Of a stretch of DNA of 64,000 nt, positions 1 through 64,000 are shown piece after piece; the first letter of the stretch is position 1, and each line of letters begins with the position of its first letter. Both the position numbers and the translations under genes were made by a program. Origin of the DNA: Arthrobacter woluwensis (GTDB lineage Bacteria > Actinomycetota > Actinomycetes > Actinomycetales > Micrococcaceae); contig NZ_JAUSXR010000001.1 in assembly GCF_030816155.1 (NCBI RefSeq), forward strand, positions 2,232,001 to 2,296,000, written 5' to 3'. Below the pieces are notes generated by a model. That model saw only the letters and a program-made list of their open reading frames with translations. It made no database searches and had not been told where the DNA came from.

Positions 1-26
1 AGCAGCCCGCCGTCGCCGGCCCTCAT
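1..26 (-). CDS. Start of a further Tad-cluster gene, cut by window edge
   Basis: An ATG at 26-24 overlaps the TGA stop of the upstream TadE-like gene in an ATGA arrangement. The visible codons read M-R-A-G-D-G-G-L before the window ends. In actinobacterial Tad operons the gene after the two TadE-like pseudopilins usually encodes a small secreted Rv3654c/TadG-like protein with a similar start. Only eight codons are visible, so the family is inferred from position alone. Confidence 0.45.
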
Positions 27-688
27 CCGAACCTCCCGACGATCTGTGTGCCGCTGGCGCTGAGATGCGCGACGTCGAGTCCGAGGCCCGGTGGTGTGAA
101 AGGGAGCTGGACGTCGACGGTCACCTCCACCGTCACCGCTGTGCCGGGCCGCTGGCAGTCTTCCGGCTGGCAGGTGACCGTGAGCTGCGCGGTCCCGGTC
201 GGGAGATCCTGATCAGCCAAGGCGAGTTCGACGGCACGGTCCATGGCGAGGCGGGCGCTTCGTTCATCCTTCGAGTGGACCGCCAGACGTGACGCCTGGT
301 CCGCAGCGCCCGTCACCGCGAATCCCGCCGCTTGAATCCTCGTGACCGTGAGGACGAAGTAGAGGACCGGGATCAGGACCAGAAGGGACAGGAAGACGAA
401 CTCGACGGTGGCGCTTCCCTGCTCAGAGGCACCGCTCACGACGAGCGTCCGGCTCTCGTTCACACAGCCGCCCTCTCCCTCGCCCCAGCCCTCGCTCGCA
501 CAGGCCTCGCGACCCGGCCTGGAGGACGACGTCACGCCGCGGGGCGCGGGGGCCGCGCTGTTCTCAGGACCGAGGTGTTTCTCAAGTGCCTGGTGTTTCT
601 GAGGAGCTCTGTGTTTCTCTGGAGCTCTGTGTTTCTCAGGAGCTCTGTGCTTTTCAAGTGCGGCGCGCTCACTCGACGCGTTCGGCAT
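23..688 (-). CDS. TadE-like pseudopilin with N-terminal hexapeptide repeats
   Basis: Minor pilin-like protein of the Tad pilus, expected at the cytoplasmic membrane. The motif GSATVEFVFLSLLVLIPVLY (about residues 91-110 of the long form) is a typical TadE start: a glycine, a glutamate five residues after it, then one hydrophobic helix. About 110 residues of secreted domain follow. The start is uncertain. An ATG at 688 overlaps the previous gene by 20 bp and gives 221 residues with an odd charged N-terminus of E-K-H-R-A-P repeats. A GTG at 463, preceded by GGGAGAGG, gives 147 residues, nearer the usual TadE length. I report the long form but consider the GTG at least as likely; the repeats would then be non-coding spacer. 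Confidence 0.7.
   Translation of the reverse strand: MPNASSERAALEKHRAPEKHRAPEKHRAPQKHQALEKHLGPENSAAPAPRGVTSSSRPGREACASEGWGEGEGGCVNESRTLVVSGASEQGSATVEFVFLSLLVLIPVLYFVLTVTRIQAAGFAVTGAADQASRLAVHSKDERSARLAMDRAVELALADQDLPTGTAQLTVTCQPEDCQRPGTAVTVEVTVDVQLPFTPPGLGLDVAHLSASGTQIVGRFG
575..664. repeat. Five 18-bp tandem units
   Basis: Five consecutive 18-bp units start at 575, 593, 611, 629 and 647, each beginning GTGTTTCT or GTGCTTTT on the plus strand. Read on the minus strand in the long TadE frame they encode hexapeptides of the type E-K-H-R-A-P. The 18-bp period keeps frame if copy number changes. They lie between the two candidate starts of the TadE-like gene. Confidence 0.85.
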
Positions 689-1121
689 GTCCGCACACTT
701 CCAGTGCCTTGTCCGGGCCCAGGAGGCCCAGGACCGGGAACGGGGCCCTTACGGTCACGGTGATCAGCCGGACCTCGCCTTCCCGGGACTCGGCGACCGA
801 GATGTCCTGCGCGAATCCCTGACCGACGGATCCTGAGATCAAGTCCTTGGCTCTCGAGACCGCGTCCTCCGGAGACCGGTCGGCGAGCGCACCATAGCGC
901 GCACCCGACGAGGCCGCATCGATCAACGAGTTGCGGACATGAAGGATCAGGGTGAGCTGCAGAACCCCGAGGAACACCAGGGTGAGGAGCCCCGACACCA
1001 GCACGAAATCGACCACCGCCGAACCCCGTTCCCGGCCACACCCAAGAGCCGTCCACCCCGCCGGTGGCGCGACGCCGCCACCCAGCTCGATTCGTCGGCG
1101 CACCCCGGCCCTCACACGCAC
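669..1121 (-). CDS. TadE-like pseudopilin
   Basis: 150-residue minor pilin-like protein. After a basic leader of about 31 residues, the segment RGSAVVDFVLVSGLLTLVFL has the TadE signature (here with Asp at the usual Glu position of the prepilin motif) and one transmembrane helix. The remaining roughly 95 residues are predicted outside. It follows the small Flp-like gene with only one base between them and overlaps the next TadE-like gene if that uses its ATG, so they are probably one transcript. Two different TadE-like proteins in a row is normal for actinobacterial Tad clusters. The Asp for Glu exchange is visible, but its effect on processing is unknown. Confidence 0.8.
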   Translation of the reverse strand: MRVRAGVRRRIELGGGVAPPAGWTALGCGRERGSAVVDFVLVSGLLTLVFLGVLQLTLILHVRNSLIDAASSGARYGALADRSPEDAVSRAKDLISGSVGQGFAQDISVAESREGEVRLITVTVRAPFPVLGLLGPDKALEVCGHAERVE

Positions 1122-1122
1122 C

Positions 1123-1524
1123 TCATTTCCGCGTGACGGTGTCGATCGCCTGGCGGAACAGACCTTCGAGAGCAGGTCCCGCCACCGCCAGCAAGAGGGC
1201 CACCAGTGCTGCCGTCATGAGCGTCACCATCACCCAGCCGGGGACGTCCCCTCGTTCCGGGTGCCGACTCCGCTCCTCCAACTCCGCGCAATGATGGGTC
1301 CAGAGGGACGTGCGGAACGTGAGAAGGAAATGACAGAGCGCCGCGATCCAGATGGACAGCAGGGTCGCGACCGTTCGGACGCCCCTGGGCGCTGGACGGC
1401 GCGAGGTACGGAGAATGCCGGGGTTCCCTCGTCTGTCCGCTGGGCCCCAGGGCGGGCCCTGCATCCCAGGCGCGGGTTCTGCCGCCCGTCGCAAGCGGGC
1501 CAGCCTGTTTTCATAGGGTGTCAT
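1123..1524 (-). CDS. Small Flp-pilin-like membrane protein
   Basis: The last ~45 residues (GDVPGWVMVTLMTAALVALL onward) form one hydrophobic helix with a short polar tail. This resembles the short Flp-like protein found between tadC and tadE in Arthrobacter relatives, which would be the major pilin candidate here. The ORF is longer than expected (133 residues), with a basic N-terminal part and a second possible membrane helix around residues 50-70. A shorter product starting near the HPERGDVPGW stretch would match the usual ~50-60 residue size, but I see no convincing ATG or GTG there, so the start is unresolved. It lies in the operon between tadC and the first tadE. Confidence 0.6.
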   Translation of the reverse strand: MTPYENRLARLRRAAEPAPGMQGPPWGPADRRGNPGILRTSRRPAPRGVRTVATLLSIWIAALCHFLLTFRTSLWTHHCAELEERSRHPERGDVPGWVMVTLMTAALVALLLAVAGPALEGLFRQAIDTVTRK

Positions 1525-1603
1525 CGATATACCTTTCCTTCAGCGGAAGTGGTTGGTCCTTCGGTGAGCTTGCACGGGCGATCGGCCTGGAGCATCAGGG
1601 TGC

Positions 1604-2542
1604 CTAGAGCATCAGAGTGATGGCCGCGAGACCGGGGAAGACGGCGAAGAGGACGGTCAGCGGCAGCACGCCGAACACGACCGGCACCATCATGAAGATC
1701 TCCTTACGGCCGGCGGATTCCATGAGCTCGCGCTTGCCGAGGTCGCGAACGTCCTGGGCCTGGGCACGCAGCACGTCGCCGAGTGGCGTGCCTCGCTCCA
1801 TGGCCACGATGAGGCCATCCACGAACCGCTCGACTGGTACGAGGCGCACCCGTCGGGCGAGACCCCGCAGCGCGTCCAGAAAGGGCGTGCCGGACCGGGC
1901 ATCGGCCACCGTCCGCGCGAACTCCTCGGCCAGTTCGCCCTGGGCGATCGTGGCGATCCTCTCCACCGCGCCACGAGCGTTCATCCCGGCTCCGACGGCC
2001 AGTGCCATCATCTCGGCGAGTCCGGGGAACTCCCGCAGAATTTTCGCCTCCCGTGCCCTGATCCGCTGCGCCAGCCATTGCCCTTGCGCCAGTGCCACGA
2101 CCGCCGCTGCGCTCAAGGAGGCGACGACCGCCTGCACAGGAGTGACCCGTCCGGCGATGACCCCGAGCAGGCTCACTGTGAGAATGCCTGCGAAGGCTGC
2201 GACGCCGAGCAAGAGCTGAACCACCCTGAAATCCAATGGTGTTCGAGCGCTTCCGGCCCGCGTCAGCCGGTCCTGGAGCGCGGCATTCCCCCAGCGGAAC
2301 CGACTCAGCCAGGCGCCCGCATCACGGACGACGGGCGCGAGGATCCGCTCCAGCGGGCCGAAGGGTGTCAACGAGTGCGCCGCGGACCTGAGCAGACGCG
2401 AACTCGTGTCCTGAGACCGCAGCTGCGGGGCGACGCGTTCAGTGAGCGTCGTCGACCTCATGATGGGCAGCCGCACCACCGCGAGCCACACTCCGCATCC
2501 CCAGAGGAAACCGCACAGTGCGGCCACGAACGCCGGACTCAT
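1604..2542 (-). CDS. tadC: TadC-type pilus inner-membrane platform protein
   Basis: 312-residue type II secretion F-domain protein that pairs with TadB to form the membrane platform on which the TadA ATPase acts. The N-terminus has one helix (about residues 4-28). A pair of helices follows the basic segment around 105-150, and a C-terminal pair of helices ends in MVPVVFGVLPLTVLFAVFPG. The central cytoplasmic F domain contains the REFPGLAEMMALAVGAGMN stretch. The start at 2542 overlaps the tadB stop (2539) by four bases, indicating translational coupling in the tadA-tadB-tadC operon. Confidence 0.88.
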   Translation of the reverse strand: MSPAFVAALCGFLWGCGVWLAVVRLPIMRSTTLTERVAPQLRSQDTSSRLLRSAAHSLTPFGPLERILAPVVRDAGAWLSRFRWGNAALQDRLTRAGSARTPLDFRVVQLLLGVAAFAGILTVSLLGVIAGRVTPVQAVVASLSAAAVVALAQGQWLAQRIRAREAKILREFPGLAEMMALAVGAGMNARGAVERIATIAQGELAEEFARTVADARSGTPFLDALRGLARRVRLVPVERFVDGLIVAMERGTPLGDVLRAQAQDVRDLGKRELMESAGRKEIFMMVPVVFGVLPLTVLFAVFPGLAAITLML

Positions 2543-3393
2543 CCGAGGACCCGTTCGTCGGATGGGAGCGCACCGATCCGCTGCATGACCCGGTAACAGA
2601 CGACCGACACGACCAGCCCACCCGCGAGGACGGCCATCCCCTGCACCGTGCTGTAAGCGCTGATCGCCTCATGCCGCGTCGACATCAGAAGGAGCACCAG
2701 CCACGGCGCCGCCACCGCCAGCCGCGCGGCATTGACGGTCCACGACTGCCGGGCCTCGAGTTCGCTCCGGGTCCTCGCATCATCCCTGAGGAAGTCGGCC
2801 AGTGCGGAGAGCAGAATTCCCAGATCCGCTCCACCGACGTCCCTGGTCAGTTTCAGCGCCTCGATGATCCGGTCCGCGACAGGATCGGACAGACGGCCCT
2901 TGAGGCGTGCGAGGGAGATCTCGAAGCTCCCACCGGACCGGTAGTCGGCCGCGAACTCCTCGAAGAAGGGACGCAGGTCCTCCGGCCCTTTGAGCGCCAG
3001 CTGCATCAGTCCTTCCGGCAACGAAAGCCCGGCCCGGATGGCGGACCGCAGGTGGTCCACGGCGTCCGGCCAGGCACGGCGCAGGGCGACAACTCGGCGT
3101 CGTGCCCGCCAGGTCACCAGTGACCACGGCCCCCAGGCGGCGAACGCGGCGAAGCACAGGGCGATGGGTCCTGATCGTGTGAGCGCCAGGAGCGCCAGCC
3201 CGGTGACCAGCGCCAGAGCGGCCGCGGAACCCACCAGGCCGGCCGGTGTCACCCGCTCCACCCCTGCCGCCTGAAGCGCACTGGACATCCGCGAGGGGCG
3301 TGACGGCGCCGTGGCGCGTTCGGGACGTGGCCAGCAGGACCACCAGATCAGCAGTACGCCCATGCCGAGCACGAGCCCCAGTGCCGCCGACAT
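2539..3393 (-). CDS. tadB: TadB-type pilus inner-membrane platform protein
   Basis: 284-residue T2SS F-domain membrane protein, partner of TadC. I chose the ATG at 3393 because it overlaps the tadA stop (TGATG); the open frame extends upstream only inside tadA. Helices lie at the N-terminus (MSAALGLVLGMGVLLIWW), around residues 50-85, and two at the C-terminus (AARLAVAAPWLVLLLM and GMAVLAGGLVVSVVC). The F domain includes WPDAVDHLRSAIRAGLSLPE and a GGADLGILLSALADFLRDD segment. It overlaps both neighbours, so the stoichiometry of the platform is probably set by coupled translation. Confidence 0.88.
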   Translation of the reverse strand: MSAALGLVLGMGVLLIWWSCWPRPERATAPSRPSRMSSALQAAGVERVTPAGLVGSAAALALVTGLALLALTRSGPIALCFAAFAAWGPWSLVTWRARRRVVALRRAWPDAVDHLRSAIRAGLSLPEGLMQLALKGPEDLRPFFEEFAADYRSGGSFEISLARLKGRLSDPVADRIIEALKLTRDVGGADLGILLSALADFLRDDARTRSELEARQSWTVNAARLAVAAPWLVLLLMSTRHEAISAYSTVQGMAVLAGGLVVSVVCYRVMQRIGALPSDERVLG

Positions 3394-4613
3394 CAGGCAG
3401 CTCCCACGAGCGATTGCAGCCGGAATCCGGCGCGGACGAACTTCTCGTCTGGCGGGAACTGGCCGGTCGCTTCCAGGACACCGTCCTGCAGAGCGAAGAT
3501 CACACTGGACTCGATGACGTTGTTCTCCACCCGTCTCCCGAGCGCGACGATCTCCGTGACCAGCCGTCGGCCGTTGGGCTGCCGCTGACAGTGCACCACG
3601 AGGTCCAGGCACGAGGCGACCGTTGGCACCACGAAGTCACTGGTGATGTTGCCGCCGGCGAGCAGGGGCAAGGTGCAGATCTTGGTCACGGCGTCCCGGG
3701 CGGAGTTGGCATGGACACTCGCCATCGCCCCCACCCCGGAGTTCATGGCGATCAGCAGATCGAGACTCTCGGCGGCACGGACCTCACCGACGATCAGCCG
3801 GTCCGGTCTCATCCGCAGCGCCTCCTTCACCAGCCGCCGCAGGGGGATCTCGCCCTCCCCTTCGAGATTCGGCTGGCGGCATTGAAGACCGACCACGTCC
3901 GGGAGCGGACATTGCAGCTCGAACACCTCCTCCACGGTGATGACCCGTTCGCGGGCGCCGATCGCAGACGTCAGGCAGTTGAGGAGCGAGGTCTTCCCGG
4001 CCTGGGTGGCTCCCGAGACGAGGATGTTGAGCCCGCTGCTCACGGCGGCTCCGAGGAACCGCGCGGCCGACCGGGTCAGGGTGCCGAGTTCCACCAGATG
4101 CTCCAGACGGGACGCCCTCACCACGAACTTCCGGATGTTGACGGCCCAATGCCGACGCGTGATGTCCGGAATGACCACGTGGAGTCGGGAGCCGTCCGGC
4201 AGTGAGGCGTCCACGAAGGGGGAACTCAGATCGAGACGGCGGCCGGACGTCTTCAGCATCCGCTCCACCAGGGCTTCGACCCGTGCCTGAGAGATGACCA
4301 GTCCGGTCCGCTCCGACTCCCCGGCTCGCGCCACGAAGACCTCACTCGGCCCGTTCAGCCAGATCTCCTCCACCTCAGGGTCGTCGAAATAAGACTGGAG
4401 CTCGCCGAATCCCGCCACGGAATCCAGCAGGTGACGCGCCGTTTCCTCCGGCCTCACCAGCGCGGGCAGACCACCCCGCACCGCCCGCTCCTCATAGTCC
4501 GCCACCGCCTCCGCGACGAGGCTCTTGATCTGGTCCGCGTCCGCCCACGGATCGATCCCCCGACGCCGCACCAGCTCCCGCACCTCGGACTCGATGAGTT
4601 CCACAGCCTCCAC
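3393..4613 (-). CDS. tadA: TadA/CpaF-type pilus assembly ATPase
   Basis: 406-residue secretion ATPase that powers Tad pilus assembly from the cytoplasmic face. Walker A GATQAGKT is at residues 201-208, an acidic Walker B-like RLIVGEVR at 272-279, and the histidine box ASVHANS near 298-304. The N-terminal domain (about 1-190) has the usual EVEEIWLNGPSEVFV segment. The start is a GTG at 4613 with GGAGGGTGAG upstream. It is the first gene of the minus-strand tad operon, and its promoter must lie in 4614-4812. No cpaB or cpaE precedes it as in many Tad loci; candidates are at 44.6-46.7 kb. Confidence 0.92.
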   Translation of the reverse strand: MEAVELIESEVRELVRRRGIDPWADADQIKSLVAEAVADYEERAVRGGLPALVRPEETARHLLDSVAGFGELQSYFDDPEVEEIWLNGPSEVFVARAGESERTGLVISQARVEALVERMLKTSGRRLDLSSPFVDASLPDGSRLHVVIPDITRRHWAVNIRKFVVRASRLEHLVELGTLTRSAARFLGAAVSSGLNILVSGATQAGKTSLLNCLTSAIGARERVITVEEVFELQCPLPDVVGLQCRQPNLEGEGEIPLRRLVKEALRMRPDRLIVGEVRAAESLDLLIAMNSGVGAMASVHANSARDAVTKICTLPLLAGGNITSDFVVPTVASCLDLVVHCQRQPNGRRLVTEIVALGRRVENNVIESSVIFALQDGVLEATGQFPPDEKFVRAGFRLQSLVGAA

Positions 4614-4812
4614 GGCTCACCCTCCGTTGATTTCTGTCATAGTGAAGTCATGTTATGAAACATCTCAATTCACGACAAGTAACATCTGGAGGCCTGTGGA
4701 CAACGCCTCGACGACCCCTGACTCATCCGAGAGCGCGCTGTTAGTCTGGAGGCACTGCGCGAGTCCGCCCCGCTCCCGCCTCCCCCACCCTTCCGGCCCT
4801 CGGAGAAGTCTC
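4614..4812. promoter_or_regulatory. Divergent tadA / muramidase promoter region
   Basis: This 199-bp gap is locally AT-richer than its surroundings between 4631 and 4690. It holds a perfect inverted repeat ATGTT-ATGA-AACAT at 4650-4663, a candidate operator. At 4695-4703 is TGTGGACAA, the reverse complement of the actinobacterial DnaA box TTGTCCACA. GGAGAAG at 4802-4808 is the ribosome-binding site for the plus-strand muramidase. I could not assign -35/-10 pairs with confidence. Confidence 0.5.
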
Positions 4813-7296
4813 ATGCACCACGGGTTCCAGCCCGCCACCCCAGCCCACCGTCGTCGTGCATTCGCCAGAAGCCTGGCATCCGCGGCACTGTCCACAGTGC
4901 TGCTTCTCTCCCTGGTCAACTCCGCGACCGCGGCTCCCACCCCGCAGCCGAGCGGCACCGCGACGCCGACTCGCACCACCCCTTCCACCACGGCCCCCAG
5001 CGAACCCGCGACGGCGGCACCCGCGACGGCGGCGCCCACGCCGTCCCAGAGCACCCTGACGCCGCCGGCGACCGAGCCGCTGCCCGACGGCGAGACGGCC
5101 GGCGATCCCGCCACGGCCCGGAACGCCGTGGGACGGATCGGCGCCACCATGCGGTCGAATGCCGACCGGAAACGCCTGGCGGTCCAGCCCACCGCCGGCC
5201 CACAGCCCAAGCCCGAGGCCTTGACGGCTCCCGACCATCCCGACGCCCCGGTCACCGGCGCGGGCAACGGCCCGGTCTCCTCCTCCGGTCTCTCCCGCAT
5301 GGCACCCGCCGCCTTCAGCACGGGCCACTGGCGCCCCGGCTTCGGTGTCCCGGGACAGGACGTCAGCGCCTGGCAGGGCACCGTCGACTGGACGGCACAG
5401 TGGAACCTCGGGTCTCGCTTCGCGTATGTGAAGGCGAGCGAGGGCTCCTATTACACGAACGCGAACTTCGCGTCCCAGTACAACGGATCGGCCAACCAGG
5501 GCATGGTGCGAGGGTCGTACCACTTCGCCATCCCGAGCTGGTCCTCGGGCGCGGACCAGGCCAAGTATTTCGTCGCCAACGGCGGCGGATGGAGCAGCGA
5601 CGGCATCACCCTTCCGCCCGTCCTGGACATCGAGTACAACCCCTACCAGGGCCGCACCGACCTCGGCTACAACTCCGGCGACACCTGCTACAGCCTGGGC
5701 GGCGCGCCCATGGTCCGTTGGATCACCGATTTCGGCAGCACCATGAAGCAGCTGACCGGGCGGTACCCGGTCATCTACACCACCACGGACTGGTGGAGCC
5801 GCTGCACCGGCAACTCGGCCGCGTTCTCCGACTACCCGCTGTGGATCGCGGCCTACCCGTCCTCCGCCAGCAACACCCCCGGGACGCTCCCGGCGAGCTG
5901 GCAGCAGTACAGCCTCTGGCAGTACAGCGACGAGGGCCCGTTCGTCGGCGACTCGAACGTCTGGAACGGCGATCAGGCCGGTCTGACGCGGTTCGCCACG
6001 GGCCGTGACGACTCGCGTGGCGCGATCGTCAACAAGTGGCTCGCCACCGGCGGAGCCACCGGTCCCCTGGGTGCCGCCAAATCCACGGCCGACATCTGCG
6101 GCCTGGTCAACGGGGGCTGCTACAGGCCCTATGCGAACGGCAACATCTACTGGAGCCCTGCGACCGGCGCGTACCCGGTCACCGGCAGCTTCTGGACCGC
6201 CTGGGGCCAGGCGAAGTGGCAGGCCGGAATCGGCTATCCGACCAGCGACGTCACGTGCCCGTCCGGCACCACCACGTGCCATCAGACGTTCCAGCAGGGC
6301 AACATCTACAACACCCCGAACGTCGGAACCTTCGCCGTGACCGCGGCTTATCTTCCTGCCTGGAAGGACGCCGGCTGGCAGTACGGCCTCGGCTACCCGA
6401 AGGGCAACGTCACGTGCGGGCTCTACGGCAACGGCTGCTACCAGCCCTTCACCAAGGGCAACATCTACACGAGTCCCACCACGACCCCGCAGGCGGTCAC
6501 CGGCGCCTACTGGAACGCGTGGGAAGAGGCAGGGTTCCAGCCGAACCTCGGCTACCCCACGGGCCCCGTCACCTGTGGGCTCTACGGCAACGGCTGCTAC
6601 CAGCCCTTCACCAAGGGCAACATCTACGCGGGCCCCGACACCGCACCCCACGCCGTCACCGGCGCGTACTGGAGCGCCTGGCAGGAAGCCGGATTCCAGC
6701 CGAACCTCGGCTACCCCACGGGCCCTGTCACCTGTGGGCTCTACGGCAACGGCTGCTACCAGCCGTTCACCAAAGGCAACATCTACGGCGGTCCTGGCAT
6801 CGCCCCGCACGCCGTCACCGGGATCTACTGGAATGCGTGGCGAGAGGCAGGGTTCCAGCCGAACCTCGGCTACCCGACCGGTCCTGTCACGTGCGGGCTC
6901 TACGGCAACGGCTGCTACCAGCCGTTCACGAAGGGCAACGTCTACAGCAGCCCTGCCTCGGGCGCCCATGCCGTGACCGGAGCGTACTGGACCGCCTGGC
7001 AGCAAGCCGGTTTCCAGCCCAATCTCGGCTACCCCACGGGCCCCGTCAGCTGCGGGCTCTACCGCAGCGGCTGCTACCAGCCCTTCACCCAGGGCAACGT
7101 CTACAGCAGCCCCACCTCGGGCGCCCACGCCGTCACCGAGCCGTACCGTGACGCCTGGCGCCAGGCCGGCTGGCAGATGGGCAAGCTCGGCTACCCCACC
7201 GGAGCCGCGGTTGCCGGGCTGGGATACCGCACGGTGCCGTTCGAGGGCGGGACCATGAACTGGACGGCAGCAGGGGTGAAGGTCAGCTACCGCTGA
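4813..7296 (+). CDS. Secreted GH25 muramidase with LGFP-type repeats
   Basis: 827-residue exported peptidoglycan hydrolase. The ATG at 4813 has GGAGAAG just upstream and opens a signal peptide ending near NSATAA. A Pro/Thr/Ala-rich linker covers about residues 40-130. The GH25 (lysozyme M1) domain runs from about 183 to 395, with the first catalytic Asp in DVSAWQG (183) and the D-I-E motif at 272-274. The C-terminal half is eight units of about 53 residues with the pattern W-x-A-W-(x)-A-G-(x)-L-G-Y-P-T-G, typical of LGFP modules thought to hold enzymes at the wall. Two conserved Cys per unit (T-C-G-L-Y and G-C-Y-Q-P) suggest disulfides, except in the last, degenerate unit. It is monocistronic and convergent with the next gene. 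Confidence 0.92.
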   Translation: MHHGFQPATPAHRRRAFARSLASAALSTVLLLSLVNSATAAPTPQPSGTATPTRTTPSTTAPSEPATAAPATAAPTPSQSTLTPPATEPLPDGETAGDPATARNAVGRIGATMRSNADRKRLAVQPTAGPQPKPEALTAPDHPDAPVTGAGNGPVSSSGLSRMAPAAFSTGHWRPGFGVPGQDVSAWQGTVDWTAQWNLGSRFAYVKASEGSYYTNANFASQYNGSANQGMVRGSYHFAIPSWSSGADQAKYFVANGGGWSSDGITLPPVLDIEYNPYQGRTDLGYNSGDTCYSLGGAPMVRWITDFGSTMKQLTGRYPVIYTTTDWWSRCTGNSAAFSDYPLWIAAYPSSASNTPGTLPASWQQYSLWQYSDEGPFVGDSNVWNGDQAGLTRFATGRDDSRGAIVNKWLATGGATGPLGAAKSTADICGLVNGGCYRPYANGNIYWSPATGAYPVTGSFWTAWGQAKWQAGIGYPTSDVTCPSGTTTCHQTFQQGNIYNTPNVGTFAVTAAYLPAWKDAGWQYGLGYPKGNVTCGLYGNGCYQPFTKGNIYTSPTTTPQAVTGAYWNAWEEAGFQPNLGYPTGPVTCGLYGNGCYQPFTKGNIYAGPDTAPHAVTGAYWSAWQEAGFQPNLGYPTGPVTCGLYGNGCYQPFTKGNIYGGPGIAPHAVTGIYWNAWREAGFQPNLGYPTGPVTCGLYGNGCYQPFTKGNVYSSPASGAHAVTGAYWTAWQQAGFQPNLGYPTGPVSCGLYRSGCYQPFTQGNVYSSPTSGAHAVTEPYRDAWRQAGWQMGKLGYPTGAAVAGLGYRTVPFEGGTMNWTAAGVKVSYR
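6193..7293 (+). repeat. Tandem 159-bp LGFP repeat units
   Basis: Units of exactly 159 bp begin at 6193, 6352, 6511, 6670, 6829 and 6988; a degenerate unit begins at 7147, and a less similar first unit lies before 6193. Units starting at 6352-6988 are nearly identical over long stretches, for example the G-L-Y-G-N-G-C-Y-Q-P-F-T-K-G-N core. The exact period preserves frame. Such DNA is prone to copy-number change and assembly collapse. Confidence 0.9.
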
Positions 7297-7314
7297 CGCC
7301 CGCTGCGGAGACCA

Positions 7315-8565
7315 TCACGTCAACTGATCCCGACGACGGCGGCCCGCGCCGCCGTCGTCGGATGCCTTCCGCTGTCCGCCCAGGCTGAACAGGAACCACG
7401 CGAGGAAACCGACGCCGAGCGCGGCCACGACCCAGATACTGGACCCGAGCCGTTCCGCCTGGCTGTAGACGGGATGCCCCACCACGCTGAGCACGCCGTA
7501 GAGTGCCAGCGCGATCAGCGGCCAGCCCGACAGGTCGAAGCTGCGGGCACGCAGGGCCAGGACGATCCCCATCACGCCCGCGGCGAGGACTGAGAAGTAT
7601 CCCAGGTTCTCCAGGATGTCCGCGACGAACGAGTTCAGGAAGTCGAACTCGAGCGCGATCAGCCGCTGGACCGGATCGGAGACCGGCGGCAGGCGGAAGT
7701 GGTCCGTGAAGGTGTCCTGCAGGCTGTGTTCCAGGCCGGGGAAGGAGAACAGGGCATTCAGGCCGAGGGTGACCAGCAGCAGAGCCACGGACAAGAGGGT
7801 CGCCACCCGCAGTTCGCTGCGTGCGCGAAGGGTCCGGAACAGCAACAGCATGAGGCAGACCAGCACGATGCTCACGCAGAGCAGCAGCATGGACGAGTAC
7901 TTGAAGAACAGGACCAGCCCCAGTCCGGGCACCGCGAGCACGACACCGAGGACCGTTCGTCTCCTGAGGACGTAGGCGAAGCCCATGGCGAGCACCAGGG
8001 AGGCCGCCAAGGTGGGCGCCTCGGCCAGCAGCGCGATCCCGTGCGGAATGCTCACCGGAAGCAGGTAGAAGGCGATCTGCGCGATGATGGCCGGGACGCG
8101 GGGCAGTCCCGCCAGACGCGCCAGCCTGGTGAACAGGAGCCCGGCCACCGTGATCGAGAGGATCGAGATCAGCCACAGACCAGTCCGGTCACCGAGCCAG
8201 TTCATCAGCGGGATCGCCATCAGGGGATACCCGATCCGCGGGCTGAAGATCTCCTGATACTGCGGATTCCTGTCGACGTACCCGATGATCGGCCCGCGCC
8301 CCGCCATGGTGGTCGTCACACAGTTCTCGACCGTCCCCTGGTACGGGATCGAGGGGTTGCGGCAGAACTCCGTGTAGGCCGCACGCCAGGCGTCATCGGC
8401 GGACTCGCCCTGCAGTTCGTGAGCGATCCGGATGTACTGGACCGTGTCGGCCCACACAACACCGGGGCCGAGGCACGCGACGGTGATCGCGAAGATCGCG
8501 GCGATCACGCCGTGCACCCACCCCAGGCGTTGCTTCGTCCCCCGAAAAGCCGTGAACTGAGCCAT
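7315..8565 (-). CDS. Polytopic membrane protein, GT-C-like
   Basis: 416-residue integral membrane protein with about 10 predicted helices. The first loop after helix 1 carries WADTVQYIRIAHEL and a long extracytoplasmic stretch with several Cys. Such an acidic first loop after a signal-anchor helix is typical of GT-C lipid-linked sugar transferases (PMT/ArnT-like). Start ATG 8565 was chosen because upstream codons are Pro/Ser/Gly-rich and GGGAAT precedes it. It is the last gene of the minus-strand legionaminate operon, separated from the flippase by 190 bp, where a TAGAAT -10-like hexamer (8685-8690, minus) may give it its own promoter. A sugar transfer role in the glycan locus is inferred; the substrate is unknown. 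Confidence 0.6.
   Translation of the reverse strand: MAQFTAFRGTKQRLGWVHGVIAAIFAITVACLGPGVVWADTVQYIRIAHELQGESADDAWRAAYTEFCRNPSIPYQGTVENCVTTTMAGRGPIIGYVDRNPQYQEIFSPRIGYPLMAIPLMNWLGDRTGLWLISILSITVAGLLFTRLARLAGLPRVPAIIAQIAFYLLPVSIPHGIALLAEAPTLAASLVLAMGFAYVLRRRTVLGVVLAVPGLGLVLFFKYSSMLLLCVSIVLVCLMLLLFRTLRARSELRVATLLSVALLLVTLGLNALFSFPGLEHSLQDTFTDHFRLPPVSDPVQRLIALEFDFLNSFVADILENLGYFSVLAAGVMGIVLALRARSFDLSGWPLIALALYGVLSVVGHPVYSQAERLGSSIWVVAALGVGFLAWFLFSLGGQRKASDDGGAGRRRRDQLT
7330..7361. terminator. Bidirectional hairpin between convergent genes
   Basis: Perfect 13-bp inverted repeat (CCGACGACGGCGG, 6-nt loop, complement) at 7330-7342 and 7349-7361. It sits just past the muramidase stop (7296) and overlaps the last codons of the minus-strand membrane protein. 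No T-run follows on either side, so termination strength is uncertain. Confidence 0.6.
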
Positions 8566-8755
8566 GCCTGATTCCCACGTTCCCTTCTCAGGATCTGATG
8601 CGAGTGGCTTCCGGTCCCCGACGGGACCGGACTCATCGGGGCAGGGCGTCGCTGACGGCCGCGCTCCCCCGGACAGCCGGGTCGATTCTACCAAGACCCG
8701 CGTATCAGGGCTGGTGGCGCTGGGAAGCGCGCTTGCCGGCTGCTTGCGGAAAGGT

Positions 8756-10183
8756 TCAGGCCCGGGCCGCAGAACGGCGGGCCTTGATCCTCCAGAGCAC
8801 GGCGCCCGCGAAGGCGATGACCGCAGCCACGCCCACGGTGGCGAGGCCGGTCACGACGTCGGTGGGCAGAAGGAGCAGCACGCCGACGTAGGCGACACCG
8901 ACCACCCAGCACAGGGCATAGACACCGAGGGCCCAGCCACCGGCGGCCCGTCGCCACGCCACGGCCAGATAGGCCAATCCGAGCAACAGGAACGAGATCA
9001 CCGAGACCAGCGCGACACCCTCGAGGTTTCCCTCCCTGGCCGGCCACAGCGCCAGGGCGCCCGAGGCCACGAGCACGGCCGGCGTGACGACGGAGAGCCA
9101 CCAGGTCACGTTGTCCGCGAAGAGCAGCGTGGAGGCATTGAGGTAGAGGAGATATCCCAGCGCGATGAGCGGCATGATCTGCGCCACCGGGATGAGGCTC
9201 TCCTTGCCACCCGCCATCACATGCACGACGAGGTTCGCCCCGGAGGATGCGGCCACCACGATGGCGAGCCCGGCCAGGCTCGCGGTGGTCATGGTGGACC
9301 GCATGCGCCGGACGCGGTCTTCTCCTCGGACCGACATGAGCGCGGGGACCCAGGCGTTGTTCAGGGCGCCGAGCAGCGTGATGCTGCCCAGCACGAAGAT
9401 CTGGACCTTCCCGTAGTCACCGGAGACGCCGCTGACCGCGACCACCGCGAGCAGGAAGGGGGCGCCCTGGGTCAGAAGCATGAGAGCCCCGGTGTGGGGC
9501 AGGACCGGAACGCCGATCGCCACGGCCTCCCGGATGGCTTCCGGATGGGTGAAGGGAATCACCGGACGGGCCACGATCACGGACAGGATGGCGCTCAGGA
9601 AGACGAGGAACCCGTAACCGGTCATGAAGATCGAGGCTTCCGCCCCGAACAGCAGCATGGCCACCAGCCCGCCGAGGTAGGCGGCCATGGAGGAGCACAG
9701 ACTCAGGACGACGAACATGACAGCGCGTCCCTGGGCTCGCAGGATGGCCTGGGCGGCGAGCACGGAGGCCTGCAGCCCCATCGCCACCAGGGCGATCGAG
9801 AAGCTGGTCGAACCCTTCAGGCCCGACGCGAAAAGCAGGCAAGCGCCCCCGGCGAGAAGCCCGAGCACCAGTCCGCCCAGCGTGAGGAACCCGCTGATCG
9901 CACGGGCCTTGGTATGGCCGCCCGGATCGAACCAGGCCTTGGTGATGGCCAGGGGCAGGCCGGCCGCGGCGAGAACCACGCCCACCTGGATCACCGACAC
10001 GGACAGGAACAGTTCCTGCCATTTGGCGTCATTGTTCAGGACATGGAGCGCGAACGGCTGAACGATGAAGATGCCGAGGCCCTGCATGAGGGCTCCGACG
10101 AGGTACAGGACCGAATTGCGCCCCGTGCGCACCGGTGCACCCGGGGAGGGTGCACCGGCTTCAGCGAGCTGCGGGTCACTCAC
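8756..10183 (-). CDS. Wzx-like polysaccharide flippase (MOP superfamily)
   Basis: 475-residue protein with about 14 hydrophobic helices spread evenly through its length. It starts with SVLYLVGALMQGLGIFIVQP, matching the N-terminus of O-antigen/teichuronic-type lipid-linked glycan flippases. It overlaps the legC stop by 8 bp and ends the dense part of the legionaminate operon. In this context it probably flips a lipid-linked, nonulosonic-acid-containing unit across the membrane. The family assignment is good; the substrate is inference from neighbours. Confidence 0.82.
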   Translation of the reverse strand: MSDPQLAEAGAPSPGAPVRTGRNSVLYLVGALMQGLGIFIVQPFALHVLNNDAKWQELFLSVSVIQVGVVLAAAGLPLAITKAWFDPGGHTKARAISGFLTLGGLVLGLLAGGACLLFASGLKGSTSFSIALVAMGLQASVLAAQAILRAQGRAVMFVVLSLCSSMAAYLGGLVAMLLFGAEASIFMTGYGFLVFLSAILSVIVARPVIPFTHPEAIREAVAIGVPVLPHTGALMLLTQGAPFLLAVVAVSGVSGDYGKVQIFVLGSITLLGALNNAWVPALMSVRGEDRVRRMRSTMTTASLAGLAIVVAASSGANLVVHVMAGGKESLIPVAQIMPLIALGYLLYLNASTLLFADNVTWWLSVVTPAVLVASGALALWPAREGNLEGVALVSVISFLLLGLAYLAVAWRRAAGGWALGVYALCWVVGVAYVGVLLLLPTDVVTGLATVGVAAVIAFAGAVLWRIKARRSAARA

Positions 10184-11327
10184 TGCCGAGGGCGAGCCAT
10201 TCCCGGACGCGGTCGATGACCCGCTGCTGGTCCTCGGGAGTCAGCTCGGTCGAGCACGGCAGGGACAAACCGCGGGAGAAGAGGTCCTCGCCGACGGCGC
10301 CGCCGACGCGCGCCTCGTCCTTGAGCGGCGGCTGCATGTGCAGCGGACGCCAGAGCGACCGGGATTCGAGGTCGACCTCGGCCAGGAAGTCCTGCAGTTC
10401 GTCGCGGGCATTCGCTCCGCGCGAGGCCGGCACCAGGATCGAGTACAGCCAGTACGTCGACTCCTGTCCCTCCAGAGCCGGAGGGGTCTGGATCTCGGTG
10501 CCGGCGAACGCCTCGTTGTACCGTGCGGCGATCTCCCGCTTGGTGACGACGAAACCGTCCAGGCGCTCCAGCTGGGCCACGCCCAGCGCAGCCGCGATGT
10601 TCGTCAGACGGTAGTTGAAGCCGATCTCGTCGTGGAGGTAGCCCCGGTCAGGCATCCTGGCCTGGGTGGACAGGTGCTTCGCACGGCGGGCGAGCTCCGG
10701 ATCGTCGGTGGTGAACATTCCACCACCGCCGGTGGTCATGATCTTGTTCCCGTTGAACGAGAACGCCCCCATGTCACCCACGGTGCCCACGTGCCGGCCG
10801 GCCAGAGGACCGGAGGTCCAGGTCGCGCCCAGAGCCTCCGCCGCGTCCTCGATCACGAGAATGCCGTATTCACGGGCCAGTTCGACGGCGGCAGCCGCGT
10901 CAGCAGGCTGGCCGAGGATGTGGACGATCTCGATGGCCTTCGGAAGCTTCTCCCCCGCGGCCTGACGGCGCTCGAGTTCGGCGCGGAGCTTGGGGACGTC
11001 CATGCACCAGGACTCGGCGTCGGAGTCCACCAGCAGCAGATCGGCGAACTGGTAGGAGGCCGCGTTGGAACTCGCCATGAAGGTGAAGTCCGAGACGGCC
11101 ACCATGTCGCCGGGCTGGATGTCCGCGAGTCGCATGGCGATGTGCAGAGCCGCGGTGCCGGAGGCACAGGCCACGGCATACTTGGCTCCGACGTAGTCCG
11201 CGAAACGTTCTTCGAAGTCGCTGACGAAATGGCCCACCGAGGAGACGAAGCCGCTGCGAACGGCTTCATTCATCAGTTCAGCTTCGCGCTCTCCGATGTT
11301 CGGGATTGCAAGAGGGACTCGCGACAC
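10176..11327 (-). CDS. legC: LegC-type aminotransferase of legionaminic acid pathway
   Basis: 383-residue PLP enzyme of the DegT/DnrJ/EryC1/StrS family. It should aminate the 4-keto sugar nucleotide made by LegB. The PLP lysine is K195 in FNGNKIMTTGGGG, and the phosphate-binding S-G-T-A-A is at 56-60. The start is a GTG at 11327 with GGAAAGG upstream; the open frame continues only inside legB. It lies 19 bp after legB and overlaps the flippase gene. The pairing with legB, ptmE and legG points to LegC over other StrS aminotransferases. Confidence 0.87.
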   Translation of the reverse strand: MSRVPLAIPNIGEREAELMNEAVRSGFVSSVGHFVSDFEERFADYVGAKYAVACASGTAALHIAMRLADIQPGDMVAVSDFTFMASSNAASYQFADLLLVDSDAESWCMDVPKLRAELERRQAAGEKLPKAIEIVHILGQPADAAAAVELAREYGILVIEDAAEALGATWTSGPLAGRHVGTVGDMGAFSFNGNKIMTTGGGGMFTTDDPELARRAKHLSTQARMPDRGYLHDEIGFNYRLTNIAAALGVAQLERLDGFVVTKREIAARYNEAFAGTEIQTPPALEGQESTYWLYSILVPASRGANARDELQDFLAEVDLESRSLWRPLHMQPPLKDEARVGGAVGEDLFSRGLSLPCSTELTPEDQQRVIDRVREWLALGSE

Positions 11328-11346
11328 GTTCTGCCTTTCCGACGAT

Positions 11347-12354
11347 TCAGCGGGAGTACTTGGCTGCGGCCGCGGCATCCACACCGCGGGCCTTGATCCA
11401 CTCGGCCGAGCGGCGCAGGCCCTCTTCCAGGCTGACCTGGGGGGCCCAGCCGAGCTCGGCGAGAGCCTGGGACGGGTCGGAGAGGAGGTGCATGACTTCG
11501 CTGGCCTCGGGACGGACGCGGACGTCTTCGGTGACGATCTCCGCGGTGGAGCCCGTGACCTTGGCGGCCATCTCGACGAGTTCGCCGATGCTGACGTCGT
11601 GGCCCGTGCCGAGCTGGATGACCTGGCCTTCGAGCGGGATCTGGGCCGTGGCGGCCTTGAAGAAGCCGTCCGCGGTGTCCTCCACGAAGGTGAAGTCACG
11701 ACGCGGGGTCAGGGAACCCAGGTGGATCTTCTCAGCACCGGCGATCATCTGTTGAAGAACCGTGGGGATGACGGCGCGGGCGGACTGACGCGGGCCGTAC
11801 GTGTTGAACGGACGCAGCACGACCACGGGGGTCTCGAAGGAGCTCGCCCAGGCTTCACAGAGCTTGTCGGCGGCGATCTTGGTGGCGCTGTACGGGGACT
11901 GGCCCCGCAGTTCGTTCTCGATCGTGATCGGGACGGTCTTCGGCGTGCCGTACACCTCGGAGGTGGAGGTGTTCACGAGGCGCGGGACGTCGTGACGGCG
12001 GACGCCCTCGAGGACGTTCAGGGTGCCCACGACGTTCGTCTCGACGTAGGAACGGGGAGCCTGGTAGGAGTACGGGATCGCGATCAGCGCGGCGAGGTGC
12101 AGCACCACATCGGAACCCTTGACCAGGTCGGAGACGAACTCGGCGTCGCGGATGTCACCCAGCTGCAGGTCGACGGCGTCGCGCTCCGCGGGGCTCAGGT
12201 CATCGAGCCAGCCGTAGGAGCCGTTGGAGTTGTAGACACACAGCGCCCGGACGTTCGCGCCCTCAGCGATCAGCCGCTGCGTGACGTGGCTGCCGATGAA
12301 GCCATCGGCACCGGTGACAACTACTGTCTTGCCCTTGATGTCGTTGTAGTTCAT
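11347..12354 (-). CDS. legB: LegB-type sugar-nucleotide 4,6-dehydratase
   Basis: 335-residue extended SDR. The N-terminal Rossmann motif VVVTGADGFIGSH binds NAD. The active site has Ser/Thr in NTSTSEVYG and YxxxK in PYSATKIAADK. RRDFTFVEDTADGF is a sugar-nucleotide binding region typical of LegB. Expected reaction: GDP- (or UDP-) GlcNAc to the 4-keto-6-deoxy sugar, the first committed Leg step. A GTG at 12363 that overlaps the ptmE stop is an alternative start; I prefer the ATG at 12354. AAAGG lies upstream of both, but with poor spacing to either. Confidence 0.88.
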   Translation of the reverse strand: MNYNDIKGKTVVVTGADGFIGSHVTQRLIAEGANVRALCVYNSNGSYGWLDDLSPAERDAVDLQLGDIRDAEFVSDLVKGSDVVLHLAALIAIPYSYQAPRSYVETNVVGTLNVLEGVRRHDVPRLVNTSTSEVYGTPKTVPITIENELRGQSPYSATKIAADKLCEAWASSFETPVVVLRPFNTYGPRQSARAVIPTVLQQMIAGAEKIHLGSLTPRRDFTFVEDTADGFFKAATAQIPLEGQVIQLGTGHDVSIGELVEMAAKVTGSTAEIVTEDVRVRPEASEVMHLLSDPSQALAELGWAPQVSLEEGLRRSAEWIKARGVDAAAAAKYSR

Positions 12355-12359
12355 GGTGT

Positions 12360-13418
12360 TCACTGGCCTTTCGCTGTTGCTAGGTCTTTGGGGGTTCCGA
12401 CGTCGATCCAGTCGGAATCAATGGGCCATGCGGCCACGGTCTTCGAGTCGTCGATGCACGCCTTGACCAGCTCGGGCATCGAGAAGGGTTCCATGTAAGG
12501 GACCATCGCCAGTGCCTGAGGAGAGACGGCGTAGATGCCGGTGCTGATCTCGAACTCCACCGTGGGCTTCTCCACCACGGAGCTGATCGCGCGTCCCTCG
12601 CCGATCTCCAGGACACCGAACGGCACCTGGTGGGTGTACGGCCGTGCCGCGACGGTCACGGCCGCGCCCTTGGAATCGTGGAACGCCAGCAGATCGCTCG
12701 CGGAGTAGCGGACCATGAGATCGGCGTTCGTCACGATGACGGCGTCCTTGATCTCCGGGACCTCATGGTGAAGCAGGCCCAGCGCGCCGGCCGTGTTGAG
12801 CGGCTTCGCGGGATCCTCATGCAGGTACTTGATGGTGCAGCCGAGGCGGCTGCCGTCGCCCAGGTGATCGATGATCTTCTCGGCGAGATGCGCGACCGAG
12901 ACGTAGATGTTGGTGATCCCGGACTCGACCAGGCCGAGGATGATCCACTCGATGATCGTCCGGTCCGCCACCGTCATGAGAGGCTTCGGGGTGTCCTTGG
13001 TCAGGGCGCCGAGACGGGTTCCCTTGCCGCCGGCCATGATGACGGCGAGGTTGTTCAGCTGCTTCCGCCCGACGATGTCGGTGAGGGTGTGGAGCCCCAC
13101 GAGCCGGCCGTCGTCGTCGACCACCGGGACCTCGCTGATCCGCAGGCTCCTCATCAGGTCCAGCACGGACGCCCGGGTGGCGCCGGTGCCCACGACGTGG
13201 GGGCTGCCGTTCGCGAATTCGAGGACGTTCGAGCCCAGCTCCGCTCCCCGGAGGAGACCGCGGCGGATGTCACCGTCGGTGAGGACTCCCTGCAGGACTC
13301 CGTCGGCGTCGGTGACCAGCGCTATTGCGGACGCCCCGCGATCGATGGCTTCGAGCGCCTCCCGCACAGTGGCCTCCGGACCGATGCACACGTTGCTCAG
13401 CGGGCCCTCAATAGTCAT
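12360..13418 (-). CDS. ptmE: PtmE-type sugar-1-phosphate guanylyltransferase with CBS pair
   Basis: 352-residue protein. Residues ~1-115 hold two CBS domains (ALVTDADGVLQGVLTDGDIRR; PVVDDDGRLVGLHTLTDIV). From ~120 there is a nucleotidyltransferase domain with AVIMAGGKGTRLGALTKDTP and the metal-binding TNADLMV. This architecture matches Campylobacter PtmE, which makes GDP-GlcN(Ac) for the GDP-linked legionaminic acid route. The start is ATG 13418 with GGAG upstream, four bases after the legG stop; the in-frame TTG farther upstream is not needed. CBS domains may sense adenine nucleotides. Its presence is the main argument that this pathway uses GDP-linked rather than UDP-linked precursors. Confidence 0.85.
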   Translation of the reverse strand: MTIEGPLSNVCIGPEATVREALEAIDRGASAIALVTDADGVLQGVLTDGDIRRGLLRGAELGSNVLEFANGSPHVVGTGATRASVLDLMRSLRISEVPVVDDDGRLVGLHTLTDIVGRKQLNNLAVIMAGGKGTRLGALTKDTPKPLMTVADRTIIEWIILGLVESGITNIYVSVAHLAEKIIDHLGDGSRLGCTIKYLHEDPAKPLNTAGALGLLHHEVPEIKDAVIVTNADLMVRYSASDLLAFHDSKGAAVTVAARPYTHQVPFGVLEIGEGRAISSVVEKPTVEFEISTGIYAVSPQALAMVPYMEPFSMPELVKACIDDSKTVAAWPIDSDWIDVGTPKDLATAKGQ

Positions 13419-13422
13419 AGAT

Positions 13423-14583
13423 TCAGTCTCCAACGGATATGTCAACGAATGTCTTGCTCAACCCGGTCTCAGGGCTGTCCACGACGACCTTTTCGATCAA
13501 TGCAGCAGCGTGTGAATCTCCGTAAGGATTGACCACATCACGGCTCAGGGCGCGAAACGGCGTCGTCAGAACCTTCTCAATACTAGCGCGGATCTCTTCG
13601 CGCTCATCGCGGGCGTGGAGCACGTTGGCCCCGTGTTCCCGGCCCCGCTGCCTGTCTCCGACGTTGACCACCGGCACGCCGAAACTGGCGGCCTCCAGGA
13701 TTCCCGACGAGGAATTGCCCACCAGAGCCTGCACGGTCGCCATGACACGGGGGTACAGCGGGCCCAGGCTTTCCCGGACGATCACGCCCGGAATCCCCTC
13801 GGCCTCGAGGGACTGGAGTTCCGCGATGATCTCCTCGCGTCCCGTGTCGAAGCCCGGGTACGTGAGAATCGTGGTGCCCGCCTGCGTGATGCTCTCCTCG
13901 AACACCTGACGGGCGAGTTCACCGGCCCCTCCGCGCATCTCGGCGGTGGGAGGGTGGTAGGTGACGAGCACCAGGGGCTGCACCAGCGGGGTGCCGAACT
14001 CGCGTTCGAACTCTTCGGCGCTCAGCGGGACGGGATCGGCGAAGCGGTCCAGTCCGGGGGCTCCGGTCTGATGGATCCGGTCCGCGGATTCCCCGAGCTG
14101 CGCGACACGCCGGGCGGCGCCGGCGGTGCTGACGCAATGCTGATCGGCCAGCTTGGTCACCGCGTGACGGACGCGCTCGTCCAGGGCCCCTTCCGTGACC
14201 TCCCCGCCGTGCAGATGGATCAGACGGATGCCCCGGAGGATGAATGGCGGGATCACGTACAGCAGTTCCCAGCGGTCGCCCAGGACGACGATCGCCTCGG
14301 GCTCCAGGTCACGCGCCAGATCGGCCATCTTGGCCGAAAGCCCGGCCCCGGCATGCGCCTGGGAGTCGGCGGTCAGGGTCTTGAGGTGGAGTCCCAGCTC
14401 GTGGTGGGTGAAATCTCCGTCGGTCAGCCCGGCCTCGAGCAGCCGCGCCTTCGCGGTCCCGTCCGGGAACCCGATGGCGGTGGCCACATGGAGGTCCACC
14501 GCTTCATCGGCGGCGAGCGCGGTGAGGACGGGACCCAGCGGGAACAGGTCGGCGCGGGTGCCGACGAACGCGAGGACCTTCAT
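13423..14583 (-). CDS. legG: LegG/NeuC-type hydrolysing sugar-nucleotide 2-epimerase
   Basis: 386-residue GT-B-fold epimerase. It removes the nucleotide from the diamino-trideoxy sugar and inverts C2, giving the substrate for the synthase LegI. Typical family stretches are KVLAFVGTRADLFPLGPVL at the start, LGDRWELLYVIPPFILRG, LIHLHGGEVTEGALDERVRH and VGNSSSGILEAASFGVPVVN. The start is ATG 14583, one base after the legI stop. NeuC (UDP-GlcNAc specific) has the same fold; assignment to LegG rests on legB/legC/ptmE next to it. Confidence 0.86.
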   Translation of the reverse strand: MKVLAFVGTRADLFPLGPVLTALAADEAVDLHVATAIGFPDGTAKARLLEAGLTDGDFTHHELGLHLKTLTADSQAHAGAGLSAKMADLARDLEPEAIVVLGDRWELLYVIPPFILRGIRLIHLHGGEVTEGALDERVRHAVTKLADQHCVSTAGAARRVAQLGESADRIHQTGAPGLDRFADPVPLSAEEFEREFGTPLVQPLVLVTYHPPTAEMRGGAGELARQVFEESITQAGTTILTYPGFDTGREEIIAELQSLEAEGIPGVIVRESLGPLYPRVMATVQALVGNSSSGILEAASFGVPVVNVGDRQRGREHGANVLHARDEREEIRASIEKVLTTPFRALSRDVVNPYGDSHAAALIEKVVVDSPETGLSKTFVDISVGD

Positions 14584-14584
14584 C

Positions 14585-15637
14585 TCAGACGAGGTCTTCA
14601 CGACGGAGCGCGGAGCCCGCCGTGACATTGCGCGCGGTGGTCTCGCCGATCACCAGCGACGACGGCGCGAGGCCGCCTTCCGGCCGGAGGATCGCGACGT
14701 CGTCGGCCGTGATCACAGCCCCCTGCGCGATGTCCCGCGCGGCATGGTACGAACGGCGGACGAGCGACGCGTTCGCCTCCTCGCTCGGCATCCGGCGCTT
14801 CCGGCCGTCACCCAGCGCACGGTGCGCCTCACGGACGGAGCGGACGTAGTCGGCGAACTCCTCGCGCTCCAGGGAGGCCGAGTGGTCCGGGCCGTTCCGG
14901 GTCTTGTCGGTGGTGATGTGCTTCTCCAGCAGGGTGGAGCCCAGCGCGGTCGCGGCGATGGCCGTGACGGCACCGGGGGTGTGGTCGGACCAGCCGACCT
15001 CCACCCCGAACTGCTCACGCAGCGCGGGGATCGCCCGGAGATTCGCTTCCTCCAGCGGCGCCGGGTAGGCGGAGACGCAGTGCAGCAGCACCGTCGCGGG
15101 CGCCTTGGCGGTCGCTTCGAGCGCCGCCGCGATCTCCTCAAGGGTGCCCATGCCGGTGGACACGATCATCGGGATCCCGAATTCGGCGATGGCCGAGAGG
15201 TACGGGGTGTTGGTGAGTTCACCCGAGCCGATCTTCAGGCCCGGCACACCGAGCTCGGCGAGCATCAGGGCGCTCTCGTAGTCGAACGGCGTGGAGAGGA
15301 AGGTGATGCCCCTCTCGTCACAGTGATCACGGAGCTCAGCCCACGCGGTGCCCGGCAGGGTGAGACGCGCCAGCATCTCCGACTGCGACTCCGCGAATCC
15401 GGCCTTCTTCTGATACGGCGTGGTCCCCGCAGAGCTCGTGACCAGCGCCTCCGGCTTGAAGGTCTGGAACTTGACCGCGTTGGCCCCCGTGTCCGCCGCG
15501 AGATCGATGAGCTCATGGGCGACGGCGACGTCGCCGTCGTGGTTGACGCCGGCCTCGGCGATCACGAAGATCTCTTCGCCCGCGCCGATGCGGTGGCTGC
15601 CGAAAGTGACGGAGGCGGGAACCTGATCATGCGTCAA
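14585..15637 (-). CDS. legI: LegI/NeuB-type nonulosonic acid synthase
   Basis: 350-residue enzyme that condenses phosphoenolpyruvate with a six-carbon amino sugar to give a nine-carbon acid. The NeuB barrel spans about 1-270 with FVIAEAGVNHDGD, AVKFQTFKPEALVT, GLKIGSGELTNTP and WSDHTPG. A C-terminal SAF/antifreeze-like domain (about 285-350) closes over the active site, as in NeuB. It overlaps the legH stop by four bases (ATGA) and is followed by legG after one base. NeuB, LegI and PseI are hard to separate by eye; operon context favours LegI. Confidence 0.9.
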   Translation of the reverse strand: MTHDQVPASVTFGSHRIGAGEEIFVIAEAGVNHDGDVAVAHELIDLAADTGANAVKFQTFKPEALVTSSAGTTPYQKKAGFAESQSEMLARLTLPGTAWAELRDHCDERGITFLSTPFDYESALMLAELGVPGLKIGSGELTNTPYLSAIAEFGIPMIVSTGMGTLEEIAAALEATAKAPATVLLHCVSAYPAPLEEANLRAIPALREQFGVEVGWSDHTPGAVTAIAATALGSTLLEKHITTDKTRNGPDHSASLEREEFADYVRSVREAHRALGDGRKRRMPSEEANASLVRRSYHAARDIAQGAVITADDVAILRPEGGLAPSSLVIGETTARNVTAGSALRREDLV

Positions 15638-16326
15638 TGTGCTGGGCCTTTCGTAGAGGGGAGCCGCCGGGCGGGCACTCCCACATATGTTGCCATACCG
15701 TCCAGTGGCCGGGTCGCCACGGCGCCGGCCCCGAGGACCGTCTCATCACCCAGCTCAAGGCCCGGGAGGACCCGGGAGCCCGAACCGAGGAAGGCCCCGG
15801 ATCCCACGCGGACCGCGCCCAGGAGAACCGAGCCTGGCGCGAGGTGCGTCCCGGCACCGACGAAGCAGTCGTGTTCCACCACGGCGGCGGTGTTCACGAT
15901 GACGGCCGTCCCCACCTGGGAGAGGGGTCCGACGTGCGCGTGCTCGGCGACCTGCGTGTAAGCGCCGAGTTCCGCCGTCACATCGACGGTCGCGCTCCGG
16001 GCGACGAGGGCCGGGGCGAGCGCGGACAGGCGGGGGTCCGCGAGCAGACGGTCCGCGATCCTGCGGCGCACCCCATTGGCGCCGATGCCGATCGTGATGG
16101 CCAGTCCCTCGGCGACGGCGAAATCGACACCCTCGTCGTCCGCGGTGAACCACCGCGGCAGAGTGCCGTCCAGGTTCCTGAAGGCTTCGGCCTCGGGCGA
16201 GCCGGCGACCGGTTCCACCGGCAGACCGCTGTCGCTGACGGCGGCCACACGATCCCCCCGGCCCCGGATGATGGACGCAAGACTCCGTGCGTGACCCGAC
16301 CCGCCCAGGATCAGCCAGCCGGTCAT
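15634..16326 (-). CDS. legH: LegH/NeuD/PglD-type hexapeptide acyltransferase
   Basis: 230-residue sugar acetyltransferase. An N-terminal Rossmann-like segment (GWLILGGSGHARSLASII) binds the sugar nucleotide, as in PglD and NeuD. From about residue 108 a left-handed beta-helix of hexapeptide repeats follows, with the catalytic-type His in AAVVEHDCFVG. Expected to N-acetylate the 4-amino group made by LegC. It is the first gene of the minus-strand leg operon, starting opposite ptmF across a 127-bp divergent gap. NeuD-type O-acetylation of the finished nonulosonic acid is the main alternative, but without this gene the pathway would lack its N-acetyltransferase. Confidence 0.8.
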   Translation of the reverse strand: MTGWLILGGSGHARSLASIIRGRGDRVAAVSDSGLPVEPVAGSPEAEAFRNLDGTLPRWFTADDEGVDFAVAEGLAITIGIGANGVRRRIADRLLADPRLSALAPALVARSATVDVTAELGAYTQVAEHAHVGPLSQVGTAVIVNTAAVVEHDCFVGAGTHLAPGSVLLGAVRVGSGAFLGSGSRVLPGLELGDETVLGAGAVATRPLDGMATYVGVPARRLPSTKGPAH

Positions 16327-16453
16327 CCCACTCGCCCCGTCAGTCCGGTCGGGAGCCCTGCTATGTTGTTCCGGGCGGATTCGCCGGGACGGCGGGACGC
16401 CGTTTCATGGTGGTCCATTACCGCCGCAGCACCTCAGAGCATAGATTGGCCAG
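16327..16453. promoter_or_regulatory. Divergent promoter of the two legionaminate operons
   Basis: A 127-bp gap between legH (minus) and ptmF (plus). Close to ptmF, TAGATT at 16442-16447 ends six bases before the ATG at 16454 and no Shine-Dalgarno sequence is visible, which suggests a leaderless ptmF transcript. A CTATGTT stretch near 16371-16377 may belong to the minus-strand promoter. Control from one shared gap would let both halves of the pathway respond together. Confidence 0.45.
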
Positions 16454-17539
16454 ATGACGTTCACATCATACTTGGATGGCTCCTCTGCGGCCGGGGAACT
16501 GGAAGCCCCACGGCTCTCCCCCGGCGCGGACCGCGGCCTGCGGGTCCTGGTCAGAGGCAGTGGATCGATCGGCGCCCGGCATCTCCGGGTGCTGGCGGGA
16601 CTCGGCGTCGACCGGCTCTACGTGTGGCCGGTGCGGCCCGGGATGGTGGTGGGCGACCGGCCTGACATCCCCCCGACGGCGGAGGTGGTGGACCGCTACC
16701 CGGAGGAGCCCCTGGACCTGGTCGTGATCGCGACCGACACCAGGCGCCACATCGAGGACACGCTCGAGGCTCTGGAGCACTCGCCGTCGGCGATCCTCCT
16801 CGAAAAGCCTGTGGCCCCCGACGTCGAGCAGGCGGCTCGCCTGCTCAGTCGCCCGCTGGCCGGCATCATCTCGGTCAGCGCCCCGCTCCGCTTCCACCAG
16901 GGCTTCGCGGTCGCCTCCGAGCTCCTGCCCCGCCTCGGCAGGATCACGAGCGCCCAGGTGGTCTCGCAGTCGTGGCTCCCCTCGTGGCGTCCTCAGCGGG
17001 ACTTCCGCAGCAGCTACTCCGCACGCAGGGAGGATGGCGGCGCACTCCGCGATCTGGTCCACGACATCGACTACCCCTGCCAGCTCCTGGGCGTTCCCGA
17101 ACAGCTCAAGGCCACCCTGGGCCAGGGGATCCTCGGCATCGAAGCCGAGGAAGCCGCTGATCTTCTCTGGAACACGCCCGCGGCCGTCCATGTCCGGCTG
17201 GATTACGTCACTCCGGTGAAGACGCGCGGAATCCGGATCGCGACCGCACTCGGAGCTCTCAGCTGGGACGTCGTGACTCATCGCGTCAGCCTTGAATGGC
17301 CGGGGGCGGTGGGCAGTGCCATCGACCGGTCCGAGCGGCTCTTCCCCGCGGACTCCGACGTTGATACGATCCTGGGCCGGCAGACCCTGGCGATTCTTCA
17401 GAGGTCCGGCCTGGATGCCGGGACCTCCATGAACCGCTTCCGTCCGGCGAGCCTCCTCGAGGGCGTTCAGGCCGTGGCGGTGTGCGATGCGGCGCGGCGC
17501 TCCGACCGGTCCGCAGGCGCCGAAACGGTAGTGTGGTGA
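16454..17539 (+). CDS. ptmF: PtmF-type Gfo/Idh/MocA oxidoreductase
   Basis: 361-residue NAD(P)-dependent sugar oxidoreductase family protein. After a 27-residue variable N-terminus, LRVLVRGSGSIGARHLRVL is the dinucleotide-binding fold and SAILLEKPVAPDVE carries the E-K-P motif of the family. ALRDLVHDIDYPCQLLG is the usual mid-domain region. PtmF and PtmA act early in the Campylobacter GDP-linked legionaminic acid pathway, in supplying the amino-sugar precursor; I hold their exact reactions loosely. It is the first gene of the plus-strand operon ptmF-legF-ptmA and is probably leaderless. Confidence 0.78.
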   Translation: MTFTSYLDGSSAAGELEAPRLSPGADRGLRVLVRGSGSIGARHLRVLAGLGVDRLYVWPVRPGMVVGDRPDIPPTAEVVDRYPEEPLDLVVIATDTRRHIEDTLEALEHSPSAILLEKPVAPDVEQAARLLSRPLAGIISVSAPLRFHQGFAVASELLPRLGRITSAQVVSQSWLPSWRPQRDFRSSYSARREDGGALRDLVHDIDYPCQLLGVPEQLKATLGQGILGIEAEEAADLLWNTPAAVHVRLDYVTPVKTRGIRIATALGALSWDVVTHRVSLEWPGAVGSAIDRSERLFPADSDVDTILGRQTLAILQRSGLDAGTSMNRFRPASLLEGVQAVAVCDAARRSDRSAGAETVVW

Positions 17540-17593
17540 TACTGCATTCCCGCCACGTCACCGTGGTCGAACATCACAAGGATGAAGCCAATC

Positions 17594-18406
17594 ATGAATG
17601 AGAATCCGTCCAGGCCCAAGGTGCTCGCGGTGATTCCTGCACGAGGCGGGTCCAAGGGACTTCCCGGCAAGAACATCCGTCCGCTCCTGGGCAAGCCTCT
17701 CCTCGCGCATTCGGTGGCGCTGGCCGGCCTTCTGGGTGATGATGTCCGCTGCATCGTCTCGACCGATGACGAGGGCATCGCGGCGGTCGCACGCGAGGCG
17801 GGCGCGGAGGTGCCCTTCATGCGGCCCGCCGAGTTCGCCAGCGACACGGCCCCCATGAGCGTCGTGCTCCGGCACGCGCTGTCCTCCATGGAGGAACTGG
17901 ACGGCACGTCCTATGACATGGTCCTGCTGCTGGACCCCACCAGCCCCACCCGGACCCCCGAGAGCGTCCGGGCGGCCATCGATTCCCTGGCCGGGTCCCC
18001 CGAACTGGACGGCGTGATAGCGGTGTCGGAACCGTTCTTCAACCCGACCTGGGTGGGCGTGAAGCCCGCCGAGGACGGCGGCTCCCACCTGGAGCGCTAC
18101 TTCAGCGAGGGCACCGGCGTGGTCCGCCGGCAGGACGTGCCGCGGTTCATGCGCATCAACGGCAGCTTCTACGTCTGGCGCTCGGACTTCGTCCGCCGTC
18201 TGGAGAACAGCTGGTTCGACGAGGGCAAGCACGGGTACGCCGAGATCCCCGAGACCCACGCCTTCAGCATCGACGACGAAAGCGAGTTCCGTCTGGTCGA
18301 GGCGGTGGTCGGCGCAGGGCTGGCCTCGCTCCCGGGGATCACCCCGCAGCAGGCGGCACAGCACGCGACGGCAGTCCAGGCAGCGAGCGAAGGAGCACAG
18401 GCATGA
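17594..18406 (+). CDS. legF: LegF/NeuA-type CMP-nonulosonic acid synthetase
   Basis: 270-residue cytidylyltransferase that activates the nine-carbon acid with CMP for transfer. The N-terminal motif AVIPARGGSKGLPGKNIRPL is diagnostic of the NeuA/LegF/KdsB class. LLLDPTSPTRTPESV and the C-terminal DDESEFRLVEAVV segments also fit. The ATG at 17594 was chosen because AAGGATGAAG lies at suitable spacing, whereas the ATG at 17582 directly abuts AAGG. Its stop overlaps the ptmA start by four bases. Confidence 0.88.
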   Translation: MNENPSRPKVLAVIPARGGSKGLPGKNIRPLLGKPLLAHSVALAGLLGDDVRCIVSTDDEGIAAVAREAGAEVPFMRPAEFASDTAPMSVVLRHALSSMEELDGTSYDMVLLLDPTSPTRTPESVRAAIDSLAGSPELDGVIAVSEPFFNPTWVGVKPAEDGGSHLERYFSEGTGVVRRQDVPRFMRINGSFYVWRSDFVRRLENSWFDEGKHGYAEIPETHAFSIDDESEFRLVEAVVGAGLASLPGITPQQAAQHATAVQAASEGAQA

Positions 18407-19197
18407 CCCCTCAGGATTCCCTCTTCTCCCTCCGGGGTCGCCGCGCACTCGTCACGGGTGGCAGCGGCCCTCTGGGCAGCGTGCTCGCCGACGCCCTGGC
18501 CGGCCAGGGCAGCGACGTCATCATCTCCGACGTCGATCCGGAGGCCTGCCAGCGGGTGGCCGAGGAGATCGCGGAGCGCCATGGCGTCCGGACGTGGGGC
18601 ATCGCGTCCAATCTGCTCAGCGCCGAAGGCACCACTGAGCTCGTGGAGGCCATCGACGGCCCGCTGGACATCCTCGTGAACAACGCGGCGTTCACCGGCA
18701 CCTCGGGCGTGCCGGGGTACGCGGTCCCGTTCGAGGAACAGAGTGATGAGGCGTTCGAGCTCGCCTCCTCCCTGAACCTGCGGGCCCCGTTCTCCCTCGC
18801 CCGCCAGCTCGCCCCCCGCCTCTCAGCCAGCCCCGGCGGATCCATCATCAACGTCTCGTCGATCTACGGCCTCGTCGGTCCGAACATGGGCCTCTACGAG
18901 GGCACCCGGATGGGCAATCCCGCGGCCTACGGTGCGACCAAGGGCGGCATCGTGCAGCTCACCCGGTACCTCTCGACCGTGCTGGCGCCGAACGTCCGCG
19001 TCAACGCGTTCGCTCCCGGCGGCATCGCCCGAGGCCAGGACGACAGCTTCACCGAGCGCTACGAGAAGCTCACCCCCCTGGGGCGGATGGCCACCGAGGA
19101 TGACTTCCGCGGCGTCGTCGTCTGGCTCGCCTCGGATGCCTCGCGCTATGTGACCGGGCAGACGATCGCCGTCGACGGCGGCTGGAGCAGCTGGTAG
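18403..19197 (+). CDS. ptmA: PtmA-type short-chain dehydrogenase
   Basis: 264-residue classical SDR. The cofactor motif RRALVTGGSGPLGSVLADAL is TGxxxGxG-like (here TGGSGPLG), NNAA follows in DILVNNAAFTG, and the active site is Ser in INVSSIYG and YxxxK in AAYGATKGG. It closes with VTGQTIAVDGGWSSW. The start overlaps legF by four bases. Position beside legF and ptmF is like Campylobacter ptmA; the precise substrate is not visible in the sequence. It ends the plus-strand operon and faces a convergent gene after 24 bp. Confidence 0.8.
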   Translation: MTPQDSLFSLRGRRALVTGGSGPLGSVLADALAGQGSDVIISDVDPEACQRVAEEIAERHGVRTWGIASNLLSAEGTTELVEAIDGPLDILVNNAAFTGTSGVPGYAVPFEEQSDEAFELASSLNLRAPFSLARQLAPRLSASPGGSIINVSSIYGLVGPNMGLYEGTRMGNPAAYGATKGGIVQLTRYLSTVLAPNVRVNAFAPGGIARGQDDSFTERYEKLTPLGRMATEDDFRGVVVWLASDASRYVTGQTIAVDGGWSSW

Positions 19198-19221
19198 ACC
19201 CAGCGCCCCAGCCGCTCCGGC

Positions 19222-20253
19222 TCAGGGCCGCAGGGGTTCGACGGCGGCCATCGCCGGCAGCTTCGGCAGCGGCGACGGAAGGTGCTTGAACGGGTGCCGG
19301 ATCCAGTGCCACGGGGACAGTCCGGCCTCCGTGGCGTGGGCTCCCTCGGGGATCTTCTTCAGGCCGAGCACCGTCTGCGCCTTGGTGAGCGGGCCGCTCG
19401 CCCAGTATTCGAGGAACGGAGCCGCCGTGCTCCCGTCCCAGCCGAGCAGCGCCTTGAGCTCCTCCGGGGTGCGCATATCCCCACGGCCCAGTTCCGCCTC
19501 GGCGATCCCCCGCAGGACCTCCTGCGGGGTCGACGGGTCGTGGAACTCCGGCCAGAAGTCACGCATCACGAGGCCGGGATCGGCCTGGGCGTTGTTCCCC
19601 AGCTTGAAGTCGGGACCGTACACCTCCACGTCCGCGCCGGAGACGCTCGCGTACATGATGGACGTCGACAGCCGGTTCGACACGACACGCGGCGCCTCAG
19701 ACATCATCCAGAGGATCCGGCCGATGAACTGAGGATCGCGACGGTCCCCCGCGCTGATCACGTCGTGGCCGGCGTCGGTCCAGGCCGACATGATCTCCTG
19801 GTTGTCCAGGTCATCGATGTGCAGGCAGACCGTGGCCGCGCCTTCGCGTTCGCGCACCATCCGCGCGTACTCGCCATGATCGCCGTCGACCTTCAGCAGT
19901 GCCGTCCCATGCAAGGGCAGCACGAGCGTGCGCTCACCGCGGGCCGGAACGGAGCCCGCCTTCCGGGCGCCGTCCAGCAGGTACAGGTAGGGCGCTCCCA
20001 CGGCGTGCAGCATCGGTGTGCCGTCCTCGAAGAAGTTGCCGGGGTCGTTGGGGCTCCAGCCCCGGGAGGTGCTGGTCCAGGAGAGGCGCCGGCGCTTGGG
20101 ACCCCAGCTGGCGAAGTCGCCGAACTGTGCCGTGATGGGGCTGCTCACGGTCCATCCGTGCTGAATGAGCCCGGAGACGTGCCGCAGCCGCTTGAGCCCG
20201 CAGTACAGGCCGAAGACGGCGGAGTGACCGTAGTAGTGATTCTGGATATCCAT
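19222..20253 (-). CDS. Unrecognised protein, possibly a sugar transferase
   Basis: 343-residue soluble protein that I cannot place in a family. It starts MDIQNHYYGHSAVFGLYCGL and contains GLIQHGW, then an S-N-R-L-S-T-S-I-M-Y segment (around residue 194) followed by ADVEVYGPDFKL. An I-Q-H-G stretch early and a Ser/Thr-rich strand-helix late are reminiscent of GT-B transferases, including polysialyl/CDP-sugar-using ones, but this is weak. No signal peptide or membrane helix is seen. It lies between the legionaminate operon and a glycosyltransferase operon, preceded by a terminator hairpin, so it has its own promoter. Its place makes a glycan role likely; a nonulosonate transferase is my favoured guess. 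Confidence 0.5.
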   Translation of the reverse strand: MDIQNHYYGHSAVFGLYCGLKRLRHVSGLIQHGWTVSSPITAQFGDFASWGPKRRRLSWTSTSRGWSPNDPGNFFEDGTPMLHAVGAPYLYLLDGARKAGSVPARGERTLVLPLHGTALLKVDGDHGEYARMVREREGAATVCLHIDDLDNQEIMSAWTDAGHDVISAGDRRDPQFIGRILWMMSEAPRVVSNRLSTSIMYASVSGADVEVYGPDFKLGNNAQADPGLVMRDFWPEFHDPSTPQEVLRGIAEAELGRGDMRTPEELKALLGWDGSTAAPFLEYWASGPLTKAQTVLGLKKIPEGAHATEAGLSPWHWIRHPFKHLPSPLPKLPAMAAVEPLRP

Positions 20254-20296
20254 GAAGCGTCAGGCACCTTCAGAGGTCTGGGGGCGGACAACGAAA

Positions 20297-20334
20297 ATGC
20301 GCCGCCGGATTCGTGAACGGTCCAGTCGGCGCAT
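20297..20334 (-). terminator. Intrinsic terminator of the GT2 operon
   Basis: Arms ATGCGCCG (20297-20304) and CGGCGCAT (20327-20334) pair with a 22-nt loop. On the minus strand the stem is followed by TTTTCG. It begins 12 bases past the expected stop of the glycosyltransferase at 20347 and separates it from the unrecognised gene downstream. Confidence 0.65.
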
Positions 20335-20346
20335 CAACGTCGGAGA

Positions 20347-21244
20347 TCAGGGACGGACTGCGTGCGCGGCGAGCTTGCGCAGGCCGGGCCACATGCCCTT
20401 GGAGATGACCTTCGGGGTCAGGGAGGCCGCGTTGAGGCGGGACGTCAGGTGCCACTTGGCGGCGCGGGCGGCCTGCGGCCAGCCACTTGGCCGTGAAGTC
20501 ACGGACGCACTCGTCGAAGAAGGCGCGCTCCTCGGCGAAGCGGCGGCCGTCGAGCGCACGGACCGACGAGTCGGACTCACGGTGGCGGCGGTACTGGAAG
20601 CAGACCGTGGAGACCACGGCCATGCGGCCACCGGACAGGATGATGTCGGTCGCCAGCGCGAGGTCCTGGACCACGTTGTACTGGGGACGGAAATCGTGGT
20701 GCTTGACGGCCTCGGAGCGCCACGCCACCGACGGGAAGTACAGCCAGTCGCCCACCATGAGGCTCTCGGCGATCGCTTCGCCCTCGACGACGGCCTCGCT
20801 GCTGCCGCCGACGAGCTTGTGGCGGAGGTAGGTCTTCACCTTGTCGCCGAGCGGCTCGTAGACGGCGCCGTTCTCATCGATGACCTCGACGCCGGGCTGC
20901 ACGATGCTGACGGACGGGTCCTGGAACGCCTTGCGGACCGTGCTCAGGTAGTTGGGCAGCATGATGTCGTCGGCGCCCATGATGATCACGATGTCGTGCT
21001 CCACGAGGCCGATGCACTTCTTGTAGTTGCCGTTGGCCCCGAGGTTCTCCTCGTTCCGGTAGTACCGGACGCGGTCGTCGCCCTCGACCAGGCCGTTGAA
21101 GTAGGCCGGGAGGCTCTCGTCCGGGTAGCCGTCGTCGACGATCGTGAACCGGAAGTCCTTATCGTCCTGGGCCAGCACCGAATCCACGGCGGCCTTCATC
21201 ATGGCCACGTCGCCGTAGTACGGCAGCATTACATCAATCGTCAC
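20347..21244 (-). CDS. Family 2 glycosyltransferase with a frameshift near the C-terminus
   Basis: GT-A enzyme adding a sugar at the cytoplasmic face. It opens TIDVMLPYYGDVAMMKAAVD; ADD in IIMGADDIMLP is the metal-binding motif. Reading breaks around 20463-20480. In the start frame the tail becomes Pro/Arg-rich and runs to 20270, through the terminator at 20297-20334. In the other frame it continues AARAAKWHLTSRLNAASLTP and stops at 20347, just before that terminator. One surplus base (for example in the GG at 20472-20473) explains this; repaired, the protein is about 298 residues. It could be a sequencing error or a real mutation. The start overlaps the DUF2304 gene by four bases. Confidence 0.8.
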
Positions 21245-21660
21245 TTGTCTTCTTCTCTCGCTAGAAGGCTTGGCTGAGTGGCGGCCTGGGAATCCGGGGC
21301 CAGGGTCTGGGAAGCGTGGACATCACGCTGGAGCTGCTCCACGGAGCAGCGAAGGATGGCGACCTCTTCCGCGAGGATGCGGGTCTCGTCCTCGAGGATG
21401 GTCAGTTCTCGGGACACGTGCAGGCTCACGCCCACCAGGAGCAGGATCGACAGCGCGAACAGCAGGTTCGACGGCACGACCACGCCCACCAGCGAGGCGG
21501 CCCAGTTCAGAAGGTGCGGGAACAGCCCGAGGATGATGGTGAGGCCACCGATGACCAGCCAGAGAATGGCGTACTTCTCACGGAGGCGTCCGTTCCGGAG
21601 CATGACCAGAACGACGATGACCATCAGGATGGACAGGACCAACGACACTGCGACACTCAT
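21241..21660 (-). CDS. DUF2304 small membrane protein
   Basis: 139-residue protein with three hydrophobic helices (residues ~4-21, ~31-49, ~60-80) and a C-terminal coiled-coil-like tail (ELTILEDETRILAEEVAILR). This layout is the DUF2304 family, commonly placed beside DPM1-like glycosyltransferases as a possible membrane anchor or partner. Here it sits between two GT2 genes: three bases after the upstream one, and overlapping the downstream one by four. An accessory role to one of these enzymes is inferred from position. Confidence 0.8.
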   Translation of the reverse strand: MSVAVSLVLSILMVIVVLVMLRNGRLREKYAILWLVIGGLTIILGLFPHLLNWAASLVGVVVPSNLLFALSILLLVGVSLHVSRELTILEDETRILAEEVAILRCSVEQLQRDVHASQTLAPDSQAATQPSLLAREEDK

Positions 21661-21663
21661 GCC

Positions 21664-22437
21664 TCAGACACTTCCCTCTCCGGCGATGTCGCCCGACTGT
21701 GGTGCGTGCAGCTCCAGCGGGCGCGGGGTCCTGCGCCGGGCCAGTGCGAAGCACAGGACCAGACCCGAACGGGCCAGGTAGATGGACGACTTCAGAGGGC
21801 TCTGGCTCGGCGTGCCGGCCTGGCGCTCCTTCATCTCCACGGGGATCTGCGTCACCTTGCAGCCGGACTTGATGGCCACTACGAGGGAGTCGATCGTGTC
21901 ACCGAGGTATTCGGTGGGGAAATGCGAGATGTACTGCCGGATGGCCCGCTCGTTGGCAGCGCGGAACCCGGACGTCACATCCGTGAGCTGCGTGTGCGCG
22001 ACGCCGGAGATCACCTTCGCGAGGAAGAACATAGCCCAGCGGCGCGGGCCCTTGGCGCCGTAGCTGCCGCGGCCGGCGAAACGGGCGCCGATCGAGATGT
22101 CCGCATGTTCGAGGCCCGCGAGCACCCGGTCGATGTCATGCGGATCGTGCTGACCGTCGGCGTCGACCTGGATGACCGCGCGGTACCTGTTGCGGAGCGC
22201 GTACTTGAACCCGGCACGCATGGCGCCGCCGACACCGAGGTTGAAGGGGAGCCGGAGAACCGTGGCCCCTGCCTCCGCGGCGATCCTCGGCGTGTCATCC
22301 TTGGAGCCGTCATCGACCACCAGGACATCGTGCTGGGGAACCACAGCAAGCACATTTCGGATGGTGTCACCGATCGCCTCGGCTTCGTTCCACGCTGGCA
22401 TGACGATGAGAACGCCAGAACGCCGTGAGTTACCCAT
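21664..22437 (-). CDS. DPM1-like family 2 glycosyltransferase
   Basis: 257-residue GT-A enzyme of the polyprenyl-phosphate sugar synthase type. It shows VLIVMPAWNEAEAIGDTI, VVDDGSKDDTP, and DADGQHDP with the metal-binding D-A-D. The C-terminal part has ARSGLVLCFALA, only weakly hydrophobic; membrane attachment may come from the adjacent DUF2304 protein. The start ATG 22437 sits eight bases after a TATACT hexamer (22446-22451) on the minus strand, and no Shine-Dalgarno is visible, so a leaderless transcript is likely. It probably charges undecaprenyl phosphate with a monosaccharide for GT-C enzymes nearby. Confidence 0.84.
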   Translation of the reverse strand: MGNSRRSGVLIVMPAWNEAEAIGDTIRNVLAVVPQHDVLVVDDGSKDDTPRIAAEAGATVLRLPFNLGVGGAMRAGFKYALRNRYRAVIQVDADGQHDPHDIDRVLAGLEHADISIGARFAGRGSYGAKGPRRWAMFFLAKVISGVAHTQLTDVTSGFRAANERAIRQYISHFPTEYLGDTIDSLVVAIKSGCKVTQIPVEMKERQAGTPSQSPLKSSIYLARSGLVLCFALARRRTPRPLELHAPQSGDIAGEGSV

Positions 22438-22554
22438 GGTTTGCAAGTATAGCAACGGGACTAACCCGGTTCGCCGCCCGCACACACCAGCCCTTGCGCC
22501 GACTGGCAGGACAACCCTTGTAACCTTGGATGGACGTAATAGAGGAGTTGATTC
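22438..22554. promoter_or_regulatory. Divergent promoters of the GT2 operon and DUF6541 gene
   Basis: On the minus strand TATACT at 22446-22451 stands eight bases before the GT2 start codon, a good -10 for a leaderless mRNA. On the plus strand AGAGGAG just before 22555 is a clear ribosome-binding site. TAACCT or TAATAG upstream are possible -10 elements. No convincing -35 elements were seen. Confidence 0.45.
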
Positions 22555-24609
22555 ATGTCCTGGTGGGAAGCCGTCCCCACGCTCGGTTTGGCCATCGTCG
22601 TATTCGTGGTGCCAGGTCTAGCGTTGCTCATAGCCAGCGGAGTCAGGGGATTGAACCTCGCGGCACTCTCCGTGCCGACGACGGCGACCATCGTCGCGTG
22701 CGGCGGAGTCGTCTTCGGAATCCTCCGGATTCCGTTCAATCCGCTCACGATCCTCGCCCTCACCCTCGTGCTCGTCGCCATCGCGCTGGCGGGCCGCGCC
22801 GTGATCCGGCGCCGGCGCCTCGTCGCCGCGGGAGCCGGCCTCCGCGACTCGGCGTCTGAAGCCGTGAGGGAAGCGAACCCCCGCCTTCTCGCCTGGCTGA
22901 TCCCTCTCGCCGTCGCGGTTCCCGCGATCATCATCACAGCCCGGTACATGAGCGGCTTCGGGACGCCGGAGTCCTTCTCCGAAACGTTCGACAACATCTA
23001 CCACCTGAACGCGATCCGCTACATCGCCGAGACCCAGTCGGCGAACTCGCTGACGATCGGCAATCTGACGGACTCCTCGAAGGCGCTCTACCCGGTCGGC
23101 ATGCATGCCATGGTCGCCCTGGTCTACATGATGGGCGCTCCGTCGATCATGGTCGCGCTGAACTGGTCGACCATCATCTTCGCGGCCCTCGTCTGGCCGA
23201 TCTCTTGCATCTTCCTGATGAGCCGCATCATCGGGTTCCGCCCCTTCGGCCTCCTCACCGCCGGTGTGCTGTCGGCAGGGTTCAGCAGCTTCCCATATCT
23301 CATGGTCGCCTTCGGCGTGTTGTACCCCAATCACGCGGCCCTGACGATGCTGCCCGCCGTCCTGGGCCTGCTGATCGAGTCCACGAACATCACGTCGGAG
23401 AAGCTCCGGCTGCACATCCCGGCATTCCTGGCCCTGATCGTGACGGTCCCTGGACTCTCACTGACCCACCCGAGCGCCCTGGTGGCCCTGCTGATGTTCG
23501 GCTGCCCGGTGGCGCTGGCCCTGCTCCTCCGCATCCTCAAGCGCGCCGTGGCCCGCGAACTGAGCGGCCGGCAGCTCGTGCTGTGGCTCGGCCTCATCGT
23601 CGGCTATTTCCTTGTGACCCTGGCGCTCTGGGTCGTGGCACGCCCGCCGGCCAGCGCGGCCAGCTGGGCGCCGATCCAGAGCAACGCGGACGCCGTCGGC
23701 GAGGTCCTCACCAGTGCGCCGATGGGCACCACCGTCGCCTGGATCCTCTTCATCCTCACGCTGGCGGGCCTCTACACGATCGCCCGGAACTTCCGCTCCA
23801 TGTGGTGGATCCTCCTGATCTACGTGATCGCGGCCACGCTGTTCCTCATCGTCTCCGCCTGGCCGGCCGGCCAGTTCCGCTTCTTCATGACGGGTGTCTG
23901 GTACTCGGACAGCAACCGCTTCGCGGCCATGCTCCCGATGGCGACGCTCCCCATCGTCGTCATCGGGGCCGAGGCGATCATCCTCAAGGTCATCGAATGG
24001 GGCCGTGCGCTCAAGACCGCCCCGGCAGCCTCCGAGCCCGGCGCGAGCCCGGTGCGTGCGCCTCTCGCCCGCCTGGTGCAGAGGCTCTCCCCCAAGACCC
24101 TGACGGTCGCGGCCACGGTCCTGCTGGTGATCCTGGGTCTTGCCACCCAGGGCGGTTCCCTCGCGCCCGTCCAGGAGAAGCTCACGACCACCTTCCTCAC
24201 CAAGAGCGACACGTCCCTGGTGAACTCGGACGAGCTGGCGCTGCTGAAGCAGCTCGACCAGCTGGTCCCCGAGGGCGACATGATCGTCGGCAACCCGCGG
24301 ACGGGCGCCTCGCTCGCCTTCGCCTTCAGCGGGCGCAAGGTGGTGGCCCCCCACATCCTCGGCGCACGCAGCGACGAGGAACGGCTCCTCATGGATCACT
24401 GGAGCGAGGCCGCGTACAACGACGCCGTCTGCCCGGTGATCAAGGAGAAGCGGGCCTACTGGGGTCTGGACTTCGCCGACTCCGAGATGGTGCCGCGCAG
24501 CGAACCGCTCGAAGGGACACGGGACCTCGCGGACGACTCCGCCCCCGGGGTGAAGCTCGTGAAGGCCGTCGGCTCAGCACGGCTGTTCAAGATGACTGCC
24601 TGCGGCTGA
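22555..24609 (+). CDS. Large polytopic membrane protein, DUF6541-like
   Basis: 684-residue integral membrane protein with about 13 helices. The signature region after the first helices is FGTPESFSETFDNIYHLNAI, an extracytoplasmic loop with acidic residues, as in the actinobacterial DUF6541/arabinosyltransferase-like GT-C group. A soluble C-terminal domain of about 140 residues follows the last helix. RBS AGGAG precedes the ATG. It is transcribed away from the DPM1-like gene and followed by a very strong hairpin. It probably uses a polyprenyl-phosphate sugar in wall glycan assembly; donor and acceptor are unknown. Confidence 0.72.
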   Translation: MSWWEAVPTLGLAIVVFVVPGLALLIASGVRGLNLAALSVPTTATIVACGGVVFGILRIPFNPLTILALTLVLVAIALAGRAVIRRRRLVAAGAGLRDSASEAVREANPRLLAWLIPLAVAVPAIIITARYMSGFGTPESFSETFDNIYHLNAIRYIAETQSANSLTIGNLTDSSKALYPVGMHAMVALVYMMGAPSIMVALNWSTIIFAALVWPISCIFLMSRIIGFRPFGLLTAGVLSAGFSSFPYLMVAFGVLYPNHAALTMLPAVLGLLIESTNITSEKLRLHIPAFLALIVTVPGLSLTHPSALVALLMFGCPVALALLLRILKRAVARELSGRQLVLWLGLIVGYFLVTLALWVVARPPASAASWAPIQSNADAVGEVLTSAPMGTTVAWILFILTLAGLYTIARNFRSMWWILLIYVIAATLFLIVSAWPAGQFRFFMTGVWYSDSNRFAAMLPMATLPIVVIGAEAIILKVIEWGRALKTAPAASEPGASPVRAPLARLVQRLSPKTLTVAATVLLVILGLATQGGSLAPVQEKLTTTFLTKSDTSLVNSDELALLKQLDQLVPEGDMIVGNPRTGASLAFAFSGRKVVAPHILGARSDEERLLMDHWSEAAYNDAVCPVIKEKRAYWGLDFADSEMVPRSEPLEGTRDLADDSAPGVKLVKAVGSARLFKMTACG

Positions 24610-24623
24610 TCAGCCCAGCAGAC

Positions 24624-24663
24624 GCCGGAGGGGCGGTGACCGATCGGTCACCGCCCCTCCGGC
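24624..24663 (+). terminator. Perfect 40-bp palindromic terminator
   Basis: Two perfect 20-base arms with no spacer run from 24624 to 24663, followed by ATTTCCT. It begins 15 bases after the DUF6541 stop and probably terminates that transcript. Confidence 0.7.
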
Positions 24664-24707
24664 ATTTCCTCGTAAGTCGCGGCGGATCAGCGCATCCAGC
24701 CGTCACA

Positions 24708-24741
24708 GGGCCGTGTCCGCCTGCTCAGGTGGACACGGCCC
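24708..24741 (-). terminator. Terminator of the galactofuran operon
   Basis: Arms GGGCCGTGTCC (24708-24718) and GGACACGGCCC (24731-24741) pair over a 12-base loop, directly downstream of the lipoprotein stop at 24748. There is no clear T-run on the minus-strand exit side. Confidence 0.6.
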
Positions 24742-24747
24742 GCGGGC

Positions 24748-25794
24748 TCAGGCCTTGGCGCTCAGGTAGGCGAATTTGGCGAGCTCCGGGACCACATTGC
24801 GCCCGAGCCAGGAGGCGCCCAGGGAGGAGGTCTTCTCGAAGCCGAAGGCGTTGTCCGTGGTCACCACATAGACCTCACCCTTACCGAGCTTCGGGAACAG
24901 CGTGAGGTCCTTCGACGCCTTGTAGTTCTGGTAGTCGGCGTAAGGCACCGCGAGCATGATCACATCCGCGGTCAGAGACTTCGCCTCGGTCTGCGGGATG
25001 TAGGCGGAAGCGCCCTGCCGGTCAGCGTCGTTCCCCGGGTGCGCCAGGACCTGGTCCAGCGACGGCGCCGGGACGAAGCCGACCTCACGCAGGAGCCGCA
25101 GGGGGCTGCTGTCCTTGTTGTAGAGCTGGATGTCCGCGCCCTTGGCCGAGGAGGCCCGCACGAAGAGGGCGGTCTTGCCCTTGATCCCGGGATAGTCCTT
25201 GATCGACTGCGCCAGATCATCCGTCGTCGTCTTGACGACGTCCTCAGCAGCGGACGCCACCCCGAGCACCTTGCCGTAGAACCGCTGGACGTCCGCCCAG
25301 GAGTCCACGTTCAACGTCTTCGGGGCCAGCACCACCGGGGCGATCTTGGACAGGGAGTCATACAGAGCCCGGGGAAGGACCTGAGACACCGAGATGATCA
25401 GCTGGGGCCGGATGTCCCGTGCGGCCTGGAGCAGCGGCTTCGGGGTGTAGTCGACCAGCTGCGGCATCGGATCCGGTCCGAGAGCGCGGAGCGCGGCCCC
25501 GTACCAGGCGGACACGTTGTCCCCCGTCCGGGCGATCGGAGCGAGCCCCAGCGCCAGCATGGACTCGGAGTCCTGACCGCCCACGGTGAGCACCTTGGTG
25601 AACGGGCGCTCGACCACGGTGGAGCCGTAGACGTGCTCGACCGTGAAGGGGAATCCGGTGCTCTGCTGCACAGGAGGGCTGGAGGCAGGCGCCTTGGGCG
25701 AGCCCGAGCAGGCGCTCAGGGCCAGAGGGATCGCTGCACACAGCGCCAGGAAGCCGCGGCGGCTGGTGCTGTTGAGTTCGGGTCCGGAGGTCAT
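24748..25794 (-). CDS. FecB-like Tat lipoprotein, periplasmic siderophore-binding fold
   Basis: 348-residue exported lipoprotein. TSRRGFLALCAAIPLALSAC combines a twin-arginine motif with a lipobox and acceptor Cys29, so it probably leaves folded by Tat and is lipidated. The rest matches iron(III)-siderophore binding proteins (VLTVGGQDSESMLALGLAP; RPQLIISVSQVLP). No permease or ATPase genes lie nearby. It is the last gene of the galactofuran operon, 51 bp after the acyltransferase, with GGGAAG before the ATG. It may be a stray iron-uptake component, or a binding protein recruited to envelope function; the sequence alone does not decide. Confidence 0.78.
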   Translation of the reverse strand: MTSGPELNSTSRRGFLALCAAIPLALSACSGSPKAPASSPPVQQSTGFPFTVEHVYGSTVVERPFTKVLTVGGQDSESMLALGLAPIARTGDNVSAWYGAALRALGPDPMPQLVDYTPKPLLQAARDIRPQLIISVSQVLPRALYDSLSKIAPVVLAPKTLNVDSWADVQRFYGKVLGVASAAEDVVKTTTDDLAQSIKDYPGIKGKTALFVRASSAKGADIQLYNKDSSPLRLLREVGFVPAPSLDQVLAHPGNDADRQGASAYIPQTEAKSLTADVIMLAVPYADYQNYKASKDLTLFPKLGKGEVYVVTTDNAFGFEKTSSLGASWLGRNVVPELAKFAYLSAKA

Positions 25795-25845
25795 TTCTCG
25801 CTTCCCATCATGAAAATCGGCATTCCTGTCGTCATGGCGTCCTGG

Positions 25846-28011
25846 CTATGCCCCTTGCGCGAGGCCCAGGAGCCTCCGCTCGAACACGGGTGCAAGGCTT
25901 TCAACATAGCTCCTGGTGAGGTGATTGTTGTCGAAGTAGACGAAAAGCCCACCCGTGACCGCGTAACAGCGGGAGTCGTCGCAGAACTGGTCGGTCATGT
26001 CCAGCACCTTCAGATTCCGCACCTGGAGCTTCTCGGCCGCCTGAGCGGTCGGGTCAGCCACGAGCGCCTTGGCGCGTTCCGTGGCACAGGCGAGGGCGTT
26101 GCCCTTGTTGTTGAGCACGCAGGTCGGGGTGCTCTTGCCGAGCGTCAGCGGAGGATCCCGCACGATGATCACCCGGGTGCCGTTCTGGGCCCACTTGGCG
26201 ATGCGCCGCTCCGTGCTGGAGTGGTACTGGCTCAGCTGATCGCGCCCCGTGCCGTCGTCGATCGTCTCCTTCGCGGAGAACGTCGAGGCGACCACCAATT
26301 CAGGGCGCTGCTTCATGATCCGGTCGGAGACCTGACGGCTCCAGTCCAGGCACTTGCGCTGGCTCGTGGCGTCGAGCCGCGGCGCATCCATGAAGGCCAC
26401 GCGGCGGACGTCCGCGAGGGAGCATCCCCCGGCGAGGCTCATCCGCACCTTCCACTGCTGTTTGCGCGCCAGATCGAAGAAGACCGACTTCCACTGCTCG
26501 GCGTGGGAGTCCCCGATGAACCACACGTCCTTGGCGTCCGCCTTGCCCTGGGAGAAATCGCACTCCTGCAGGTAGGACACGCCCTGGACGACCAGCGGAT
26601 CAGCCGCACCACGGCAGCCGGGCACCGCGAAGTAGGGGGACTCGGCCTTGCCGATGTTCTGCGCGTCGGGAGGGCCGTACTTGTTCGGGCAGGAAGAACC
26701 TTTGAGAAGGCTCGCAGCGCCATAGCACGGCGACTTCGCCAGCTGGGCGAGCTGTTCCTGCTCCATCTTCTCGGCCTGACCGGCGGAGAAGACCATGGCG
26801 ACGGAAAGGGCCCCGGCGACGGCCATCGTGCCGAACCCGGCGAGGATGGTGACGCGGGCCTTCCGGTTCCGGAACAGCCGGGTCCGGCCTGGATCCTCCA
26901 CGTACCGCTTGGTCAGGAACGCCAGGATGATCGCCAGGACCGCGATCACCACCTTCTCCCGGTTCCCCAGCTCCCGACCGAGCAGGGGCATCGCCAGGAT
27001 GATCAGGGGCCAGTGCCAGAGGTACAAGGAGTACGAGATGTCTCCCAGGAACTGGACGGGCCGGAATCCCACCCACGGGAGCGCGCTCCGGCCGAGGACG
27101 GACCCGGACAGCACGATCGCCCCGGTGCCGAGCACGGGGATCAAGGCCATGAAGCCGGGGAAATCCGTCTCCGTGCTGAAGGTCGCGAGGGAGTAGACCA
27201 GCGCGGCCACACCGGCGAATCCCAGCGCGCCCATCCACCGCTGCGCCGCGGCCGGCGGCTCGGCGTCGTGGGCACGGGCGCCACGGCCTGACAGGGCGAA
27301 GGTGACGATCGCGAGCAGACCGCCCAGGGCGAACTCCCACGCCCGGGTGGTGGTGACGAAGTACGCCTCGTTCTTGCTGGTGGCGGTGAAGTAGACGCTG
27401 TAGGCCAGGGAGGCGGCGAACACCACGCCCATGACCAGGCTCAGCAGACGCAGAGGCTGCTTGCGCAGACGCAGAGCCAGCAGGAAGGCCCCCGCCAGCA
27501 GCAGCGGCCAGATCAGGTAGAACTGCTCCTCCACGGAGAGGGACCAGTAGTGCTGCACCGGCGTGGCCAGCTCGTGATCGGCCGAGTAGTCGATCGACTT
27601 CGCGGCCAGCATCCAGTTCTCGCCGTAGAAGGACGCGGCCAGCGTTTCCCACGCCACGTCGAGCCAGCGCGAATACGGCAGGATGAACCAGGACGCCACC
27701 AGCCCGACCACCGAGACCAGCAGGGCCGCCGGCAGGAGCCGGCGCATACGGCGGGCGTAGAACGCGGCGAAGCGGACCCTGCCGGTCCCCCGCAGTTCGC
27801 CCACCAGATGACGGGTGATCAGGAAGCCCGAGATCACGAAGAAGATGTCGACGCCCACATAGCCGCCGGGCAGCGCGGCGGGCCAGAGATGGTTGACGAC
27901 GACGGCGGCCACGGCCAGGGCGCGCAGGGCCTGGATGTCGGTGCGGAACTTCCCCTGGGGCTTCTTCGGCTTCTCGGTCGCCGGCGCCAGGGTGGGTGCG
28001 TCCTGCGTCAT
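25846..28011 (-). CDS. OafA/YrhL-type acyltransferase with SGNH domain
   Basis: 721-residue membrane enzyme that O-acylates surface glycans. The N-terminal ~390 residues form an acyltransferase-3 domain with about ten helices, beginning FRTDIQALRALAVAAVVVNH and including FFVISGFLITRHLV and SLSVEEQFYLIWPLL. After a last helix the C-terminal domain is SGNH-like, with the nucleophile region WFIGDSHAEQWKS and a later C-terminal region containing DNNHLT. The start ATG 28011 lies seven bases after the wzt stop; upstream codons overlap wzt. It probably decorates the galactofuranose polymer encoded by the same operon. Confidence 0.86.
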   Translation of the reverse strand: MTQDAPTLAPATEKPKKPQGKFRTDIQALRALAVAAVVVNHLWPAALPGGYVGVDIFFVISGFLITRHLVGELRGTGRVRFAAFYARRMRRLLPAALLVSVVGLVASWFILPYSRWLDVAWETLAASFYGENWMLAAKSIDYSADHELATPVQHYWSLSVEEQFYLIWPLLLAGAFLLALRLRKQPLRLLSLVMGVVFAASLAYSVYFTATSKNEAYFVTTTRAWEFALGGLLAIVTFALSGRGARAHDAEPPAAAQRWMGALGFAGVAALVYSLATFSTETDFPGFMALIPVLGTGAIVLSGSVLGRSALPWVGFRPVQFLGDISYSLYLWHWPLIILAMPLLGRELGNREKVVIAVLAIILAFLTKRYVEDPGRTRLFRNRKARVTILAGFGTMAVAGALSVAMVFSAGQAEKMEQEQLAQLAKSPCYGAASLLKGSSCPNKYGPPDAQNIGKAESPYFAVPGCRGAADPLVVQGVSYLQECDFSQGKADAKDVWFIGDSHAEQWKSVFFDLARKQQWKVRMSLAGGCSLADVRRVAFMDAPRLDATSQRKCLDWSRQVSDRIMKQRPELVVASTFSAKETIDDGTGRDQLSQYHSSTERRIAKWAQNGTRVIIVRDPPLTLGKSTPTCVLNNKGNALACATERAKALVADPTAQAAEKLQVRNLKVLDMTDQFCDDSRCYAVTGGLFVYFDNNHLTRSYVESLAPVFERRLLGLAQGA

Positions 28012-28018
28012 CGGGCGA

Positions 28019-28768
28019 TCACGCGCTCTCTCGGGAGCGCAGGAACTCCACGACCTCGTGGCTGGGCCCGTCCTTGATGACGCGGCCGTGCTCCAGGAGG
28101 ACTCCCCGGTCGCAGACCCGCTGCACGAGGTCCAGGTCATGGCTGACCACCACGAGGGTCTTGCCCTCGTCGGCGAGTTCCTGGATCTTCGCGAGGCACT
28201 TGCGCTGGAACGGCTCATCTCCCACAGCGAGGATCTCGTCGACCAGGAAGACCTCCGGATCGGTGTGGACCGCCACGGAGAACGCCAGGCGCAGGTACAT
28301 GCCCGAGGAGTAGAAACGGACCTCGGTGTCGATGAACTCGCCGATCTCGGCGAAGTCGACGATCGCGTCGAAACGCTCCTTGATCTGGGCCTCCGACATC
28401 CCGAGGATGGCGGCGTTGAGATAGACGTTGTCGCGGCCGGAGAGATCAGGGTGGAATCCGGCCCCGACCTCGATGAGGCCGGCGACGCGTCCGCGGGTGC
28501 GCACGGTCCCCTCATCCGGCGTCATGACGCCGGAGATGTGCTTGAGCAGCGTCGACTTGCCGGAGCCGTTGAATCCGAGGAGGGCGACGGTCTCGCCCTG
28601 GCGGATGTCCAGGCTGACCTCGTGCAGGGCGTGGAACTTCGCGGAGAGATCACCCTTGCGGCCCTTGAGGAACCAGATGAGGGCTTCCTTGATCGAGCGC
28701 GTGTGCCGCAGGACGAACTGCTTGCTGATGCCCTTGATCTCGACGGTGACGGGGGGTTGTTCGGACAC
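28019..28768 (-). CDS. wzt: Wzt/TagH-type polysaccharide export ATPase
   Basis: 249-residue ABC ATPase. Walker A GFNGSGKST is at about residues 65-73, the signature is the degenerate YSSGMYLRLAF, and Walker B VFLVDE comes before the switch His in VVVSHDL. The N-terminal VLRHTRSIKEALIWFLKG extension is typical of polysaccharide and teichoic acid exporters. It lacks the C-terminal glycan-binding domain of some Wzt proteins, like the mycobacterial galactan exporter. It follows the permease directly: the permease stop (28769) abuts its start (28768). Confidence 0.9.
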   Translation of the reverse strand: MSEQPPVTVEIKGISKQFVLRHTRSIKEALIWFLKGRKGDLSAKFHALHEVSLDIRQGETVALLGFNGSGKSTLLKHISGVMTPDEGTVRTRGRVAGLIEVGAGFHPDLSGRDNVYLNAAILGMSEAQIKERFDAIVDFAEIGEFIDTEVRFYSSGMYLRLAFSVAVHTDPEVFLVDEILAVGDEPFQRKCLAKIQELADEGKTLVVVSHDLDLVQRVCDRGVLLEHGRVIKDGPSHEVVEFLRSRESA

Positions 28769-29634
28769 TCAGAGCTCCTGCGCGAACTTGACTTCCAGCT
28801 TGCGGAAGGTGAACTGGCCGAGAGCCAGGACCGCAGCCGAGACGATGAGAGCCACCGGGAGCCACAGCTCGAAGAGCATCGGCGGGGCGGCCTGGGTGGC
28901 CGAGCCCCCCGTCGTCGTGGACCAGAAGGCGTAGTGGAAGAGCTCGACGCCCACGGTGACCGGATTCGCCTGATACACCGCGAACCAGAACTCGCCGAGG
29001 CGGTCGTGCACCATGTTCCACTGGTACATGACCGGGGATGCCCAGGTGGCGACCATGAGCATCATCTCGACGAAGTTCTCCGAGTCCCGGAAGTACACGT
29101 TGACGGAACTGAAGAACAGACCGAGCCCCACGGAGAGCATGGCGAGCACCACGAATCCCGCGATGCCGGCCATCAGCCCGAGCAGCGTGGGACGCCACCC
29201 TGTGAGGAGACAGCCGATCAGCAGCACCACGAGCTGCGGGAGGAAATGGGCCGCCGAGACGAAGACCGAGGCGACCGGGAACAGCTCGCGGGGCAGGAAG
29301 ATCTTCTTGATCAGCCCGCTGTTGTAGACGATCGACCTGGCCGCGTTGTTGAGGGCTTCGGTGAAGAAGTTGATCATCACGATGCCGGAGAAGAGGTACA
29401 CCGCGTAGTTCTCGACGTTGCGGTTCTGCCCGAGGAAGACACCCATGGCGACGTAGAACACCACGAACTGGATCGCAGGCTTCACGTAGGACCACAGGAC
29501 GCCCAGCACCGAGCCGCGGTACCGGAGCTTGATCTCCTTCTGCACCAGCAGCTTGAGCAGATACCTCTGCCGGAAGACATCCTTGAGCCCGTGCCCGATC
29601 CCAGGCCGGATCAGGGGGGTGTCCTGGAGCGAAC

Positions 29635-29638
<4 letters not shown>
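28769..29638 (-). CDS. wzm: Wzm-type polysaccharide export permease
   Basis: 289-residue ABC-2 permease with six helices. It begins with an amphipathic KDVFRQRYLLKLLVQKEIKL stretch and then RGSVLGVLWSYVKPAIQFVV, both hallmarks of Wzm/TagG proteins. Its start overlaps the GlfT2-like stop by four bases. With Wzt it should export the finished lipid-linked polymer. Confidence 0.9.
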
Positions 29639-33027
<3,389 letters not shown>

Positions 33028-36000
33028 ATGAAACCTCTCCGGTCACCGGTGATTCCCGAGTGCACACTGGTAGCGCCCGACGGCGCGGAGGCGCCTTCCG
33101 TCCTCGGCCCGCGGTCCGTGGAACTCACCGTCGACTGCGGGCCGGCGGCGGAGGGAACCCACCTCTCCGCCGCCCTCGAGAGCCGCTACGGCCCAGGCCC
33201 GTACACCGTCGCGGGCAGGCCCCTGCTCTCGCTCACCCCCGGCACGGAACCCCTCGTGACCGGGTGCGTCATCCTGGGTCCCTCGCTCGGGAACACGCTC
33301 GGATCCGGCCGGTCCGGCGAGCCCGCGGCGCATCTCGAACTGGTCGTGCTGTCCGGCCCGGACGCGGGGGCCGCTCTTCCTCTCCGACGTGGTGAGCATC
33401 ACCTCGGACGGGGCGCCCCTGCCCTCGGTCTCACCGATCCGAGCCTGTCGCGGGACCATGCGGTTCTGTCCGTGTCGCCTGAAGCCATCCGGTGGACCGA
33501 CCGGGGCAGTCTGCACGGGACCATCGTGGATGGCGTGGACCTCCGCGGCACCTCGGCCGTTTCGACGGAAAGCACCATCAGATGCGGGGCCACCGAGTTC
33601 GTCCTCCGCCCGACCGCACTATGGGAAACGGACCTGAGTTCGCTCGGTGCGCCACCCGGAACACCTCATGAGATCACGGCGCCGCAGAAGGAACACGGCA
33701 GAGCGATGACCCTGCTCCTGGCGGCCGGTCCCCTGCTGGGTGGGATGGCCCTGGCATGGAGTTCCGGGACCTGGCAGTTCGCGCTGCTGTCCCTGCTGTC
33801 CTCGGCGCCTTTCGTCTTCCCCGCGATCGCCGGCACCCGCGCGAGCCGGACCTTCCAGGTCCGGCTCGAGGAAGCGATGGCCGAGGACCGCGAGCGCCTG
33901 GAGACCGGATTCCCTCCGCTGGGGATACTGCTCCTCGCACAGGCCGCCTCCACCGCGACGCACTGCGGCTCACCCCCGGCGGGACCGGGACGCACCCTTC
34001 CGGAGGGTGGCGAACCGGCCTCCGACGACGGCCTGTGGCTGAGGCTCGGCACCGGGGAGGCACCGGCCAACATCGTCTGCCATGCGGAGACTCCGCTCAT
34101 CGCCCGGGCGATCCGGACCTCCGACGCCGGGAGCCCCCGACGGTCCCGAGACCGAACTGAAGCGTTCCGAGCTGGGGACCAGGAAACGCGCGGGCGGTGG
34201 AGGGAAGCACGATTCCGTTCCCACAGCCGTCTGCGAGCGCGCCTCCACGGCGGATACCCCGGCTCCCGGACGATGCGCGACCTCACGGGCGCTGTTCCAG
34301 GATTTCCGCCCCTCCTTCATCACGATGCCCCGATCCTCGTCCGGGTCGACCCCGGACTGAAGGTGGTGGCCGAATCTCCCGAGTACAAGGAGTTCGTCTG
34401 CGGGCTCCTGGTCCACCTTCTCCGGAGACCAGGCGGACGCCGGCCGAGCGTGATCCTGGTCGACCCTGACCGGGTCATGCCCGCCTCACTGCGGTTCCTG
34501 CCCGGCATCCGCTGGGTCAAAAGCTGGGCGGAGGCCTTCTCACAAGGGACGACGCCTCTTCACACCCTGTCCCAGCACCCGGCGGCTTCGGCGCCGGCCC
34601 GCCTGGTCGTGGTCGGCGCGCCCGCCGTGCCGGCTCCCGGTGGTCCGAGGGAATGGAGCGCCCAGGGGTCACTGACGGTGCTGTTCCAGGAATCGCCCGG
34701 CGCCGGCGCCTCGGTTCACCGCGGGCCTCACGGACTTTCGGTGGTGAGAATCGACCGCACTCTGGGCACGGTGCTCCCCGGCCACACGAACCCTCCCGCG
34801 GGACGACCACGTGCCACCACGAAACTGCCTGCCCGAACCTTCATCCCCGATCTCGTCTCGCCGGAAGTCCTGGACCGGTTCTGCCGGAGATTCCGCGATC
34901 TGCACCCTTTCGTCACGGGCAGCGGATTCTCCGAGAAACGCACGGCCATCCCTGACACCGTGCCCCTTGGCGGCCTCTCCCCCACGTCCACCCCAGCGAT
35001 CTTGGAGGCCTGGCACTCCATGTGCGCGGCGGGTGCCTTCACCTTCCCTCTGGGCGTCGGGCAGGAGGGACCGGCCATGCTCGATCTGGTGCACGACGGC
35101 CCGCACTTCCTCGTGGCCGGCACGACAGGAGCCGGCAAGTCGGAACTTCTCCGCACGATGGTCCTCTCCGCCGCGAGCCACCTGGCCCCGTCGGAGCTGG
35201 GTTTCGTCCTGGTCGATTTCAAAGGAGGAGCGGCCTTCGACGGGTTGGGTGGCCTGCCGCACGTCCATGGACTGGTGACCGATCTCGGGCCGGCCGAACT
35301 GGACCGGGCTCTCGCCTCCCTACGGGCCGAGATCCTCCACCGGGAACAGCGGTTCCGCGAACTCAGAGTCGCGGATTGGGCGGGCTATCGGAAGGTACGA
35401 CGGCCACACGAGTCTCCGCTCCCCCGCGTCTGCCTCATCATCGACGAATTCCGGATGATGATGGATCACGCGCCGGACAGTCTGCGCGAACTCATCAGGC
35501 TGGCCAGTATCGGTCGGTCGCTGGGACTGCACCTGGTCCTTGCGACCCAGCGGCCTCAGGGTGCCGTCAGTGCCGACATCCGGGCCAACCTGGGTACGAG
35601 CATCGCCCTGAGGGTGCAATCGGAACTCGACTCCCTGGACGTGATCGGCACATCCCAGGCCGCAGGGATCCCCTTGGAGCTGCCCGGCCGTGCCGTGCTG
35701 GCGAAGGGAGCCACCAGGACACTGATCCAAGTGGCCGACGCTTCCTCGACACCTCTTGTCGCCGACGACGACGTCCGGGTGAGCGTGTGGGGCGATCAGG
35801 AGCCGTCGAACGAGACGGCATTCCGCGAGGCGGACGACCCCGGCACTCACCTCACGTCGTGGTGCAATGAGGTGTCCTCCGCCTGGGAAGCGTGGATCGC
35901 GGAACACGATGGCGGGGCTCCTCGTGACGGGCGCCCGGGTCATGCACTGGGAATGGAGCCGGGCGTGGGGCCGCGGCCGCGGAGAGTTCTCGCGCCACCC

Positions 36001-36912
36001 CTGCCCCGACGGTTCGATCCGGCCAGGCTCCCGGATTTCGCACCCGTTCAGGCAGACGATGATCCACCGCTCGCTCTGGTCGACCGGCCCGAACACCAGC
36101 GCCTGGACGTCCTACGGTGGGCGCGCGGGGAATCCGTCGCGGTGCTGGGAGCCCCACGCGACAGGAACGCGTTGGCCTCTGCTCTCTTCGCCACCGCCGC
36201 CGACAGTCGCGCTCCTCTATTCGTCGCGATCACCGTGCAGGCGACCTGGCCTGGAACCGACCCACCGCCTCACGGAAGGGTGAACTCTTCAGTCGCTCCG
36301 GCGACCGGCCGGCTCTCGTCCGCGAGCCCGCCGGAGACGGCTCCTGGCCCCCGGATCATCCCGGCTCAGAACACCGCTGACATCGCCCGGCTGTTCTGCG
36401 AGTTGCGGGAGGGCCGGCAGGATCCCGACCGAGAGGTGTTCCTCTACATCGAGTCCTGGGAATCGACTCTCGCGGCGATCAGGTCCTCGGAGCATTACGG
36501 GCTGGAGGGAGAACTCCTGGACCTGCTGCGCAGTGACGGGGTCGGTGGGGTCCGCGTTCTCGTCGGCGGCAATGAGGGTCTGGCGTCGTCCCGCGCCGTG
36601 GGAACTGTCTGCCACTCGATCTATCTGTCCTCGGCCCGGGCCGAGGAGGACCTCCGGCTGTCCGCGGCGCTTGCTCGGCTCGAGCCGTCGTCGTCGCGCG
36701 TGCTGCTGAGGAGTTCGCGCTTCGGTGGAGGTCTGCAGGTGGCAGAGCCGGTGTCCGCCAGGGCCTCGACGCCGGAGGCGTGGCGCCCTGCTCCGAATGC
36801 CGAGGCCCAGCGGCTCCGGTCCCGAACCACCAGGTCGGAGGGCGGCCGGTCCGAGGGTGGAGCCTCGGCGGACGCCGCCTCACCGGACAGCCAGTGGAAC
36901 TACTTCGGCTGA
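33028..36912 (+). CDS. Orphan FHA-FtsK/SpoIIIE ATPase, EssC/EccC-like
   Basis: 1294-residue membrane ATPase. An FHA-like fold (about 115-190; HHLGRGAPALGLTDPSLSRD) comes first, then two adjacent helices (about 227-270). The main FtsK domain has Walker A GTTGAGKS (698-705), LIIDEF (803-808) and LATQRPQGAVSADIRANLGT. A further C-terminal ATPase-like region (about 1000-1250) lacks an intact Walker A. This order matches EssC/EccC motors of type VII secretion, not cell-division FtsK, which lacks FHA and ends in a gamma domain. No WXG100 substrate, EccB/D/E or mycosin gene lies nearby. The stretch at 34130-34270 is Arg-rich with poor codon bias (see findings). It overlaps the next gene tail to tail. 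Confidence 0.8.
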   Translation: MKPLRSPVIPECTLVAPDGAEAPSVLGPRSVELTVDCGPAAEGTHLSAALESRYGPGPYTVAGRPLLSLTPGTEPLVTGCVILGPSLGNTLGSGRSGEPAAHLELVVLSGPDAGAALPLRRGEHHLGRGAPALGLTDPSLSRDHAVLSVSPEAIRWTDRGSLHGTIVDGVDLRGTSAVSTESTIRCGATEFVLRPTALWETDLSSLGAPPGTPHEITAPQKEHGRAMTLLLAAGPLLGGMALAWSSGTWQFALLSLLSSAPFVFPAIAGTRASRTFQVRLEEAMAEDRERLETGFPPLGILLLAQAASTATHCGSPPAGPGRTLPEGGEPASDDGLWLRLGTGEAPANIVCHAETPLIARAIRTSDAGSPRRSRDRTEAFRAGDQETRGRWREARFRSHSRLRARLHGGYPGSRTMRDLTGAVPGFPPLLHHDAPILVRVDPGLKVVAESPEYKEFVCGLLVHLLRRPGGRRPSVILVDPDRVMPASLRFLPGIRWVKSWAEAFSQGTTPLHTLSQHPAASAPARLVVVGAPAVPAPGGPREWSAQGSLTVLFQESPGAGASVHRGPHGLSVVRIDRTLGTVLPGHTNPPAGRPRATTKLPARTFIPDLVSPEVLDRFCRRFRDLHPFVTGSGFSEKRTAIPDTVPLGGLSPTSTPAILEAWHSMCAAGAFTFPLGVGQEGPAMLDLVHDGPHFLVAGTTGAGKSELLRTMVLSAASHLAPSELGFVLVDFKGGAAFDGLGGLPHVHGLVTDLGPAELDRALASLRAEILHREQRFRELRVADWAGYRKVRRPHESPLPRVCLIIDEFRMMMDHAPDSLRELIRLASIGRSLGLHLVLATQRPQGAVSADIRANLGTSIALRVQSELDSLDVIGTSQAAGIPLELPGRAVLAKGATRTLIQVADASSTPLVADDDVRVSVWGDQEPSNETAFREADDPGTHLTSWCNEVSSAWEAWIAEHDGGAPRDGRPGHALGMEPGVGPRPRRVLAPPLPRRFDPARLPDFAPVQADDDPPLALVDRPEHQRLDVLRWARGESVAVLGAPRDRNALASALFATAADSRAPLFVAITVQATWPGTDPPPHGRVNSSVAPATGRLSSASPPETAPGPRIIPAQNTADIARLFCELREGRQDPDREVFLYIESWESTLAAIRSSEHYGLEGELLDLLRSDGVGGVRVLVGGNEGLASSRAVGTVCHSIYLSSARAEEDLRLSAALARLEPSSSRVLLRSSRFGGGLQVAEPVSARASTPEAWRPAPNAEAQRLRSRTTRSEGGRSEGGASADAASPDSQWNYFG

Positions 36913-37403
36913 CCTTCAGAAGGTCCGTCGGCCGCGCCCTGCTCGGCGCTGGTCTCGTCTTCGTCGGCGGCCTGCGTGCTCCATCGGCCGTAGGCGACCG
37001 CCCTCGGATCGAAAATAAGCACGGCGGAAACGGCAGCGGGAATGATGATGAGGAGACCCTGCCAGATCAGACCGGCCTGAAGCGTGGGAATTCCGATCGC
37101 GAGGATGAACAGCTGCGCCACCAAGGCGCCGGATCGAGGCCACCGATAGCCGCGGAAGAGGAAATGTCCGATCGCCATGAGACCCAGCCCGAGCGCCGCG
37201 AACAACACCGCGAGGAAGACGGCGCCCGCGAAGGTGAGGACGGGAGTGCCGGCGAGGAGGTTGACCACGTAGATCCCGGCGACCACCAGGAGGACCAGGC
37301 CTTCCACCAAGGCGACCAGGGAGACCACCGTCACCGAGAGTGGCCGGGACAGGGGGGCACCGGTCTGAGGGGAATTCATCGGCATGCTTTCTCTTTCAGC
37401 CAC
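36900..37403 (-). CDS. Small four-helix membrane protein
   Basis: 167-residue protein with four hydrophobic helices (about residues 25-50, 55-80, 92-110, 112-132) and an acidic tail rich in Asp/Glu/Gln. I do not recognise a named family; similar proteins are common in Arthrobacter relatives. It ends inside the last codons of the EssC-type gene (13-bp convergent overlap) and starts opposite whiB1. Function unknown. Confidence 0.7.
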   Translation of the reverse strand: MAERESMPMNSPQTGAPLSRPLSVTVVSLVALVEGLVLLVVAGIYVVNLLAGTPVLTFAGAVFLAVLFAALGLGLMAIGHFLFRGYRWPRSGALVAQLFILAIGIPTLQAGLIWQGLLIIIPAAVSAVLIFDPRAVAYGRWSTQAADEDETSAEQGAADGPSEGQPK

Positions 37404-37669
37404 ACGGCTGGGACGGGCGCCCTATGGCGGGACCCTTGACACAGTCGCACCCTACCGGACATAGTCAAATTCGGGACATCACTGAGCCGGGGATGTGATG
37501 CACCACTCATGTTTTCCGGCGATTTGACGGCTTTCACCCCTTGTTTGCTCCGCGTTAACGTGACACGCTTGTTAATAGAGTCGCGGGGCCAGAAATGGCC
37601 CCTTTCCTATGAAGGGCCAAGTGAAATTTTTCACAAAGCCTGAAACACAGATTTGGAGTGAGTGATCGC
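37404..37669 (+). promoter_or_regulatory. whiB1 upstream region with CRP-like site
   Basis: A 266-bp gap, unusually AT-rich near its end. TTGACA at 37436-37441 with CATAGT at 37460-37465 is a possible plus-strand promoter, which would leave a leader of about 200 nt. At 37620-37635 lies AGTGA-AATTTT-TCACA, matching the CRP core GTGA-N6-TCAC on both sides. Mycobacterial whiB1 is known to be controlled by a CRP-family protein with cAMP, so this site probably has the same role. GGAG at 37655-37658 is the likely ribosome-binding site. Confidence 0.55.
37585..37602 (+). other. Leader hairpin with GAAA tetraloop
   Basis: GGGGCCA (37585-37591), GAAA loop (37592-37595) and TGGCCCC (37596-37602) form a perfect 7-bp stem with a stable tetraloop, followed by TTTCC. 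It lies between the upstream promoter candidate and whiB1. It could be an attenuator or a leader structure, or an element of a small RNA; the sequence does not settle this. Confidence 0.4.
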
Positions 37670-37918
37670 ATGGATTGGCGTAGCCGTGCCGCCTGCCTGG
37701 ACAAGGACCCCGAGCTTTTCTTCCCTGTCGGCAACACGGGCCCAGCGCTTCTCCAGATTGAAGAAGCCAAGAGCGTCTGCCGCCGGTGCCCCGTGGTGGA
37801 CACCTGCCTGCAGTGGGCACTCGAATCCGGCCAGGATGCCGGTGTCTGGGGTGGCATGAGCGAAGACGAGCGCCGCGCCCTCAAGCGCCGCGCCGCGAGG
37901 GCTCGCCGCGCCTCCTAA
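37670..37918 (+). CDS. whiB1: WhiB1-type iron-sulfur regulator
   Basis: 82-residue WhiB-family protein that holds a [4Fe-4S] cluster and controls transcription. Cluster ligands are Cys9, Cys37, Cys40 and Cys46 (C-x2-C-x5-C arrangement). GVWGGMSEDERR (58-69) is the family turn, then a basic DNA-binding tail. DPELFFPVGNTGPAL and the pdtaS gene next to it on the opposite strand mark it as WhiB1, as in Mycobacterium. I chose the ATG at 37670 over the in-frame GTG at 37658 because it fits WhiB1 N-termini (M-D-W-R) and has GGAG 11 bases upstream. Confidence 0.93.
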   Translation: MDWRSRAACLDKDPELFFPVGNTGPALLQIEEAKSVCRRCPVVDTCLQWALESGQDAGVWGGMSEDERRALKRRAARARRAS

Positions 37919-37950
37919 GGGGCAACGAAGCAGTCGAACGTCCAAGCAGT

Positions 37951-38002
37951 ACAACGCAGTGGCGGGCCGGAACCTGAGGGTTCCGGCCCGCCACTGCGTT
38001 GT
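37951..38002. terminator. Very long terminator hairpin after whiB1
   Basis: Perfect 24-bp arms (37951-37974 and 37979-38002) around a TGAG loop, containing GGCGGGCCGGAACC in the upstream arm. It sits 33 bases past the whiB1 stop and 107 bases before the convergent pdtaS end, so it may stop transcription from both sides. Confidence 0.75.
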
Positions 38003-38108
38003 CGTGCTCCTTGCGGACTGGGCTACTGGAAGTCGACGCCGCCGGACTGTGGCGCCCACGGTAATTGCCGCGGCCTCTCCGGGACAGCCCCGTGCGGATC
38101 CGACGGCC

Positions 38109-39611
38109 TCAGGCGTCGAGCGGGACCACCAGACGGACGACGGTTCCTCCACCGTCACGGGACAGCCAGCGGATCGTGCCGCGAAGCTCTGACGTGATGA
38201 GTGTCCGGACGATTTGAAGGCCGAGGCCCCCGCCGGTGCCGCCGAGGGCGCCCGGCCCGGCCGCGGGATCGGCCTCCGGAGGCAGCCCCACACCGTCGTC
38301 GGAAATCGTGACGGTGAGCTGACGCTCACCCGCTTCGGTGACGCTTCGCTGCGCGTCGAGCCAGACCGTGCCTGCCCGGTCCTGCAGGCCGTGTTCGACC
38401 GCGTTGGTGATCAGCTCGTTGATGACCAGGGCGAGCGGCGTCGCGAGGTCACTCGGCAGTTTGCCGAATTCCCCGGTGAGTTCGGTGCTCACCTTCTGCG
38501 CCGGGGAGGCGACCTCCGCCGACAGCCGGAATTGCGGGCTGATGAGCTCGTCGAAATCCACCACCTGCGACAGGCCCTGCGACAGGGTTTCGTGCACACG
38601 GGCGATCGTCGCCACCCGGCGCATGGCCTGTTCCAGCCCCTGCCGGGCCTCCTCGCTCACCATGCGGCGCGACTGCATCCGCAGCAGCGCCGCCACGGTC
38701 TGGAGATTGTTCTTCACCCGGTGATGGATCTCCCGGATGGTCGCGTCCTTGCTGACCAGCTCTTGTTCGCGACGGCGGAGCTCGGAGACGTCGCGGCATA
38801 GGACAAGCGCTCCGAATCGATGGGTGCCGTCCCGCAGAGGGATCGCCCGCAGCGTCAGCGAAACGCCCCGGGACTCGATCTCGGAACGCAACGGCATGCG
38901 GCCCGTGACGACGAGCGGAAGGGTTTCATCCGCCAGACGCCGGTCCTTGATGAGGCCCGCCGTGACCTCCGCCAGAGAGCGTCCCTCCAGCGACTCGATG
39001 TCACCGAGCCGGCGGAAGGCGGACACCCCGTTGGGGCTGGCGTACTGCACGATGCCATCGGCATCCAGCCGGATGAGACCGTCTCCCACACGGGGCGCGC
39101 CACGACGCGACCCCGTCGGAGAGGCGAAGTCCGGCCAGAGACCCTGCGTGCCCATCTTGAGCAGGTCATAGGCGCACTGCCGGTACGTGAGTTCCAGCCG
39201 GGACGGCATCCGGGAACTCGACAGGTCCAGGTGAGAGGTGACCACCGCCAGCGTCCGGCCATTGCGGACCATGGGGATCGCCTCCACCCGGAGCGCCGAG
39301 TCGCCGTTGCTCCAGGCCGCTTCGGAAGACCGCTCGATGTGGCGGGACTTCCATGCCCGCTCCACGAGTGGCTGAAGATCCGAGCGGATGCCTTCGCCGA
39401 CGAAGTCCGTGTGGAACACGGTATGACTCGTGGACGGCCTCACGTGAGCGAGAGCCACGAATCCCAGCTCGGGATCCGGGAACCACAAGGCGAGGTCGGC
39501 GAAGGCGAGGTCGGCCACCATCTGCCAGTCACCGACCAGCAGATGGAGCCACTCCGCGTCCCCGGGGCCGAAATCAGCATGTTCCTTGATGGGATCAGTG
39601 AATATGGCCAC
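38109..39611 (-). CDS. pdtaS: PdtaS-type sensor histidine kinase
   Basis: 500-residue cytosolic kinase without membrane helices. An N-terminal GAF domain (~1-150) and a PAS domain (~175-280) precede a HisKA_2 dimerisation region, EIHHRVKNNLQTVAALLRMQ (phospho-acceptor H296 or H297). The HATPase domain includes INELITNAVEHGL and DDGVGLPP. This order and the pairing with whiB1 match PdtaS of Mycobacterium, which phosphorylates the ANTAR RNA-binding regulator PdtaR. No pdtaR gene is in the window, so the partner must be encoded elsewhere. It follows gdh by 15 bp and may share its transcript. Confidence 0.9.
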   Translation of the reverse strand: MAIFTDPIKEHADFGPGDAEWLHLLVGDWQMVADLAFADLALWFPDPELGFVALAHVRPSTSHTVFHTDFVGEGIRSDLQPLVERAWKSRHIERSSEAAWSNGDSALRVEAIPMVRNGRTLAVVTSHLDLSSSRMPSRLELTYRQCAYDLLKMGTQGLWPDFASPTGSRRGAPRVGDGLIRLDADGIVQYASPNGVSAFRRLGDIESLEGRSLAEVTAGLIKDRRLADETLPLVVTGRMPLRSEIESRGVSLTLRAIPLRDGTHRFGALVLCRDVSELRRREQELVSKDATIREIHHRVKNNLQTVAALLRMQSRRMVSEEARQGLEQAMRRVATIARVHETLSQGLSQVVDFDELISPQFRLSAEVASPAQKVSTELTGEFGKLPSDLATPLALVINELITNAVEHGLQDRAGTVWLDAQRSVTEAGERQLTVTISDDGVGLPPEADPAAGPGALGGTGGGLGLQIVRTLITSELRGTIRWLSRDGGGTVVRLVVPLDA

Positions 39612-39626
39612 GGGGAGTCTCCTCGA

Positions 39627-42600
39627 TCAGTGCCGGACGATGGAACGCAAGAGCCTCAATGCTACCGAGAGAGACGCCATGTCGTCCTTCTCGAGCGAGT
39701 TGACCTCTTCGAACATGTTCCGCGCCCGCATCAGCTGCTCGGCGTTCCGGTCCTCCCACTGCGCCAAACGGTCGTCGGCCGCGGTCTCCCCCTGGCTGAC
39801 GCCGAGCACCGACATGGTCATGTCGGCGACCGTCGAGTAGAGGTCGTCGCGCAGCGCGGCACGGGCCAAGGCCTGCCAGCGGTCATCCCGGGGAAGCGCG
39901 CTGATGCGTTCCAGCAGGGAGTCCACGTGGAAGCGGTCGAACACCGTGTAGTACACGCGTGCCACATCGTCCATGTTCTCGCCGGTCTGACGGGAGATCC
40001 TGGCCATCTCCAGCAGCGGGAAGCTCTCGAAGAGTTCCGCCCACCGGATGCCGAGTTCGTCCGGCAGACCCCAGGAGCTGGCGCGGGTCCGCCAGGCCTC
40101 GAAGCGCACCAGGTCCTCGCCACGGAGGTAATCCGCGAGGCGGCCGCGCAGGGCGGCGACCTTGGGACCGAAGTCCGCCACGATGTCCGCCACCGGAGCG
40201 CTGGTCGCGCCGTCGGCCACGAGCCAGCGCACCGCACGGTCGAGAAGACGACGGATGTCCAGGTGCACCGTGGTCCAGTGCGCGGTGGGGAACGACGCCG
40301 GCAGGCTGTTCAGCGCGTTCAGCATCTCCGGGAGCTTGTAGATCTCCCGGAGGGCGATGAACGCCTTCGCCACGGCCGACTCGGTGGCCGAGGTCTCCTC
40401 GATGGCGCGGAACGCGAACGTGATGCCGCCGACGTTGATCATCTCGTTGGCGACCACCGTGGCGATGATCTCGCGGCGCAGCGGGTGGCTGTCCAGCTCG
40501 GCGTCGAAACGCTCCGCCAGAGCCTTCGGGAAGTACGCCCGCAGCGTCGAACCGAACCACGGATCGTCCGCGAGGTCACTGTCGCGCAGAGCGTCGGCCA
40601 GTTCGATCTTGGCGTAGGCGGCGAGGACCGACAGCTCCGGAGAGGTGAGGCCCTGACCCTGTGCCAGACGCTGGCGCAGCACCTCGGTGGACGGCAGGGC
40701 CTCCAGCTCGCGGTTCAGATCGGCCTTCACGTCCAGCCAGTCCATGAGGCGCTCGTAGCTCGGGCTCCACTCGGCGACCCGCGTGCGGTCGTTGAGCAGC
40801 AGGATGTTCTGCTCGATGTTGTCCTCAAGCACCAGCTCGCCGACCTCGTCCGTCATGGACGCCAGGAACGCGGCGCGTTCCGCTGGATCGAGCTTGCCCG
40901 CCGACACCATGCGATCGATGAAGATCTTGATGTTGACCTCGTGATCGGAGCAGTCGACGCCGGCGGAGTTGTCGATGGCGTCCGTGTTGAGGATGACGCC
41001 CTGCAGGGCCGCCTCGATCCGGCCGCGCTGGGTCATGCCCAGGTTTCCGCCCTCACCGACGACCTTGACGCGCAGGTCGCGCCCGTCGACGCGGATGCCG
41101 TCGTTCGCCTTGTCGCCCACCTCGGCGTGGCTCTCGGTGCTGGCCTTGACGTAGGTCCCGATGCCGCCGTTGTAGAGGAGGTCGGCCGGTGCCAGGAGGA
41201 TCGCCTTGAGGAGCTCAGGCGGGCTCATGGACTCGGTGCCCTCGGGCAGGCCCAGAGCCGCGCGGACCTGGGGCGAGATCGGGATCGACTTCGCGGAACG
41301 CGGGAACACCCCGCCCCCGGCACTGATCAGATCCCGGTTGTAGTCGTCCCACGAGGAACGCGGCAGCTCGAACAGACGCTTGCGCTCCGCGAAGGAGGAC
41401 GCGGCATCCGGCTGGGGGTCCAGGAAGATGTGCCGGTGGTCGAACGCGGCCAGCAGCCGGATGTGCTCGGACAGGAGCATGCCGTTGCCGAACACGTCGC
41501 CGGACATGTCGCCGACGCCGACCACGGTGAAGTCCTCATTCTGCGTGTCGAGGTCCAGCTCGGAGAAGTGCCTCTTCACGGACTCCCACGCACCGCGGGC
41601 GGTGATGGCCATGGCCTTGTGGTCGTAGCCCACGGAACCGCCGGAGGCGAAGGCGTCGCCCAGCCAGAAACCGTATTCGGCCGAGATGGCGTTGGCGATG
41701 TCGGAGAAGGACGCGGTGCCCTTGTCGGCGGCCACCACCAGGTAGCTGTCATCCGCATCGTGGCGGACGACGTCGCGCGGGGCCACCACGTGCTCACCGT
41801 TGGCGTCGGTCACGAGATTGTCCGTGATGTCCAGCAGACCGCGGATGAAGGTCTTGTAGCTTTCGATGCCCTCGGCCATCCAGGCGGAGCGATCCACCGA
41901 CGGGTCCGGGAGCTGCTTGGCGAAGAAGCCGCCCTTGGCGCCCGTCGGGACGATCACGGCGTTCTTGACCATCTGGGCCTTCACGAGGCCGAGGATCTCG
42001 GTCCGGAAGTCCTCACGGCGGTCGGACCAGCGCAGACCACCACGGGCCACGGCGCCGAAGCGCAGGTGGACACCCTCGACCCGGGGCGAGTAGACCCAGA
42101 TCTCGAACGCGGGCCGCGGGAACGGAAGACCTTCGATGCCGGCCGGGTTGAGCTTGAAGCTGAGGTACTCCTTGCCCTGGTAGTAGTTGGTCCGGAGCGT
42201 CTGATCGATGAGGTTGATGAACGTCCGCAGCACGCGGTCGGCGTCCAGCGTCGCGACCCCGGCCATGGCCTCCTCCAGCGCAGCGTGAGCCTGCTCGACG
42301 GCGGCGGCGCGGCCGTCGTCGTCGAGCTCGCCGCCGGCGGTGGGCAGGGCAGGATCGAAACGGGCCTCGAACAGGGCCACCAGGCCGCGCGTGACTTCTG
42401 CGTTGGCCAGCAGCGTGTCCGCGATGAAGCCGTACGAGTTGGTGTTGCCCATCTGCCGCATGTACTTGGCGTAGCTGCGGAGGATCAGGACCTGACGCCA
42501 GGTCATGCCTTCGGCGAGCACCAGGCGGTCGAAGCGGTCGGATTCGATGGTGCCGTTCAGCGCCGCGGAGAACGATTCGGCGAGCAGGGTGCTGCTGGCC

Positions 42601-44501
42601 AGCGGATCGGTGCCGGCGGGGTACTTCAGGCCGAGGTCGTAGAGGAAGAAGTCCCGACCGTCCTTGGTCTCGATCTCGAACGGACGCTCATCGAGCACCT
42701 CGAGACCCAGGTTGTGGAAGACCGGCAGGATCTTGCTGAGGCTTCGCGGAGCAAGCAGGTAGATCTTGACGCGGGCGTCCTCCTCGAGGACCTCGCCGGC
42801 GCCTTCCGGGAGGTACGCGTGCAGCTGGATCTGCTGTTCGACCGCCTTCTCGCCGCCCTGCGCCGCCGCGTGGGCGAGGCAGTCCTCGAAGCGCCGGATG
42901 TCCAGCAGGGCATCCTCCACCTCGTAATCCACGCGGTAGCTGGCCGGGAAGGCGTCGCTCCACTGGGAGGCCAGGCGTTCCGCAGTCGCCTCCGGGTAGT
43001 TCTCGCCGAGGACCTCGCCCAGTCCCTCGGACCAGGAACGGGCGGCGCGCACCAGGCGCTCTTCAAGGCCATCGGTGTCGAACGCACTCAGATCGGCGCC
43101 CTTCGGCAGCCGGATCCGGAAGAACACGCGGGCGAGGGCGGACTCGCTCATCCGGGCCTCGAAGTCGATGGAGACCGCGTCGAACGTGCGGGTCAGCTCG
43201 TCCTGGAGGCGCAGGCGCACGGACGTCGTGTACCGATCACGCGGAATGAAGACCACCGCGGACATGAACCGCCCGTAGATGTCGGGGCGGAGGAAGAGGC
43301 GCGTACGGCGGCGCTCCTGCAGCAGCATGATGGCCTGAGTCGTGGCGACGAGTTCCGGCACGTCCATCTGGAACAGCTCGTCGCGGGGGTAGGTCTCCAT
43401 GATGCCGAGGAGATCCTTGCCCGAATGCGACTCCGTGGGGAACCCGGAGGCTTCGAGGACGGCGCGCACCTTGTCCTTGATGATCGGGATCGTCCGCACG
43501 GAGCCCGTGTACGCGTTGGTGGAGAAGAGCCCGATGAAACGGCGCTCTCCGGTCACGTTGCCTGCAGCGTCGAAACTCTTGATGCCGATGTAGTCGAGGT
43601 ACGCGGCGCGGTGCACGGTGGACCGCGAGTTCGCCTTGGTGATCACCAGAGCGCGCTTCTCGCGGGCCTTCGGCCGGCCGGAATCCGTCAGGTGCTGGAT
43701 CTTCGGGGAATCGCCGAGGCTCCGCATGAGGCCGAGACCGCCCTCTTCGTGAGCTTCCAGGACGTCCTCGCCGTTGACGTCCAGGAGGTCGTACTCGCGG
43801 TAGCCGAGGAAGGTGAAGTTGTCATCCTCCATCCAGCGCAGCAGCGCCTGGGCGCCGGCGACATCCTGGATACCGGCGTCGGCGGGAAGCTGGCCCAGCT
43901 CATCGGCGACCTCGGAGGCCTTGTCACGCATCTTCTGCCAGTCTTCGACGGCGGTGCGGACGTCGTGAAGGACCTTCTCGAGTCCGGTCACGAGCTCCGC
44001 GGCTTCCTCCTCGTCAGCCCTGTCGATCTCGACGGCGATCCACGACTCGAGGCGCGTGGTGGAACCTTCCGCGGCGACGAACGAGGCGAGCGAGGGGATG
44101 GCGGCGGTGTCACCGCTGGTCTGGCCCACGTGTGCGGGGACCTGGGAGATCTTGCCGGCGTCGTGGGTCTCGGAGTCGCGCTGCACGACGAGCATCGGGT
44201 GCACCACGAGGCGGATGGCGCGGTGCTGGCGGACCAGCTCAGCGACGACGGAGTCGACCAGGAACGGCATGTCATCCGTGACGATCAGGACGACGCTGCA
44301 TCCGGGTTCGGTCCGGACTTCCACCAGGGCCTGCTCCGGGGAGCGGCGGCTCCCGAGCCCGTGGTGGGCCAGCGCACGCTCGCGGAGCACGTCCGCGTCG
44401 TAGCGCGCCCGATCCTCGGGAGCGAGGTGCTGGTAGTAGTTGTCCAGGAAAGTGTCGACCGTTTCCTTGGTCATCGTCGGATTGCTGTCTGCCAGCGACA
44501 C
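39627..44501 (-). CDS. gdh: Large NAD-specific glutamate dehydrogenase
   Basis: 1624-residue enzyme of the 180-kDa class, converting glutamate to 2-oxoglutarate and ammonium with NAD. The N-terminal ~700 residues are regulatory ACT-like and PAS-like domains. The catalytic core holds GGLRWSDRREDFRTEILGLV and VPTGAKGGFF (about residues 815-860), including the substrate-binding Lys, then a dinucleotide fold (VGVGDMSGDVFGNGMLL). The length is normal for the family (~1600). The start is a GTG at 44501 with GGAGG upstream. In mycobacteria such enzymes are inhibited by GarA; nothing here shows that directly. Confidence 0.95.
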   Translation of the reverse strand: MSLADSNPTMTKETVDTFLDNYYQHLAPEDRARYDADVLRERALAHHGLGSRRSPEQALVEVRTEPGCSVVLIVTDDMPFLVDSVVAELVRQHRAIRLVVHPMLVVQRDSETHDAGKISQVPAHVGQTSGDTAAIPSLASFVAAEGSTTRLESWIAVEIDRADEEEAAELVTGLEKVLHDVRTAVEDWQKMRDKASEVADELGQLPADAGIQDVAGAQALLRWMEDDNFTFLGYREYDLLDVNGEDVLEAHEEGGLGLMRSLGDSPKIQHLTDSGRPKAREKRALVITKANSRSTVHRAAYLDYIGIKSFDAAGNVTGERRFIGLFSTNAYTGSVRTIPIIKDKVRAVLEASGFPTESHSGKDLLGIMETYPRDELFQMDVPELVATTQAIMLLQERRRTRLFLRPDIYGRFMSAVVFIPRDRYTTSVRLRLQDELTRTFDAVSIDFEARMSESALARVFFRIRLPKGADLSAFDTDGLEERLVRAARSWSEGLGEVLGENYPEATAERLASQWSDAFPASYRVDYEVEDALLDIRRFEDCLAHAAAQGGEKAVEQQIQLHAYLPEGAGEVLEEDARVKIYLLAPRSLSKILPVFHNLGLEVLDERPFEIETKDGRDFFLYDLGLKYPAGTDPLASSTLLAESFSAALNGTIESDRFDRLVLAEGMTWRQVLILRSYAKYMRQMGNTNSYGFIADTLLANAEVTRGLVALFEARFDPALPTAGGELDDDGRAAAVEQAHAALEEAMAGVATLDADRVLRTFINLIDQTLRTNYYQGKEYLSFKLNPAGIEGLPFPRPAFEIWVYSPRVEGVHLRFGAVARGGLRWSDRREDFRTEILGLVKAQMVKNAVIVPTGAKGGFFAKQLPDPSVDRSAWMAEGIESYKTFIRGLLDITDNLVTDANGEHVVAPRDVVRHDADDSYLVVAADKGTASFSDIANAISAEYGFWLGDAFASGGSVGYDHKAMAITARGAWESVKRHFSELDLDTQNEDFTVVGVGDMSGDVFGNGMLLSEHIRLLAAFDHRHIFLDPQPDAASSFAERKRLFELPRSSWDDYNRDLISAGGGVFPRSAKSIPISPQVRAALGLPEGTESMSPPELLKAILLAPADLLYNGGIGTYVKASTESHAEVGDKANDGIRVDGRDLRVKVVGEGGNLGMTQRGRIEAALQGVILNTDAIDNSAGVDCSDHEVNIKIFIDRMVSAGKLDPAERAAFLASMTDEVGELVLEDNIEQNILLLNDRTRVAEWSPSYERLMDWLDVKADLNRELEALPSTEVLRQRLAQGQGLTSPELSVLAAYAKIELADALRDSDLADDPWFGSTLRAYFPKALAERFDAELDSHPLRREIIATVVANEMINVGGITFAFRAIEETSATESAVAKAFIALREIYKLPEMLNALNSLPASFPTAHWTTVHLDIRRLLDRAVRWLVADGATSAPVADIVADFGPKVAALRGRLADYLRGEDLVRFEAWRTRASSWGLPDELGIRWAELFESFPLLEMARISRQTGENMDDVARVYYTVFDRFHVDSLLERISALPRDDRWQALARAALRDDLYSTVADMTMSVLGVSQGETAADDRLAQWEDRNAEQLMRARNMFEEVNSLEKDDMASLSVALRLLRSIVRH

Positions 44502-44557
44502 GTTGCACGCCTCCAGGGAGAATGATTCACCGCTTCATTGCGGTCTTAGTGGCGAGC

Positions 44558-46039
44558 CTAGCGCGATCCCGCCCGCCGCGTCGTGGCGTAAAACACAGAG
44601 GATTTCCGAGAACGCTGTGCAGATGCACAAACCAATGTTCGGACCGCCTGGCGCAGTTCAGAGTGCGGAGCGGACTCCGCCAGAACACTCCCCAGGCGCA
44701 GCGCGGTGTCCGCAACCTCCGGGGTGAACGGGAGAAATGAGCCGATCGGCAGGGACGGGCCGAAACGCTCCCACGCTTCTCGCAGCTGGCGCTCCGGAAA
44801 GCGTCCGACAGCGTCCTGCCGCACCTTGTTCATCAGCACAACCACTTCAGCCTCCGGCGAAGCCTCGCGCAGAGCGGGCGCGGCGCGCACCAGACGGGGC
44901 AATCCCACCGCGGTGGCCTCCCCCACGGCGTAGACCCTTTCCGCCGCTTCCAGCGCTACGAGAGAGGCGGCGTTCCGCCGGGGAGCCATGGTGTCGAAGC
45001 TGAGTTCCTCGTCAGCCTCCAGACAGAAGCCCACGTCGATGACCACATGGTCATAGAGCGCGGAACAGAGCTCCAGAACGATCGCCAGCGCGGGCCCTCT
45101 GAGCTCGCTCCACCGTTCCGGCCGGGTGAGTCCACTCAGCACGTCCAAGGATCCCGTCCCCAGTGCGAGCGGCACCCTGAGGCGTTCGAGCGCCGTCGCG
45201 TCGAGCCTGCCCTGGTCCGCCAGACGGCACGCCTGGGCGAGACCTGCGGACTCGTCCAGTAAACCGAGGTGTGCGGCCACGCTCGCCCCGTAGACGTCGG
45301 CGTCGAGAAGTGCGACGCCGCGTCCCTCCATCGCGAGTTCGGCCGCGATGTTGACCGCCACCGTTGTCCGCCCCGGTGCCCCGGCAGGCCCCCAGACCAC
45401 GAGGACGCACGGTGGTCCCGCCGGATCCTGCGCCGCGTGCTGTCGATGCCGTCGCCCCTCGGCGGACCTCCCGGCACCGGCTGCATTCTCCCGCGATCCC
45501 TCCGCAAGAACCCGTCCGTCCGCGTGACTGCCGGCGGAGTCTCCGTCAGCGTCCACGGACCCGTCCACTGCGGATCCCGACGGTCGCGCGGCGGCCTGAT
45601 GGTGAACCCGCGCCCAGGAGTTCCCCGGCTTCGCCCTCGACCCGGACGCGGCGCCGTCGTTCGCCGCACGAGGCGGATCCATCCGCCGGCCCACGAGGTC
45701 CAGAGCCGTCGAAAGCGATTCCTCCACCTGCGCGACCTCGGCGTCGGAAGGCAGGGTCAGCGCCCCCACGCGCGTCAGCCGCTCCCGCTCCGAAGAATCC
45801 TCACTCAGCACGAGCACCACGACCCCGAGAGCCCTCAGGCGGTCGACCGTGGTGGCGTCCAGCGCCGAGTCGCCGCCGGCGAAGAGCGCCACCTGCGCCA
45901 GGCCGGCCTGACAGGCGCCCATCAATTCCTCGAGGCTCTCGCTCCGTCTGACCACCGTGAACACGCCGCGTCGCGCCCCGCTCAGCCTCTCTGCGACTTC
46001 CGCCGATCCACCGCCAAACGCGGCGATGCTCACCGTCAT
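44558..46039 (-). CDS. CpaE/Ssd-like MinD-type P-loop protein
   Basis: 493-residue protein. Residues ~1-110 resemble a receiver-like domain with no clear phosphorylation Asp. A long Ala/Gly/Arg-rich linker follows (~115-205). The P-loop domain begins VVWGPAGAPGRTTVAVNIAA, where the conserved Lys of the deviant Walker A is Arg, a variation I recall from actinobacterial CpaE-like proteins. LLDADVYGASVAAHLGL is the MinD-type segment. Such proteins localise Tad pili or act in septum placement. Its start overlaps the SAF gene stop by four bases. Whether it serves the distant tad operon is open. Confidence 0.75.
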   Translation of the reverse strand: MTVSIAAFGGGSAEVAERLSGARRGVFTVVRRSESLEELMGACQAGLAQVALFAGGDSALDATTVDRLRALGVVVLVLSEDSSERERLTRVGALTLPSDAEVAQVEESLSTALDLVGRRMDPPRAANDGAASGSRAKPGNSWARVHHQAAARPSGSAVDGSVDADGDSAGSHADGRVLAEGSRENAAGAGRSAEGRRHRQHAAQDPAGPPCVLVVWGPAGAPGRTTVAVNIAAELAMEGRGVALLDADVYGASVAAHLGLLDESAGLAQACRLADQGRLDATALERLRVPLALGTGSLDVLSGLTRPERWSELRGPALAIVLELCSALYDHVVIDVGFCLEADEELSFDTMAPRRNAASLVALEAAERVYAVGEATAVGLPRLVRAAPALREASPEAEVVVLMNKVRQDAVGRFPERQLREAWERFGPSLPIGSFLPFTPEVADTALRLGSVLAESAPHSELRQAVRTLVCASAQRSRKSSVFYATTRRAGSR

Positions 46040-46683
46040 GAAGCGTGCCCCGCAGGATTCCAGACCAGCGAGATCCTGGACTTGTTCGCCTGCGCGGCGA
46101 GAACCTGGGACAACTGGCCATCAGGGATCAGCACGATGACCACCTGAGACGTATTCGCACCGAACGTCTGCTGGTTCTGCACCACTTTGACCACGTCACC
46201 CGCGCGGACGAGAAGGCGAGGCTCCTTGAACCCGTTGCGCTCATCCGGAGCGGCCACCCACAAATCAGCGGTGGCCCCTTCCTGCAGTTGCTCCGGAAGT
46301 ACGCCCTCCACGGGAACGGCGACCGGCTTGCTGGTGAGCGTGCGGGCTGCAGCGATGCTGCTGGTGGGGACGAGCTGCCCCTTTCCGACGAACGCCGTCG
46401 CGATCATCCCCTCCGGAAACGGCTGATCCGCGCGGAGGTACTGAGTCTCCGTACCTCCAAGCCTCATGGTGGAGCGCTCGAAGTCAGCCGCCACGAGGTG
46501 ATCACCTGCCGGAATCCCCTTCCGTGCCACGTAGACCTCGACTCCCCGATCAAGACTGGCGACCAGGACGATCGTGCCCGCAGTGGACAGCAGAACCAGA
46601 AGAAGCCCCAGGAGGAGACGAGGGTCCTTCCACGAGGGCTTTCTCAGGCGGCCCACGGCAGCATCACTCACGGAACTCTCCAA
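46036..46683 (-). CDS. SAF-domain CpaB-like membrane protein
   Basis: 215-residue protein with a single N-terminal helix (LLLGLLLVLLSTAGTIVLVA) and an SAF domain (about 50-115; VYVARKGIPAGDHLVAADFE), followed by a beta-rich C-terminus. This resembles CpaB/RcpC, which works in the outer part of Tad pilus machines, in a shortened actinobacterial form. It is coupled to the CpaE-like gene by an ATGA overlap. Confidence 0.75.
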   Translation of the reverse strand: MESSVSDAAVGRLRKPSWKDPRLLLGLLLVLLSTAGTIVLVASLDRGVEVYVARKGIPAGDHLVAADFERSTMRLGGTETQYLRADQPFPEGMIATAFVGKGQLVPTSSIAAARTLTSKPVAVPVEGVLPEQLQEGATADLWVAAPDERNGFKEPRLLVRAGDVVKVVQNQQTFGANTSQVVIVLIPDGQLSQVLAAQANKSRISLVWNPAGHAS

Positions 46684-46821
46684 TCCATCGAGGGGAACAC
46701 ATCACTTTCCCGGGACATTATTCATGAAGCGTGACGCAATTTTCTGTCGAGTGACATGGCGTGATCGCTGACTGTGGATAACTCGCCTTCGCGCAGATCC
46801 ACAAGATGGCAGAATGGGTTC
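46684..46821. promoter_or_regulatory. Divergent SAF gene / BldC-like promoter region
   Basis: A 138-bp gap of lower GC. TGTGGATAA at 46773-46781 is a perfect DnaA box (complement TTATCCACA). CAGAAT at 46810-46815 ends six bases before the BldC-like ATG, so that gene may be leaderless; no Shine-Dalgarno is visible there. Confidence 0.45.
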
Positions 46822-47052
46822 ATGCGCCGCTTCCTGACCCTCGCCGACGTGGAGGAGATCCTCCAGATCAACTCCTCGCAGGCCTATGCGCTCGTCAGGA
46901 GCGGGCAGCTGAAGGCCATCCGGATCGGCGGACGCGGCGTCTGGCGCGTGGAGGCTGAAAAGCTCGAGGAGTACATCCAGGAGCAGTACGAGCAGACGAG
47001 GCTCAGCATCGAGAACACCGCTTCCTCGTCCGAGAGTCCCACTTCCAGCTGA
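46822..47052 (+). CDS. BldC-like MerR-type small DNA-binding protein
   Basis: 76-residue protein. FLTLADVEEILQINSSQAYA is a winged helix-turn-helix of the excisionase/BldC type, followed by GGRGVWRVEAEKLEEYIQEQ, the wing and a terminal helix. BldC-type proteins bind cooperatively to direct repeats and control developmental genes in Streptomyces. The ATG at 46822 starts exactly at the M-R-R-F-L-T family beginning. It stands alone between divergent and convergent genes, next to LysM and Rv3235-family genes, an arrangement I believe is common in Arthrobacter. Confidence 0.82.
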   Translation: MRRFLTLADVEEILQINSSQAYALVRSGQLKAIRIGGRGVWRVEAEKLEEYIQEQYEQTRLSIENTASSSESPTSS

Positions 47053-47079
47053 GATCCGAGCCCCACCGGACTGCGGGCT

Positions 47080-47658
47080 TCAGAGGGCGCCGAACACCCC
47101 TGCTCCCGCTCCACTCTGGAGAGCCCTGAATGCGGCCAGTGGAATCGTGTGGACCGCTTGCCGTCCTCCGGCCTCCATGGCGCGGTCCACCTCCCAGAGA
47201 TCCAGAAAATCGGCGCCGACCCGGGCGATCACGCCGGACAGCACCGAGGGACCGGGGCCGTCAGAAGCCAGGAAGACCCGGACCGCTGACCGATCACGGG
47301 ACACCGTCCTCAAGGCGGACGCCACTCCCAGCCGCCCCCATAGGGCCCCTTCAGCGGGAGGAGCGGACGCGCCCATCCCTGACGCCGACAGGATCGTCGG
47401 GGTGAAGATCAGCCAGTCGGAGGCGCTCTCTTCCACGATCAGCCAATCGCTGCCGACCCGTCGCACCACCCCTTCCAGTCGACCCACGCCGGCCACCTCC
47501 AGCGTGACCACGCGACCACTCGCACCCCTCAGACGGTCCCGGAACAGCACCCGAGCGAACTCGGCGCGTTCCATTTCGGCCGCGCCGGATTCCCTCTCCA
47601 GGCGCAGAGCCTCTTCGAGTTGAGCTTCGATGTCTTCAAAGAGCAGTCCCCAGCGCAT
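47080..47658 (-). CDS. Conserved actinobacterial protein of unknown function
   Basis: 192 residues from the ATG at 47658, which has GGTGA upstream (an ATG at 47688 would add ten residues). The first ~45 residues are an acidic helix (MRWGLLFEDIEAQLEEALRL). The rest alternates short strands, with two similar halves around GRVVTLEVAGVGRLEGVVRR and SVLSGVIARVGADFLDLWEV. This looks like a tandem Sm-like or small beta-barrel fold. There is no signal peptide and no catalytic motif. It shares a divergent promoter region with the LysM gene. Confidence 0.65.
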   Translation of the reverse strand: MRWGLLFEDIEAQLEEALRLERESGAAEMERAEFARVLFRDRLRGASGRVVTLEVAGVGRLEGVVRRVGSDWLIVEESASDWLIFTPTILSASGMGASAPPAEGALWGRLGVASALRTVSRDRSAVRVFLASDGPGPSVLSGVIARVGADFLDLWEVDRAMEAGGRQAVHTIPLAAFRALQSGAGAGVFGAL

Positions 47659-47794
47659 GGGATCACCGTAGAAGCGACGCCTTGTCATTCAAAAGTCACC
47701 CTGTTTGAAACAGACTCTGGACAAACACGGCCAACCGGATCAAGATGGATCTACTTTCATCAAATGACACCAAATGACATCAAAGGAGAGGTCG
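47659..47794. promoter_or_regulatory. Divergent region with palindrome and direct repeats
   Basis: CTGTTT-G-AAACAG at 47701-47713 is a perfect inverted repeat with a one-base centre. Near the LysM gene, CAAATGACA occurs twice in succession (within 47761-47780), and a related TCAAAGG follows. AAAGGAGAGG is the LysM ribosome-binding site. Palindrome and direct repeats are candidate regulator sites; the BldC-like protein next door favours direct repeats. Confidence 0.4.
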
Positions 47795-48775
47795 ATGACG
47801 CTCGCACAGCCTCCTCACCACCGCCGCGTGCCTTCAGGGACGAGGGCAGACGCCGTGCTGTCCTTGTGTGTCCTCGGCGCGGGAGCCGGCCTGATCCTGA
47901 TCGGCTGGATCAGCCGCTCCTCCGGATCGGGACGCGTCGACTGGGCCGCCTCAGACCTGCCGAACGAGCGGGTGGAGACACTGGTGGGTTCGCTCGCTCT
48001 CTGGGCGGGCTCGGCGACAGTGGTCTGGTGGCTGCTGTCGATGCTGTTGGCCTTCCTGTCCGCCGCCTCTGAGATCCGGGGGCACCGCACCCCGTCCGAT
48101 CAACTGGGCAAGTGGACCCCCGCGTTCATGCGGCGCCTGGCGCTGGCGGTCCTGGGCCTCAGTCTCCTCGGCGGCACGGGAGCCCAGGCCGCCGTCAGTG
48201 TCGCACCTGGCACAGTCCTTGCGGGCTCGCCCGCTCAGATCGCTTCCCCGACGCAATTCGGGCATTCGGCATCTCCAGGTGGGGACACTCTCCTGGACCG
48301 GGTGAGCGGCGCCCCCGGAAAGACCGCGTCGGCGGAGTCCGTCCTGAGCCCTCCCAAGGACCGATCTCTCGATCCGGTGTGGTCGGACGGAACCCCAGAA
48401 AGGAACAGACTCCCCCAGCCGATGGCCCCGGCTCACGATAGTTCTGCGGACGCGGTCCGTTCCCCCGCCTCCTCGGACGGGCCGGGTTCCCTGGATCCTG
48501 GGTGGACGCCTTCCGCCGGCCTCCCTGAGGCGGGTCATCTGGCGGCAGGACCGCGGCGATCCCCGGTGACCCATCCATCCGCGCCGCGCGAAGTCGAAGT
48601 CCGGTCCGGTGATTCCCTCTGGATTCTGGCGGCCCGCGAGCTGGGCCCCGGGGCCACGGACGTGGAGATCGCCAAGTATTGGCCCCGCTGGCATGCCGCC
48701 AATCGCGGCGTCATCGGCGGGGACCCGAACCGCCTTCTGCCGGGGACGGTCCTCACAGTGCCGGACAGGGGCTGA
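47795..48775 (+). CDS. Membrane-anchored LysM-domain protein
   Basis: 326-residue protein from the ATG at 47795 (AAAGGAG upstream). It has two helices near the N-terminus (about 22-40 and 65-90), a third at ~115-135, and a long Pro/Ser-rich linker. The C-terminal LysM domain (~267-326) begins EVRSGDSLWILAARELGPGA and binds peptidoglycan. It probably spans the membrane and touches the wall. It lies 68 bp upstream of the Rv3235-family gene in the same direction. Confidence 0.82.
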   Translation: MTLAQPPHHRRVPSGTRADAVLSLCVLGAGAGLILIGWISRSSGSGRVDWAASDLPNERVETLVGSLALWAGSATVVWWLLSMLLAFLSAASEIRGHRTPSDQLGKWTPAFMRRLALAVLGLSLLGGTGAQAAVSVAPGTVLAGSPAQIASPTQFGHSASPGGDTLLDRVSGAPGKTASAESVLSPPKDRSLDPVWSDGTPERNRLPQPMAPAHDSSADAVRSPASSDGPGSLDPGWTPSAGLPEAGHLAAGPRRSPVTHPSAPREVEVRSGDSLWILAARELGPGATDVEIAKYWPRWHAANRGVIGGDPNRLLPGTVLTVPDRG

Positions 48776-48843
48776 CGTGACGGCTTCTCCACCCTGCCTG
48801 ATGGCTGCGCCCCGACACCAACGTTTTCGAAGGAGAACATCGC

Positions 48844-49356
48844 ATGACACCGCCTGCAAGGACACCGGCCGAGGCCGGAGCACCTCCCACAGCCAGTCCG
48901 CGCCGATTGCCCAAGGCCCTTGATGGCCGTGCGGAAACCCTCCGGACCATCACGCCTCCACGGCCGATCCCGCCGCAGCCGCTTCCCGTGTCCCTGGACG
49001 ACGCTCGAAGGCTGCACCAGCTCAAAGGGCAGGTCCATCGCCTGGTGCAGGCCATCATGGAGGCGCTGAACGGCACCCGGCCACTTCAACAGCTGTCGCG
49101 CTGGATGGAACCCCCGCTGTTCTCATCGCTCCAGCTCCGGAGGGCCCTGGTCCAGGAGTGTCAGGAACACTTCGGGCGGGACCGCCCGTCACCCTACGCG
49201 GACGCCCACGTGCAGAGCATCCACGCCCAATGCGTCACACCCCTGGTGGTCGAGGCCACCGCCGTTGTCCGTTGCCGCCAACGCACGAGGGCCGTCGCGA
49301 TCCGGATGGAAGCACGGCGTGCTTCCTGGATCGTGACGGCCCTCGAGGTCGGTTGA
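48844..49356 (+). CDS. Rv3235-family protein
   Basis: 170 residues, with AAGGAG before the ATG. A Pro-rich first ~50 residues is followed by a compact domain (about 60-170) containing QVHRLVQAIMEALNGTRPLQ and Q-L-S-R-W. It is typical of Rv3235-like proteins encoded just before secA in many Actinobacteria. Function is unknown; structurally it may be a SecA-adjacent accessory factor, but only position supports that. Convergent with secA. Confidence 0.8.
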   Translation: MTPPARTPAEAGAPPTASPRRLPKALDGRAETLRTITPPRPIPPQPLPVSLDDARRLHQLKGQVHRLVQAIMEALNGTRPLQQLSRWMEPPLFSSLQLRRALVQECQEHFGRDRPSPYADAHVQSIHAQCVTPLVVEATAVVRCRQRTRAVAIRMEARRASWIVTALEVG

Positions 49357-49396
49357 CCACCGGACGGTTTCCCGCCCTGGCGATCACTCCCGGCGA

Positions 49397-52114
<2,718 letters not shown>

Positions 52115-52189
52115 GTGCGGGTACTCCCAATCGATACGCGTGTCTTGGCATGCCGTTCACGGCGTGTTCAGTCTACGTGAGACACGTGT

Positions 52190-52209
52190 GGGAACCGCCC
52201 AGGGTTCCC
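52190..52209 (-). terminator. Hairpin downstream of ycaQ-like gene
   Basis: Arms GGGAACC (52190-52196) and GGTTCCC (52203-52209) pair over a 6-base loop, 20 bases past the ycaQ stop at 52230. It is short and without a clear T-run, so only a moderate call. Confidence 0.45.
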
Positions 52210-52229
52210 GGTTGCAGGCTCGAATGCGC

Positions 52230-53447
52230 CTACAGCGAACGCTTCAGCCGGGCGGTGAAGTCGTCGCTTCCCTCGACCTCGACCGATTCCAGTCCCAGCC
52301 AGGACGCCATGGTCTCCAGTTCCCCGGCCAGCCGGACCGCCGTGTCCGACGGAGCGCCGGGCTCCTCGTAGGCGCCGGGGACCAGCAGACGCGATGCCGC
52401 GCGATCCGCCTTCAGGTCCACCCGCGCGGCCATGGTGTCCCGGAGCAGGAACGGCAGCACGTAGTAGCCGTAACGCCGGCGGTGGGCGGGCGTGTAGATC
52501 TCGATCCGATAGTGGAAGCCGAAGAGCCGTTCCAGGCGGGTGCGCTCGAACACCATCGGATCGAACGGACTCAGCAAGGCCTGCCCCGCGGCGGCCCGCG
52601 GGAGTTTCACCCCCAGATGCCGGTAGAGCCCGCTCCCCCAGCCGTCGACGTCCACGGAGCGCACGACGTCGCGCGCGGCCAGCCGCTCGAGTGCTTCGGC
52701 CACCGGGCGGACCGGCAGCCGGAAATAGTCCGCGAGGCACTTCACCGTGCCGACGCCGTGGGCTCTGGCGGAAGCCTCGACCAGGAGATCGAGGGACGTT
52801 TCACGAGCGGCAGGATCTTGGAGATCGGGCCCCTGCGGGGAATCCAGGAGGGGGAAGGCCCGGGTGGTCAGGGTGTAGCGGCGTTCGAATTGTTCCGTCC
52901 GGCCGGCTGACGTGACTTCACCGCGGGCGAACAGGTACTCCAGCACCACCTTCACGGCGTTCCAGTTCCAGCCCCAGTGGTCGTTCCGCTTCTCTTCGAC
53001 GTGGCCGAGGCGCTCCGTGAGCTGGGACGCGGTTAACGGCCGCGAGCGCCCGAGCACGTCCAGAATGCTCTCCCGCAGCTCTTCGCGCTGACCGGCGTCG
53101 AGGTGCTCGGCGCTCACCCAGCGGCGGCGCTGCCAATGCCGCAGGGCTTCGAAATGGGACGGCTGGATGAAGCTCGCTTCGTGCGCCCAGAACTCCATCA
53201 TGCTCCGCGGAGCCTTCTGGGACATCCGGTCCACCAGGGCCTTGTCATACGCTCCCAGCCGGGAGAAGAACGGCAGGTAGTGGCTGCGGGACAGGACGTT
53301 GACCGAGTCGATCTGCACCAATTGCATCTGGGCGAAGGAACGGCCCACCGACCTCGCCGTGGCGGGGCCGGTGGGCCGTTCCTTCGAGAGTCCCTGTGCC
53401 GCCAGTGCGATTCTCCTCGCCTGGGCGAGAGTCAGCGTTTCCGGCAC
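52230..53447 (-). CDS. ycaQ: YcaQ/AlkX-type winged-helix DNA glycosylase
   Basis: 405-residue HTH_42 protein. YcaQ of E. coli opens DNA interstrand crosslinks through a Q-x-D motif; here QID is at residues 45-47 in LVQIDSVNVLSRSHYLPF. Other landmarks are EFWAHEASFIQ and a tandem winged-helix region (~130-190), ending in a beta-barrel with LLSPFDPMVFERTRLERLFGF. The start is a GTG at 53447 with AAGGAG four bases upstream, a strong choice. It is located between hpf and secA, both on the same strand. Confidence 0.87.
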   Translation of the reverse strand: MPETLTLAQARRIALAAQGLSKERPTGPATARSVGRSFAQMQLVQIDSVNVLSRSHYLPFFSRLGAYDKALVDRMSQKAPRSMMEFWAHEASFIQPSHFEALRHWQRRRWVSAEHLDAGQREELRESILDVLGRSRPLTASQLTERLGHVEEKRNDHWGWNWNAVKVVLEYLFARGEVTSAGRTEQFERRYTLTTRAFPLLDSPQGPDLQDPAARETSLDLLVEASARAHGVGTVKCLADYFRLPVRPVAEALERLAARDVVRSVDVDGWGSGLYRHLGVKLPRAAAGQALLSPFDPMVFERTRLERLFGFHYRIEIYTPAHRRRYGYYVLPFLLRDTMAARVDLKADRAASRLLVPGAYEEPGAPSDTAVRLAGELETMASWLGLESVEVEGSDDFTARLKRSL

Positions 53448-53493
53448 GGTGCTCCTTGTCTGTCCTGCGCGCCGCCTCTGGCGCGCGCTTCCG

Positions 53494-54174
53494 TCAGGCG
53501 ACGACCACCGCGTCCTCATCGTCGGAGCGGTAGGCGTGGATCTTCTCCTGGCCCTCGGCTTCGGTGCATTCGGGATCGAGGGTGATGACGCCGTAGGTCC
53601 ATCCCGTGCGACGGTACACCACGGAATGCTGTTCGGTCTCCTTGTCCACGAAGAGGTAGAAGGCGTGGCCCACGAGCTCCATGTTGTCCACGGCCTCGTC
53701 CACCGTCATGGTCGTGGCGGGGAAGACCTTCCGGCGGATCAGCACGGGCGAATCGCCCGCGGGGATGTCGTTGGGGATCTCATAGGGTGCCGGAGGTTCA
53801 GGGGATTCCGGTGCCGGTGGTTCCAGGCTCGCGGTCGCCTCATGCACCGCTTGTGGAGTGTGCCTGCCGTGATGCACCTTGCGCCTGTCCTTGGCCCGGC
53901 GCAGGCGCTCAAGGAGCTTCCCGTAGGCCAGGTCGAAGGCCGCGAACTTATCACCCGAAACAGCCTCGGCCCGGATCACCGGACCACGTCCCAGAACAGT
54001 GACCTCGACGGTGAGATCGTTATCCGCCGACCGGGAGTGGGCTTTCTTGGAGACCTTCGTGTCGATCCGCTGGACCTTGTCGCCCAGCGTTTCCAGCTTG
54101 GAGAGTTTCTCGCTCGCGTACTCGCGGAAACGGTCCGATACAGTCACGTTGCGGCCGCTGATCATGAACTCCAT
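53494..54174 (-). CDS. hpf: Long-form ribosome hibernation factor HPF
   Basis: 226-residue protein that pairs and silences ribosomes in stationary phase. The N-terminal domain (~1-100) MEFMISGRNVTVSDRFREYA binds the 30S decoding area. After a Pro/Glu linker (~115-145) the C-terminal domain IRRKVFPATTMTVDEAVDNM drives dimerisation into 100S ribosomes. I chose the ATG at 54174, which has GGAGG at ideal spacing; a GTG 12 bases upstream is unlikely. Monocistronic or with ycaQ. Confidence 0.94.
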   Translation of the reverse strand: MEFMISGRNVTVSDRFREYASEKLSKLETLGDKVQRIDTKVSKKAHSRSADNDLTVEVTVLGRGPVIRAEAVSGDKFAAFDLAYGKLLERLRRAKDRRKVHHGRHTPQAVHEATASLEPPAPESPEPPAPYEIPNDIPAGDSPVLIRRKVFPATTMTVDEAVDNMELVGHAFYLFVDKETEQHSVVYRRTGWTYGVITLDPECTEAEGQEKIHAYRSDDEDAVVVA

Positions 54175-54318
54175 GGTGTCCTCCACAGTGTTTCGGTGGC
54201 ACGACGACGGCTGGTTCCTGGGGCCGGTCTGTTTGACAGTCGAGCCCCTTTCCGAGCCGCTATCGACAGGTACCTTCTTGGCTTGGTACCCAGTACTGAC
54301 GTTAGTGGATAGCGCTCA
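54175..54318 (-). promoter_or_regulatory. hpf upstream region with inverted repeats
   Basis: A 144-bp gap. TTAGTG (54302-54307) and CACTAA (54317-54322) form an inverted repeat at the end of comF, and GGTACC occurs twice around 54269-54290. Stress-sigma control of hpf is common in relatives, but I could not read a clear -35/-10 pair. Confidence 0.35.
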
Positions 54319-55365
54319 CTAATTCATCCCTTGTTCACTTATTTCTTCCTGGGAACTCCCCCGGTCCGAGGGCGGCCTCGCAGCGGCGACCACCACCGCG
54401 CCGAGAACCCTGGCCCCGGCCTCCTCCAGGACCCGGCCCGCCTCATCCAGCGTGGCGCCGGTGGTCAGGACATCGTCCACGAGCACACAGTCGGCGCCCC
54501 TCAGCGCATCGTCCCGGTACGCGAGCCGGAAGGCCAGGGACAGCCTCATGCTGCCGGACAGGCGCGATCGGCGGGCCGAGGCGCCGAGCCCCTTCTGCCC
54601 GTTTCCCGGCCGTGGCAGGGCTTTCCAGAGCACACGGCCCACCCTGCTCAGCACCGGATCCGGGCTGCCGTCATCGCGCAGGCGAGCACCGCGCACGACC
54701 GCACGCACCAAGCGTTCCGGCAGGCCGCGGACGGCCAGCGCCGGCATCATGCCGCAGTCGGCCGGAAGCCCGGCGGCAGCGGCACAGCGCACCACGAGGG
54801 CCAGAGGGTCGAAGCCACGTTTGCGGAACGAGGCCCCACTGCCCGGCACCGGCACGAGCCACACCGGACGCGGAGCCTCCTGCCGTGCGGGCGCGGGTGC
54901 GGCCACTCGGGGGAACGCCCAGATCACACGGTGCAGCAACGCCCCGAGTTCGCGCGACAGTTCACGATGGCCAAGGCGTTTCTGGGTCAGGATCACCTGT
55001 GTAAGGACCCCCGCGTAGTCGGCGGCCGTCAGCACCGTCCAGTCCGGACGGCCCGCGAGAGCCGGCGCACGGTGCCCCACCGGAAACGGCGCCAGGCCGT
55101 GGTGGTGCAGTTCGCGCCGGCAGGCGGGACAGAGCATGACCTCGGGCAGCCCGCAGGCCGCGCATTCGGCGCCGGTGACGAGGCTGGCCATGGAGGTCAG
55201 ACCTGCGAGGAGCGCACCCGCTGCGCGTGACAGTCCGGTCCGAGGCGCCGCGCGTCGTCCGCCGGGAGAGAGCCGGCCGCCGGGAGAGAACGGTACGCCG
55301 GGAGAGAGCCGGCCGCCGGAAGGCAGCCGTCCACTGGCAGAGACCGAACTGGTGAAGGAGTCCAT
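54319..55365 (-). CDS. comF: ComF-family phosphoribosyltransferase with extended N-terminus
   Basis: 348 residues from ATG 55365 (AGGA upstream). A double-Cys zinc-type motif ECAACGLPEVMLCPAC is near residue 65-80. The PRPP-binding motif CVLVDDVLTTGATLDEAG is near the C-terminus. ComF proteins help DNA uptake in competent bacteria; in Actinobacteria the role is unclear. The first ~55 residues are unusual: four hexapeptides of the type G-R-L-S-P-G and then a hydrophobic stretch. An internal ATG at 55191 would give a more standard length, so the extension may be non-coding. It lies between lpqB and hpf as in Mycobacterium. Confidence 0.8.
   Translation of the reverse strand: MDSFTSSVSASGRLPSGGRLSPGVPFSPGGRLSPGGRRAAPRTGLSRAAGALLAGLTSMASLVTGAECAACGLPEVMLCPACRRELHHHGLAPFPVGHRAPALAGRPDWTVLTAADYAGVLTQVILTQKRLGHRELSRELGALLHRVIWAFPRVAAPAPARQEAPRPVWLVPVPGSGASFRKRGFDPLALVVRCAAAAGLPADCGMMPALAVRGLPERLVRAVVRGARLRDDGSPDPVLSRVGRVLWKALPRPGNGQKGLGASARRSRLSGSMRLSLAFRLAYRDDALRGADCVLVDDVLTTGATLDEAGRVLEEAGARVLGAVVVAAARPPSDRGSSQEEISEQGMN
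55261..55332. repeat. Four 18-bp tandem units at comF start
   Basis: Units begin at 55261, 55279, 55297 and 55315; the first and third are identical (GCCGGGAGAGAGCCGGCC). On the minus strand they encode G-R-L-S-P-G, V-P-F-S-P-G, G-R-L-S-P-G and G-R-L-P-S-G in the comF frame. Confidence 0.85.
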
Positions 55366-55464
55366 GGGACGATCCTGGCCGAGGACCATCTGCAGTGGAA
55401 CACACGCCCGCTGCGTGTGGATATCGATACCCACAAGGGCCGGATCAGGTCGTCCAGACGTCCC

Positions 55465-57291
55465 TCAGCCGGCGAACTTCGGGTCCTTCACACCCGCGCC
55501 CTGCTGGACCCAGGTGTTGCCCACCCGCTGAGCCAGCCCGGTGGCCGTCTGCACGTAGATGTCCTGGATGCCGTTGCCGACGCTGATCCCGCGCAGGCCG
55601 ACGACATCGGACAGTTCCTGGACCTGGAAGCTCCGCAGGGACAGCAGCAGGGGCGATTCGGCGCCGGAGCCCGAGGTGTTGGCCACGAGCACCTGGGTGT
55701 CGCTGACCCAGGCGCCTTGGGTGACGTTCTTCCCGTCGGAGAGCGGCAGCGGCGTGGTCAGGCCACGGGGCGTTCCGTCCGCGCTGCGGATGACCCCCGC
55801 GATGAGGACCTTGGTGCCCTCCCCCGAGCCGGTGAGGATCAGGATCCTGGTGCCGTCCCGCGAGAGCTGAGCGTCCTTGACGGTCTGCCCGCGCAGCCAG
55901 TCCGGGGTGAGCGTCACGGAGGCCGGCGGCGCGGCGCCGAAGGCGTTGTCCGAGTTGAACGCGGTGAGCTTGCCGCCCTGGGGACTGCTCATCCCGCTCC
56001 AGACCCAGCCCTGCGGATCGAAGCTCGGCCGGAGGAGGTCCGTGCCGTCGAGGACTTCCTTCACGGTCCTGCCGGCGGTGGCCATGTACAGCGCCGTCCG
56101 CTGCTGATTGAGGAAGGCGAAGCTGTCCTGCGTGTAGGACACGGCCGGGTTGCGCGGGTTGTAATTGGCGGCGGTGTCCAGACCCTTGACCCGCTCCGCC
56201 TTGTTGTTCTCGTAGATCCCGAGCTGTCCCTGGAGCACGGACACCTGCCACGAAGGAACGGTGGCGTTCAGGATGGGAGGGACCACGGAGTCGGAACCGT
56301 CCATGGTCAGCGCCGTGGAACCGGCCAGAAGCTGGACACTGACCACCGAGGCGGGCGCGCGCAAGGCGATCGTCAGCTGGTTCAGCATCCGGTGCCGATC
56401 CGTCACGGAGCTCTGCAGCAGTTCCGCCGTGAGGTCCACCTGGGCGGTGCCGGACACGATCGGCACCGAGTCCTTGGCGAGCCGGGTCCCATCCGGGAAC
56501 GCGCTGACCACGGCCCCCTTCAAGTGGGGCGCCGGGCCTGCGAGGACCGCCTTGACGATCGACGTGGCCGTGCTGGAACCGGTGATGAACCAGCGCACAT
56601 CGGGGACGGCGTACCGGAAACTGGGGTCGTAGAAGTAGAGCGTGTACGGGTTGTACCGGCGCTGGAAGACGTCCTGAGGGATGACCGTCCCGCCGTCGAG
56701 CTGGCTGATGCGCCACTCGCCGTTGACCTGGGCCAGGGTCAGCGGCACCCGGCGGTGGGTGCCCTTCGGGTGGGTGGTCACGATGCCCTGGCCGTCCACC
56801 TCGTAGGCGAGGTCGAGGTCATAGACGTACTCGTTGGCTTTGGCCCCGCGCTCCACCTTCGCGGAGCGGTACACCAGGGTGCCCACCTCCGCCTTCCACG
56901 TGGTCGAGGCACTCTGCGACAGGTACAGGCGGGCCACCTGGTAATCGTCGGCGTCGCTGCTGCCCGCGTTGTAGAAGCCCTCGATGATCGAGTCCTGCGA
57001 TCCGCCGGGCGTCGGCGCATGCGGATAGTAGTTCTGCGCGTCCTTGGCCTGCAGCACCGTGTCGCCCTGGCTCTTGCCCACCGGCCCGGAGCGCGGGATC
57101 GAGGCGCAGCCGCCCGCCGCCACCAGCACGACGACGGCGAGCACCAGCGCGAGGGCCTCCCGCACCGACGGCGCGCCCCGCCGTCGTCCGGCATTCCGTC
57201 TGCGACTGACCGCACCCTGCGCCGTGGTCACGGCCGCGGAGTCCGCGGGCGCCGCGCCGGACCGTCTCGGTTCCACGGGAAGTCCTTTCAC
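55465..57291 (-). CDS. lpqB: LpqB lipoprotein of the MtrAB system
   Basis: 608-residue lipoprotein that works with MtrB in envelope signalling. After ~45 basic residues a signal segment ends at lipobox VAAGGC (Cys62). Then come a GerMN-like domain (~200-340) and a beta-propeller-like LpqB domain to the end. The start is a GTG at 57291: it has GGGAGGA upstream and overlaps the natural mtrB stop (57288) in a GTGA arrangement. A GTG at 57273 (AAAGGA upstream) is the alternative. Translational coupling to mtrB would be disturbed by the mtrB frameshift. Mycobacterial LpqB is a similar ~580 residues. Confidence 0.9.
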   Translation of the reverse strand: MKGLPVEPRRSGAAPADSAAVTTAQGAVSRRRNAGRRRGAPSVREALALVLAVVVLVAAGGCASIPRSGPVGKSQGDTVLQAKDAQNYYPHAPTPGGSQDSIIEGFYNAGSSDADDYQVARLYLSQSASTTWKAEVGTLVYRSAKVERGAKANEYVYDLDLAYEVDGQGIVTTHPKGTHRRVPLTLAQVNGEWRISQLDGGTVIPQDVFQRRYNPYTLYFYDPSFRYAVPDVRWFITGSSTATSIVKAVLAGPAPHLKGAVVSAFPDGTRLAKDSVPIVSGTAQVDLTAELLQSSVTDRHRMLNQLTIALRAPASVVSVQLLAGSTALTMDGSDSVVPPILNATVPSWQVSVLQGQLGIYENNKAERVKGLDTAANYNPRNPAVSYTQDSFAFLNQQRTALYMATAGRTVKEVLDGTDLLRPSFDPQGWVWSGMSSPQGGKLTAFNSDNAFGAAPPASVTLTPDWLRGQTVKDAQLSRDGTRILILTGSGEGTKVLIAGVIRSADGTPRGLTTPLPLSDGKNVTQGAWVSDTQVLVANTSGSGAESPLLLSLRSFQVQELSDVVGLRGISVGNGIQDIYVQTATGLAQRVGNTWVQQGAGVKDPKFAG

Positions 57292-59251
57292 CGGGAGTCC
57301 TCCCGCCCGATCTCCTCGATGAGAGGTTCGGCGATGCCGGACCCGGCCGGAAGGGCGGGCGGCAGGAAGCGCGGAAGGCTCACGGGCGCTTCGGCGGGCT
57401 GGTAGTTGTCCACGGGCAGGGGGGATTCGACGATCGTGCCGTCGACCTTGAGCGGGAGGGTGAGCCGGAAGGTGCTGCCGTCGCGCCCTTGCGGCCACGC
57501 GCCTCGAGCCAGCCGTTGTGGAGCTTCGTGTCGGCCAGGGCGATGGACAGGCCCAGGCCGCTGCCGCCGGTCGAGCGGGCTCGCGCCGGGTCGGCCCGCC
57601 AGAAACGGTCGAACACCCGGGCCGCCTGGGCCGGATCCAGTCCGAGACCGTAATCCCGCACGGTCACCGCCGCCGCATCACTGTTGGCGGCGACCATCAC
57701 GTCGATCCGGCGGCCTTCGCCGTGCTCCAGGGCGTTCAGGAGCAGGTTCCGGAGAATCCGCTCGATCCTCTTGGCATCCATCTCCACCACGACACCGGCC
57801 GGGGGCGCGGTGAGGTGCACGACTGAGCCGTACTCCTCCGCGACCGGCTCGGCGCCCTCGATCACGCGTCCCATGAGCGCGGCGAGGTCGAGCGGTTCGG
57901 CGTCGAGCTGCGCGGCTCCGGCGTCGTAGCGGGAAATCTCCAGGAGGTCGGCCAGCAAGGACTGGAACCGCTCCACCTGGGTGTGCAGGAGCTCCGCGGA
58001 GCGCTTGTTGATCTGGTCGAAATCGTCCCGCGATTCGTACAGCACATCGGCCGCCATGCGGACCGTGGTGAGAGGCGTCCGCAGCTCATGGGACACGTCC
58101 GAGACGAAGCGCTGCTGCATCTGCGAGAGCGTGTTGAGCTGGGTGATCTGTTCCTGCAGGCTCGCCGCCATGTGGTTGAACGAAGCGCCCAGACGCGCGA
58201 CCTCGTCCTCGCCCTTGACCAGCATCCGTTCCTGGAGCTGACCGGCCGCGAGGTTCTCGGACACGTGCGCGGCATGGCTGATGGGCCGGACCACGGCGCT
58301 CGTCACGTACCAGGCGAGCACGCCGATCAGGACCACCAGGACGCCGGCGCCGATGAGGAGCACGTTCTGGATGTCGTTCAGGGTCGTCTCGGCCGAGGAG
58401 ATGTCGTAGATCAGATACAGCTCATAAACACTGCCGTTGAAGGACACCTTGTTGCCGATGGCGATGGCGGGATCCGTCCCACCCGGGACGGGCAGCGAGG
58501 TGGAGGCCCAGTACTGCTCGTGGCCGGCCTTCTGCACCGCCTCGCGCAGATCATCCGGGAGGACGCTCAGTCCGATGTCGGTGGAACTCCGCGAATCCAC
58601 CCAGCGGGTGCGCGGCTGGGTCTGGTCCGGGACGGCCAGGAAGATGAACCGCCGGTTCATCTGGGTTCCCCTGCTGTCCAGCGCCGCGAGGGTGTCCCCC
58701 ACGAGCTTCTGCACCGAGTCGAGGTCCGTGACCTGAGCACCGTCGAACGTGTTCTGGACGGTGGCGACACTGCTCCGGGTGTCGTTCTCCGCCTGGTGGA
58801 GGCGCTCCTGGAAGAGGTTGCTGGCGATCTGGCTGCTGAGGTACGCGCCCACGGCCACCAGGGCTACGGACGCGAGCAGCACCGTGACGAGGACCGTGCG
58901 GAACTGGAGCGAACGGCGCCAGCGGTGGATCACGGAGCGGCCGAGCCAGGTCACGCCGCGCCAGAGCAGCCTCGCGGCTCGCCGCAGCATGGCCAGCGCC
59001 CGGAGCCCGAAAAGCCGGACGAGACGCCCGCTCCGTCCGCCGTAGCGCTTCAGAACGCCGCTGGTGTCCTGGGTCTCCGGCACGACGGCGGCCGGCTCCG
59101 GCTCCGTTCCCCCGGCCGGGAGCGTGCTCGCGGCCGTCAGTCGCACCAGCGCCTTGCCCGGCACGGCGGTCGCGGAACCGGCGGAGGCGCCGGCAGGCGA
59201 GGAACTAGCGGAGGCGCCGGAGTCAGGAACCGGCTTTATATCCGACACCAC
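57288..59251 (-). CDS. mtrB: MtrB sensor histidine kinase with a C-terminal frameshift
   Basis: Membrane kinase of the MtrAB system. Helices lie at ~119-140 and ~298-318 with an extracytoplasmic sensor between; HAMP follows, then the phospho-His H388 in SDVSHELRTPL and an ATPase domain with LLNALEHG and STGGSGLGLSIALADTK. After LEARGRKG the start frame turns into Ser/Arg-rich sequence ending at 57380. Another frame continues DGSTFRLTLPLKVDGTIVES and PAEAPVSLPRFLPPALPAGS, ending at 57288 where lpqB starts. The break lies at about 57481-57488 (AAGGGCGCGACG on the minus strand). Two surplus bases, or one missing, restore about 653 residues. The start is a GTG inside the mtrA end. Confidence 0.88.
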
Positions 59252-59906
59252 GCACCGTCAGGACGATCTCCGGGGACTCCGGGTCCTTCTCGATCTTGGA
59301 CCGCAGCCGCTGGACGTGGACGTTCACCAGGCGGGTGTCCGCGGCGTGACGGTAACCCCAGACCTGCTCCAGGAGCAGCTCACGGGTGAAGACCTGCCAG
59401 GGCTTGCGGGCCAGGGCCACGAGAAGGTCGAATTCCAGCGGGGTCAGGGAGATCGGCGCACCGGCACGGGTCACGGTGTGACCGGCCACGTCGATGGACA
59501 CGTCACCGATCTTGAGGGTCTCGGGGGCCTTCTGATCGCCCGGGCGCAGCCGGGCGCGCACTCGGGCCACGAGTTCGGCGGGTTTGAACGGCTTGGGGAC
59601 GTAATCGTCCGCGCCGGACTCCAGACCGCGGACCACGTCCGTGGTGTCCGACTTGGCGGTCAGCATGACGATCGGGACGTCCGACTCCGCGCGGATCGCG
59701 CGGCAGACTTCGATGCCGTCCGACCCGGGCAGCATGACATCCAGCAGGACGAGGTCCGGCTTGGCGCTGCGGAAGGCGCTGAGCGCCTGGGCGCCGTCGG
59801 CGCAGAAGCTCGGGTCGAAGCCGTCGTTGCGCAGCACGATGCCGATCATCTCGGCCAGTGCCTCGTCGTCGTCAACTACCAGAATGCGTCCCTTCATGGC
59901 ACCCAT
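59223..59906 (-). CDS. mtrA: MtrA response regulator
   Basis: 227-residue OmpR-class regulator. The receiver domain has the phospho-Asp D56 in LVLLDVMLPGSDG and the switch Lys in VPKPFKP. The winged-helix effector domain ends LRSKIEKDPESPEIVLTVRG, nearly the mycobacterial form (ISLTPLEFDLLVALARKP). It controls cell division, wall hydrolase and resuscitation genes in relatives, so the GH25 enzyme in this window is a plausible target. The ATG at 59906 has AAGGGAAG upstream; an ATG at 59897 is possible. It overlaps mtrB by 29 bases. Confidence 0.95.
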   Translation of the reverse strand: MGAMKGRILVVDDDEALAEMIGIVLRNDGFDPSFCADGAQALSAFRSAKPDLVLLDVMLPGSDGIEVCRAIRAESDVPIVMLTAKSDTTDVVRGLESGADDYVPKPFKPAELVARVRARLRPGDQKAPETLKIGDVSIDVAGHTVTRAGAPISLTPLEFDLLVALARKPWQVFTRELLLEQVWGYRHAADTRLVNVHVQRLRSKIEKDPESPEIVLTVRGVGYKAGS

Positions 59907-59963
59907 CTTCCCTTAACGGCCGTGGCTTTGTCGTATCCGTGTCGTCAGCGGTGATTCGCCCGG

Positions 59964-61031
59964 TCAGGACGCGATCGACTGCTCCAGTGAGTCCGCCAGC
60001 GCGGTGACGCGCTGCAGGGTCCGGAGCGCCTCCTCAGGGGTACGGCTCCGCCCGCCCCGTTCGGACACGAACCGCGATTCCGGCAGGAGCCGCAGCCGTG
60101 TCATCAGCGAGGACGGCAGGCCCAGATCGCGGAAGGTGCGCAGCAGCGAGTCCGCGAGCGCCGTCGTCGTGCGCGCCTCCTGGCCGGGCGCGACCGTCAG
60201 CGGCACGCATTCCGCCCACACGGTCTTGCCGCCTTCCAGAAGCCCCGCCAGCCGTTCCCATTGCCGGGTGGTGAGGGTGGCCGTCTTCAGCCCCACCCCG
60301 TCCGCGCCCGCCTGCACGATGCGCTCCAGTGGCGCTTCCACCCCCGGGACCGCGATGGCGACCTCGGCGGCGCCCGCGGAGTGCAGGGCGTCCACGAGCC
60401 AACGCCAGGAAGCGGTCACCTCCTCGCCGGGCAGGGACCGCAGGGTTCGGTAACCGCTCGCGGTGGGGATGGTGCCGGCGAGCGCCTCGGTCACAAGAGG
60501 CTCCTCCACGACGACGGCGATCTCGGCGCCGGGAACCGCGCGCCGGGCGGCGGCCACATGGTCCAGGACCCCCTCCGCGAGGGCCTGCGCCACGTCGCGG
60601 CGCGCACCGTGGTCGGAGATCACGCGTTCACCGTGGTGCAGATACAACGAGCCCGCCAGGGTCACGGGCCCGAGCAGCTGGAGCTTGAGGGGCCCGGGCA
60701 CGGCCTCTTCCGCCCCGGCGACGTCGGCGAGCACCTGCAGATCCGTGGCGAGTGCCGACAGAGCCCGGCGATGATCCGCGGAGCCGGCCTCTCCGAGGCG
60801 CCAGCCATGGGGCTGCACATCGGCCGACAGCCCAGCGAGGAGTGCCGCGCTCCGTCCGGTGGCGTCGGAGCCGACACCCCGGGACGGCAGTTCGGCCAAA
60901 GGAGCCGCGTGCGGTGCGCCGAGTTCTCCGCGCAGGGCCCGCGTGGCTTCGAGCGGGTCGGTCCCGGGCCAGGGGCCGTGGGCGGATCCGATCACGCGGG
61001 CGCCGCTCAGACCCGGCAGCTCCGTGGTCAC
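59964..61031 (-). CDS. MetE-like (cobalamin-independent methionine synthase-like) protein
   Basis: 355-residue TIM-barrel-type protein similar to the C-terminal half of MetE and to Rv3015c. It starts RVIGSAHGPWPGTDPLEAT, has a central VVVEEPLVTEALAGTIPT segment and ends SRTPEEALRTLQRVTALADS. The zinc-binding H-x-C of true MetE is not visible, and only one Cys (in AECVPLT) appears in the protein, so methyl transfer by the classic mechanism is doubtful. The N-terminal half of full MetE (~750 residues) is absent. Its start overlaps the chorismate mutase stop by four bases. Function unknown, perhaps methyl or thiol metabolism near mnmA and the cysteine desulfurase. Confidence 0.72.
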   Translation of the reverse strand: MTTELPGLSGARVIGSAHGPWPGTDPLEATRALRGELGAPHAAPLAELPSRGVGSDATGRSAALLAGLSADVQPHGWRLGEAGSADHRRALSALATDLQVLADVAGAEEAVPGPLKLQLLGPVTLAGSLYLHHGERVISDHGARRDVAQALAEGVLDHVAAARRAVPGAEIAVVVEEPLVTEALAGTIPTASGYRTLRSLPGEEVTASWRWLVDALHSAGAAEVAIAVPGVEAPLERIVQAGADGVGLKTATLTTRQWERLAGLLEGGKTVWAECVPLTVAPGQEARTTTALADSLLRTFRDLGLPSSLMTRLRLLPESRFVSERGGRSRTPEEALRTLQRVTALADSLEQSIAS

Positions 61032-61423
61032 GCCGGGGAGCCGGCCTGACCGGCCTGGCGCTCGTGGTCGGCGGAAATGGCCTCGTGGTGCCGGATGACC
61101 TCACTGATGATGAAATTCAGGAACTTCTCGGCGAAGGCGGGGTCAAGATGAGCCTCCGTGGCAAGGGCCCGCAGGCGGGCGATCTGCGCCGCCTCACGGC
61201 CCGGATCCCCGGCGGGCAGCTTGTGACGGGCCTTGAGCACGCCGACACGCTGCGTGGCCTTGAACCGTTCGGCCAGGAGGAACACGAGCGTGGCGTCGAT
61301 GTTGTCGATGCTGGACCGGATGGTGAGCAGCTCGTCCATGACACTCTGGTCCACTTCACCGGCGAGCGAGCTCGCTTCGGGATCGAAATCAAAGGCCTGG
61401 CTGATGTGATGCTCCGCGGTCAT
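61028..61423 (-). CDS. Chorismate mutase, AroQ type
   Basis: 131-residue helical enzyme turning chorismate into prephenate for Phe and Tyr synthesis. The helix pattern MDELLTIRSSIDNIDATLVF, LAERFKATQRVGVLKARHKL and the later helix EKFLNFIISEVIRHHEA carry the Arg/Lys/Glu set of the family. The ATG at 61423 stands seven bases after TAAACT (61431-61436, minus) with no Shine-Dalgarno, suggesting a leaderless transcript; upstream codons are therefore excluded. Followed by the MetE-like gene with a four-base overlap. Confidence 0.87.
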   Translation of the reverse strand: MTAEHHISQAFDFDPEASSLAGEVDQSVMDELLTIRSSIDNIDATLVFLLAERFKATQRVGVLKARHKLPAGDPGREAAQIARLRALATEAHLDPAFAEKFLNFIISEVIRHHEAISADHERQAGQAGSPA

Positions 61424-61430
61424 GGGAACC

Positions 61431-61436
61431 AGTTTA
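61431..61436 (-). promoter_or_regulatory. -10 element for leaderless chorismate mutase mRNA
   Basis: TAAACT followed by GG and a start codon seven bases after the hexamer. The same TAAACTGG occurs just before the cysteine desulfurase start. Confidence 0.5.
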
Positions 61437-61492
61437 CTGACGCGGACTGGCAACCACGGCGGCCGTCCGCTGAGTGGGACGGGTGCCCCGCC

Positions 61493-62617
61493 TCAGAGTT
61501 CGGCGCGCTGGAGGGAACGGGCCTTGTCGATGGTCGCCTGACCCAGCACGCGCGAACCCTGGTAGAGCACCACGGTCTGGCCGGGGGCGACGCCGCGGAG
61601 GGCCTCGTCGAGCGTCACGACGAGCTGCGGCGCGCCGTCGCGCTCCTCGACCCGCGCACGGGCCGGAACGGGGTCGCCGTGCGCCCGGACCTGGGCGTGG
61701 CAGGGGAACTCCTCGCCCGTGGCGACCTCGGCGATCGGGAGGCCGGCCCAGGAGATCTTGATGCCGCGGATCTCGTCGATGGCCAGGAGGGCCTGCGGAC
61801 CCACCACCACGGTGTTCTCCTTGGGCCGGATCTCGAGGACGAAGCGGGGCTTGCCGTCGGACGCCGGGCGGCCGAGCTTGAGGCCGCGGCGCTGCCCGAC
61901 GGTGAACGCATTGGCGCCGCCGTGCTCGCCGACCTTGGCGCCGGTCTCGTCCAGGATGTCCCCCGGCTCCATCTCGATCTTCTCGGCGAGCCAGCCGGCG
62001 GTGTCGCCGTCGGGGATGAAGCAGATGTCGTGGCTGTCCGGCTTGTTGGCCACGGAGAGCCCGCGGCGCTCCGCCTCCGCCCGGACCTCAGCCTTCGACG
62101 GGGTTTCGGCCAGGGGGAACATGGCGTGCTTGAGCTGCTCGTGGGTGAGGACCCCCAGGACGTAGGACTGGTCCTTGGCCCAGTCGGCGGCGCGGTGGAG
62201 TTCGCGGTTGCCGTTCTCGTCCTCGATCACCTTGGCGTAGTGCCCGGTGCAGACGGCGTCGAAGCCGAGGGCGACGGCCTTCTCCAGCAGCGCGGCGAAC
62301 TTGATGCGCTCGTTGCAGCGCATGCACGGGTTCGGGGTGCGGCCCGCAGCGTACTCGTCGATGAAGTCCTGGACCACGTCCTCCTTGAACCGCTCCGAGA
62401 AGTCCCACACGTAGTAGGGGATGCCGAGCACGTCGCAGGCGCGGTAGGCGTCGCGGGAATCCTCGATCGTGCAGCAGCCGCGGCTTCCGGTCCGCAGCGT
62501 GCCGGGCATGCGGGAGAGCGCCAGGTGGACGCCGACGACGTCGTGGCCGGCCTCGACCGCCCGTGCTGCGGCGACGGCGGAATCGACTCCGCCACTCATG
62601 GCTGCTAGAACTCGCAT
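61493..62617 (-). CDS. mnmA: tRNA-specific 2-thiouridylase MnmA
   Basis: 374-residue enzyme that thiolates U34 of tRNAs for Lys, Glu and Gln. The PP-loop [16 protein letters not shown] starts at residue 7. Catalytic Cys98 is in [10 protein letters not shown], and the partner Cys199 is in [27 protein letters not shown] and [14 protein letters not shown] are family landmarks. The start ATG is 62617. The sulfur donor is probably the cysteine desulfurase encoded just upstream, with a hairpin between them. Confidence 0.95.
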
Positions 62618-62654
62618 ACCGGCTTTCTCATCAGGTTTCTCGGGGAGGGGGTGT

Positions 62655-62692
62655 GGAAGGACGCGCACCGCAAGCGGTCTGCGCGTCCTTCC
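62655..62692 (-). terminator. Hairpin between cysteine desulfurase and mnmA
   Basis: Arms GGAAGGACGCGCA (62655-62667) and TGCGCGTCCTTCC (62680-62692); the 12-base loop holds a mini stem CCG-CAAG-CGG. It probably ends or attenuates the desulfurase transcript 50 bases past its stop. There is no T-run on the exit side. Confidence 0.55.
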
Positions 62693-62741
62693 ATCTTAAC
62701 GCCCACGGCTGAGCGGTATTCCCGGAAAAGCCCGCGACCGC

Positions 62742-63965
62742 TCAGGCTCCGCTTCCCCGCGCGACGGTCGCGGCCGTCTGGATGCTCGACTCATGGCCCG
62801 CCATGCCCGCCTTGCGGGCCTGGGCGAACGCGCCGGGCAGGGCCTTGAGCAGGGCGTCGACGTCGGCGTCCGTCGTCGTGTGACCCAGGCTGAAACGCTG
62901 GGCGCCGCGCGCCGTCTCCTCGTCGAGCCCCATCGCCAGCAGCACATGAGACGGTCGCGGAACGCCCGCGGTGCACGCAGAACCAGTCGAGCTCTCGACA
63001 CCGGACATGTCCAGCAGGAAGAGCAGCGAATCCCCTTCGCAGCCGGGGAACGTGAAATGCGCGTTGGCCGGAAGGCGGCCCGGACCCGGCGCACCGCGGA
63101 GGACGGCCTCGGGCACCGCGGCCCGCACGCCCTCGATGAGACGGTCGCGGAGTGCGGAGAGCCTGGCGCCTTCCTCCTCCAGCGCCTCCGCGCAGGCGGT
63201 CGCGGCCGCCGCGAAACCCACGATCGAAGCGGTGTCCAGCGTGCCGGAACGCACGTCGCGTTCCTGTCCCCCGCCGTGCTGCACGGGGACGAGCTTCACG
63301 TCGCGGCGCAGGAACAAGGCCCCCACGCCCACGGGTCCCCCGATCTTGTGGCCGCTGACGCTCATGGCGGCCAGCCCGGAGTCGCGGAATCCCAGCGGGA
63401 GCGCTCCGAACGCCTGCACGGCGTCCGAGTGCACCGGGACCCCGGCGGTCTCCGCGAGTTCCACGACCCGGCGGATCGGCTGGATGGTCCCCACTTCATT
63501 GTTGGCCCACATGACGGTGACGAGCGCGATCGACTCCGGGTCCCGCCGGAGTTCTGCCTCCAGGGCCCCCAGATCCAGGAGCCCCTCTCCATCCACCGGT
63601 AGCCAGATCACCTCTGCGCCCTCGTGACGCTCCAGCCACTCGACCGTGTCCATGACGGCGTGGTGCTCGATCGTCGAGCACAGGATGCGCACCCGGCGGG
63701 AATCCTCCGCCCGGCGCTGCCAGAAGAGGCCCTTGACCGCCAGATTGTCGGCTTCGGTGCCGCCCGAGGTGAAGATCACCTCGGACGAATGCCCGCCACC
63801 GGCCGCTGCGATGGCCTCGCGGGCCTCTTCAACGGCGCTCCGGGCCCGGCGTCCCGCGCCGTGCAGCGAGGACGGGTTCCCGGTGCGCGTCAGCTCACGC
63901 GTCATGGCTGCGAGCGCGGCGGGATGCAGGGAGGTGGTGGCGGCATGGTCGAGATAGACAGGCAC
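62742..63965 (-). CDS. Cysteine desulfurase, NifS/IscS type
   Basis: 407-residue PLP enzyme releasing sulfur from cysteine. It begins [18 protein letters not shown]. The PLP lysine is K207 in [13 protein letters not shown]102, D181 and the E-H-H motif lie around the cofactor. The persulfide Cys is C331 in [13 protein letters not shown], and no long insertion is seen there. Group I (IscS/NifS-like). Context with mnmA suggests sulfur for tRNA thiolation. The start is a GTG at 63965, six bases after TAAACT, so probably leaderless. Confidence 0.94.
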
Positions 63966-63971
63966 CTCACC

Positions 63972-63977
63972 AGTTTA
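63972..63977 (-). promoter_or_regulatory. -10 element for leaderless cysteine desulfurase mRNA
   Basis: TAAACT (minus strand) followed by GGTGAG and the GTG start. The purine-rich GGTGAG directly abuts the start and is too close to act as a Shine-Dalgarno. Confidence 0.45.
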
Positions 63978-64000
63978 AGTCCGCGGCGACGACCGCGTGG

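Follow-up and report, generated by a model that had tools for sequence, protein, structure and literature searches.

The closest described counterpart of the locus reported here is the CMP-legionaminic acid (CMP-Leg) pathway of Campylobacter, which uses LegB, LegC, LegH, LegG, LegI and LegF together with PtmE, PtmF and PtmA; PgmL/GlmM and GlmU belong to that route as well. The pseudaminic acid (Pse) pathway consists of PseB, PseC, PseH, PseG, PseI and PseF. A Plesiomonas table that names Campylobacter homologues gives PtmF as an oxidoreductase and PtmE as a nucleotidyltransferase (PMC4481668). Among 12,939 genomes surveyed, the GDP route was detected in 93 of the 96 that belong to C. jejuni; the passages on this route name no other hosts, and the authors warn that strict thresholds lead to false negatives (PMC7725333). 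We believe that GDP-type sets outside Campylobacter are under-reported. For Bacillus subtilis, the sections concerned state that the transferase and the acceptor of CMP-Leg remain unknown and that the genome has none of the four sialyltransferase families (PMC7439481).

We analysed a stretch of 64,000 nucleotides from the soil-type actinobacterium Arthrobacter woluwensis (the window). It carries a complete-looking set of predicted legionaminic acid genes, with a candidate for each cluster-encoded step of the Campylobacter pathway. The sequence-only reading had placed all ptm and leg genes of that route, together with a Wzx-like protein, at 8756–19197, and the open reading frames and best NCBIfam and Pfam matches agree with it. 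The ten named genes form two divergent runs of long, uninterrupted frames. These and the two genes beside them are predicted as follows:

8756–10183, minus strand: Wzx-like membrane protein, 475 aa; no Pfam match, 13 hydrophobic segments by a Kyte-Doolittle count
10176–11327, minus strand: LegC, PLP aminotransferase, about 383 aa (TIGR04181); start near 11327 deduced from 383-aa relatives
11347–12363, minus strand: LegB, 4,6-dehydratase (TIGR04180)
12360–13418, minus strand: PtmE, CBS pair (PF00571, two stretches) plus nucleotidyltransferase (NTP_transferase, PF00483, 129 bits), 352 aa; probable ATG start at 13418
13423–14583, minus strand: LegG, hydrolysing 2-epimerase (TIGR03568; nearest solved chains, the GDP/UDP-diacetylbacillosamine 2-epimerases 5zlr and 5xvs); probable ATG start at 14583
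14585–15637, minus strand: LegI, nonulosonate synthase (Pfam NeuB and SAF domains; TIGR03569)
15634–16326, minus strand: LegH, NeuD-family acetyltransferase (TIGR03570)
16454–17539, plus strand: PtmF, Gfo/Idh/MocA oxidoreductase (PF01408)
17582–18406, plus strand: LegF, CMP-nonulosonate synthetase (TIGR03584, PF02348)
18403–19197, plus strand: PtmA, short-chain dehydrogenase (PF13561, 145 bits)
19222–20253, minus strand: orphan GT-B-like protein, 343 aa (from its structure model); candidate CMP-nonulosonate transferase (from its linkage to Leg/Pse genes)
20270–21244, minus strand: GT2 glycosyltransferase flanking the cassette (PF00535)

The minus-strand run reads LegH-LegI-LegG-PtmE-LegB-LegC-Wzx and the plus-strand run PtmF-LegF-PtmA. 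The order from LegH to LegC recurred in all 15 actinobacterial Leg loci examined (the window counted); thus, the clustering is not due to chance. PtmE was present in all 15 and PtmF and PtmA in 13, so that two loci differ from the Campylobacter pathway in lacking the latter pair. Environmental Arthrobacter such as A. cupressi and A. silvisoli carry this locus. No copy of PgmL/GlmM or GlmU lies inside the cluster. On a Sphingomonadaceae plasmid (CP099622), genes annotated as LegB, LegC, neuC, neuB, acetyltransferase, nucleotidyltransferase, cytidylyltransferase, oxidoreductase and Gfo/Idh/MocA oxidoreductase are adjacent. The set of the window is thus matched on this plasmid, and the pathway belongs to a type already known; the plasmid locus differs from the window in having all genes on a single strand and no match to the orphan family. 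CP099622 was one of two loci inspected among at least ten plasmid matches to the PtmE family. The other, on an Azospirillum plasmid, lacked Leg genes throughout the 19 kb viewed, so the nucleotidyltransferase family of PtmE extends beyond Leg loci.

The pathway proteins were assigned by comparing NCBIfam models. LegB scored 413 bits with its own model (runner-up, 160), LegC 365 bits (PseC, 255) and LegI 378 bits with the NeuB model, against 262 with PseI. LegH scored 136 bits with the NeuD model and LegF 111 bits with the PseF-type cytidylyltransferase model. These scores lie below the curated cut-offs (LegB, 475; LegC, 420; NeuB, 399.65; NeuD, 160.8; PseF, 205.7), and LegG alone, at 280 bits with the NeuC/LegG model, passed its own (235.9). 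Among the matches listed for PtmE, PtmF and PtmA, none reached its cut-off. The Pse models also fell short on the window, with PseB at 60 bits (cut-off 408) and PseI at its 262 (cut-off 340). In a tree of 39 synthases, from which a named Campylobacter LegI is absent, LegI fell in a clade separate from PseI (SH-aLRT 98 and 99). The clear wins of the LegB and LegC models and the position of LegI support a Leg-type rather than a Pse-type assignment for the predicted set, as had been proposed from the sequence, and rule out Pse identity. Plain Neu5Ac is an unlikely product because LegB and LegC share the operon.

The set matches the Campylobacter-type route, and PtmE probably uses GTP. What points to a GDP-linked route is that PtmE is kept in all 15 Leg loci, even in those without PtmF and PtmA, and that it reaches at most 54 bits in each of the 25 named Pse loci. 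Alternatively, the set could be a Bacillus-type Leg pathway on UDP-linked sugars, with PtmE a nucleotidyltransferase of the uridylyltransferase-like or some other type. The best models for PtmE (a bifunctional sugar-phosphate nucleotidylyltransferase, the uridylyltransferase MurU and a mannose-1-phosphate guanylyltransferase) lie within 9 bits of one another, so the nucleotide cannot be called from profile scores, and neither the PtmE sequence nor its solved relatives tell GTP from UTP. Among solved structures, LegB is closest to 6bwl ('Pal'), which we take to be a UDP-GlcNAc enzyme. B. subtilis itself is described as using a UDP-linked route (PMC7439481). However, a pathway that starts from UDP-GlcNAc would have no need of a nucleotidyltransferase of its own, and we consider the UDP-linked route unlikely. 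The product could also be the 4- or 8-epimer of legionaminic acid or another 5,7-diamino nonulosonate, as the genes do not fix the configuration at C4, C7 and C8. Yet LegB, LegC, LegG and LegI are each nearest to named Leg or Neu models, and such a product seems to us rather improbable.

This locus differs from the Campylobacter system in its actinobacterial host and in the orphan glycosyltransferase-like family that adjoins it. The host genome, rated 95.4% complete, gave no Flagellin_N match in a search whose control matched in 4 of 14 genomes. This result speaks against flagellin as the glycosylation target and supports the earlier view that the predicted Leg product serves an envelope glycan rather than flagella.

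The orphan gene lies just beyond the region covered by the sequence-only reading, which did not mention it. Its protein matched no NCBIfam model and no Pfam family at E values up to 10, and a profile search of its family against solved structures, also at E up to 10, gave no PDB match. The structure model (pLDDT 86.6) had GT-B-type folds as its best matches among the 50 listed; no sialyltransferase family was among these 50, which leaves room for one further down. The likeness of the orphan to the sialyltransferases of families GT38, GT42, GT52 and GT80 would lie in the proposed use of a CMP-sugar, and the difference is that it matches none of their profiles.

Leg or Pse genes adjoin the orphan family in 38 of 43 public loci. 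In 36 of these they lie within the 10-kb flanks (Leg in 11, Pse in 25), and in two they are 15–18 kb away on the same contig. In a sample of 295 genomes of the host family, the orphan family occurred in 15, and 14 of these had a 350-aa-type synthase within 10 kb; conversely, 14 of 15 places with such a synthase, picked by judgement on length and coverage, had the orphan family within 10 kb. A control neighbour, DUF6541, occurred in 170 of the same genomes. A search not aimed at nonulosonate genes found a Nonomuraea member (32% identical) that lies 4–10 kb from PseC-, PseB-, PseF-, PseG/H- and PseI-like genes. In several families of Actinomycetota, members of the orphan family accompany Leg and Pse sets, and the orphan gene ties the window locus to Pse loci. 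Its tree of 50 rows, with five that carry no Leg/Pse label left uncounted, requires at least three changes between Leg and Pse (three across the 5–95% range of bootstrap trees).

Based on this linkage, we propose that the orphan represents a new family of CMP-nonulosonate transferases for exchangeable surface-glycan cassettes. It would be a single testable candidate for the attachment step in Gram-positive bacteria. It is also possible that the orphan is an ordinary glycosyltransferase that adds another sugar, either the residue that receives the nonulosonate or the one that follows it, and is kept with a conserved repeat unit; the Leg cassette would then be an ordinary one. A GT-B-like model says nothing by itself about which donor is used, and conservation extends to another transferase: with the window included, 12 of the 15 synthase loci in the family sample contain a counterpart of the neighbouring GT2 gene that scores above 200 bits. 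However, the GT2 counterpart is absent from other loci (for example L043, L044, L050 and L053–L058), and the orphan family tracks Leg and Pse sets across Actinomycetota families while other neighbours vary. Additionally, the host genome has no match to known bacterial sialyltransferase profiles, in a search where one of four controls was silent. We regard a role with another sugar as possible, if rather doubtful. As for the transferase proposal in its full form, we consider the chances about even that the orphan founds a nonulosonate transferase family, Actinomycetota-confined as far as seen and unrelated in sequence to the known sialyltransferase families, with at least three Leg/Pse donor switches and whole cassettes exchangeable at one chromosomal site, so that sister species would carry distinct sialic-acid-like sugars on envelope glycans that are alike in other respects.

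Our model starts from what the sequences show, namely which genes are present, the families and clades to which they belong, their linkage and the exchange at the site; each enzymatic step, the nucleotide used, the acceptor and the role of the orphan as a transferase are inferred. An amino-sugar phosphate may be supplied by PtmF and PtmA, both of which appear dispensable, and would be activated by PtmE, probably with GTP. LegB, LegC, LegH and LegG would convert the nucleotide sugar to a 2,4-diacetamido sugar, which LegI would condense with phosphoenolpyruvate. LegF may turn this product into CMP-legionaminic acid in the cytoplasm. With this CMP-sugar as donor, the orphan would then add the nonulosonate to an envelope glycan on a lipid carrier, and the Wzx-like protein would flip the lipid-carried glycan outward. 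In close relatives, the cassette site holds a Pse set together with a different branch of the orphan family. We find it somewhat more probable than not that the cassette makes CMP-Leg or a close epimer and that the orphan transfers the nonulosonate to an envelope glycan.

The last part of the model draws on a congener locus (L022), which has a Pse set at the same site together with a member of the orphan family. Its PseB (478 bits) and PseI (469 bits) score above their cut-offs, and the window carries LegB/LegC, PtmE and LegG instead of the Pse set. The flanking genes of the two loci are nearly alike, with identities of 95.5% for a GH25 protein, 88.6% for the GT2 protein and 98.1% for a DPM-like protein, whereas the cassette genes are just 28–55% identical, the Wzx-like protein being 54.5% identical to a membrane protein of the Pse locus. 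Thus, comparison of the two loci shows that the predicted cassette has been exchanged between Leg and Pse sets at one chromosomal site.

An apparently complete GDP-type legionaminic acid (Leg) pathway had been claimed for 8756-19197 in the sequence-only reading. This stretch is occupied by two divergent gene runs, and an orphan gene adjoins them:

16326 downward, minus strand: LegH, LegI, LegG, PtmE, LegB, LegC and a Wzx-like membrane protein
from 16454, plus strand: PtmF, LegF and PtmA
19222-20253, minus strand: orphan protein of 343 aa, no membrane segments

Profile searches concur with the claimed gene names, with most scores under the NCBI cut-off. Only LegG exceeded it (280 bits; cut-off 235.9); LegB reached 413 bits (475), LegC 365 (420), the NeuB model on LegI 378 (399.65), the NeuD model 136 (160.8) and the PseF model 111 (205.7). 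In the profile comparisons that the first reading had called for, LegB was about 250 bits ahead of any other model, and on the synthase NeuB led PseI, of the pseudaminic acid (Pse) pathway, by 116 bits. Additionally, LegC was ahead of PseC by 110 bits. The closest named proteins come from Arthrobacter and relatives; the host genome is a single contig of 3.5 Mb with an estimated completeness of 95.4%. In an alignment with the Neisseria enzyme, the window synthase preserves the NeuB motifs for metal binding and the lysine/glutamate motifs. It also groups with the LegI rows when 39 synthases of the loci compared, all actinobacterial, are placed in a tree with some long branches meeting; there the 12 LegI rows and the 21 PseI rows are each set apart by a branch (SH-aLRT 98 and 99).

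The Leg pathway itself is not new, because an annotated Sphingomonadaceae plasmid carries genes for these nine functions side by side and published tables, in an extract of PMC4481668, list them for Plesiomonas and give homologues from Vibrio and E. coli. Within the papers covered by topic searches, its actinobacterial occurrence appears to be seldom reported. The window gene set is similar to that of the Campylobacter route, where, according to extracts of two papers, PtmE makes GDP-GlcNAc (PMC4481668, PMC13317340). PtmE was found at every one of 15 Leg loci compared in actinobacteria (the window, L019, L020, which is the same organism as L079, L021, L037-L044, L050, L081 and L082), and had no match above 54 bits in 25 named Pse loci. 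PtmF and PtmA were found in 13 of the 15; the Leg loci L041 (Arthrobacter sp. SW1) and L019 keep PtmE but lack both, and PtmF had no match at E 1e-5 across either genome. Thus, PtmF and PtmA look dispensable, whereas PtmE does not. With PtmE retained in this way, the gene distribution favours, rather than shows, a GDP route.

The orphan has no Pfam or NCBIfam match, and its family profile matched no PDB sequence at E up to 10. It is 88% identical to a counterpart in Arthrobacter silvisoli; relatives are called hypothetical wherever the name is sensible, and one source labels a relative ParB. When 116 family sequences are aligned, 43 columns do not vary; many of these fall in one stretch near the N-terminus (DxQNHxYxH ... 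GxxQHGWT), others at HxT- and N...T...Y-type positions.

The orphan family is linked to nonulosonate genes. Fifteen of 295 genomes of the host family have the orphan; in 14 of them a 350-aa-type synthase stands less than 10 kb away (0.1 to 8.6 kb), and only Rothia kristinae departs from this. A NeuB-family match of any kind occurs in 116 genomes of this sample; at 14 of the 15 places chosen by length and coverage as LegI/PseI type, the orphan is within 10 kb. The exception (L031) is a divergent Pse-like locus, which its genome carries in addition to a Leg locus. The neighbouring DUF6541 gene, used as a control, occurs in 170 of the same 295 genomes; thus, the linkage is not general to genes of the region.

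A public scan, with one genome per species and two conserved motifs, so that only members retaining both are detected, gave 43 orphan loci, all titled Actinomycetota, in a list that shares genomes with the family sample and is not independent of it. Leg genes lie in the 10-kb flanks of 11 and Pse genes in those of 25. Linkage extends beyond these flanks on the same contig at L065 (Pse, 15 kb) and L066 (Leg, 18 kb), and at L060, L062 and L069 the orphan is on contigs of 4 to 12 kb with PseI elsewhere in the genome. No LegI/PseI-type synthase was found for L077, a short metagenome contig, or for the R. kristinae locus. An independent case comes from a plasmid collection, where a Nonomuraea gerenzanensis member (278 aa, 32% identical) lies 4 to 10 kb from PseC-, PseB-, PseF-, PseG/H- and PseI-like genes.

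The orphan family stays with the cassette when the sugar pathway is exchanged. When 50 orphan proteins are placed in a tree, the label switches between Leg and Pse at least three times; supported branches force this number, and bootstrap trees give it across their whole 5-95% range. The groups concerned are the Micrococcaceae Leg group, Humibacter sp. RRB41 and two Arsenicicoccus species. A congener (G047) has PseB, PseC, PseF-like, PseG/H and PseI genes and an orphan protein, flanked by the same neighbours as the window cassette. Flanking proteins are 95.5% (GH25-LGFP), 88.6% (GT2), 98.1% (DPM-like) and 63% (DUF6541) identical, and the cassette genes 28 to 55%. The GH25 lysozyme-type protein (4525-7293) has seven LGFP repeat stretches and is kept at the same cassette border in the congener. 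A third genus member, Arthrobacter horti, carries Leg genes; in the genome of a fourth, neither orphan nor synthase was found, and its GH25 gene adjoins a distant DUF6541.

The AlphaFold model of the orphan is good (pLDDT 86.6, pTM 0.88). Among the structural matches listed, GT-B-type enzymes rank best: nucleotide-sugar 2-epimerases, macrolide and plant glycosyltransferases, the teichoic-acid polymerase TagF and a capsule polymerase solved with CMP. As TM-scores are low and Z-values tied, the predicted GT-B fold is a pointer and no more. We propose, at slightly better than even chances, that the orphan would be the transferase using the CMP-nonulosonate, because it stays with the cassette when Leg gives way to Pse, resembles a glycosyltransferase and is without membrane segments. 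The main rival is that it is the transferase for the adjoining sugar. GT52, GT38 and GT80 profiles found no match in the host genome; neither did GT42, but its control gave no signal either.

The acceptor of a CMP-nonulosonate-using orphan would probably be an envelope polysaccharide, in view of the genes downstream of the cassette. These encode GT2 proteins, an acyltransferase, a subunit of an ABC-2 transporter, a GlfT2-like transferase and UDP-galactopyranose mutase. The last three, at 28769-32996 and with the GlfT2-like protein a galactofuranosyltransferase, form a galactan-type envelope polymer cluster. Set against three relatives, the GT2 gene at 20270-21244 changes reading frame towards its 3' end, through a genuine lesion or an error in the sequence; intact copies occur in relatives.

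Other synthase variants occur in Micrococcaceae near cytidylyltransferase-like genes:

L032:8533-10773, 747-aa fused synthase
L033:8431-10671, 747-aa fused synthase
L034:8954-11194, 747-aa fused synthase
L035:9437-10342 and L036 near 9275, NeuB proteins of about 300 aa

The 747-aa proteins combine a CBS-like N-terminal part, which Pfam CBS scores at about 25 bits in two of them, with NeuB and SAF domains and a barrel resembling xylose isomerase; this suggests an unusual fused nonulosonate synthase. A SAF domain was not found in the L035 protein, the only one of the short pair scanned. The short proteins possibly represent a third nonulosonate route in the host family.
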